This document shows, piece after piece, positions 1-35,636 of a stretch of 35,636 nucleotides of DNA (its first letter is position 1; every line of letters starts with the position of its first letter). Source of the DNA: Solirubrobacterales bacterium (GTDB lineage Bacteria; Actinomycetota; Thermoleophilia; Solirubrobacterales; 70-9); NCBI GenBank assembly GCA_017882505.1, contig JADGPJ010000022.1, forward strand, positions 1 through 35,636. The letters are read 5' to 3'. The notes below the pieces were generated by a model. The model was not told the origin of the DNA. It did no database searches and saw only the letters and a program-made list of their open reading frames with translations. Position numbers and translations under genes: made by a program.

Positions 1-1213
1 CGGACCTGGTCAGGTTGCCGTTGATGATGATGTCGTTCTGGGCCGCGATCGTCAGCTGCCCGGAGTATTCGCCATTGACGTAGACGTTGCCGCAGCCGGA
101 CGTGGTCGGATAGGTGGCGGTGAACGGGGAGTACGGGCTGTCTTGGCAGGTGCCATTGGAGACGTAGATGACGCCGTTCGAGGGAATGCTCCCGGAGTAT
201 TTGCCGGTGCAGGTGCCGTCTTCGCCGACCGTCATCGTCGTCCCGCTGAGACAGATCCTGACCTGGCCGGTGTATCTGAACGAAGGCTGGGCGATGGTCG
301 CGAGTTGGGAATTGCTCGCAGGCGGCACCAGTTCCGGAGCTCTGGTGACGAAGGTGCCGAGGAAGTTGGGCCTATCCACGGTCGTGCTGGTGATCGGATA
401 CCACCCGGGTGGTTCGGCGCCGACTTCGATCATGTCCTGGCTCGTTCGACCTAGAGCCGGGGTGCCGTTGATCGCCATCGCGTCATTGGTGTGCATCGGA
501 CCCTTGATCTGGTCTCCGGTGGCGAAGGAGATTTTGAAGCAGTATTCCGGTTCGTATTGATTCGTTGCTTGGTTATAGACCTGCCTGATCGGCACGTTGT
601 AGCGCCCCTGCTGCCACTTCAGCGCGCACTGGGTGTTCGCCTTTTCGAGTTCGGTAGAGCCGATCGGAAAGCCGTAGGAGACCGGATCCAGGGTCTCCCG
701 CTGGGTGAAGTACACGTAGTCGAGGAAGCTCGGCGGTTTGAAAGTGGCGATGATCTTCGCCTTCGCGTTTCCCGAGAAGCCGGTCGAGCGGATCCGGAAC
801 GAACCTGGCAGGGTTTCCCCCGTCTCGATCATGCTCGTCGTCGCCGTCGAGATGGTCGTCGGGTTGCAGCTCGTCTGTCCGGTTGCGGGGATCAATTCGA
901 TCGCGTAGGTCGCGCCCGTGTTGCCGGGCACGGGGCGCCGCTTCGCCGTCGATTCCTGCTGGTTGACCGCGTTCGGTGCCGGCACGCCGGTGCATTCGGC
1001 CCAGTAGCCGCTGTTCGCGGTCAGGTGGAAGGCGTAGTCGTCGATCCCCGCCTTGGCCGCCTCGAATGCCTGTTTGCCGTCTAGATCTCGCCGGGTCAGG
1101 TGCGTGTCGCCGTTGACCGCGGCCACGGCCACCGCGGCGAGCAGCATGATGATCGACATCGCGATCACGGTCGCGATCATCGTGAACCCGCTCTCGTGAT
1201 TTCGATCCGTCAT
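1..1213 (-). CDS. PilX-like minor prepilin, partial (runs off left edge)
   Basis: The protein begins MTDRNHESGFTMIATVIAM, a short charged leader followed by a prepilin-type cleavage site (G9|F10) and a hydrophobic helix to about residue 32. The usual Glu at mature position 5 is Ala, as is common in PilX/GspK-type tip pseudopilins. About 400 residues are visible, rich in Thr, Ser, Asn and Cys; the stop lies outside the window. The ATG overlaps the stop of the upstream prepilin gene as ATGA, so it is translationally coupled as the third gene of a pilin operon. An in-frame ATG two codons upstream is also possible. A role at the tip or in assembly of a type IV pilus or pseudopilus is inferred from the leader and the neighbours; the C-terminal body resembles nothing I can name. 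Confidence 0.72.
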   Translation of the reverse strand, partial: MTDRNHESGFTMIATVIAMSIIMLLAAVAVAAVNGDTHLTRRDLDGKQAFEAAKAGIDDYAFHLTANSGYWAECTGVPAPNAVNQQESTAKRRPVPGNTGATYAIELIPATGQTSCNPTTISTATTSMIETGETLPGSFRIRSTGFSGNAKAKIIATFKPPSFLDYVYFTQRETLDPVSYGFPIGSTELEKANTQCALKWQQGRYNVPIRQVYNQATNQYEPEYCFKISFATGDQIKGPMHTNDAMAINGTPALGRTSQDMIEVGAEPPGWYPITSTTVDRPNFLGTFVTRAPELVPPASNSQLATIAQPSFRYTGQVRICLSGTTMTVGEDGTCTGKYSGSIPSNGVIYVSNGTCQDSPYSPFTATYPTTSGCGNVYVNGEYSGQLTIAAQNDIIINGNLTRS

Positions 1214-1899
1214 TGGCATGGGAGGTTTGCGGAGGCGGAGCTGTAGCCCGGGGGCGTGAGTCGGAGCAGCGCCGAGTTCTGGATCTCGGTTTCGGCATTG
1301 GCGTCTCCGACCACGATTCGCGACGGCGCAGCCTGGAAGGCGACGTTGACCTTCACGGCGTTGGTCGCATTGGCCCCAAGCGGGGTCGTAAGTGGGGTTG
1401 CCGATACCTGACCGTTCGAGTAGGCGAAGTAGGTGAAGATCGGGACGGTTGCGGAGATCGCGCTGACCCCGGTCATCAGCTGTACGGTCGACGATGGGAT
1501 GGTGGCGAACGTCCATATCGGCGCGGCACCGCCGGTGACCTGGTAATCGGACTGAGAGAGCGTGGTCCCGGTCAGGCTGATCCTGCTCAGCACCGGCGTC
1601 GGGGCGACGGCCGAACCGGACTGGTGGAGAAAGCTGAGCGTGGTTCCGGTGCTGTCTTCCTGTACGGGGGTGATCTGTGGAGCGACGCAGGCCGAGTGAA
1701 GCTGGTTGATGATCTTGGTCATCGCTATACGCGCGTTCTGGTTGGCTTCGACGTGACTGGAGACGCGGTTGGTCTCGCGCATCGTCACGATCATCGTCAG
1801 CACCACCCCGGTCATCACCACCACCCCCGCAGTGGTCGCGACCAGGAGCTCGACCAGGGTCATGCCTCGTTCGTCGCGGAGCAGCTCGAGGCGCTTCAT
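1210..1899 (-). CDS. PilW-like minor prepilin
   Basis: This is a 229-residue protein with a classical class III prepilin leader: MKRLELLRDERG, cleavage at G12|M13, then TLVELLVATTAGVVV with the conserved Glu17 (mature +5), and one hydrophobic helix to about residue 36. The remainder is Ser/Thr-rich and predicted exported, with Cys residues near position 71 and at the C-terminus. PilW-type prepilins usually sit between PilV and PilX genes, as here. It overlaps both neighbours by ATGA, so the three proteins are probably made in fixed ratio. A prepilin peptidase would process it, but neither that nor the assembly ATPase is in this window. Function is inferred from the leader and the operon; the globular domain has no motif I recognise. 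Confidence 0.75.
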   Translation of the reverse strand: MKRLELLRDERGMTLVELLVATTAGVVVMTGVVLTMIVTMRETNRVSSHVEANQNARIAMTKIINQLHSACVAPQITPVQEDSTGTTLSFLHQSGSAVAPTPVLSRISLTGTTLSQSDYQVTGGAAPIWTFATIPSSTVQLMTGVSAISATVPIFTYFAYSNGQVSATPLTTPLGANATNAVKVNVAFQAAPSRIVVGDANAETEIQNSALLRLTPPGYSSASANLPCQ

Positions 1900-3203
1900 G
1901 GGCAGGCTCCCGTGGGAGAGTCGCTCAAGATGGTCATCGTTTCAGAAGTACCTTCAAGGCTGTGAACGACGACGCCGCTGGTGTTCACGTGCCTCACCGT
2001 GCTGGAGATCGACGCCGACGCACAGAGGTTGTAGGTGCTCCACGAGAGCCCGGGGTTGGGCAGGTTGCCGGTCGAGTTCGTCGTGTACACCCGCTTCACG
2101 GGGGTGCCACTGACAGAGCACTTCGTGTCGGTGACGGTGACCCGAGCTCCGCTGATAGCCGAGCCACTGCTGTTCTTGACGGTCAGGTACAACGCCGGAA
2201 GCTGGACCGTTGGCGTGTTGGTGCTCCCGGGAGCGACCAGGACGTTGGCGGAGCCGGATTCCGGCTTGTTCGTGGGGCACGATCCGCCATAGAAGTTGTA
2301 CGAGTAGGAAAATGGGAACAGCGGCGTTGCGGCGACGGGCCGGATCAGCGTTCCGCCAGGATTTCCAAAAATTTTCGCACCGTTTTCGAGCCCGGTGGCG
2401 GTCGCCGTGACGGCGTCGTCGAAGGAGTTTTCGATCACATTGGTGCTGTTCCTTACCGAAAATCCAACCTGGACCGTTCCCGCTCTGTCGTACACCAGCG
2501 GAAGCACCGCCGTCGTGCCGGCCGTGAGCGTCACGGTTTCGGGGCTCGGCGCGTTGCCGTTGGGGTCTACGTATTCGGAGCCGAGGCTCGGGGTGACCAC
2601 GTATTCGCCGGCCGGCTGACCGCCGAATAGAGCGCAGCCGTTGGAGTCGGTTGATCCACTGAAGGCGCCCGGTCCCGTGGCGCTGAGGTTGACGCCCGAG
2701 ATCGCAACAGGCGGCACCGCCCCGTTGACGGCGGTAACCGCGAGGTTTGCATGGGTGGGATCGAGGGAGCCGGTGACCGGCGAGACGATGCTTTCGAGTA
2801 GCACCGGCTTAGCCGACCCCATGCCGGGCCAGGTGACTTCGGAGCCGAGCCGGACGTAGTCGGACCGGGATTCGCTGCCGCAACTGGTGGTCCCGGTCTT
2901 GTCGCTGACGAAGGTGGCCGTTGACTTGACTTCGTAGGGGGTTCCATTCAGCGTCACCGTCTGCGGTTTCATCGCGACGTCAAGATCGGTGATCCTGGTG
3001 GACCGCAGGCGGGCCTGGTCTTCCTGGGCGATGGAGAAGGCCTGGGATCGGTGCCGCTCTGACGCGCCGGCCCTGCCGGTCGAGTTGAGCAGGCCGATCA
3101 CCGCGCCGGTGACGGTCACCGCGATCAGGGCACTGACAACGACCTCGATCAGGGCGAAGCCTGCCTGGGCAGGCGGAGGGTTCGGCGCTCTTGCCGGGGT
3201 CAT
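1896..3203 (-). CDS. PilV-like prepilin with beta-sandwich (prealbumin-like) repeats
   Basis: I start this 435-residue protein at MTPARAPNPP because that gives a short leader before the prepilin site AG15|FALIEVVVSALIAV, with Glu20 at mature +5. A longer open frame upstream would bury the leader. After the helix there is a pilin-like region to about residue 170. Then come two or three segments resembling Cna-B/carboxypeptidase-regulatory-like beta sandwiches, for example the GGQPAGEYVVTPSLG and GTVQVGFSVRNS stretches and a C-terminal SGSAISGARVTVTD unit. At 435 residues it is about twice the usual PilV length. It is first gene of the coupled operon with the PilW- and PilX-like genes. An adhesive or tip role is plausible but inferred. 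Confidence 0.72.
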   Translation of the reverse strand: MTPARAPNPPPAQAGFALIEVVVSALIAVTVTGAVIGLLNSTGRAGASERHRSQAFSIAQEDQARLRSTRITDLDVAMKPQTVTLNGTPYEVKSTATFVSDKTGTTSCGSESRSDYVRLGSEVTWPGMGSAKPVLLESIVSPVTGSLDPTHANLAVTAVNGAVPPVAISGVNLSATGPGAFSGSTDSNGCALFGGQPAGEYVVTPSLGSEYVDPNGNAPSPETVTLTAGTTAVLPLVYDRAGTVQVGFSVRNSTNVIENSFDDAVTATATGLENGAKIFGNPGGTLIRPVAATPLFPFSYSYNFYGGSCPTNKPESGSANVLVAPGSTNTPTVQLPALYLTVKNSSGSAISGARVTVTDTKCSVSGTPVKRVYTTNSTGNLPNPGLSWSTYNLCASASISSTVRHVNTSGVVVHSLEGTSETMTILSDSPTGACP

Positions 3204-3280
3204 GCCTATCCATCGGTACCGGCCGCGCCCGGCTTTAGCCTGGTTTTGGCGGAAAGTCCCATGGGGCCTGACCTCCGCCA

Positions 3281-3301
3281 TTGCTTCAGTTAGTGAAGCA
3301 A
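3281..3301. promoter_or_regulatory. Perfect 8-bp dyad, candidate HxlR operator
   Basis: TTGCTTCA and TGAAGCAA are separated by GTTAG, between the divergent pilin operon and the HxlR gene. A further half-site-like TTGAAGC follows at 3315-3321. A possible -10 (TACACT, 3308-3313) lies just downstream, with a weak -35 (TTCAGT, 3285-3290, 17-nt spacer) inside the dyad. Autoregulation by the adjacent HxlR protein is inferred from position. Confidence 0.5.
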
Positions 3302-3355
3302 TGTGGCTACACTTGTTGAAGCGGGGTATTTCCATCGACCCCCTGCCACCTGCCG

Positions 3356-3697
3356 ATGAGCGCTCTTAGCAACTCCGAATGTCCCGTCTGCCGCACCGCC
3401 GAGGTGGTCTGCGGCAAGTGGACGCTTCTCCTGATCCGCGATCTCGCGGCCGGGAGCAGCCGCTTTTGCGAGCTGGAGCGCTCTCTGGAGGGGATCAGCC
3501 CGCGCACGCTGTCGCTGCGCCTGCGCGCCCTGGAGGAGGAGGGGATCCTCGAGCGCCACACCTATCCCGAGGTTCCACCGAGGGTCGAGTACGCCCTCAC
3601 CGTCAAAGGCGAGGCGCTGGTGCCGCTGATCGACGATATGCGCAGATACGGGACTCGCTGGCTGCTCGCCGACGAGCTCGAGCCCGCCGCCATCTAG
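3356..3697 (+). CDS. HxlR-family winged-helix transcriptional regulator
   Basis: At 113 residues this is the normal length for the family. The N-terminus SECPVCRTAEVVCGKWTLLLIRDL matches the HxlR pattern of a Cys followed by a GKWTLLIL helix. Next come the recognition region with SPRTLSLRLRALEEEGILER and the wing with VEYALTVKGEALVPLI. HxlR proteins bind DNA as dimers and often sense reactive electrophiles or oxidants through the N-terminal Cys; two or three Cys are present here (positions 9, 12, 19). The gene is divergent from the pilin operon and has a dyad in its upstream region, which suggests autoregulation. Whether it controls the pilins or the downstream unknown gene (79 bp away, same strand) cannot be read from sequence. 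Confidence 0.9.
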   Translation: MSALSNSECPVCRTAEVVCGKWTLLLIRDLAAGSSRFCELERSLEGISPRTLSLRLRALEEEGILERHTYPEVPPRVEYALTVKGEALVPLIDDMRRYGTRWLLADELEPAAI

Positions 3698-3776
3698 ATC
3701 AAACGTCCGCACGCGAGCGCCTTGCAAGGCGTCGTGCAGGCGCAGGAGCGCCGACCGGGGGGCGGAAGCCTGGGGC

Positions 3777-5489
3777 GTGCGTGACTTTCTCCTCACCGAA
3801 GCGCTGCGGCGCCTGGCCACCGAGGCCGCGACCAGGTTCAGCACGCTGGTCGCGAGCGGCGACCAGATCCCCTTCGACGTCGCCGCCGACGACGGCGAGG
3901 AATCCGCCTTCTACAGCTACGTGCCGCTGACCGGCCGCTATGTGGCCGAGCGCGCCGACGAGCTGCGCTCGCTGCCCAGCTTCGCTCCGGCTCGCGAGGC
4001 TGCGGTCGAGGCCGGCGTCGCCGCCTCCTACCTCGAGTCCCGCGGTGAGCCGGTCCCGGCAGACCCGGGCGAGCGCGCTGAATCGATGCTGACCACCTTC
4101 TTCTCGTCCCTTTGGGAGGGCTCCACCGGGTTCTCCCTCGACCGCGAACGTCTCGACGACGCTCTTTCGACGCTCGACGCCGAAGCGCGCGACGCCGACG
4201 ACGCCGACGTTCTGATCGTCCCGATCGTCGGTCTGAGGATGTCGATGCCGCGGCTGCAGCTCCCGCACGGGGTGAGGATCGTGCGCGCCGACTCGATCGA
4301 GGCCCCGGTCGACGCGATGCGCAGCGAGGGCATGGGGCGGGCGGCCTGGGAGCCGCAGTACCTCGCCGTCGCCGAGCAGCATCCCGACGAAGGTGCCGAG
4401 GCGGCACTGCGCCAGCTGCACGAGCTGATCAGCGTGATGAGGCTCTTCAAGGGCGGCGGTGTCGGCCTCGGCCCGCACGCGTTCGCTCCGACCGGCGCCG
4501 AGTGCTGGCGCCGGATCGCCACCGGTGCCCCGGCCACCCGGCCCGGCGGTTACCGCCTCAGCGAGGCGGAGGCCGAAGAGCTGACCGAGTTCGCCAGCAC
4601 GCTCGAGTCGAGGCCCGATCCCGACAACGCCCTCACCTGGGCGGTCGGCCGTTTCGAGATGGGCTGCGAGCGCGAGAGCGCGCTCGACGGGCTCAGCGAC
4701 CACCTGCTGGCTCTGCGCGCGGTGCTCGAGGGTCACGGGCCGGTCGGCGCCTCACTGCCGATGCGGGCGGCGGCGCTGATCTCGGACGACTCCCTGGACC
4801 GCGTCGAGGCCCGCGAGAAGGTCGAGGAGACGCTCGAGCTCGAGCGCTCGTTCATGAACGGACGCTCGCTGGAGGGGGCCACCGAGCTTGCGAGTTGGGC
4901 GGAGGAGGGCGTACGCAGGCTGCTGCGTCAGGCCGCGCTCGGCGAGCTCGGCGGCGACCTCAGCGCCACCGCCGACGAGACCCTGATCGCCACCGGCCTC
5001 GAAGGCGGCGACGCCGAGATCACCGTCTCGGTCGACGACACGCCGGGTCCCGAAGAGGAGATCGTCCCTGAGCAGAGCCCGCATATGCCCGCAGCCGAAG
5101 GCGAGGGCATGGGCGGATTTGATCCGACGCCGCCCTCATTCGGCCGCGATCACGACCTGATTCTCTCGCGGACGGATGAGGGCCCCGATGCCCACCTCCA
5201 GCCGGCACCCGAACCATTCGAGCAGGAGGAAGACATGCAGGAAACCCGCATCATGGAGCCGATCCCGGCCGCGGACGAGATCAGGATCATCGCCACTCCC
5301 TGGCTCGACGAGGTCTCGGAAGGCAACCCGGGCGACTCGCTCGAGTGGCCCGCACCCGAAACCGAGCGCGACCTGCAGCACCGCGAGCGCATCGACACCC
5401 CCCGCGTGCGCCATCTCTTCCCGGTCCCGGACGCGGACTGGGAGGTCAGCCACCTCGAGTACGAGCACTACGGCAGGGACGCGAGCTAG
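3777..5489 (+). CDS. Unrecognised 570-aa protein, possibly with an Apea/HEPN-like region
   Basis: The start is GTG (MRDFLLTEAL), preceded by a purine-rich GGAAGC stretch. I do not recognise the whole protein. Residues 1-140 and 140-280 look like folded alpha/beta sequence. Residues about 280-395 are helical (WAVGRFEMGCERES, then LLALRAVLEG, then LELERSFMNGRSL followed by a C-terminal helix). Their order resembles Apea-like HEPN domains, where a helix with RFN is followed by ALEALL and then RSxIVHG; here the RxxxxH motif appears degenerate (R357 to N361). From about 425 to 570 it is acidic and Pro-rich, likely disordered, ending in an aromatic stretch. No signal peptide or membrane helix is seen. 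Its stop overlaps the stop of the convergent ATPase gene. Function unknown. Confidence 0.72.
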   Translation: MRDFLLTEALRRLATEAATRFSTLVASGDQIPFDVAADDGEESAFYSYVPLTGRYVAERADELRSLPSFAPAREAAVEAGVAASYLESRGEPVPADPGERAESMLTTFFSSLWEGSTGFSLDRERLDDALSTLDAEARDADDADVLIVPIVGLRMSMPRLQLPHGVRIVRADSIEAPVDAMRSEGMGRAAWEPQYLAVAEQHPDEGAEAALRQLHELISVMRLFKGGGVGLGPHAFAPTGAECWRRIATGAPATRPGGYRLSEAEAEELTEFASTLESRPDPDNALTWAVGRFEMGCERESALDGLSDHLLALRAVLEGHGPVGASLPMRAAALISDDSLDRVEAREKVEETLELERSFMNGRSLEGATELASWAEEGVRRLLRQAALGELGGDLSATADETLIATGLEGGDAEITVSVDDTPGPEEEIVPEQSPHMPAAEGEGMGGFDPTPPSFGRDHDLILSRTDEGPDAHLQPAPEPFEQEEDMQETRIMEPIPAADEIRIIATPWLDEVSEGNPGDSLEWPAPETERDLQHRERIDTPRVRHLFPVPDADWEVSHLEYEHYGRDAS

Positions 5490-6640
5490 GCCCGTCCCGC
5501 CGCCATCGCCACCCGCTCCTCGCCGGTGGCGAACAGGTAACGGTTGATCTCGGCCAGGCCGGCGAGGTCGTGGACGTCCTCGTCGAGGTAGGGGACGCGG
5601 ATCACGCCGCGGGTCCGCATCTCCGAGGCGAGATGCTTGATGTTGCGGGCATCGCGCTCGGCCAGGGCCTGGTAGTCGGAGAAGTTGGCGGCAACCCGTT
5701 GGGCGAGGTCGGCGTCGCCGAGCTTCTCGGCCAGCGTCGCCGGCAGGTCGATTGGATTGGCGCCGCGCAGTTGCTCGGCCGGGTAGTGGACCTTGTTGAC
5801 GATGACGCCGCCGAAAGGGAGCTTCGCCTCGACCAGTTTGCGGTGGAAGTAGACCGCCTCGTTGATCGGCTCTCCCTGCGGGCCACAGACGACCAGGAAG
5901 CAGGTCTCGGGGTCGGCGAGCAGTTTGTTCACTCGCTTGGCCCGCGCCTGGAAGCCGTCGATCATGCCGCTGAAGGCGTTGAAGAACTCAGCCAGGTCGG
6001 CGATCAGGTCGAAGCCGACGATCCGCTTCATCACGCTGAGCGCGACCGAGGCGCCGCGGCCGGCGACCTTCGCCGCCAGGCCGGTCGGCTTCATGAAGAC
6101 GCGCAGCGAGCGACCTTCGATGAACTGGGTCAGGCGCTTCGGCGCGTCGAGGAAGTCGAGCGCGTTGCGGCTCGGAGGCGTGTCGAGGACGAGCAGGTCG
6201 AACTGGCCTTCGGTGTGGAGCTCGAACAGCTTCTCCATCGCCATGTACTCCTGCGAGCCGGCGAGGGCGCTGGAGATCTGCTGGTAGATGCGGTTTTCGA
6301 GCACCCGGTCGCGCGACTCCTCGTCGGGTGCCTGGCGGGCGATCAGCTCGTCGAAGGTCGCCTTGGCGTCGAGCATCATCGCCCACAGCTCGCCCTTCAT
6401 CTCGACCCCCTGTTTCTCGAACAGCGCCGGCTTGACCCGGCGCGCCTCGTTGCCGAGCTCCTTGAGGCCGAGCGAGTCGGCCAGGCGCTTGGCCGGGTCG
6501 ATCGTCAGCACGCAGACCTTCAGCCCCTGGGCCGCCATCCCGGTCGCGATCGCCGCCGAGGTGGTCGTCTTGCCGACCCCGCCTGAGCCGGCGCAGATGC
6601 AGATCGTCTTGCCCTCGAGGACCTCGTCGAGCGTCGGCAT
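5486..6640 (-). CDS. Get3/ArsA-family ATPase, second subunit (BagB-like)
   Basis: The 384-residue protein has the ArsA/Get3 fold: P-loop GSGGVGKTT at residues 18-26, then VLTIDPAKRLADSLG (switch I-type Asp), then LLVLDTPPSRNALDFLDAP (switch II) and VVCGPQGEPINEA near the adenine site. The intradimer signature lysine of the deviant Walker A (GKGGVGKT) is Ser19 here, while the partner gene keeps it. No CxxC zinc motif of tail-anchor-binding Get3 is present. The ATG overlaps the stop of the upstream partner by one base (TGATG). Length and order match M. tuberculosis Rv3679-Rv3680 (BagA/BagB, about 340 and 386 aa), described as an ATPase complex linked to stress tolerance; assignment to that pair is by resemblance, not alignment. 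It is unlikely to be an arsenite pump component because no arsB or arsenic-binding Cys set is seen. Confidence 0.83.
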   Translation of the reverse strand: MPTLDEVLEGKTICICAGSGGVGKTTTSAAIATGMAAQGLKVCVLTIDPAKRLADSLGLKELGNEARRVKPALFEKQGVEMKGELWAMMLDAKATFDELIARQAPDEESRDRVLENRIYQQISSALAGSQEYMAMEKLFELHTEGQFDLLVLDTPPSRNALDFLDAPKRLTQFIEGRSLRVFMKPTGLAAKVAGRGASVALSVMKRIVGFDLIADLAEFFNAFSGMIDGFQARAKRVNKLLADPETCFLVVCGPQGEPINEAVYFHRKLVEAKLPFGGVIVNKVHYPAEQLRGANPIDLPATLAEKLGDADLAQRVAANFSDYQALAERDARNIKHLASEMRTRGVIRVPYLDEDVHDLAGLAEINRYLFATGEERVAMAAGRA

Positions 6641-7560
6641 CAGGAGAGCCTCCGCGAAAGCCTTCGCGCCGCCTCGGGCCCGAGCTCCGGCTCGAAGAGG
6701 AAGGGCAGGGTCTTGACCGGGGCCTCGACCCGGCGGCGCAGGCGAGCCAGCTGGGCCCGCTGCGAGCGAGCCCGCCGGTGCTCGGAGAGCGCCGCCCGGG
6801 CGGCGGCCCTGACGGCGCCGTCCTCGCCGTCGGCGAGCCCCTCCAGCCGCTCGGCCTCGGGCTTGGAGAAGCGCTCCGGGTAGAGGCCGTTGAGGTAGAC
6901 GCGGTCGACCGCGACCCCGACCTCGTCGCGCAGCTCCCTCTCCAGTGCCGCCGACTCGTTGACCGGCATCTCCTCCGGCAGGGCGACGATCGCCGTCCCG
7001 GTGTTCTCGTGGTCGGTGATGAAGCGGTCGAGCGTCTGCGCCTGGCTGTGGATCGGGCCGACGCGGGCGATCGAGGCGAAGGTGCGCGGCGTCTGCAGGA
7101 AGCCGACGCCGTGGCCGGTGGCCGGCGCGTCGACGATCACGAGGTCGTATTTGCGGCCCGACTTGACCTTGCGGTCGAGCTGCGCCAGCTCCCAGATTTT
7201 GCCGATCGTGACCAGCTCCTTGAGGCCGGGGGTGGCGGCGGCGAGGTAGTTGAAGATGCGGCTGCGGAAGAGCATGTCGCGCATCGCCCGCACCTTCAGC
7301 TGCAGCAGCACGTACTCGCGCATCGACTCGTCGGGATCGATCGAGATCGACCAGAGGTTCTCCTCCATCTCGACCTCGTGGAAGCCGACCGCGGTGTGGT
7401 CGAACATCCGCGAGGTGTTCTCCTGGGAGGAGACCTCGCAGACGATCGTCCGCTTCCCTTCCGCCGCGGCGCGGAGGCCGAGCGCCACCGCGACCGTCGT
7501 CTTGCCGACGCCACCCTTGCCGGTGACGATCACCAATCGCTTGTCGAGGAGTTCGGGTAT
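6640..7560 (-). CDS. Get3/ArsA-family ATPase, first subunit (BagA-like); start codon uncertain
   Basis: The recognisable protein starts at PELLDKRLVIVTGKGGVGKTTVAVAL, with both signature lysines of the deviant Walker A (K15, K20 counting from the codon before PELL). It continues with VCEVSSQENTSRMF and LVIVDAPATGHGVGFLQTP (switch II) and an NGLYP motif. The codon where an ATG is expected is ATA (7560-7558), preceded by AGGA at an 8-nt spacing. In-frame canonical alternatives are ATG at 7650, which overlaps the divergent ParA gene by 25 bp, and TTG at 7626; both add about 22-30 unconserved residues. From ATA it is 306 residues. It is cotranscribed and coupled with the second subunit, probably forming an asymmetric heterodimer. 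Confidence 0.78.
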   Translation of the reverse strand: MPELLDKRLVIVTGKGGVGKTTVAVALGLRAAAEGKRTIVCEVSSQENTSRMFDHTAVGFHEVEMEENLWSISIDPDESMREYVLLQLKVRAMRDMLFRSRIFNYLAAATPGLKELVTIGKIWELAQLDRKVKSGRKYDLVIVDAPATGHGVGFLQTPRTFASIARVGPIHSQAQTLDRFITDHENTGTAIVALPEEMPVNESAALERELRDEVGVAVDRVYLNGLYPERFSKPEAERLEGLADGEDGAVRAAARAALSEHRRARSQRAQLARLRRRVEAPVKTLPFLFEPELGPEAARRLSRRLS

Positions 7561-7585
7561 CGGGCAATTCCTAGCAATTTCAAGA

Positions 7586-7604
7586 GCCGGCAGGAAAAGC
7601 CGGC
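7586..7604 (-). other. GC-rich hairpin in the leader of the ATPase pair
   Basis: GCCGGC occurs at 7586-7591 and 7599-7604 around a 7-nt AGGAAAA loop, between the divergent starts of the ATPase pair and parA. It would fold in the 5' leader of the minus-strand transcript. It also argues that this stretch is leader rather than coding sequence for the ATPase. Confidence 0.35.
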
Positions 7605-7612
7605 CGCCATAC

Positions 7613-7618
7613 GAATAT
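7613..7618 (+). promoter_or_regulatory. Candidate -10 box for parA (near-leaderless)
   Basis: GAATAT lies 7 nt before the ParA ATG at 7626, and no Shine-Dalgarno sequence precedes that ATG. This fits leaderless or near-leaderless initiation, which recurs elsewhere in the window. No good -35 is visible. Confidence 0.35.
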
Positions 7619-7625
7619 CCGCGCA

Positions 7626-8768
7626 ATGGGATTTCTAAGCCGCAAGCCAAAGCCCGCGCCCGTGACGATCGAGGAGCCGCATCCGATGGTCGAGGAGCTC
7701 CAGCGTATGGAGGAAGCCGTGCCGGAGCGTCCGTCAGACGATTTCGAGGAGACCTACGTCGCGCAGTCCGAGGAGGATCAGTACTCCGACGAGTACGAGG
7801 ACTCCGACGGGGACTACGCCGATGAGGAGATGCCGGCGGAGGAGCCGGTCGCCAGGGCGGTTACCTACGCGGAGCCTGAGGTCGAGGATCAGCCGGAGAT
7901 CGCCGTCGAGGAGGACGACGGGCGGATGAAGGCGATCGATCTGATCGCGCCGAGCCGGCTCGACTTCGTCGCCGAACGCGAGGCCGAGCAGGAGGTCCCG
8001 GTCAAGCACGCGGACGTGATCGCCTTCGCCAACCAGAAGGGCGGCGTCGCCAAGACGACGACGACCCTCAACCTCGCCGTCGCCTTCGCCGAGTTCGGCT
8101 ACCGGGTGCTCTGCATCGATCTCGACCCGCAGGGGAACCTGACGATGAGCCAGGGGATCGACCCCGACAAGGTCGAGAAAAGCCTCTACGACGTCCTCGT
8201 CAACGACATGCCGATCAAGGAGATCATCGTCGAGCGCGAGATCGACATCGCCGTCGCCTCGATCGACTTGGCCGGCGCCGAGATCGCGATGAGCACGAAG
8301 ATCGGCCGCGAGCGCTCGCTCGAGAAGGCGCTGAAGGAAGTCTCCGGCGACTACGACTTCGTCTGCATCGACACGCCGCCGAGCCTCGGTCTGCTGACCA
8401 TCAACGCGCTGACGGCGGCGGACAAAATAATCGTCCCCGTCCAGTGCGAGTATCTCTCGATGCGTGGCCTGGTCCAGCTTCAGAACACGCTGAAGATGAT
8501 CCAAGAGAACCTCAACCCGGACGTCAGGATCGAGGGCATCTTGCCGACCATGTTCGACGCGCGGACCGTCCACGCCAAGGAGGCGGTGGAGATCCTCGAA
8601 GAGAACTTCGGTGACCTCGTTTTCCACTCCCGCATCCGCAAGGCGGTCAAATTCGCCGAGGCGCCCGTGAAGGGTGCGAGCGTCCTCAAGTACGATTCCG
8701 GCAGCAGCGCCGCGAACTACTATCGGGAGCTGGCGAAGGAGGTTTTGGCGAATGGCTCGGCGGAATAA
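7626..8768 (+). CDS. parA: ParA/Soj-family ATPase with acidic N-terminal extension
   Basis: The 380-residue protein has a ParA/MinD ATPase domain from about residue 128: IAFANQKGGVAKTTTTLNLA (deviant Walker A, signature K138 and catalytic K143), CIDLDPQGNLT (Walker A'), and DFVCIDTPPSLGLLTINAL (Walker B). It ends with ILPTMFDARTVHAKEAVEILEENFG and RKAVKFAEAPVKGASVL, typical of Soj. Residues 1-127 are an unusual low-complexity, highly acidic tract (EDQYSDEYEDSDGDYADEE) after a basic MGFLSRKPKP start. ParA ATPases position chromosome origins or other cargo on nucleoid or membrane; no parB lies beside it. Instead its last 17 bp overlap an FtsZ-family gene, suggesting a job in division-site or polar positioning. 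A shorter product from Met101 is possible. Confidence 0.88.
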   Translation: MGFLSRKPKPAPVTIEEPHPMVEELQRMEEAVPERPSDDFEETYVAQSEEDQYSDEYEDSDGDYADEEMPAEEPVARAVTYAEPEVEDQPEIAVEEDDGRMKAIDLIAPSRLDFVAEREAEQEVPVKHADVIAFANQKGGVAKTTTTLNLAVAFAEFGYRVLCIDLDPQGNLTMSQGIDPDKVEKSLYDVLVNDMPIKEIIVEREIDIAVASIDLAGAEIAMSTKIGRERSLEKALKEVSGDYDFVCIDTPPSLGLLTINALTAADKIIVPVQCEYLSMRGLVQLQNTLKMIQENLNPDVRIEGILPTMFDARTVHAKEAVEILEENFGDLVFHSRIRKAVKFAEAPVKGASVLKYDSGSSAANYYRELAKEVLANGSAE

Positions 8769-10266
8769 GCGCGCAAGCATGCGCGAGGGCCCCCTCGCCG
8801 ATCTCTTCCGCTCCACCTCAGAAGAAGCGCCCGCGGATCCGCCCGAGGAGCCGCGTTACGGACGGCTGGATCCGGCTGAGGCGCAGAAGCGTGAGGACGA
8901 AGCAGCCCAGGCCGCGGGTCCTGTCGCGGGGGACGACTCCTCGTCCGCGCGAGCTGCGGGCGAGGAGCCATCCCCCCCGCCACCCGCGGCAGAGGCCGCT
9001 CCGGCTGACGCAGCTCCAAAGGCTCCGTTCTTCGATCAGGCGTCCGACGAGCCGATGGTTGAGGAGCCTGCGGAGAGCTCCGAGAGTGCGCCCGAGCGCC
9101 TGAAGAGAGTCTTTTCGGAGGAACCGAAGCCGCGGCGCGAGGAGTACGCGCCGGGCAACCCGCGCTACGGGCGCGAGGAGCCGGCGTACGAGCCGCCCGG
9201 GAGCGGTGAGCCGCACCAGCCGGTGATCAAGGTCGTCGGCGTCGGCGGCGCCGGCGTCAACGCGGTCAACCGCATGGTCGACGCCCGCATCCCCGGGGTC
9301 GACTTCATGGCGGTGAACACCGACCTTCAGTCGCTGCAGCTGTGCGTCGCCGACGTCACCGTGCATATCGGTGACGAGCAGACGCGCGGCCTCGGCGCCG
9401 GCGCCGACCCCGAGGTCGGGCACCGCTCGGCCTTCGAGGAGCAGGACAAGATCAAGCGCCTGCTGAAGGGCTCCGACATGGTCTTCGTCGCCGCTGGAGC
9501 CGGCGGCGGCACCGGCAGTGGTGCCGCGCCTGTGGTCGCCCGCCTCGCCCGCGAGGTCGGGGCGCTGACCGTCGGCATCGTCACCAAGCCGTTCAGCTTC
9601 GAGGGCAACCGTCGCGGCGATCAGGCCAACAAGGGGATCGAAGAGCTCGCCTCCGAGGTCGACACGCTGATCGTCGTCCCCAACGACCGCCTGCTCGAGG
9701 TGCTCGACCAGCAGACCTCGATGGTCGAGGCCTTCCAGGTCGCCGACGACGTCCTGCGCCAGGGCGTTCAGGGCATCTCCGACCTGGTCACGCTTCCGGC
9801 CGTGATCAACCTCGACTTCGCCGACGTGCGGACGATCATGTCCGACGCCGGCCGGGCGCTGCTCGGGATCGGCATGGCTTACGGCGACGACCGCGCGGTC
9901 CTCGCCGCCGAAAAAGCGATCTCCTCGCCGCTGCTCGAGACCTCGATGGAGGGAGCGCGCTCGATCCTGCTCTCGATCACCGGCGGCAGCGACCTCTCGC
10001 TGGTCGAGGTCAGCGAGGCGGCGAAGGTCGTCGGCGAGGCCGCCCATCCGGACGCCAACATCATCTTCGGCGCCAACGTCGACGACGAGATCTCCGACCA
10101 GATCTGGGTCACGGTGGTGGCGACCCGCTTCGACGGCCGGACGCCACCGCGGCGCGCCACCGAGCCGACCATCCGTCGCACCAAAGACGCCCCGGCCGGA
10201 CGCCAGGGTCGCTCCGAGCGTGGGGGCGAGCTCGGCATCGACGTCCCCGAGTTCCTCCCCGGGTAG
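8752..10266 (+). CDS. ftsZ: FtsZ-family tubulin-like GTPase with long N-terminal extension
   Basis: I start at MARRNKRASM because AAGGAGG (8736-8742) sits 9 nt upstream, inside the end of parA. The 504-residue protein has a disordered, Pro/Glu/Ala-rich extension (1-157) carrying PRYGR motifs twice (34-38 and 137-141). A complete FtsZ domain follows: VIKVVGVGGAGVNAVNRM, the tubulin signature GGGTGSG at 251-257, KPFSFEGNRR, and T7 loop NLDFAD at 353-358 with the catalytic acidic residues. The C-terminus IDVPEFLPG resembles the conserved FtsZ tail peptide that binds FtsA/SepF/ZipA-type partners. Retained motifs predict an active polymerising GTPase that forms or modulates the Z-ring. Typical FtsZ is about 350-450 aa with no such extension, and no division/cell-wall cluster genes flank it, so it may be a second FtsZ. 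Confidence 0.92.
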   Translation: MARRNKRASMREGPLADLFRSTSEEAPADPPEEPRYGRLDPAEAQKREDEAAQAAGPVAGDDSSSARAAGEEPSPPPPAAEAAPADAAPKAPFFDQASDEPMVEEPAESSESAPERLKRVFSEEPKPRREEYAPGNPRYGREEPAYEPPGSGEPHQPVIKVVGVGGAGVNAVNRMVDARIPGVDFMAVNTDLQSLQLCVADVTVHIGDEQTRGLGAGADPEVGHRSAFEEQDKIKRLLKGSDMVFVAAGAGGGTGSGAAPVVARLAREVGALTVGIVTKPFSFEGNRRGDQANKGIEELASEVDTLIVVPNDRLLEVLDQQTSMVEAFQVADDVLRQGVQGISDLVTLPAVINLDFADVRTIMSDAGRALLGIGMAYGDDRAVLAAEKAISSPLLETSMEGARSILLSITGGSDLSLVEVSEAAKVVGEAAHPDANIIFGANVDDEISDQIWVTVVATRFDGRTPPRRATEPTIRRTKDAPAGRQGRSERGGELGIDVPEFLPG

Positions 10267-10357
10267 CGGCCCCTCCCTTGTCGCAGCGGCGCATGGGCGG
10301 CTGCAAACCTTCGTCTGGCGGCGTCCTCGGGAGTGACCGCTCCCCGGGTCCCCGGTC

Positions 10358-11866
10358 GTGAAGGGCGTAGTCGCAGCCGGTCACCCGCTCACCGCAGAGG
10401 CCGGTGCCGGAACGCTGCGCGAGGGCGGAAACGCGGTCGACGCGGCGATCGCCGCCGTGCTCGCCTCCTTCGCGGTCGAGAGCCCGCTGACTGGGCTCGG
10501 CGCTGGCGGCTACATGATGGTCCACGGCGGCGGCGAGACGACGCTGATCGACTTCTTCGTCGCGGCCCCCGGCCTCGACGGCACCGAGCGCGGGACCGAG
10601 CTGGCGGCGGTGCCGGTTCACTTCGACGCCGAGACGGTGCAGACGTTCTACGTCGGCCCGGCCTCCTGCGGCGTTCCCGGCACTCCGGCCGGCCTGGTGC
10701 GGGCGCTGGAGCTGTTCGGCTCGATGCCGCTCGAGGCGCTGGTCGGACCCGCTGTCCGGCTTGCCCGCCAGGGAGCGCCGGTCAACGCCGAGCAGGCCTA
10801 CATCCTCGAGATCCTCGCTCCGATTCACGACCGCCTGGCGGGAACGCGGGAGCTCTACGCGCCCGGGGGCAGGCGGCTGCGCGTGGGTGAGCGCTTTCGC
10901 TTCGGCGAGCTGGCCGAGGCGCTGGAACGCTACGGCGCCGAAGGGGCCGAGCCGTTCTATCGGGGAGAGGTCGCCGCCGCGCTCACCGACTTCGTCGTCG
11001 AGAGCGGCGGCACCGTCGGCCGCCGCGACCTCGCCGCCTACCGCGCGATCGAGCGGCGGCCGATCAGCGCCCGGTTCCGGGGCACCGAGGTCCTGACCAA
11101 CCCGCCGCCTTCGTCGGGAGGGATTCTGATCGCCTACTGCCTGGGCCTGCTCGAGCGCCTTGGCGAGAGCAGCGGTCCCGAGCAGCTGGTCGCCGCGATG
11201 GGCGCCGCCAACGACCTTCGCGACCTCGAGTTCGCCGAGGCGCTTTACGGGGAGGGGATGGAGTCCGGGTTCCTCGATCCGGCTGGCCTCGATCTGGCGG
11301 CGGCGGACCTGCTCGGCTCGACCACCCACATCTCGGCTCTCGACGGCGACGGGATGTGCGCCTCGGTCACCTGCTCCAACGGCTCCGGCTCCGGCGTGCT
11401 GGTGCCGGGGACCGGCGTGATCCTCAACAACATGTTGGGCGAGGAGGACCTCAACCCCCGCGGCTTCCACCAGATCGCTCCCGGCCGCCGGGTGCCCTCG
11501 ATGATGGCGCCGACGATCGTCCTCCGCGACGGCGAGATCGAGCTCGGCGTCGGCAGCGCCGGCTCGAACCGGATCCGCTCGGCGATCCTGCAGACGGTCG
11601 TCCGCGCGGTCGAGCAGCGGCTCCCGGTCGCGGCCGCGATCGAGGCGCCGCGGTTGCATTTCGAGCAGGGCGTCGTCCAGGCCGAGCCGGGAATCGACGA
11701 GGCGGCGCTGGCGCGCCTCGAAGCTCGCGGTGCCGTCGTCGCCCGGCGCCCGCAGATCAACCTCTTCTTCGGCGGCGTGCAGGCGGTCGCCCGCGATCCC
11801 CGCAGCGGCGATCTCAGCGGCGGCGGCGATCCCCGCCGCGGCGGCGCCGTCGCCTACGCCGATTAG
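10358..11866 (+). CDS. ggt: Gamma-glutamyltransferase family protein (Ntn hydrolase)
   Basis: The start is GTG (MKGVVAAGHPLTAEAG). The 502-residue protein shows the GGT layout: N-terminal AAGHPLTAEAGAGTLREGGNAVDAAIAA, ASCGVPGTPAGLVRALE, then the self-cleavage site TTHIS with nucleophile Thr322 and downstream SGVLVPGTGVILNNML, and GVGSAGSNRIRSAILQ. GGT is made as a proenzyme that autocleaves before this Thr and transfers or hydrolyses gamma-glutamyl groups from glutathione and related compounds. There is no signal peptide, unlike many bacterial GGTs, so a cytoplasmic location or a related amide hydrolase (cephalosporin acylase-like) is possible. It is followed after 14 bp by an adenylate cyclase on the same strand. 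Confidence 0.88.
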   Translation: MKGVVAAGHPLTAEAGAGTLREGGNAVDAAIAAVLASFAVESPLTGLGAGGYMMVHGGGETTLIDFFVAAPGLDGTERGTELAAVPVHFDAETVQTFYVGPASCGVPGTPAGLVRALELFGSMPLEALVGPAVRLARQGAPVNAEQAYILEILAPIHDRLAGTRELYAPGGRRLRVGERFRFGELAEALERYGAEGAEPFYRGEVAAALTDFVVESGGTVGRRDLAAYRAIERRPISARFRGTEVLTNPPPSSGGILIAYCLGLLERLGESSGPEQLVAAMGAANDLRDLEFAEALYGEGMESGFLDPAGLDLAAADLLGSTTHISALDGDGMCASVTCSNGSGSGVLVPGTGVILNNMLGEEDLNPRGFHQIAPGRRVPSMMAPTIVLRDGEIELGVGSAGSNRIRSAILQTVVRAVEQRLPVAAAIEAPRLHFEQGVVQAEPGIDEAALARLEARGAVVARRPQINLFFGGVQAVARDPRSGDLSGGGDPRRGGAVAYAD

Positions 11867-11880
11867 GAAAGAATGCGGCA

Positions 11881-13014
11881 ATGGCCGGGGAAACCGAGAT
11901 CGATTTCGCGGCCGCGGGCCTGCTCGACGAGCTCGAGGGCGAGGCCCGCGAGGCGCGACTGGCGCTGCTCGAGCAGCTGGCGGCCGACGGTGCGACGCTG
12001 GAGGAGCTGCACGACGCGGTTGCGGCCGGGCGGCTGACCCTGCTCCCGGTCGAGCGCGCCCTGGCCGGCGACGGACCGCGCTACACGCCTCGCCAGATCG
12101 CCGAGAAGTCGGGCCTCGACCTCGACCTGCTGCTGCGCTTCGGCGCCGCCCTGGGTGTCCCCTACGGAGACCCCGACGAGTCCAACGGCACCGAGGCCGA
12201 CCTGGAGGCCGCCCGGAGGGCGAAGGCGCTCTTCGACGCCGGTCTGCCCGAGGACGGGATGCTCCAGGTGGCGCGGACGATCGGGATGGGCACGGCACGG
12301 ATCGCCGAAGCCAACCGCGAACTGACGATCCGCACGCTTACCCAGCCTGGCGATACCGAGCGCGACGTCGCCAACCGCTTCGCCGCCGCGGCTGAGCACA
12401 TGCTGCCGCTGGTCGGGCCGACGCTCGTCTACGCCTTCCAGGCGAACCTGCTGGAGCAGGTCCGGCGCGACGTCATCGGCGCCGCCGACCTCGCCTCGGG
12501 GGAGATCGGCGGCGCCATCGACCTGACCATCTGCTTCGCGGACCTGGTCGAGTTCACCCGCCTCGGCGAGGAGGTCGCGCCCGAGGAACTGGGAATGGTC
12601 GCGGGCCGGCTGGAGGAGATGGCGAGCGCCGTCGCCAACCCACCGGTGCGACTGGTGAAGACGATCGGCGACGCGGCGATGCTGGTCTCACCCGAGGCCG
12701 AGCCGCTGGTCGAGGCCTCGCTCGCCCTGATCGCCGAGGCAGAGACCGAAGGCGACCAGTTCCCATTGCTGCGCGCCGGCCTCGCCTCGGGACCGACGCT
12801 GCCGCAGTCGGGCGACTACTACGGGCGCTCGGTCAACCTCGCAAGCAGGATCACCGGCGTCGCCCGCCCCGGCAGCGTGCTCGTCGACTCGACGACGCGC
12901 GAGGCGGCGGGCGAGGGCTTCTCCTATTCCTACGCCGGCGAGCGCCGGCTCAAGGGCATCGACTCCCGCATCAAGCTCTTCCGCGTCCGCCACACGCACG
13001 CGGCGCCGGCTTGA
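11881..13014 (+). CDS. Class III adenylate cyclase with N-terminal regulatory domain (Rv1264-like)
   Basis: AGGAAAG (11865-11871) precedes ATG 11881 by 9 nt. Residues 1-205 form an all-helical regulatory domain. Residues 213-377 are a class III cyclase catalytic domain: DLTICFADLVEFT with metal Asp221, VKTIGDAAML with adenine-selecting Lys260 and metal Asp264, then Asp312 in GDYYGRSVNLASRI with transition-state Asn319 and Arg323. The Lys/Asp pair predicts ATP rather than GTP as substrate. All expected catalytic residues are present, so a homodimer should make cAMP. The arrangement matches the pH-sensing M. tuberculosis Rv1264 type, in which the N-domain is autoinhibitory; pH control here is inference. 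It is soluble, with no membrane segment, and may be cotranscribed with the preceding GGT gene. Confidence 0.92.
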   Translation: MAGETEIDFAAAGLLDELEGEAREARLALLEQLAADGATLEELHDAVAAGRLTLLPVERALAGDGPRYTPRQIAEKSGLDLDLLLRFGAALGVPYGDPDESNGTEADLEAARRAKALFDAGLPEDGMLQVARTIGMGTARIAEANRELTIRTLTQPGDTERDVANRFAAAAEHMLPLVGPTLVYAFQANLLEQVRRDVIGAADLASGEIGGAIDLTICFADLVEFTRLGEEVAPEELGMVAGRLEEMASAVANPPVRLVKTIGDAAMLVSPEAEPLVEASLALIAEAETEGDQFPLLRAGLASGPTLPQSGDYYGRSVNLASRITGVARPGSVLVDSTTREAAGEGFSYSYAGERRLKGIDSRIKLFRVRHTHAAPA

Positions 13015-13026
13015 GCGCCGAGTCGA

Positions 13027-13039
13027 GCCTGTTTCAGGC
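13027..13039. terminator. Small hairpin between convergent genes
   Basis: GCCTG-TTT-CAGGC forms a 5-bp stem between the adenylate cyclase and the convergent methyltransferase, overlapping the latter's stop. There is no U-tract. A weak bidirectional terminator is possible. Confidence 0.25.
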
Positions 13040-13957
13040 CGCCGGCTTGCGGCCGGAGACGAGCAGGTTGTAGAAGAGCTCGGCCGGCAGGCGGGGCTCG
13101 AGCAGGCCGGTGTCGACCTTCTGCAGGGCGATGTAGCTGCGGAAGGCGAAGCGGCGCCACCGCAGCGAGACCGATTCCGGCTCGGCGCTGGACTCGACCG
13201 CACGCAGCCCCCAACCCCAGGCGTTGGAGAGCAGCTCCTCGCCGCCGACGCGGCGATCCTCGAAGCCGCCGTCGCGGAGCAGTTTCCGCAGGTCGGCCGG
13301 GGCGAAGGCGTGGACGTCGACCTCCCCCTCCAGCGCGTGCCCGCCCGACTGCTCGGCTTCCGGCACGGCGCGGCGCCGGGCCCCGATCAGGCGCCGCCAG
13401 GCGGGGGCGACGAGCAGCCCGGCGCGCTTGGGCAGCGCCGCCAGGCGGTCGCCGTGGCGCGAGGGCTCGCCGGCGAAGGCGATCATCCCACCCGGTCGCA
13501 GCACCCGCTTGAATTCGGCGAAGGCGCGGTCGAGGTCGGGGATGTGGTGCAGGACCGCGTGGCCGAAGACGAGGTCGAAGCTCTCGTCCGCGAAGGGAAG
13601 CTCCTCGGCCTCGGTGGCGACGGTGGTGATGCCGTCGAGATCCAGCGTCGCGGCGGTGGCCGCGAGTCGCCTCAGCATCCCGGGTGAGATATCGGTCGCG
13701 GTCAGGTGCTCGATCACGCCGAGCTGGACCAGGTTGAGCGAGAAGTAGCCGGTGCCGGAGCCGATCTCGAGCGCGTCGCCGAAGCGGCGACCGTCGAGTC
13801 CGCCCAGCGCCTTGACCAGTTTCAGCCTCACCTGCCGCTGGCCGATGTCGCCGAAGTCGATTCCCCACTTGGCGTCGTACTCCTCGGCGGCGGCGTCGTG
13901 GTAGCGCGTGTTGACGTCCTTGATGTGCTCCGGGGTGGCGGTCGGGGAGGCGGGCAT
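13034..13957 (-). CDS. SAM-dependent class I methyltransferase
   Basis: This 307-residue protein has a clear Rossmann methyltransferase core: motif I ALEIGSGTGYF around residues 62-72, ATDISPGMLRRL (acidic ribose-binding residue), ELPFADESFDLVFGHAVLHHIPD (motif IV region), and FKRVLRPGGMIAFAGEPSRHGDRL. The C-terminal third, with RWRRFAFRSYIALQKVDTGLLEPRLPAELFYNLLVSGRKP, is not general. The gene is divergent from the methyltransferase-GH57-GT4 operon by 121 bp, so it may modify the same product; M. tuberculosis also has further methyltransferase genes in its MGLP region. The substrate is not readable from sequence. A -10-like TAGAGT lies 9 nt upstream of the ATG. Confidence 0.85.
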   Translation of the reverse strand: MPASPTATPEHIKDVNTRYHDAAAEEYDAKWGIDFGDIGQRQVRLKLVKALGGLDGRRFGDALEIGSGTGYFSLNLVQLGVIEHLTATDISPGMLRRLAATAATLDLDGITTVATEAEELPFADESFDLVFGHAVLHHIPDLDRAFAEFKRVLRPGGMIAFAGEPSRHGDRLAALPKRAGLLVAPAWRRLIGARRRAVPEAEQSGGHALEGEVDVHAFAPADLRKLLRDGGFEDRRVGGEELLSNAWGWGLRAVESSAEPESVSLRWRRFAFRSYIALQKVDTGLLEPRLPAELFYNLLVSGRKPAA

Positions 13958-13966
13958 CGGACGGGA

Positions 13967-13972
13967 ACTCTA
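13967..13972 (-). promoter_or_regulatory. Candidate -10 box (TAGAGT) for the minus-strand methyltransferase
   Basis: On the minus strand TAGAGT ends 9 nt before the ATG at 13957, with no Shine-Dalgarno sequence between. This fits near-leaderless initiation. No clear -35 was found. Confidence 0.4.
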
Positions 13973-14078
13973 CGCAGAACGGCGCAATCGACGGAGCGCA
14001 GGTAGCTTCTCCGTGAGTGCGGAGCGACCAAGCATCCATATCTGACTCCCTGCGCAGGGAGCGAAGCGCGAAATTGGT

Positions 14079-14849
14079 TTGAGCGCGGAGGAGTACCTAC
14101 AGCTGAACCAGCCCCCGGGGGTGCCGCCGCTGCCGCTGACCGGGGAGCGGACCCTGCCCGACGTGCCGGAGGAGAACTACTGGTACCGGCGGCACCTGGT
14201 CGTCTACGAGTGGATTGCCGCCAGGGTCGCCGGCCTGCGGGTGGTCGACATGGCCTGCGGAGAGGGCTACGGCTCCGACGTCCTCGCCGCCAGCGCCGCG
14301 AGCGCCATCGGCGTCGACGCCAACCCGGAGGCGCACGAGCACGCGCGGCTGCGCTACAGGCGTCCCAACCTGCGCTTCGAGCGCGACCTCGTCGAAGGCT
14401 TCTCGGAGCCCTGCGACGCCGTCGTCTTCCTGCAGACGATCGAGCACGTACAGGACCCGGGGGCGATCCTCGAGCACTTCAAGTCGATGCTGACACCCGG
14501 CGGCGTCGCCTACCTCTCAACGCCGAACCTGCTGACCCTGGCGCCGCCTGGGGCGGAGAAATCCGACAACCCCTGGCACGTCCACGAGTATCGCGCCGAC
14601 GAGTTTCGCCGGCTCTGCGAGGCGCACTTTCCCCGGGTCGAGATGCGCGGCCTCTTCCACGCCCGCAAGCTGCGGGCGCACGAGCTGGCGATCAAGCTGG
14701 GCTGGGACAGAGTCCACGAGCGCCTCGGCCTGACCAGGCCGTTCTACGACCGCTTCACGCCGGCGATCGCCGCCTCCGACTTCGCCCTGCGCGAGGGCGA
14801 CCTCGACCGTGCCCTCGACTTCCTCGCGGTTTGCCATATGCCGGCATGA
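14079..14849 (+). CDS. SAM-dependent methyltransferase, first gene of GH57-GT4 operon (Rv3030-like)
   Basis: Best start is TTG (MSAEEYLQLNQPPG); no ATG is available nearby and the Shine-Dalgarno is weak. The 256-residue protein has motif I VVDMACGEGYGSD (residues 55-67), IGVDANPEAHEHAR, DAVVFLQTIEHVQDP, and MLTPGGVAYLSTPN. The motif NPWHVHEYRADEFRRLCE is typical of glycan-related methyltransferases. It overlaps the GH57 gene by ATGA, and a GT4 glycosyltransferase follows. This three-gene order is that of M. tuberculosis Rv3030-Rv3031-Rv3032, where the methyltransferase is proposed to act on methylglucose lipopolysaccharide. The same role here, O-methylation of an alpha-glucan, is inferred from order and family. 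Confidence 0.83.
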   Translation: MSAEEYLQLNQPPGVPPLPLTGERTLPDVPEENYWYRRHLVVYEWIAARVAGLRVVDMACGEGYGSDVLAASAASAIGVDANPEAHEHARLRYRRPNLRFERDLVEGFSEPCDAVVFLQTIEHVQDPGAILEHFKSMLTPGGVAYLSTPNLLTLAPPGAEKSDNPWHVHEYRADEFRRLCEAHFPRVEMRGLFHARKLRAHELAIKLGWDRVHERLGLTRPFYDRFTPAIAASDFALREGDLDRALDFLAVCHMPA

Positions 14850-16258
14850 GGGGCGAGGAGAGCGCCGGGGACCTGGCGATCGTCCTCCATTCCCACATGC
14901 CCTACGTCGAGGGGTTCGGGACCTACCCGTTCGGCGAGGAGTGGCTGTTCGACGCGGTGATCCGCTCCTACCTGCCGGTGCTTGAGCTGGCGCGGGACCT
15001 GACGATGACGGTGACGCCGGTGCTCGCCGACCAGCTCGAGGACGAGGGAACCCGGCGGCGGTTGCGCGACTTCCTGCTCGAGTGGCGGATCGGCGCCGCC
15101 GAAGCCGACCTGGGCGAGGTGCCGGAGGAGTGCCGGCCGGCCTGCCGGGCGGAGCTGGCCCGCTACCGCCGGGCGCTGGAGCTGCTCGACGAATTCGACG
15201 GCGACCCGCTGGCCCCGTTCCAGCGGGCAGCGGGGGAGGGGAGGGTGGCGCTGGCCGCCTCCTCGGCGACCCACGCGGTGCTGCCGCTGCTGGCGACGCG
15301 GGAGGGGCTGGCGCTCCAGCTCGACGCCGGCATCCGCTCGCACCGCCGGCGCTTCGGCTGGGACGGTGGGCTATGGCTGCCCGAGTGCGCCTACGTGCCC
15401 GGCCTCGAGCGGCGGTTGGCCGAGCACGGCGTGGAATGGTTCTGCGTCGACCAGAGCGCCCACGAGGAGCCGATGGAGGCGCTGGCGCCGGTGCGGACGG
15501 AGTCCGGGCCGACCGCGCTGCCGATCGATTGGGAGGCGGTCGGCTGGCTCTGGTCGCTCGACGGCTACCCGTCCGACCCCGCCCACGCCCAGTTCGAAGG
15601 CAAATCGCTGCGGGGTATCCGCCTCTGGAAGGTGGGAGGAGGCGCCTACGACCCGGCTGCGGCGCAGGCGGCGGCCCGCCGTCAGGCCGGCGAGTTCCTT
15701 GCCGCCGCGGCCACCCGTCTGCGCGCCTTCACCGCCGAGCGCGGGCGCCGCGGCCTGCTCGTCTTCGCGATCGACACCGAGTTGCTCGGCCACTGGTGGT
15801 CGGAGGGCCCGATCTGGCTCGGTGCGGTGCTGGAGGGAGCGGCGGCGGCCGGCGTGCGACTGCTGACGGCGCCGCGGGCGATCGCCGAGCACGAGCCGGT
15901 CGAGCGCCGGCTGGCCGCCTCCAGCTGGGGCGAGGAGAAGGACTTCCGCACCTGGGACTCGCCCCCGGTCGCCGACATGGCCTGGGGGGCGCGACGGCTG
16001 GAGCTGCGCCTCCTGCGAGCGCTCTCGGAGGGTCTGCGCGGCGACCCGGCGCTGCGCGCCGCCCGCGAGCTGATGGCCGTCCAGGCGAGCGACTGGGCCT
16101 TCCTCGACCTGCGGGGCCAGGCCGGCGACTACGCCTACCAGCGAGCGACCGATCACGCCCGGGCGATGTTGGAGGCCATAGACTCCCCATCTGTCACCGA
16201 TCCGCGTATGCGTTCTCTCGCCCCGGATATGAGCATCGCTCCCCTGCTGGAGCCCTGA
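14846..16258 (+). CDS. GH57/DUF1957-type 1,4-alpha-glucan branching enzyme (Rv3031-like)
   Basis: The ATG overlaps the methyltransferase stop (ATGA), giving 470 residues. Features are an N-terminal LAIVLHSHMPYVEGFG (GH57 motif with the substrate His), LWLPECAYVPGLER with predicted nucleophile Glu180, and FAIDTELLGHWWSEGP with predicted acid/base Asp310. These are followed by a helical C-terminal domain and WDSPPVADMAWG...LRAARELMAVQASDWAFL, a hallmark of bacterial GH57 branching enzymes. The enzyme cuts alpha-1,4 glucan chains and rejoins them as alpha-1,6 branches in the cytoplasm. The length is slightly short of the usual 500-530. It is linked to a GT4 glucosyltransferase 10 bp downstream and a coupled methyltransferase upstream, suggesting a modified branched glucan rather than plain glycogen. 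Confidence 0.88.
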   Translation: MRGEESAGDLAIVLHSHMPYVEGFGTYPFGEEWLFDAVIRSYLPVLELARDLTMTVTPVLADQLEDEGTRRRLRDFLLEWRIGAAEADLGEVPEECRPACRAELARYRRALELLDEFDGDPLAPFQRAAGEGRVALAASSATHAVLPLLATREGLALQLDAGIRSHRRRFGWDGGLWLPECAYVPGLERRLAEHGVEWFCVDQSAHEEPMEALAPVRTESGPTALPIDWEAVGWLWSLDGYPSDPAHAQFEGKSLRGIRLWKVGGGAYDPAAAQAAARRQAGEFLAAAATRLRAFTAERGRRGLLVFAIDTELLGHWWSEGPIWLGAVLEGAAAAGVRLLTAPRAIAEHEPVERRLAASSWGEEKDFRTWDSPPVADMAWGARRLELRLLRALSEGLRGDPALRAARELMAVQASDWAFLDLRGQAGDYAYQRATDHARAMLEAIDSPSVTDPRMRSLAPDMSIAPLLEP

Positions 16259-16268
16259 TTCGCCCCGA

Positions 16269-17465
16269 ATGACCCGCATCCTGATCCTCTCCTGGGAGTA
16301 CCCACCCCTGATCGAGGGAGGACTGGCGCGGCACGTGCGCAAGCTCTCCGAGGCGCTGGTCGAGCGCGACGTCGAGGTCCACGTCCTCACCCGCGGCGGC
16401 GAGGAGTCACCGGCCGAGGAGCGCAACGGCGGCGTCTTCATCCACCGCATCCTCGAGCCGAAGCGACCGACCGACCTCGGCGAGTTCGTCGCCTGGGTCG
16501 AACGGATGAACTCGGACATGCTGGCCGCTGGCGTCGAGCTCGGCGACCGCTACAGCTTCGATCTCGTCCACGGCCACGACTGGCTCGTCGCCAACGCCTG
16601 CGACCATCTCGCCAACCGCTTCGACGCGCCGCTGGTGACGACGATCCACGCGACCGAGTACGGCCGCCACCAGGGCTGGGTCGACAAGCACCCCCAGTCC
16701 TACATCCACGGGGTCGAGCGCTGGATCACCAACCGCTCCCAGCGGGTGATCGCCTGCTCCCATTACATGCGCGAGCAGATCGTCGACATCTTCGGGGTCG
16801 AGGAAGAGCGGGTCAGCGTCATCCCGAACGGGATCGATCCCGGCGATCTGCCGGCCCAGGAGCCGGCAGAGCTGGCGAAGCTGCGAGCCGAGTTCGCCGG
16901 GCCGGACCAGAAGCTGGTGCTGCTGATCGGCCGGCTGGTCTACGAGAAGGGCTTCCAGCTGGCGCTGGAGGCGATGCCGAGGGTGATCGAGGAGGCGCCG
17001 GGGACGCGCTTCCTGGTCGCCGGCTCCGGCACCCACGAGGCGGAGCTGCATCGCCAGGCCGAGGAGCTGGGGCTGATGGAGCACGGCACCTTCCTCGGCT
17101 GGATCGGCGACGACGTCCTGCACTCGCTCTACCGGATCGCCGACCTCACCGTGGTCCCCTCGATCTACGAGCCGTTCGGGCTGGTGGCGCTGGAGGCGAT
17201 GGCTTCGGGCTGCCCCTGCATCGTCGCCGACACCGGCGGCCTGCGCGAGGTCGTCCCCCACGAGGAGGCAGGTCTGCGCTTCCGCGCCCACGACCCCGAC
17301 GCGCTCGCCGAGGTCGCGGTCCGCGTCCTCTCCGACGACGAGCTCGGCCGCCGCCTGGTCGCCGAAGCCTACGAGCACGTGCGCCGCTTCGACTGGGGCG
17401 ACGTCGCCGAGCAGACCGCCGCGGTCTACGCCGACCTGGTCGGGGCCACGCTCGACCCCGCCTAG
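16269..17465 (+). CDS. GT4 glycosyltransferase, glycogen-synthase-like alpha-glucosyltransferase (Rv3032-like)
   Basis: This 398-residue GT-B enzyme begins MTRILILSWEYPPLIEGGLARHV, the glycine-rich acceptor-side loop typical of bacterial glycogen synthases. It continues with LVHGHDWLVANA and VTTIHATEYGRHQGW. The donor domain has VSVIPNGIDP, VLLIGRLVYEKGFQLALEA and the EX7E motif EPFGLVALEAMASG (Glu301 and Glu309). M. tuberculosis Rv3032 of this family elongates alpha-1,4 glucans for methylglucose lipopolysaccharide and capsular glucan. It is the third gene of the methyltransferase-GH57-GT4 unit, 10 bp after GH57. It is cytoplasmic, with no membrane helix. The donor (UDP- or ADP-glucose) cannot be told from sequence. 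Confidence 0.88.
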   Translation: MTRILILSWEYPPLIEGGLARHVRKLSEALVERDVEVHVLTRGGEESPAEERNGGVFIHRILEPKRPTDLGEFVAWVERMNSDMLAAGVELGDRYSFDLVHGHDWLVANACDHLANRFDAPLVTTIHATEYGRHQGWVDKHPQSYIHGVERWITNRSQRVIACSHYMREQIVDIFGVEEERVSVIPNGIDPGDLPAQEPAELAKLRAEFAGPDQKLVLLIGRLVYEKGFQLALEAMPRVIEEAPGTRFLVAGSGTHEAELHRQAEELGLMEHGTFLGWIGDDVLHSLYRIADLTVVPSIYEPFGLVALEAMASGCPCIVADTGGLREVVPHEEAGLRFRAHDPDALAEVAVRVLSDDELGRRLVAEAYEHVRRFDWGDVAEQTAAVYADLVGATLDPA

Positions 17466-17493
17466 CTGCCGCGGGATCGCCGAAGCCAATAAG

Positions 17494-17522
17494 TCCACAG
17501 TGATCGCGTCGCAGGATAGGCT
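17494..17522 (+). promoter_or_regulatory. Candidate promoter upstream of the small secreted protein
   Basis: TCCACA (17494-17499, four of six matches to TTGACA) and TAGGCT (17517-17522) are separated by 17 nt. This is the best-spaced -35/-10 pair I see in the window. It supports separate transcription of the downstream secreted protein. Confidence 0.45.
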
Positions 17523-17597
17523 CGATCCCACCGTGTCCGTACCAGGGCTCCGGGGATGGCGAACAGCGAAACCGGGGTCCGCAAAAGAAGGGTCGCC

Positions 17598-17939
17598 ATG
17601 AGAGTGAAACGCCTGATCGGTGTCGCTATCGCCACCTTTGCGCTGGTCGGAATCCTCGCCCTGCCAGCCGCCGCCGCAGTGTTCCTGCCGGCGCCAACCG
17701 CGGCCAGCAAGTCGTTCAACTTCGCCCAGAACACCTGCAACCACGATCCGCACTGCGTCAAGTTCGGTGTCACCAATTGCCGCCGCATCAGCCTGCACGT
17801 CGTTTTCTGTCGGATCTTCGACGACCGGGAAACTGCCGTTCAGGGCCGTTACACCTGCACCAAATTGGTACGGGTCGTACTTGACCCGGAGACCTTTCGC
17901 GTTCTCGTAACCGGGACCGGCCCCTACCACTGCGGCTGA
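17598..17939 (+). CDS. Small secreted six-cysteine protein of unknown function
   Basis: Starting at MRVKRLIGV gives a textbook signal peptide: basic n-region, hydrophobic core IAIATFALVGILAL-like, and an AAAA|V cleavage site near residue 27. GAAGGG lies 5 nt upstream. An in-frame ATG at 17556 would add 14 residues. The mature part of about 86 residues has six Cys (in NTC, PHC, TNC, VFC, YTC and YHC contexts), enough for three disulfides, and ends in a Cys-Gly. I do not recognise the family. It sits just after the GT4 gene and before a convergent acyltransferase. M. tuberculosis Rv3033, at the equivalent place, is also a small predicted secreted protein, but I cannot say the two are homologous. 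Confidence 0.7.
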   Translation: MRVKRLIGVAIATFALVGILALPAAAAVFLPAPTAASKSFNFAQNTCNHDPHCVKFGVTNCRRISLHVVFCRIFDDRETAVQGRYTCTKLVRVVLDPETFRVLVTGTGPYHCG

Positions 17940-17987
17940 TCCAGGAGCTCGATGCTCGACGTGAGAGGGGTCAACGTGTCACCGATC

Positions 17988-18001
17988 CCGGCGATCGCCG
18001 G
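17988..18001. terminator. Hairpin between convergent genes
   Basis: CCGGC-GATC-GCCGG forms a 5-bp stem with a 4-nt loop, downstream of the secreted protein gene and of the acyltransferase on the other strand. There is no T-tract. The rest of the 127-bp gap (17940-18066) shows nothing recognisable. Confidence 0.25.
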
Positions 18002-18066
18002 AGAGTGATGCTGGAGCTGACCGAGCTGGGCCGAGGAGCGCGCCGGCATCGAGGAGAGCGGGCCGG

Positions 18067-18714
18067 CTAGCTCGGAGGGCGCAGCGTCGTCGCCGCGGCA
18101 GGGTCGGGCTCGACGGGATCCGCCCAGCGCAGGTCCGCGGGTGCCTCACGCATCCTGATCACCCGCGCCGGGCTGCCGGCGACCACGGCGTTGGCGGGAA
18201 CGTCCTTGGTGACCACGGCGTTGGTGCCGACGATCGAGTTGTCGCCGACCCGAACCCCGCGCAGGATGCAGGCGCCGTAGCCGATCCAGACGTTGGATCC
18301 GACCTCGACGTCGCGCTTGTAGATGCCCTGGACGCGGATCGGCCGCTCGACTTCGACGACGCCGTGGTCGAAGTCGATGAACATCGCCCGGTCGGCGATC
18401 ACGCACTGCTCGCCGATCCGCACCCGCTGGTAGGCCGAGATCGTGCACTCCTGCCCCATCACCGTTTTCTCGCCGATCTCGACCACCCCCTCGTGGCAGC
18501 GGATCTTCGAGCCGTCGCCGATCCAGACGAAGCGGCCGAAGCGCACCTGCGCCTTGGGGGCGATCTCGATTTCGAGGCGGCGACCGAGGAAGAGCATTCC
18601 CTCGGTGCTCCAGCGCCGGCCGCCCGTGGTCAGCGCCCGTCGCCACAGGTAGCGCCACAGCAACCGCGCGTAGTGACGGTTGAGCATTCCGTTGCGGGTC
18701 AGGAAGCGGATCAC
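18067..18714 (-). CDS. Left-handed beta-helix (hexapeptide repeat) acyltransferase
   Basis: The start is GTG (MIRFLTRNGMLNRHY). The 215-residue protein carries hexapeptide repeats from about 50 to 190, such as VRFGRFVWIGDGSKI, VEIGEKTVMGQECTI, VEVGSNVWIGYGACIL and VRVGDNSIVGTNAVVTKDV. It closes with the family hallmark GSPARVIR. Such trimeric enzymes transfer acetyl or other acyl groups from acyl-CoA to sugars; an FDHG motif is present where a catalytic His is often found. It lies on the opposite strand downstream of the methyltransferase-GH57-GT4-secreted protein group, the same position and strand as Rv3034c in the mycobacterial MGLP region. O-acylation of that glycan is therefore a reasonable but unproved role. 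Confidence 0.86.
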   Translation of the reverse strand: MIRFLTRNGMLNRHYARLLWRYLWRRALTTGGRRWSTEGMLFLGRRLEIEIAPKAQVRFGRFVWIGDGSKIRCHEGVVEIGEKTVMGQECTISAYQRVRIGEQCVIADRAMFIDFDHGVVEVERPIRVQGIYKRDVEVGSNVWIGYGACILRGVRVGDNSIVGTNAVVTKDVPANAVVAGSPARVIRMREAPADLRWADPVEPDPAAATTLRPPS

Positions 18715-18723
18715 GGCGGGGCA

Positions 18724-18742
18724 ACTTTAGTGGCCTTAGACT
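18724..18742. promoter_or_regulatory. Back-to-back -10 boxes in a 35-bp divergent gap
   Basis: On the minus strand TAAAGT (18729-18724) lies 9 nt before the acyltransferase GTG. On the plus strand TAGACT (18737-18742) lies 7 nt before the meaB ATG. Neither gene has a Shine-Dalgarno sequence. Each -35 region would fall inside the other gene's first codons, so the two promoters should exclude each other. Confidence 0.5.
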
Positions 18743-18749
18743 GGCGCCG

Positions 18750-19727
18750 ATGAGCGCCGAGCCAGCGAGCGATGCCGCCAAGCCCGCACCCCTCGCCGAG
18801 CGCCTGATCGCGGGCGACAAGCGGGCGCTGGCGCGGGCGATCACCCTGATCGAGTCCGACGATCCCGCCGGCTGGGATCTCGTCCGCGAGGTCTACCCCC
18901 GCACCGGCAAGGCCCGGATCGTCGGCTTCACCGGTCCCCCCGGCGTGGGGAAGAGCACCCTGATCGGCGCCCTCACCGTCGTGCTGCGCAAGGCGGACCG
19001 CGAGGTCGCCGTGCTCTCGATCGATCCTTCCAGCCCCTTCACCCGCGGCGCCCTGCTCGGCGACCGCATCCGCCTCTCCGAGCACTTCCTCGACCCCGGC
19101 GTGTTCATCCGCTCGATGGCCTCGCGCGGCGCCCTCGGGGGTCTCTCCGAGGCGGCGCTCCAGGTGGCCCTGGTGATGGACGCGGCCGGCAAAGACGATG
19201 TCTTGATCGAGACCGTCGGCGTCGGCCAGGCCGAGATCGACATCGTCGACCATGCCGACACGATCGTGCTGGCGCTGATGCCGGGCTCGGGCGACTCGAT
19301 CCAGGCGCTGAAGGCCGGGGTGATGGAGATCCCCGACGTGATCGTCGTCAACAAGGCCGACCACCCGATGACCGACACGATGGTGCGCGAGATTCGCGGC
19401 GTGCTCTCGCTCGCGCACGACCCGGAAGGCTGGAAGGTGCCGATCCTGCGCACCGAGGCGGTCCGCGGCGAGGGGGTCGAGGAGCTGGCGGCGAGGATCG
19501 ACGAGCACCGCGCCTTCATCGAGGCCGCTGGGACTCTGGGTGAGCGCCGCGCCCGCAACCTGCGCAGCGAGGTGCTCGGCATCGCCACCTCGCGGATGCG
19601 GCGCCGGCTCGAACGGATCGTCGCCGAAGACCCGGCTACCGCCGGCCTGCTCGACCGCGTCGTCAGCCGTGAGCTCGACCCGGCATCGGCCGCCGCCGAG
19701 CTGCTGGAGAAGCACATCGATGACTGA
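18750..19727 (+). CDS. meaB: MeaB/ArgK-type G-protein chaperone of B12-dependent mutase
   Basis: This 325-residue protein of standard length carries Walker A GFTGPPGVGKST (about 59-70), VAVLSIDPSSPFTRGALLGDRIRL, DVLIETVGVGQAEIDIVDHAD (G3 region), and NKAD at 201-204 (G4). The C-terminal helical arm is typical of MeaB dimers. MeaB loads and protects adenosylcobalamin in methylmalonyl-CoA mutase by GTP hydrolysis. No mutase large subunit is adjacent, but a stand-alone B12-binding subunit lies 11 kb downstream on the same strand. It overlaps the following PRC-barrel gene by 8 bp. The start is supported by the -10-like TAGACT 7 nt upstream. Confidence 0.94.
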   Translation: MSAEPASDAAKPAPLAERLIAGDKRALARAITLIESDDPAGWDLVREVYPRTGKARIVGFTGPPGVGKSTLIGALTVVLRKADREVAVLSIDPSSPFTRGALLGDRIRLSEHFLDPGVFIRSMASRGALGGLSEAALQVALVMDAAGKDDVLIETVGVGQAEIDIVDHADTIVLALMPGSGDSIQALKAGVMEIPDVIVVNKADHPMTDTMVREIRGVLSLAHDPEGWKVPILRTEAVRGEGVEELAARIDEHRAFIEAAGTLGERRARNLRSEVLGIATSRMRRRLERIVAEDPATAGLLDRVVSRELDPASAAAELLEKHIDD

Positions 19728-20124
19728 GCCGGCGGCAGCGGTGTCTCTGGCCGAGGCGATGAGCTGGATCGGTGCCGAGGTCGCCGAGTTGGGCGGCTCC
19801 GGGGTCGGTCAGGTCCAGGGCTTCTTCGTCGACAGCGACAGTGCCGAGCCCGCCTGGATGATCGCCCGCCTGGGCCGGCGCCGTGGCACCCGCGTCGTCG
19901 CGGTCCCGCTTGCCGGCTGCGCCGGGGCGGCGTTCGGCGTCTGGGCGGCGCACGAGGGCGAGAAGCTCGCCAGCGCCCCGGTCGTCGACCCGACCCGGCC
20001 GCTGCGCCGCGAGCACGAGCTGACGATCTGCTCCCACTACGGGATCGGCGAGGCCGTCGGCCGCGCCGCCGACGTGGTTGGCCGCCCCGAGGGCGAGATC
20101 ACCGCCGTTCCTCCCACCGGCTGA
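19720..20124 (+). CDS. PRC-barrel-like domain protein
   Basis: The ATG lies inside the last codons of meaB (8-bp overlap), giving 134 residues. The pattern is that of a PRC-barrel: GVGQVQGFFVDSDSAEPAWMIARLG, then RGTRVVAVPLAGC, then WAAHEGEKLASAPVVDPTRPLRREHELTICSHYGIG, which resembles the V..AP.....L....E..L..HYG ending of many such proteins. PRC-barrel domains act as small binding or scaffold modules in RNA processing (RimM) and photosynthetic reaction centres, and as free-standing proteins of unknown role. No signal or membrane segment is seen. Coupling with MeaB is probably just co-expression. Confidence 0.68.
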   Translation: MTEPAAAVSLAEAMSWIGAEVAELGGSGVGQVQGFFVDSDSAEPAWMIARLGRRRGTRVVAVPLAGCAGAAFGVWAAHEGEKLASAPVVDPTRPLRREHELTICSHYGIGEAVGRAADVVGRPEGEITAVPPTG

Positions 20125-20137
20125 GTCGCCTCCGCGC

Positions 20138-20154
20138 CGGCTCGCTCTGAGCCG
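20138..20154 (+). terminator. Stem-loop after the meaB operon
   Basis: CGGCTC-GCTCT-GAGCCG forms a 6-bp perfect stem with a 5-nt loop, 14 bp after the PRC-barrel stop and 45 bp before the DipZ-like start. There is no U-tract; this would be a weak intrinsic or Rho-assisted terminator. Confidence 0.4.
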
Positions 20155-20199
20155 AAGCCGTCATCTCCGCGTAATCCTCAGCTGGAAAGGTTTGACGAG

Positions 20200-21954
20200 A
20201 TGGCACTGCTGATCCTCTTCGGGTTCATCGCCGGCGCCGGCACGGCGCTTTCGCCGTGCGTGCTGCCGGTGCTGCCGATCGCGCTCTCGGCCGGCGCCAC
20301 CGGCGGTCGCCGCCGCCCGCTCGGCATCGTCGCCGGCCTGGCGGTCTCCTTCACCTTCGCCACGGTGGCGCTTGTCTACGTGATCTCCGCCCTCGGCCTG
20401 CCGAACGACTTCCTCCGCAAGTTCGCGATCGTGATCCTGCTCGGCTTCGGGATCACGCTGATGATCCCGCCGCTCGCCGCCCGGCTCGAGGCCTGGATCA
20501 GCCAGTTCGCCAGCCGGGCCGGGGTCGCCAGGGGCAAGGGCGACGGCTTCTGGTCGGGAACCGCCGTCGGCGCCAGCCTCGGCCTCGTCTACGCGCCCTG
20601 CGCCGGCCCGATCCTGGCCGGCGTCATCACCGTCTCCGCTTCGCAGGCGTTCGACACCGGCCGCCTCGCGGTTGCCCTCAGCTACGGGGTCGGCTCCGCC
20701 GCGGTCCTCTACTTCCTGATGCTCGGCGGCCGCAAGGTCGTTGCCCCGCTGGCCCGCCGCGGCGTCGGCCTGCAGATCGCGATGGGGGCGGTGATGGTCG
20801 TCGTCGCGCTGGCGATGCTGCGCAACTACGACGTCAGGTTCCAGAACACGATCGCCAGCGACCTGCCGAGCTTCCTCGTCAACCCGACCGAAAGCCTGGA
20901 GCGCACCGCCGCGGCGCGGTCGGCGCTGGCCGACATCCGCGGCGCCTCCTCCCACGGCGTCGGCGCCAGGGCGGCGAGCGCGGCGAAGCCCAGCGCCGGC
21001 GCGGGCGGTCACCTCGACCTGCCGGTGCTCGGCAAGGCGCCGGAATTCGTCGGCAACGAGCAGTGGTTCAACACCCCTGGTGATCAGCCACTGACCTTGA
21101 AGCGGCTTCGCGGCCGCGTCGTCCTCGTCGACTTCTGGACCTACAGCTGCATCAACTGCCTCCGCACCCTGCCCTACCTGAAGGCCTGGGACGCGAGATA
21201 CCGCAGGGACGGGCTGACGATCGTCGGCATCCACACTCCCGAGTTCCCGTTCGAGCGCGAGGCGAGCAACGTCGAAGCGGCGATTCACGAAAACGACATC
21301 CGCTATCCCGTCGCCCAGGACAACGAACAGGCGACCTGGAACGCCTACGGCAACCAGTACTGGCCGGCCGAGTACTTCATCGATGCCAAGGGCGACGTCC
21401 GCTACGTCCATTTCGGCGAGGGCGAATACGGCGAGAAAGAGCAGGTGATCCGCGACCTCCTCGCCGAAGCCGGGAGGAAGGTCCCGGATAAGAAGACCCG
21501 GGTCCACGCGGTGACGCCGTCGACGACCGTGGCCACGCCGGAGACCTACCTCGGCGCCGCCCGGGCCGAACGCTTCACCAACCCGATGTTCTCACCCGGC
21601 CCGCACGACTTCAGCGCTCCCGCGGCGCTGCCCGAGAACGAATTCGCCTACCACGGGCGCTGGCGGATCGCGCTCGACTCGGCCACCGCGGAAGGGGGCT
21701 CGCTCGACCTCAACTTCAGCGCCCGTCGCGTCTACCTGGTGCTCGGCTCGCCCGGCCAGGATCGCAAGGTGAGGGTGAAGCTCGACGGCAAGCCGATCTC
21801 CAGCGTCGACGCCGGCTCCGACGTCCACGGCGCCGCCGTGGACGTCAGCTCGCAGCGCCTCTACAACCTCGTCGACCTGCCCAGGGTCGGCCAGCACGTT
21901 CTCGAACTCGAGCCCGAAGCCGGGGTGATGGGCTATGCGTTCACCTTCGGATAG
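20200..21954 (+). CDS. dipZ: DipZ-like CcdA-thioredoxin fusion protein
   Basis: GGAAAGG lies 9 nt upstream of ATG 20200, giving 584 residues. Residues 1-215 are a CcdA-type membrane domain of about six helices, with redox Cys in TALSPCVLPVLPIALSAGATGG and VYAPCAGPILAG. A linker leads to an extracytoplasmic thioredoxin/TlpA-like domain (about 275-430) with VDFWTYSCINCLRTLPYL, active-site Cys317 and Cys320. The C-terminal 140 residues form a beta-rich domain (LDLNFSARRVYLVLGSPG) as in mycobacterial DipZ. The protein should carry electrons from cytoplasmic thioredoxin across the membrane to reduce exported disulfides. It is shorter than Rv2874 (about 695 aa), from memory. An adjacent two-component system overlaps or nearly abuts its 3' end. 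Confidence 0.92.
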   Translation: MALLILFGFIAGAGTALSPCVLPVLPIALSAGATGGRRRPLGIVAGLAVSFTFATVALVYVISALGLPNDFLRKFAIVILLGFGITLMIPPLAARLEAWISQFASRAGVARGKGDGFWSGTAVGASLGLVYAPCAGPILAGVITVSASQAFDTGRLAVALSYGVGSAAVLYFLMLGGRKVVAPLARRGVGLQIAMGAVMVVVALAMLRNYDVRFQNTIASDLPSFLVNPTESLERTAAARSALADIRGASSHGVGARAASAAKPSAGAGGHLDLPVLGKAPEFVGNEQWFNTPGDQPLTLKRLRGRVVLVDFWTYSCINCLRTLPYLKAWDARYRRDGLTIVGIHTPEFPFEREASNVEAAIHENDIRYPVAQDNEQATWNAYGNQYWPAEYFIDAKGDVRYVHFGEGEYGEKEQVIRDLLAEAGRKVPDKKTRVHAVTPSTTVATPETYLGAARAERFTNPMFSPGPHDFSAPAALPENEFAYHGRWRIALDSATAEGGSLDLNFSARRVYLVLGSPGQDRKVRVKLDGKPISSVDAGSDVHGAAVDVSSQRLYNLVDLPRVGQHVLELEPEAGVMGYAFTFG

Positions 21955-21988
21955 GGAGAGTCCGGCCGCAGGCGCGACAATCGCGGCC

Positions 21989-22690
21989 GTGGCCGAGGAA
22001 TCCAACGGCACCGTGCTGGTCGTCGACGACGAGCCGACGATCGTCGAGATCGTCGGCCGCTACATTGAGCGCGCCGGCTATGAGACCTACGAGGCGAGCG
22101 ACGGTCCCGAGGCGCTGCGGCTGGCCGAGCTGCACCGGCCCGACCTGGTCGTGCTCGACGTGATGCTGCCGGGGATCGACGGGATCGAGGTGATGCGCCA
22201 GCTGCACGAACGCCCTGGACCGCGCACCGCGGTGATCCTGCTGACCGCCCGCGGCGAGGAGAACGATCGCCTCATCGGGCTGCGCGACGGCGCCGACGAC
22301 TACGTCGTCAAGCCGTTCTCGCCGGCGGAGCTGGTCGCCCGGGTCGAGGCGGTCCTGCGCCGGGTCTCGCCGCCGCCAGAAGCCGAGGAGCCGCCGATCG
22401 AGCACGGGTCGCTGCGGTTGGAGCCGGCGACGAGAAGGGTCTTCCTCGACGGCGAGGAGCTGTCGCTGACCCAGCGTGAGTTCGACCTGCTCGCCTACCT
22501 CGCCGCCCGGCCGGGCCGGGTCTTCTCCCGCGACCAGCTGATGGAAGCGGTCTGGGACTACCCCTTCTTCACTGACACCAGCACCGTCACCGTCCACGTC
22601 CGCCGCCTTCGCGCCAAGCTCGGCGACGACGTCTCCGAACCCCGCTTCATCGAGACGGTCTGGGGCCTCGGCTACAGGTTCAAGGCGTGA
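21989..22690 (+). CDS. OmpR-family response regulator
   Basis: I chose GTG 21989 (VAEESNGTVLVVDDEP) because receivers normally begin a few residues before VLVVDDE. ATG 21935 in frame would add 18 residues and overlap the DipZ-like gene by 20 bp. The receiver has DD at 13-14, phospho-acceptor Asp57 in LVVLDVMLPG, and Lys108 in DDYVVKPFSPAEL. A winged-helix DNA-binding domain follows with LSLTQREFDLLAYLAARPGRVFSRDQLMEAVW and DTSTVTVHVRRLRAKLGDD, as in OmpR/PhoB regulators. Its stop overlaps the kinase GTG as GTGA, so the pair is coupled. A -10-like GACAAT lies 7 nt before the GTG. Target genes are unknown; the neighbouring DipZ-like gene is an obvious candidate. Confidence 0.92.
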   Translation: MAEESNGTVLVVDDEPTIVEIVGRYIERAGYETYEASDGPEALRLAELHRPDLVVLDVMLPGIDGIEVMRQLHERPGPRTAVILLTARGEENDRLIGLRDGADDYVVKPFSPAELVARVEAVLRRVSPPPEAEEPPIEHGSLRLEPATRRVFLDGEELSLTQREFDLLAYLAARPGRVFSRDQLMEAVWDYPFFTDTSTVTVHVRRLRAKLGDDVSEPRFIETVWGLGYRFKA

Positions 22691-23538
22691 AGCGCGCCGT
22701 CGTCATCGCCGTCGCCGCCTTTCTCGCGGGCGCCGCCGCGGTCGCCGTCCCCAACCGGATGGGCGCCACCCAGATCCTCCTCGCCGTCCTCGCCGCCGCC
22801 GGCGCCGCCCTGGCGACGGCGCTCGCCGTCCGGCTGGCGATGGAGGAGCGATCGCGCCGCCAGATCGAGGAGGCGCGCCGCCAGCTCGTCGCCGCCGCCT
22901 CGCACGACCTCCGCACCCCGTTGGCCTCGCTGCGGCTGCTGGTCGAGTCGATCGACGACGGGGTGGTGACGGGGGAGACCCGCGATCGCTACCTCGGCGA
23001 GATCCGCACCCACGTCGCCGTCCTCAGCGACCTCGTCGACGACCTCTTCGAGCTCTCGCGGATCGAGGCCGGCGACATCTCCTGGGCGATGCGCCAGGTC
23101 GAGCTCGGCGACCTGATCGGCGACACCGTCGCGGCGATGCGGGCGCCGGCGGCTGAGCGCGGGGTGAAGATCGCCGCCGAGTTGCCGCCCGGGCACGTCG
23201 TCGCCCAGGCCAACGCCGAGAAGGTGCAGCGGGTCCTCTTCAACCTGATCCAGAACGCAATCCGCCACACCCCGGCCGACGGCAGCGTCACCGTGCGAGC
23301 CCGCAGCGAGGGCGGCGACGTCGAGGTCGAGGTCTCCGACGAAGGGGAGGGGATCCCCGCCGCCGATGGCGAGCGGGTCTTCGAGGCCTTCTACCGCGGC
23401 GACGCCGCCCGCGGCTCCGAGGGAGCCGGCCTCGGCTTGGCGATCTCGCGCGCGATCGTCGAAGCCCACGGCGGCAAGATCTGGCTCGAGCCGGGCTCTC
23501 CCGGGACCAAGGTCCACTTCACTCTCCGCGGTGCCTAG
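22687..23538 (+). CDS. Short sensor histidine kinase
   Basis: The GTG start overlaps the response regulator stop (GTGA), giving 283 residues. Two hydrophobic segments (about 4-21 and 29-50) are separated by only a few residues (PNRMGATQ). There is therefore essentially no extracellular sensor domain, and no HAMP domain is seen. The DHp helix has ASHDLRTPLASL with His73. The ATPase domain has N-box FNLIQNAIRHTP, G1 DEGEGIP, F-box FEAFYRG, and G2 GAGLGLAISR. All catalytic motifs are intact, so it should phosphorylate the coupled regulator. Signal input is presumably membrane state, or a partner such as the upstream thiol-redox protein; that is inference. Confidence 0.92.
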   Translation: MKRAVVIAVAAFLAGAAAVAVPNRMGATQILLAVLAAAGAALATALAVRLAMEERSRRQIEEARRQLVAAASHDLRTPLASLRLLVESIDDGVVTGETRDRYLGEIRTHVAVLSDLVDDLFELSRIEAGDISWAMRQVELGDLIGDTVAAMRAPAAERGVKIAAELPPGHVVAQANAEKVQRVLFNLIQNAIRHTPADGSVTVRARSEGGDVEVEVSDEGEGIPAADGERVFEAFYRGDAARGSEGAGLGLAISRAIVEAHGGKIWLEPGSPGTKVHFTLRGA

Positions 23539-23582
23539 AAGGGGGCTGGGGGAGGGGTTTGGCTTCCACGAAATCTCTACCC

Positions 23583-23643
23583 GCTCCCAAGGTAGGCAGC
23601 TTCCGAGATTGAAGAAGCTCCCAAAGGACGGGAGCTTGGGAGC
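23583..23643. repeat. Nested inverted and direct repeats in intergenic region
   Basis: AAGCTCCC (23615-23622) pairs with GGGAGCTT (23630-23637) around a 7-nt loop. GCTCCCAAG (23583-23591) can instead pair with CTTGGGAGC (23635-23643). GCTCCCAA is also a direct repeat (23583 and 23617). The two folds share bases and so are alternative. The segment lies downstream of the histidine kinase. Confidence 0.55.
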
Positions 23644-23670
23644 CAGAAAAGTCCCTGGAGTCGCGAGCTT

Positions 23671-23775
23671 GGAGGGTCGGGTACCCCTCTCCCGGAGGCT
23701 CAAGTTCAGACGCTTGAAACTCGGACCAGCGACTCAGCTGCGCGACGGTCTCCGGGGGAGGGGTACCCGACCCTC

Positions 23776-23776
<1 letters not shown>
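23671..23776. repeat. 27-bp inverted repeat with 52-nt loop after the aldehyde dehydrogenase gene
   Basis: The left arm (23671-23697, starting GGAGGGTCGGGTACCCC) and right arm (23750-23776, ending GGGTACCCGACCCTCC) are complementary at 26 of 27 positions; the single mismatch is a G-U wobble in RNA. The loop (23698-23749) holds a smaller TCAAG/CTTGA stem. The right arm ends on the last base of the aldehyde dehydrogenase stop codon. There is no U-tract. It could be a bidirectional terminator, or a small non-autonomous mobile/REP-like element. Confidence 0.65.
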
Positions 23777-25212
<1,436 letters not shown>

Positions 25213-25343
25213 CCCGATTCCTCCTCCGTTGCGCTCAACCCTTTTGGCTGCTGGGATCAACGCTAGCGCCTGGGTTCTGCTGGTAGGCGCGGCGTTCGAG
25301 GATGTCTTCCTCAATCAGGCGCTGCAGCCGCGCCGAGGGAACT

Positions 25344-25517
25344 CTGCATCTCGCTGAAGCGACGGTTCGCCGCCTCGAGCCCGGCGAGGAGCACTACAAC
25401 CCGAAGGTCCTCTACCGCGGTCGCAAACAGGCGACCTCCGAGGCGACGCTGAGCGCCGCCGAGAGCGGCAAGCTGCTCGCCCACGGCATGGCGACCTGCA
25501 TGATCCTCGGCGGCTGA
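25344..25517 (+). pseudogene. C-terminal remnant of a PaaI-type hotdog thioesterase
   Basis: The frame LHLAEATVRRLEPGEE...VLYRGRKQATSEATLSAAESGKLLAHGMATCMILGG resembles the last two strands of PaaI/hotdog thioesterases, where AEARVVHRGRR.A.AEA....GKL.A.GT.T.MIL is usual. The N-terminal half, with the catalytic Asp/Glu helix, is missing: upstream in all three frames I find no hotdog sequence, only the aldehyde dehydrogenase promoter region. An ATG at 25302 could still give a 71-residue product. I read it as a decayed or truncated gene between two minus-strand genes. Family assignment is from pattern memory. Confidence 0.5.
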
Positions 25518-25527
25518 TCGGGTGCGA

Positions 25528-26964
25528 TCAGCCAGCCTGGCGTCGGGCCAGCTCGACCAGCAGCCGGACGCCATAGCCGCTGGCCTCCTTGCCGGTGTAC
25601 TCGCGGCCGACGTCCCAGGCGGTGCCGGCGATGTCGACGTGGGCCCAGGGGGTGTCGTCGACGAATTCCTCGAGGAAGGAGGCGGCGGTGATCGAGCCGG
25701 CTTCGCGCTTGGAGGCGAGGTTGGAGAGATCGGCGACCGTGCCTTTCATCATCGCCTTGAACTCGGGGTGCAGGGGGAGGCGCCAGGTCAGCTCGCCGCT
25801 CGATTCGCCGGCGCCGATGACCTCGGCGGCGAGCTCGTCGTCGTTGGAGATCACCGCGGCGAAGGTCGAGCCGAGCGCGATCACCACGGCGCCGGTCAGG
25901 GTGGCGATGTCGACGATCCGCTCTGCCCCGAGCTCGACCGCGTAGGCGAGCGCGTCGGCGAGGATCAGCCGGCCCTCGGCGTCGGTGTTGTTGACCTCGA
26001 CCGTCCTGCCGTTGTACTGGGTGATCACGTCGCCCGGCTTGACCGCCGTCCCGGAGGGCATGTTCTCGGTCGAGGGGACGACGGCGATCAACTCGATCGG
26101 CAGGGCCAGCTCGGCGATCGCCGCGACCGCCTCCAGCACCGCGGCGCCGCCGGACATGTCGAACTTCATCTCCTGCATCCCCGCCCCCGGCTTCAGCGAG
26201 ATCCCGCCGGTGTCGAAGGTGACTCCCTTGCCGACCAGGCCCAGGGTCGGGCCGTTGCCGCCGCCGGAGTAGCGCAGGACGATCAGGCGCGGGTCCTCGG
26301 GACCACCGAGGGCGACGGCCGCCAGGCCGCCCATCCCCTTGGCGACGATCTCCTCGCGGCCGAGCACCTCGACCGTGACCCCGTCGGCGGCGGTGGCGAT
26401 CTCTTCCGCTCGGGCCGCCAGGAAGGCCGGGGTGGCGAAGTTGGCGGGGGTGCTCTGCAGGTCTCGAGCGCGGTTCTGGGCCTCGGCGCAGATCCGCGCC
26501 GTCTCCGCCGCGGCCTCGACGCTGGCCGGGGCCAGCAGCGTCAGCGACTTGAGCTGCGGGGGCTGCGGCTCCTCGGGATCGCTGCCGCGAAAGCGGTCGA
26601 AGCGGTAGGTGCCGAGGATCGTGCCGGTGACGAGCGCTTCGGCGGTGACGTCGTCGTCCCCGAGTTCCGGCAGCGCCCAGGCCAGGGAGCTCGCCTCGAG
26701 CCGCACGGCCTCCTGCGCGGCGACCGCGGCGGCGACCCGGAGGCGCTCGGCGTCGGCGTCTTCGCGCTCGCCGAGCCCGACGACGAGGACCCGGCCGCGT
26801 CCGGCGGGAAAGACGGCGGAGAGCGTCTTGAATGTGCCCTTGGCATCGGCGGCGCCCGGCGCGTCGGCGATCGCGAACGGCACCGATTCTCCTTCGTAGA
26901 TGCCGACGATTGTCAGCGCGGCGTCGGCCGCCGGCAGCTCGCTCTGTCTCACCTCGACCTTCAT
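25528..26964 (-). CDS. pepA: Leucyl aminopeptidase (M17, PepA)
   Basis: Starting at MKVEVRQSELPA gives 478 residues. The N-terminal regulatory domain runs to about 160. The M17 catalytic domain has LGLVGKGVTFDTGGISLKP with metal-binding Lys246 and Asp, MKFDMSGGAAVLEA, and the family signature NTDAEGRLILADAL with catalytic Arg332. All metal ligands look intact. It is a hexameric zinc or manganese enzyme that removes N-terminal Leu and similar residues; some PepA proteins also bind DNA. A -10-like TAGACT lies 8 nt upstream with no Shine-Dalgarno sequence. It shares the 117-bp upstream gap with the divergent thiolase. Confidence 0.95.
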   Translation of the reverse strand: MKVEVRQSELPAADAALTIVGIYEGESVPFAIADAPGAADAKGTFKTLSAVFPAGRGRVLVVGLGEREDADAERLRVAAAVAAQEAVRLEASSLAWALPELGDDDVTAEALVTGTILGTYRFDRFRGSDPEEPQPPQLKSLTLLAPASVEAAAETARICAEAQNRARDLQSTPANFATPAFLAARAEEIATAADGVTVEVLGREEIVAKGMGGLAAVALGGPEDPRLIVLRYSGGGNGPTLGLVGKGVTFDTGGISLKPGAGMQEMKFDMSGGAAVLEAVAAIAELALPIELIAVVPSTENMPSGTAVKPGDVITQYNGRTVEVNNTDAEGRLILADALAYAVELGAERIVDIATLTGAVVIALGSTFAAVISNDDELAAEVIGAGESSGELTWRLPLHPEFKAMMKGTVADLSNLASKREAGSITAASFLEEFVDDTPWAHVDIAGTAWDVGREYTGKEASGYGVRLLVELARRQAG

Positions 26965-26972
26965 CGGGCGCG

Positions 26973-26978
26973 AGTCTA
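26973..26978 (-). promoter_or_regulatory. Candidate -10 box (TAGACT) for pepA
   Basis: On the minus strand TAGACT ends 8 nt before the pepA ATG at 26964, with no Shine-Dalgarno sequence. It is the same hexamer and similar spacing as for meaB. Confidence 0.45.
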
Positions 26979-26991
26979 TGCATTCGCAACC

Positions 26992-27025
26992 GGCACGAGG
27001 ATGCCTCGCGGTATCGTCTCGTGCC
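26992..27025. repeat. 8-bp inverted repeat between pepA and thiolase
   Basis: GGCACGAG (26992-26999) and CTCGTGCC (27018-27025) are perfect complements 18 nt apart. They could be an operator or a leader hairpin for the thiolase transcript. Confidence 0.35.
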
Positions 27026-27081
27026 CTGGTTTCGGCGCCCACTTGACCGGACCTGACCAAATCGCAGAAGAAAGGCAGTAG

Positions 27082-28266
27082 ATGCCCAGCTCAGTCATCC
27101 TTGGAACCGCGCGCACCCCCTTCGGAAAGATGGGCGGAGCCCTGGCGTCGCTCGACGCGACCGACCTCGGCGGCCACGCGATCGAGGCCGCCCTGGAGCG
27201 CTCGGGCGTCGATCCCGCGCAGGTACAGCAGGTCGTCTTCGGCCAGGTCCTACAGGCCGGGCAGGGGCAGATTCCCTCGCGCCAGGCCCAGATCAAAGGC
27301 GGCGTTCCGAAGGAGGTGCCCTCGGAGACGATCAACAAAGTCTGCGCCTCGGGCATGCGCTCGCTCGGCCTCGCCGACCTCTCGATTCGCGCCGGCGACT
27401 CCGAGGTGGCGGTGACCGGCGGCATGGAGTCGATGAGCAAGGCGCCGTACCTGCTGCCCGGCGCCCGCTTCGGGTTCCGCATGGGTGACGTCCCCGCGGT
27501 CGACTCGATGACCCATGACGGCCTTACCAACCCCTTCACCGACAAGCAGATGATCAACGAGGCGAGCGACGTCTCCAACGAGCTCGAGATCACCCGCGTC
27601 GACATGGATCGCTTCGCCGAGCGCTCCCACCGGCTCGCCGCCGAGGCGACCGACGCCGGCCGCCTCGCCGACGAGATCGTCGGCGTCACGATCAAGTCCC
27701 GCAAGGGCGAGAGCACGGTCGAGGCCGACGAGGCGATCCGCCCCGGAACCACGCTGGAGACGCTCGCCAAGCTGAAGGCGATCGGTGGCGACGACGCCAC
27801 CCACACCGCCGGCAACGCGCCCGGCGTCAACGACGGCGCCGCCGCGATCGTCGTTGCCTCCTCGGACTGGGCGGAGCGCGAAGGCCGTACGCCGCTGGCC
27901 CGTGTGCTCTCCTATGGCACCGTCGCCGACGACTTCGCCTACCTCGTCAGGACTCCGGCCAACGCCGCCAAGCAGGCGCTGGAGAAGATCGGCAAGAGCG
28001 CCGACGAAGTCGACCTCTGGGAGATCAACGAGGCCTTCGCCTCGGTCGCGCTGAACTCGGTGCGGATGCTCGGCGTCGACGAGGAGAAGGTCAACGTCAA
28101 CGGCGGGGCGATCGCGCTCGGCCACCCGATCGGCGCTTCCGGCTCCCGCATCGTCGGCTCGCTCGTCCATGAGCTGACCCGGCGTGGCGGCGGTCTCGGC
28201 GTCGCCGCGATCTGCTCTGGTGGCGGTCAGGGCGACGCGATCGTGATCGAAGTCCCGGGGTCCTAG
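27082..28266 (+). CDS. Acetyl-CoA acetyltransferase (thiolase)
   Basis: An AAAGG sequence precedes ATG 27082. The 394-residue protein is the normal thiolase length. Active-site residues are all in place: Cys88 in INKVCASGMRS, His348 in ALGHPIGASGSR, and Cys378 in ICSGGGQG. The NEAFASVAL motif is also present. It condenses two acetyl-CoA or cleaves 3-ketoacyl-CoA in the cytoplasm. AtoB/PhaA-type is more likely than FadA because no FadB partner is adjacent, but sequence alone cannot settle the direction. The downstream HAD gene follows after one base, and the etf genes lie 2.4 kb further on the same strand, fitting fatty or branched-chain acid catabolism. Confidence 0.93.
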   Translation: MPSSVILGTARTPFGKMGGALASLDATDLGGHAIEAALERSGVDPAQVQQVVFGQVLQAGQGQIPSRQAQIKGGVPKEVPSETINKVCASGMRSLGLADLSIRAGDSEVAVTGGMESMSKAPYLLPGARFGFRMGDVPAVDSMTHDGLTNPFTDKQMINEASDVSNELEITRVDMDRFAERSHRLAAEATDAGRLADEIVGVTIKSRKGESTVEADEAIRPGTTLETLAKLKAIGGDDATHTAGNAPGVNDGAAAIVVASSDWAEREGRTPLARVLSYGTVADDFAYLVRTPANAAKQALEKIGKSADEVDLWEINEAFASVALNSVRMLGVDEEKVNVNGGAIALGHPIGASGSRIVGSLVHELTRRGGGLGVAAICSGGGQGDAIVIEVPGS

Positions 28267-28267
28267 C

Positions 28268-29053
28268 TTGAGCCGCGCCGCGGCCTTCTTCGATCTGGAC
28301 AAGACCCTGATGGCGGGGTCGAGTGCCATGCAGTTCGCCCGCGTCGCCACTCGGCAGGGGATCATCGGGCGCCGTCAGCTGGCCAGCTGGGGCGTCGAGC
28401 ACCTGCGCTACCGACTGCGCGGGACGACCGACGAGCGCACCGGTGAGGTCCTGCGCGTCGCCCGTGAGCTGATCAGGGGCGTGCCCGAAAAGACGATCGC
28501 GCGGATGGAGCCGGAGGTGATGGCGGCGATCCTGCCGCGGGTCTTCCCGCAGATGATCGACGAGGTCCACGCCCACCAGGACGCCGGTCGCCCGGCCTTC
28601 ATCGTCAGTGCCGCCGGCAACGGGATCGTCGAGTCGCTGGCCCGGGTGCTGGGGATGGAGGGCGGGATCGGCACCCGCTACGAGGTCGACGACGCCGGTG
28701 ACTTCACCGGTCGCTTCGACGGGCCCTTCGTCTACGGCCCCGGCAAGGTCGAGGCGATGGAGAGCTTCGCCGCGCTTCACGAGATCGACCTCGACGCCTC
28801 CTACGCCTACTCCGATTCGCTCTCCGACCTGCCGATGCTGCGCGCGGTCGGCAACCCCGTCGCGGTCAACCCGGATCCGCCGCTGGCCGAGATCGCCAGG
28901 GCGGAGGGCTGGCAGACGATGCGGTTCGAGCGCCTCGGCCGCCGCCTCGTCGCGGTCGCGGTGACGCTGCTGGCGACGGTCGCGGGTTTCGGTGGATCGC
29001 GCCTCGTCGCCCGTCGCAAGCCGCGGTCGCGGCGCTTCACCGCAAGGCGGTAG
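28268..29053 (+). CDS. HAD-IB family phosphatase (SerB-like) with C-terminal membrane anchor
   Basis: The start is TTG ([15 protein letters not shown]), one base after the thiolase stop. The 261-residue protein has HAD motif I DLDKT (Asp9 nucleophile, Asp11), motif II in FIVSAAGN, the Lys of motif III in YGPGKVEAM, and motif [13 protein letters not shown]. This fits the HAD-IB group (phosphoserine-phosphatase-like, TIGR01490 style). Unusually the last 40 residues are a hydrophobic helix ([17 protein letters not shown]) and a strongly basic tail ([13 protein letters not shown]), suggesting attachment to the cytoplasmic membrane face. Related membrane-associated members act on lipid or acyl phosphates, so a lipid substrate is possible. 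Confidence 0.85.
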
Positions 29054-29056
29054 GCG

Positions 29057-30067
29057 ATGAGCGCCCGCGCCTGGATCGCGTTCGGGGCCGTCTCGACGCT
29101 CTGGGGGATTCCGTACCTGTTCATCAAGATCGCCGACGAAGGCGGCATGCCGCCGGTGACGCTGGCCTGGGCCAGAGTCGTCCTCGGCGCCGTGGTTCTC
29201 CTGGCGCTGGCCTGGCGATCCGGCACGCTCGCCTCGCTGCGGGGACGGTGGCGCTGGATCGCGGTTTACGCCGCCGCCGAGATCGCGATTCCGTTCCCGA
29301 TGATCGCCGCCGGCGAGCAGCGCATCGCCTCGTCGACCGCGGCGATCGTGATCGCCACGGCGCCGCTGCTGGTGGCCCTGCTGGCGATCCGGTTCGAGCC
29401 CGCCGAGCGGGTCGACCGGCGCCGGCTGACCGGCTTGCTGCTCGGCCTGCTCGGCGTCGCCGCCCTGGTCGGCCTCGACCTGACGGGGGGCTCCGGCCAG
29501 CTGCTCGGCATCGCCGCTGTGCTCGTCGCCGCCCTCGGCTACGCGATCGGGCCGATGGTGCTGAAACGCCAGCTGAGCGACCTGGACCCGGTCGCGGCGA
29601 TGGGCGGGAGCCTGGCGCTCGCGGCCGTGGCGCTGACGCCGGTCGCCGCGACGAGCCTCCCCGCGGCGAGGCCGAGCGATGGCGCGCTTGGAGCGGTGGT
29701 GGTACTGGGGCTCCTCTGCACCGCCGCGGCGCTGGTCCTGATGGCGAGGCTGGTCAACGAGGTCGGCCCCGGGCGGGCACTGGTGATCACCTACATCAAC
29801 CCCGTCGTCGCGGTCGGCCTGGGGGTCGCCTTCCTCGGCGAGACCCCCGGGGCGGGTGCGGTCGCCGGCCTGCTTCTGATCCTCGCCGGGTCGTGGCTTT
29901 CGACCGACGGCCGGATCCCCCCGGGTATGGCAATGGCAGCCTCGCGTCTGCTCCGATCGCGCCGATCGCCGGGACGGGGGAGTCACGCCGAGCACTCTGG
30001 GCGCCAGATCCGGCTAGGCTTGCGGCGCCGATGGAAGCCGCCACCGCCCGCAAGATCCGCGTCGTAG
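29057..30067 (+). CDS. EamA/DMT-family transporter
   Basis: This 336-residue protein has ten hydrophobic segments between residues 5 and 280 arranged as two EamA repeats ([16 protein letters not shown]..., and [14 protein letters not shown]... through [20 protein letters not shown]). It would be an inner-membrane exporter or permease for a small metabolite; substrate unknown. The C-terminal 55 residues after the last helix are basic and low-complexity, and the last 12 codons overlap the next gene. That tail also covers the next gene's -10 box, so its sequence may be constrained by DNA signals. The ATG lies 3 bp after the HAD stop. Confidence 0.88.
30015..30020 (+). promoter_or_regulatory. Candidate -10 box (TAGGCT) for the B12-binding subunit
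   Basis: TAGGCT lies 10 nt before ATG 30031, inside the end of the EamA gene. It is part of a 16-bp stretch (30014-30029) that recurs with one mismatch at 35072-35087. Confidence 0.42.
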
Positions 30068-30456
30068 TCGCCAAGCCAGGCCTCGACGGCCACGACCGCG
30101 GCGCCAAGATCATCGCCCGTGCCCTGCGCGACGCCGGCATGGAGGTCATCTACACCGGCCTGCACCAGACCCCCGAGCAGATCGCCGAGACGGTGATCCA
30201 GGAGGACGCCGACGCGGTCGGCCTCTCGATCCTCTCCGGCGCCCACATGACCCTGGTGCCCAGGGTCGTCGCCCTGCTCCACGAACAGGGCGTCGACGAC
30301 GTCCTCGTCACCGTCGGCGGCACGATCCCCGCCGATGACATCCCGGAGCTGAAGAAGCTCGGCGTCGCCGAGGTCTTCACTCCCGGCGCCGGCACCGACG
30401 AGATCGTCGACTTCATTCGCGAGGGCGCCACCGAGCGCCACGAGCGCGGCGAGTAG
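30031..30456 (+). CDS. B12-binding subunit of acyl-CoA mutase (methylmalonyl/isobutyryl type)
   Basis: The 141-residue stand-alone cobalamin-binding domain begins [34 protein letters not shown], with the DxHxxG motif whose His21 replaces dimethylbenzimidazole as cobalt ligand. The rest of the pattern follows: [11 protein letters not shown] and [25 protein letters not shown]. This matches the C-terminal domain of methylmalonyl-CoA mutase or the small subunit of isobutyryl-CoA mutase. It needs a separate catalytic large subunit, which is not in the window. MeaB, its expected chaperone, is encoded at 18.7 kb. It overlaps the EamA gene by 37 bp and precedes the etf operon by 169 bp. Confidence 0.92.
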
Positions 30457-30508
30457 CGCTCTTTACACGGATCGGTGCATAGGTTCGCCGATCGGGGTAT
30501 CATCCTGA

Positions 30509-30524
30509 TTGACTCGTCAGTCAA
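30509..30524. promoter_or_regulatory. TTGACT-N4-AGTCAA dyad upstream of etfB
   Basis: Perfect 6-bp half-sites are separated by four bases in the 169-bp leader region of the etf operon. The form resembles TetR-family operators such as those controlling fatty-acid genes; no TetR gene is in the window, so the regulator is unknown. A TAGGTT (30480-30485) lies upstream as a weak -10 candidate. Confidence 0.42.
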
Positions 30525-30526
30525 CG

Positions 30527-30569
30527 GCTGGCCCGCAACCGATAAGATTCCCGCCCGCAACGGGCCAGC
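30527..30569 (+). other. Hairpin in the etfB leader
   Basis: GCTGGCCCG (30527-30535) pairs with CGGGCCAGC (30561-30569) over a 25-nt loop that contains a second CCCGCAA copy. It ends 42 nt before the Shine-Dalgarno sequence of etfB. It may be a leader structure affecting expression, or a chance GC-rich stem. Confidence 0.35.
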
Positions 30570-30625
30570 GAGGCGTAAACCGCAGCCCGCGAAGACCTGA
30601 GACTCATCCCCAAGGAGGCTTCAAC

Positions 30626-31417
30626 TTGAAGATCTGCGTCCTCGTCAAGGAGGTTCCGGACGCCGCCGTTCAGAAGCGCATCGACCCGAACACGATGCGC
30701 CTGGACCGCGGTGGCGAGAAAAATCTCAATCCCTTCGATACGCACGCCCTCGAGGCGGCCATGCAGATCAAGGAGGGTGGCGCGATCCCGGTGGAGGAGG
30801 TCGTCGCCGTCACCATGGGCCCCGGCTCCGCCGTTCGCGCCCTGCACAAGGCGGTGGCACTCGGCGCCGACCGTTCGGTGCACCTCTCCGACGACGCGCT
30901 GGCCGGCTCCGACGTCTGCGCGACCGGCTACTCGCTGGCCAAGGTGCTCGAGTCCGAGAGCCCCGACCTGGTCCTCCTGGGCCAGCAGTCCGATGACGGC
31001 GAGTGCTACACGATCGGCGCCGTCGTCGCCGACCACCTGCGGATGCCTTCGCTGACGCAGGTGATCAAGATCGACGTCAACGACGGCAAGCTCCGCTGCG
31101 AGCGCCAGGCCGAGTACGGCTACGACACGGTCGAGGTCGAGTTGCCCGCCGTGATCAGCGTCGGCGACGCGATCAACGAGCCCCGTTACCCGAGCCTGAA
31201 GGCGATCATGGGGGCGAAGAAAAAACCGCTCGACACCAAGGCCACCGGCGACGTCGGAATCGATGGCGGCATGGTCGGAGAGGCCGGTTCCAAGACCGCG
31301 GTTCTCGCGCTCAACCCGCCGCCGGCGAAGGAAGCCGGCGAGATCATCGAGGACGAAGACACCAACGAGACGGTCGAAAAGATCGTCGCCTGGCTTGACG
31401 AGAGGAAATTGATCTAG
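30626..31417 (+). CDS. etfB: Electron transfer flavoprotein beta subunit
   Basis: The start is TTG 30626 (MKICVLVKEVPD) because AAGGAGG (30612-30618) lies 7 nt upstream; an ATG at 30509 would add 39 residues unlike any EtfB. The 263-residue protein has VKEVPD, NPFDTHALEAAMQIKE, VTMGPGSAVRALHKAVALGADRSVHL (AMP-binding region) and LVLLGQQSDDGECYTIGAVVADHL. It matches EtfB/FixA. With EtfA it forms the soluble FAD/AMP heterodimer that accepts electrons from acyl-CoA dehydrogenases. Stop and EtfA start are directly adjacent, and ETF-quinone oxidoreductase follows, a complete path to quinone. In M. tuberculosis etfBA (Rv3029c-Rv3028c) sits beside the MGLP genes. Confidence 0.95.
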   Translation: MKICVLVKEVPDAAVQKRIDPNTMRLDRGGEKNLNPFDTHALEAAMQIKEGGAIPVEEVVAVTMGPGSAVRALHKAVALGADRSVHLSDDALAGSDVCATGYSLAKVLESESPDLVLLGQQSDDGECYTIGAVVADHLRMPSLTQVIKIDVNDGKLRCERQAEYGYDTVEVELPAVISVGDAINEPRYPSLKAIMGAKKKPLDTKATGDVGIDGGMVGEAGSKTAVLALNPPPAKEAGEIIEDEDTNETVEKIVAWLDERKLI

Positions 31418-32392
31418 ATGGCAGGCATCCTGGTTTACGCCCTCCACGACGACGAGGGCAACTTCAACAAAAACTCACTCGGGGCAATCTCCGAGGCGGC
31501 GAAGCTGAGCGGCGAAATCGGCGGCGACGCCGCAGCGCTGGTGGTCGGCGACATCGCCGACGACGCCTGCGCCTCACTCGGCAACTACGGCGCCGCCAAG
31601 GTCTACCGGGCCAAGAGCGTCCCGGAGGGCCTCGCCCAGCCGATCGTCGACGCGATGGCGAAGGTGATTCAGGACGAGGGCATCTCCTACGCGCTGTTCG
31701 GCGGTGGGCTGCTCGGCTTCGAGATCGGCGCCGGGCTCACCGCCCGCCTCAACGCCGGTGTGACCATGGAGGTAACCGAGGTCAAGGTCCAGGACGGCAA
31801 GCTCGTCTCCGAGCGGCCGATCCTGCAGGACTCCCAGATCGCTGACGTCGGTTACGTCAGCGAGCCGGGGATCATCATCAGCCGCCTCAACGCCTTCGAC
31901 ACGAAGGAGACCGGCGGTACCGCCGAGGTCATCGACGTCGAGGTCGAGCTCTCGCCCTGGTCGACGAAGGCGACGATGGTCCAGCGCGGCGAGCAGCGCG
32001 GCGCCGACGTCAACATCGAGGACGCCGACATTCTCGTCGGCGGCGGCCGTGGCCTTGGCGCCGCGGAGGGTTTCAAGCTGGCCGAGGAACTGGCCGAGTC
32101 GATGGGCGGCGCCGTCGCCGCGACCCGCGCCGTCGTCGACGCCGGCTGGTACCCCTACGCGGCCCAGATCGGCCAGACCGGCAAGACCGTCGCGCCGAAG
32201 CTGTACCTGGCGGCCGGCGTCTCCGGGGCGATCCAGCACAAGGTCGGGATGCAGAACTCCGAGAACATCCTCGCGATCAACAAGGACCCGAACGCGCCGA
32301 TCTTCGAGTTCTCCGACCTCGGCGTGGTCGGCGACCTGCACAAGATCGTCCCCAAGCTGACCGAGGCGATCAAGGCGAAGAAGGGCGGCTGA
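31418..32392 (+). CDS. etfA: Electron transfer flavoprotein alpha subunit
   Basis: The 324-residue protein starts at the base after the etfB stop. The C-terminal FAD domain is typical: LVGGGRGLGAAEGFKLAEELAESMGG, TRAVVDAGWYPYAAQIGQTGKTVAPKLYLAAGVSGAIQHKVGM, then ILAINKDPNAPIFEFSDLGVVGDLHKIVP. The N-terminal domain (about 1-195) is the EtfB-like fold. FAD-contacting residues in the QTGK and SGAIQH motifs are conserved, so it should bind FAD normally. It moves electrons from dehydrogenases to the quinone oxidoreductase encoded 42 bp downstream. This is the housekeeping-type ETF rather than a bifurcating one, judged by context only. Confidence 0.95.
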   Translation: MAGILVYALHDDEGNFNKNSLGAISEAAKLSGEIGGDAAALVVGDIADDACASLGNYGAAKVYRAKSVPEGLAQPIVDAMAKVIQDEGISYALFGGGLLGFEIGAGLTARLNAGVTMEVTEVKVQDGKLVSERPILQDSQIADVGYVSEPGIIISRLNAFDTKETGGTAEVIDVEVELSPWSTKATMVQRGEQRGADVNIEDADILVGGGRGLGAAEGFKLAEELAESMGGAVAATRAVVDAGWYPYAAQIGQTGKTVAPKLYLAAGVSGAIQHKVGMQNSENILAINKDPNAPIFEFSDLGVVGDLHKIVPKLTEAIKAKKGG

Positions 32393-32434
32393 GCGAGAGC
32401 TCGGCCTCCCCACTCACCCCGTGAAGGAGTCGAG

Positions 32435-34129
32435 ATGCCAGTAGCACCGAGCGAGTTTCCGCCCCCGTTCGACCCGGCAACCGTAATCGGCCCGCCGACC
32501 GACGCGGAGGACGAGCGGATCGAGGTTGGCGTGGCGATCGTCGGCGGCGGCCCCGCTGGGCTCGCCTGCGCCAACAAGGTGATGCAGCTGCTCGAGAACG
32601 AGCCGGAGCTGACCGAGAAGCTGGGCGAAGTCCCGGTCGCGGTGATCGAGAAGGGCAAAGTCGCCGGAGCGCACCTGCTCTCCGGGGCGAACATGAAGCC
32701 CTCGGCGATGGAAGAGCTGTTCCCCGACCTCGACAAGTCGGAGTGGCCGGTCTACCAGGAGGTCACCAAGGACGCCGTGTACCTGCTGACGTCGAAGGCG
32801 GCTTTCCCGCTGAAACCGATGCCGCCGAACTTCCGCAACCACGGCAACTACGTCACCTCGGTCTCCAAACTGGGTCGCTTCCTGGCCGAGAAAGCCGAGG
32901 AAGCCGGCGTCTACATCCTCTCCGAGACCGCCGCGACCAAACTGCTGGTCGAAGACCGCGTCGTCAAGGGCGTCCGTTCCGGCGACCGCGGCCGCGGCAA
33001 GGACGGCGAAGAGCTCGGCAACTTTGAGCCCGGCTCCGACGTCGTCGCGAAGGCGACCGTCCTCGCCGAGGGCACCGTCGGCCACCTCACCTATGCCGCC
33101 TACGACTACTTCGACATGCATGGAGCCGACCCGATGCGCTGGGAGCTCGGCGTGAAAGAGGTCTGGGAGGTGAAGGAGCCGCTCGACCGGGTGATCCACA
33201 CGATGGGATGGCCGCTGCGCAAAGGCGCCAAATACAACGAGTTCGGCGGCAGCTTCATCTACCCGATGGGCGAGGACAAGATCTGTATCGGCCTCGTCGC
33301 CGGACTCGACTACACCGATGCCACTTTCAGCGTCCACGACGCGCTGCAGCTGCTCAAGACCCACCCCTTCGTCAAGAAGCTGATCGAGGGCGGCAAGCGG
33401 GTCGCCTGGGGGGCGAAGACGATCCCCTCCGGCGGCTACTTCGCGATGCCCAAGCGGCTCGCCGTGCCCGGCATGGTCGTCGCCGGCGACGCGGCGAGCA
33501 TGGTCAACGTCCCGACTCTGAAGGGCGTCCACTACGCGATGCACGCCGGCATGTACGCGGCGGAGTCGATCGTCGAGGCGTTGAAGCACGACTCGGTCAA
33601 CTTCGAGGCCTACGACGAGAAGATCCATAACTCGGCGATCGAGAAGGACCTCTACGAGTCGCGCAACATGCGCCAGCCCTTCTCGAAAGGCTTCTTCCTC
33701 GGCGGCGCCTTCGCCTCGGCGATGACCGTCACCAAAGGCAACTTCCCCGGCGGCCACTGGAAGCAGGAGGACGACGCCGAGAACGAGATGGAGATCGGCA
33801 AGGCCGGCGACATGTACGTCAAGCCCGACAACGAGATCACCTTCAACAAGCTCGACTCGGTCTTCCTCTCCGGCAACGCCACCCGCGACGACGCGCCCAA
33901 CCACGTCCGCATCCAAACCAGGGTGCCGAAGGAGGTCGCGCAGACCTGGGTCTCGATGTGCCCGGCCCAGGTCTACGAGATCCCGGACGACCAGCTCGAG
34001 AACGGCGCCTCCGAGGTCGACGTCCACGTCACCGCCTCCAACTGCGTCCAGTGCGGAGCGATCACAGCCAAGGGTGGGCGCCTGACGCTGCCCGAGGGCG
34101 GGGACGGACCCCTGTACCAAGAGACCTAG
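32435..34129 (+). CDS. Electron transfer flavoprotein-quinone oxidoreductase, atypical Fe-S motif
   Basis: AAGGAG precedes ATG 32435, giving 564 residues. The FAD site is IVGGGPAGLACA (about 35-46), and the family motifs LSGANMKPSAMEELFPDL, PLRKGAKYNEFGGSFIYPM and VVAGDAASMVNVPTLKGVHYAMHAGM follow. The C-terminal Fe-S domain has CPAQVYE (Cys509) and NCVQCGAI (Cys537, Cys540), but where the usual third Cys of CxxCxxC stands there is Ile543. Only three of the four canonical [4Fe-4S] ligands are visible. The ending PEGGDGPLYQET is normal. The enzyme passes electrons from ETF to the membrane quinone pool, probably menaquinone in an actinobacterium. It is the last gene of etfB-etfA-etfQO. Confidence 0.93.
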   Translation: MPVAPSEFPPPFDPATVIGPPTDAEDERIEVGVAIVGGGPAGLACANKVMQLLENEPELTEKLGEVPVAVIEKGKVAGAHLLSGANMKPSAMEELFPDLDKSEWPVYQEVTKDAVYLLTSKAAFPLKPMPPNFRNHGNYVTSVSKLGRFLAEKAEEAGVYILSETAATKLLVEDRVVKGVRSGDRGRGKDGEELGNFEPGSDVVAKATVLAEGTVGHLTYAAYDYFDMHGADPMRWELGVKEVWEVKEPLDRVIHTMGWPLRKGAKYNEFGGSFIYPMGEDKICIGLVAGLDYTDATFSVHDALQLLKTHPFVKKLIEGGKRVAWGAKTIPSGGYFAMPKRLAVPGMVVAGDAASMVNVPTLKGVHYAMHAGMYAAESIVEALKHDSVNFEAYDEKIHNSAIEKDLYESRNMRQPFSKGFFLGGAFASAMTVTKGNFPGGHWKQEDDAENEMEIGKAGDMYVKPDNEITFNKLDSVFLSGNATRDDAPNHVRIQTRVPKEVAQTWVSMCPAQVYEIPDDQLENGASEVDVHVTASNCVQCGAITAKGGRLTLPEGGDGPLYQET

Positions 34130-34131
34130 AC

Positions 34132-34154
34132 CGTCCCCCCCGCGGGCCGGGACG
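34132..34154 (+). terminator. Weak stem-loop after the etf operon
   Basis: CGTCCC (34132-34137) pairs with GGGACG (34149-34154) over an 11-nt GC-rich loop, 3 bp after the ETF-quinone oxidoreductase stop. There is no U-tract. It sits directly before the -10-like box of the next gene. Confidence 0.35.
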
Positions 34155-34158
34155 CCAT

Positions 34159-34164
34159 TAGGCT
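34159..34164 (+). promoter_or_regulatory. Candidate -10 box (TAGGCT) for the DMT/NIPA-like gene
   Basis: TAGGCT lies 6 nt before ATG 34171, with no Shine-Dalgarno sequence. It is the same hexamer as upstream of the B12-binding subunit and the small secreted protein. Confidence 0.45.
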
Positions 34165-34170
34165 CGCCCG

Positions 34171-35034
34171 ATGCTGGGTCTCGGAATTGTCTGTGCCGTA
34201 GGAGCTTCTGTTCTCTACAACACCTCCATCGCCCTGCAGGCGCTGGAGGCTCGGGACGTGCCGGAGAGGCACTCGTTGCGGGTTTCGCTGATCGGGAAAC
34301 TGGTGCGGAACCGGAAATGGCTGGGGGCGACGGCGCTGGGGCTGGTGGGGTGGCCGTTTGAGATCGCGGCGTTGTTGCTGGCGCCGTTGACGGTGGTGCA
34401 GCCGTGTCTGGCCAGTGGGTTGATCGTGCTGCTGTGGCTGGGGGTGACGCGGCTGGGGGAGAAGCCGGGTCCGCGGGAGTACCTGGCGGTGGCGGCGATC
34501 GTCGCCGGGGTGGCGGGGGTGGCATGGGCGGCGCCCGACAGGACCACCGATCACGCCGGGACCTGGGCGATCGCTCTGGCCCTGGGCCTGGTCGCGATCC
34601 CGGTCCTCGCTCCGTATGTCCTCCGCAGGCAAGCGTCCGCCGCGGGGACGCTTGTCGTGGTCAGCGCCGGCTTCGGCTACGCCTGGACCGCGATCTCGAG
34701 CAAGCTGCTGACCGACGAACTGACGGCCGGGGCACTGCTGATGGCGGTCGCCTGGCTCGCCACCGCAGCCGCTTCGGAGGGCCTGGCGCTGTTGAGCGAG
34801 ATGAGCGCGCTGCAGCGCCGCCCGGCCACGCAGGTGGCGCCGGTGATGTTCGCGGTCCAGGTCATGGTGCCGGTGGTGCTGGCGCCGCTGATCTTCATGG
34901 AGAAGTGGTCGACGACGCCACTCAACGGCGTCGCCCTCGTCGCCTTCATGCTCGTAGCGCTCGTCGGCGTCGTGCTGCTGGCGGGATCGAAAGCGGTCGC
35001 TGCCGTGATCGAGAGCGCCCACGCCGGGGATTGA
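34171..35034 (+). CDS. DMT-superfamily (NIPA/EamA-like) membrane protein
   Basis: This 287-residue protein has about nine hydrophobic segments. It starts MLGLGIVCAVGASVLYNTSIALQALEAR and continues with LVGWPFEIAALLLAPLTVVQPCLASGLIVLLWLG, a pattern seen in DMT proteins related to NIPA magnesium transporters and to DUF-type EamA relatives. The substrate is unknown. Codon use changes inside the gene: from about 34270 to 34540 Leu is mostly CTG or TTG and Val mostly GTG, with many GGG Gly codons. Before and after it is the usual CTC/GTC/GGC style. It is separated from the etf operon by 41 bp that contain a -10-like box, so probably transcribed separately. Confidence 0.78.
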   Translation: MLGLGIVCAVGASVLYNTSIALQALEARDVPERHSLRVSLIGKLVRNRKWLGATALGLVGWPFEIAALLLAPLTVVQPCLASGLIVLLWLGVTRLGEKPGPREYLAVAAIVAGVAGVAWAAPDRTTDHAGTWAIALALGLVAIPVLAPYVLRRQASAAGTLVVVSAGFGYAWTAISSKLLTDELTAGALLMAVAWLATAAASEGLALLSEMSALQRRPATQVAPVMFAVQVMVPVVLAPLIFMEKWSTTPLNGVALVAFMLVALVGVVLLAGSKAVAAVIESAHAGD

Positions 35035-35072
35035 CACCGGGACGGTGCTGCTATCGGATCCGGTTTCGCTGC

Positions 35073-35078
35073 TAGCCT
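35073..35078 (+). promoter_or_regulatory. Candidate -10 box (TAGCCT) for the aminotransferase gene
   Basis: TAGCCT is embedded in CTAGCCTTGCGGCGCC (35072-35087), which differs by one base from 30014-30029. It would give a leader of about 70 nt before the AAGGAG at 35146-35151. The rest of the gap 35035-35156 shows nothing else. Confidence 0.38.
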
Positions 35079-35156
35079 TGCGGCGCCTTCTGCATCTGTG
35101 CTTCGTAAATCGTCCTGCGAAGGCATTTCCCCAGTCACACCCACTAAGGAGCCATC

Positions 35157-35636
35157 GTAGGGCCCGCACAGACAACCCGGCCCGACGCGACCAAGTTCGC
35201 GATCGGGTTCGATCACCGCGACCGCGCCAGGCTCTTCGAGCTCTGGACCGAGGTGCTCGACTCCGAGCAGTGGTCTGAGGGCGCCAAGCTGGCGGCCTTC
35301 GAGCAGCGCTGGGCGGAGTGGAACGGGTTGCCCAGCCTCGGCCTCTCGAGCTGGGCCGGCGGGGCTCTGGCGGCGCTGGAGTTCGCCGGGGTCAAAGGCG
35401 AGACCGTTCTCTGCCCCTCCAACACCTTCATGGCGACGCCGCTGGCCGCGATTGGCGCCGGCGCCCAGGTCGAGTTCGTCGACTGCAACCGCACCGACCT
35501 CTGCATGTCCTTCGAGGACTTCGAGGCAAAGGCCGAGCGGCTGAGGCCTCGCGCCGCGATCCTCGTCCACATCGGCGGCCACATCGCCTTCGACTCCGAG
35601 CGGATCGCCGCCTACTGCCGCGAGAACGGGATCTTC
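35157..35636 (+). CDS. DegT/DnrJ/EryC1/StrS-family aminotransferase, partial; no canonical start codon
   Basis: The frame encodes KFAIGFDHRDRARLFELWTEVL, QWSEGAKLAAFEQRWAEWNG, SSWAGGALAALEFAGVKGETVLCPSNTFMATPLAAIGAGAQVEFVD and ILVHIGGHIAFDSERIAAYCREN. That is the N-terminal half of a PLP-dependent DegT-type sugar aminotransferase; the catalytic Lys lies beyond the window. These enzymes aminate keto-sugars for glycans or antibiotics, or catalyse related steps. In-frame stop TAA is at 35145, and between it and the conserved region there is no ATG, GTG, TTG or CTG. AAGGAG (35146-35151) places the start at GTA 35157, spacing 5. A GTG far inside (35253) would cut the first helix. Confidence 0.8.

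What the first reader, a model, noticed from the sequence alone, without database searches (positions are those of the whole stretch)
13034..18714. A glycan locus colinear with the mycobacterial MGLP region
Seen: methyltransferase (14079), GH57 (14846) and GT4 (16269) on plus, then a small secreted protein on plus and a hexapeptide acyltransferase on minus, with another methyltransferase divergent at the left. Known (from memory): M. tuberculosis Rv3030-Rv3031-Rv3032 are a methyltransferase, a GH57 protein and an alpha-glucosyltransferase; Rv3033 is small and secreted; Rv3034c is a transferase on the opposite strand; the region is tied to 6-O-methylglucose lipopolysaccharide. Gene order and strands agree over five genes. 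Inferred: this organism makes a branched, O-methylated and O-acylated cytoplasmic alpha-glucan, a class thought to be largely mycobacterial.
Basis: partly seen in the sequence, partly recalled or inferred. Interest (0 to 1): 0.8.

Follow-up and report, generated by a model that had tools for sequence, protein, structure and literature searches.

The report
MGLP-like methylated glucan gene cluster
A soil-type actinobacterium far from Mycobacterium carries the same five-enzyme gene set that mycobacteria are thought to use to build an unusual methylated sugar polymer, but without the genes that start that polymer in mycobacteria and without ordinary glycogen genes.

Summary
Five form a conserved set: methyltransferase MTb, GH57 branching-type enzyme, GT4 glucosyltransferase, hexapeptide acyltransferase HEX and divergent methyltransferase MTa. 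Mycobacteriales-type genomes carry the same set, matching the gene list published for the MGLP cluster Rv3030-Rv3037c.

All five genes occur in 29 of 39 fetched loci of the window's order. In 12 of 12 genomes tested, the best matches of HEX and MTa are the cluster copies.

The setting differs from mycobacteria. In 61 genomes of the order, GlgC was found in 0, phosphorylase in 2 (weak), GH13 branching enzyme in 9, and the MGLP octanoyltransferase over its cut-off in 0. The primer enzyme GpgS is patchy (34 of 61) and was not found in the window's genome. I call it an MGLP-core cluster for an O-methylated, acylated alpha-glucan with a different start, not MGLP proper. The product is untested.

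The parts
13034..13957 (-). MTa, SAM-dependent methyltransferase, Rv3037c-type; divergent from MTb
   Evidence: Methyltransf_11; best match in 12 of 12 genomes is the cluster copy; present in 36 of 39 order loci, always upstream and divergent there
13958..14078 (.). intergenic stretch of 121 bases between the divergent MTa and MTb genes
   Evidence: coordinates; promoters not analysed
14079..14849 (+). MTb, SAM-dependent methyltransferase, Rv3030-type (proposed 6-O-methyltransferase)
   Evidence: Methyltransf_23; LTGERT and ENYW invariant in 20 aligned homologues; present in 38 of 39 order loci, 8 of 8 f32 loci and 13 of 13 others
14846..16258 (+). GH57 branching-type enzyme, Rv3031-type
   Evidence: Glyco_hydro_57 and BE_C over cut-off; E180 and D310 invariant in 19 aligned homologues; found in 58 of 61 order genomes
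16269..17465 (+). GT4 glucosyltransferase, Rv3032-type
   Evidence: Glycos_transf_1 and Glyco_transf_4; best match is the cluster copy in 10 of 12 genomes
17556..17939 (+). SEC, small putatively secreted protein; not part of the conserved set
   Evidence: no family; best match in 140 loci has E 1.3; GC 0.617 and GC3 0.773 against 0.69-0.74 and 0.92-0.95 for the five others
18067..18714 (-). HEX, hexapeptide-repeat O-acyltransferase, Rv3034c-type
   Evidence: Hexapep; best match in 12 of 12 genomes is the cluster copy; His117 invariant in 19 aligned homologues

Best explanation
The locus encodes the extension and decoration core of a cytosolic, branched, O-methylated and O-acylated alpha-glucan oligomer, related to mycobacterial MGLP but started differently. 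Proposed working: GT4 extends an alpha-1,4-glucan from a nucleotide sugar, most likely UDP-glucose because no GlgC was found; GH57 makes the alpha-1,6 link or links; MTb 6-O-methylates the chain; MTa adds a second kind of O-methylation; HEX esterifies the polymer with short acyl groups from acyl-CoA. Shown by computation: enzyme families, conserved putative catalytic residues, gene order shared with Mycobacteriales-type genomes, best matches, and failure to find the glycogen genes, OctT and GpgS in this genome. Inferred: substrates, product, cytosolic site, order of steps, and a primer other than octanoylated di-glucosylglycerate.
For: Five-gene set in 29 of 39 order loci, 5 of 8 f32 loci and 6 of 13 other loci, and in 31 of 70 named loci counted as actinobacterial. 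Best match in the cluster for HEX 12 of 12, MTa 12 of 12, GT4 10 of 12. Same gene list as the published MGLP cluster (passages). f32 genomes, which carry the same set, have OctT in 8 of 8. GlgC 0 of 61, phosphorylase 2 of 61 and GH13 branching enzyme 9 of 61 argue against glycogen. 9 GH57 loci from other lineages have none of MTb, HEX and MTa. Passages report that Rv3032 serves MGLP and has little or no role in bulk alpha-glucan.
Against: No primer enzyme was identified. GpgS was not found over cut-off in this genome, and OctT over cut-off in none of 61. Substrates of the two methyltransferases cannot be read from sequence or models. GT4 is missing from the fetched locus in 7 of 39 order loci, two of them cut by a contig end, and HEX in 6 of 39. 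No chemistry exists for this order.
Confidence: 0.68

Rival explanations
1. Ordinary storage glycogen: GT4 is the glycogen synthase, GH57 the only branching enzyme, and the methyltransferases and acyltransferase are unrelated neighbours.
For: GH57 with BE_C resembles known GH57 branching enzymes and amylases in the PDB. No GH13 branching enzyme was found in 52 of 61 order genomes, so GH57 could be their only branching enzyme. GT4 scores against glycogen synthase families, below their cut-offs.
Against: GlgC found in 0 of 61 and phosphorylase in 2 of 61, both weak. MTb goes with the GH57 in 38 of 39 order loci and all 21 other fetched loci, whereas 9 GH57 loci of other lineages lack it. GlgE and debranching enzymes were not searched.
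Confidence: 0.13
2. Full mycobacterial-type MGLP with a glucosylglycerate end and octanoate; the missing genes are draft gaps or too divergent for the models.
For: The core gene set is the same, and GpgS is over cut-off in 34 of 61 order genomes.
Against: OctT over cut-off in 0 of 61, with two weak sub-cut-off matches. 18 of 41 good-quality GH57 carriers lack GpgS over cut-off. No GpgP or OctT beside RsfS in this genome.
Confidence: 0.08
3. A surface or lipid-linked glycan, with HEX as an O-antigen-like acetyltransferase.
For: HEX scores against exopolysaccharide and lipopolysaccharide O-acetyltransferase families, below their cut-offs. A putatively secreted protein sits in the window's copy.
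Against: No flippase, polymerase or ABC-exporter family among the window ORFs scanned; an EamA transporter lies about 10 kb away. SEC is not conserved. A GH57 branching-type enzyme implies an alpha-1,4-glucan.
Confidence: 0.08

Closest known systems
Mycobacterial MGLP cluster (Rv3030, Rv3031, Rv3032, Rv3034c, Rv3037c)
   Same: Same five enzyme types with MTb, GH57 and GT4 in one row, HEX and MTa nearby on the opposite strand; best-match relation to the Mycobacteriales-type copies.
   Different: MTa lies divergent on the left instead of downstream; no conserved Rv3033-like gene; OctT not found in the order and GpgS not in this genome; no GlgC-type glycogen background.
Mycobacterial 3-O-methylmannose polysaccharide (MMP) cluster
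   Same: A small cluster of a glycosyltransferase and methyltransferases for an O-methylated polysaccharide (passages of PMC9883506).
   Different: MMP genes are MeT1, ManT, pMeT3 and the hydrolase MmpH; ManT shares only 28-33% with Rv3032 and Rv1212c (passages).
GH57 glycogen branching enzymes of Thermococcus and relatives
   Same: Same GH57 family; PDB chains named alpha-amylase GH57, TT1467 and similar are the nearest solved relatives.
   Different: The 9 GH57 loci from such lineages in the named set have no MTb, HEX or MTa; one has a GT4.

Membership tests
MGLP biosynthesis system (mycobacterial) | Rv3030-type methyltransferase, Rv3031-type GH57 and Rv3032-type GT4 in a row on one strand | tested here: met
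   Window coordinates; same row in 8 of 8 f32 loci
MGLP biosynthesis system (mycobacterial) | Rv3034c-type acyltransferase in the cluster | tested here: met
   HEX best match is the cluster copy in 12 of 12 genomes
MGLP biosynthesis system (mycobacterial) | Rv3037c-type second methyltransferase in the cluster | tested here: met
   MTa best match is the cluster copy in 12 of 12 genomes; identity with Rv3037c rests on position and published gene list
   No relative of SEC in 140 loci (best E 1.3) and none among 24 ORFs between GT4 and HEX in f32 loci
MGLP biosynthesis system (mycobacterial) | GpgS primer synthase in the genome | tested here: not met
   Own genome best 46 bits against a cut-off of 262; 34 of 61 order genomes over cut-off; own genome is a 93% complete draft
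MGLP biosynthesis system (mycobacterial) | OctT octanoyltransferase in the genome | tested here: not met
   0 of 61 order genomes over cut-off, 8 of 8 f32
MGLP biosynthesis system (mycobacterial) | GpgP phosphatase | tested here: inconclusive
   Not beside RsfS in the own genome; not searched genome-wide
MGLP biosynthesis system (mycobacterial) | 6-O-methylglucose polymer with acyl groups | not testable with these tools
   Needs chemistry
Classical glycogen system | GlgC ADP-glucose pyrophosphorylase | tested here: not met
   Own genome none; 0 of 61 order genomes at E 1e-40
Classical glycogen system | Glycogen phosphorylase | tested here: not met
   Own genome none; 2 of 61 order genomes at E 1e-10, both weak
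Classical glycogen system | GH13 branching enzyme | tested here: not met
   Own genome none; 9 of 61 order genomes at E 1e-60
GH57 branching enzymes | GH57 domain, BE_C domain and the two catalytic acids | tested here: met
   that E180 and D310 are the catalytic pair is recalled
GH57 branching enzymes | Branching activity | not testable with these tools
   Needs an assay

The most novel reading that the evidence does not exclude
An O-methylated, acylated alpha-glucan pathway that needs no glucosylglycerate primer is old in Actinomycetota and is the only alpha-glucan system in much of the window's order and in some other families. Mycobacterial MGLP would then be a derived form in which a GpgS-GpgP-OctT starting module joined this older core.
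Probability: 0.35. Interest if true: 0.75.

Novelty: new variant of a known kind. Interest (0 to 1): 0.55.

Why it matters
The literature passages I saw describe MGLP as made by mycobacteria and a few Nocardia strains, call its GH57 member uncharacterised and doubt its proposed role in fatty-acid synthesis. Here the same core sits in bacteria in which I found no GlgC and almost no phosphorylase, so a polymer could be isolated with little glycogen background and the GH57 tested directly. Genomes with the core but no detected GpgS question the published proposal that Rv3031 makes the di-glucosylglycerate primer: either it branches glucan, or another primer exists. Cultured carriers with all five genes are available (Conexibacter arvalis, Svornostia abyssi).

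Tried and rejected
SEC as Rv3033 counterpart: rejected. Ordinary glycogen cluster: rejected on GlgC, phosphorylase, GH13 enzyme and the conserved methyltransferases. True MGLP: rejected for this genome on GpgS and OctT. Fold searches with confident models (mean pLDDT 88 and 92) gave only generic class I methyltransferases, with RebM and AtmM among MTa's nearest; they do not fix a substrate. A link to the ETF genes (30509-32392) is suggestive only: ETF genes adjoin MTb in 8 of 8 f32 loci but lie about 13 kb from the cluster here, and the fetched order loci are too short to test it.

Literature. Paper searches listed no report of this cluster outside mycobacteria and Nocardia-type bacteria. This rests on titles and abstract starts; some searches showed only part of their hits (20 of 165, 15 of 775, 10 of 15, 10 of 20). 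Mendes 2012 and Chandra 2011, which may discuss distribution, were seen only as reference-list entries. PMC11046441 has none of four MGLP terms in the 300,000 of 445,374 characters held.

Limits. Absences are by family score in drafts, with strict E limits for GH13 (1e-60), GlgC (1e-40) and phosphorylase (1e-10). The 12 genomes were picked by me. Bit thresholds are my own. The tree is a quick one. The window's proteins were never aligned with the named M. tuberculosis proteins.
Full report
What is there. The window is one whole contig of a 2.63 Mb draft genome. Between 13034 and 18714 lie MTa (-), MTb (+), GH57 (+), GT4 (+), a small putatively secreted protein SEC (+) and HEX (-), followed by MeaB (+). 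MTb and GH57 overlap by 4 bases and GT4 begins 10 bases after GH57. By the same length match it also holds Patulibacter minatonensis and a MAG titled Thermoleophilaceae.

Conservation in the order. GH57 is found in 58 of 61 genomes of the order, own genome included; in G001, G059 and G060 only a fragment is found. I fetched 60 loci: 39 from the order, 8 from family f32 and 13 from elsewhere in the phylum. Of the 39 order loci, 38 have MTb, 32 GT4, 33 HEX and 36 MTa; 29 have all five. Some gaps are contig ends (for example L104, L110); others are not (GT4 in L092, L094 and L096; MTb in L087). MTa is divergent and upstream of MTb in all 36 order loci that have it.

Conservation outside. Of 296 genomes drawn from the phylum, 67 have a GH57 match; all 18 listed genomes of the same class but another order lack it. 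In f32, 8 of 8 loci have MTb, GH57 and GT4, 6 have HEX and 5 have MTa in the stretch fetched; 5 have all five. Of the 13 other loci, 6 have all five. HEX is on the opposite strand to GH57 in four of the six f32 loci that have it and on the same strand in two; MTa is on the opposite strand in five of five.

What f32 is. Its GH57 rows group with Millisia and Williamsia (Mycobacteriales) in a quick tree. OctT is over cut-off in 8 of 8 of its genomes. One f32 genome has beside RsfS a protein matching PDB entries named glucosyl-3-phosphoglycerate phosphatase (E 2e-73), with relatives at the same place in two more. ETF genes lie just upstream of MTb in 8 of 8; that Rv3028c-Rv3029c are ETF genes is recalled. 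I therefore use f32 as the MGLP-type reference. The named M. tuberculosis proteins themselves were not compared.

Named loci. I counted 70 as actinobacterial, meaning an Actinomycetota label or MTb or HEX present, a rule that favours MTb. Of these 69 have MTb, 54 GT4, 57 HEX, 43 MTa and 31 all five. The other 10 are 9 loci from Thermococci and further lineages, none with MTb, HEX or MTa (one, L219, has a GT4), and L147, an unlabelled record that falls within the window's family in the tree and lacks MTb. Cultured carriers with all five genes include Conexibacter arvalis and Svornostia abyssi; Patulibacter minatonensis has no GT4 in the fetched stretch.

Are they true counterparts? In 12 genomes picked by me, own included, the best match of HEX is always the cluster copy (111 bits or more; the next-best match in any genome is 78 or less), and so is that of MTa (182 or more against 52 or less). 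In G075 the cluster is split over two contigs. GT4's best match is the cluster copy in 10 of 12; in G040 it lies about 134 kb from GH57, and in G144 no cluster copy was seen. GH57's E180 and D310 are invariant in 19 aligned homologues, HEX's His117 in 19, and MTb's LTGERT and ENYW in 20. The catalytic roles of these residues are recalled.

Published cluster. Passages of PMC2674218 and PMC4995917 give the MGLP cluster as Rv3030-Rv3037c: glucosyltransferase Rv3032, putative acetyltransferase Rv3034c, putative methyltransferases Rv3030 and Rv3037c, potential branching gene Rv3031. Passages of PMC4555173 name GpgS, GpgP and OctT as early steps, call Rv3030 the 6-O-methyltransferase and propose Rv3031 for di-glucosylglycerate synthesis. 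Passages of PMC4981310 say Rv3032 is thought to use UDP- and ADP-glucose and has little or no role in bulk alpha-glucan. Passages of PMC6629080 say Rv3031 is uncharacterised.

The setting differs. GlgC: 0 of 61 order genomes, 8 of 8 f32, 1 of 1 f40, 0 of 10 from families f23, f29 and f51. Phosphorylase: 2 of 61 (44 and 67 bits), 6 of 8 f32, 1 of 1 f40, 0 of 10. GH13 branching enzyme: 9 of 61. OctT over cut-off: 0 of 61, with two weak sub-cut-off matches (G036, G051), 8 of 8 f32, 0 of 11 others. GpgS over cut-off: 34 of 61; 18 of 41 good-quality GH57 carriers lack it. In the own genome none of these five was found, and no GpgP or OctT sits next to RsfS. These results count against a full MGLP and against glycogen alike. 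GpgS in 34 genomes leaves open that part of the order starts its chain as mycobacteria do.

Mechanism, shown and inferred. Shown: families, putative active-site residues, gene order, best matches, genes not found. Inferred: GT4 extends alpha-1,4-glucan from UDP-glucose, GH57 forms alpha-1,6 links, MTb and MTa O-methylate, HEX acylates from acyl-CoA, and the chain starts on something other than octanoylated di-glucosylglycerate. Against: no primer enzyme is identified, and methyltransferase substrates cannot be read from the models.

Verdict. It works like the MGLP core but is not filed as MGLP, because two defining features (GpgS in this genome, OctT in the order) were tested and not met. New variant of a known kind; interest 0.55.

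Noticed in passing
G040:C1:1882038-1883213 and 1891800-1893653: In G040 the GT4 ortholog has left the cluster and lies about 9 kb from a GH13 branching enzyme.
   Followed up: no
L116 (G060), about 9300-9400 and 5112-7250: Only an N-terminal GH57 remnant of about 27 residues is left beside MTb, and a DUF3417-phosphorylase protein lies nearby; looks like local decay or replacement.
   Followed up: partly
L166, L182: Records titled Bifidobacterium breve and Chlamydiae bacterium carry a Solirubrobacterales-type cluster and fall among Solirubrobacterales in the GH57 tree; probably mislabelled MAGs.
   Followed up: no
window 7626-10266: A ParA-like ATPase (AAA_31) gene next to an FtsZ-domain protein, just before the GGT gene; the pair recurs in many loci of the order.
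   Followed up: no
window 27082-34129: Thiolase, HAD, EamA, ETF beta, ETF alpha and ETF-QO genes in a row on the same contig; ETF genes adjoin the cluster in f32.
   Followed up: partly
window 20200-21954: A DsbD-like membrane part fused to redoxin and Thioredoxin_10 domains; relatives lie right beside MTa in L085, L113 and L114.
   Followed up: no
L188 (Actinokineospora inagensis): MTa, HEX, MTb, GH57 and GT4 lie in a row on one strand, as if one operon.
   Followed up: no
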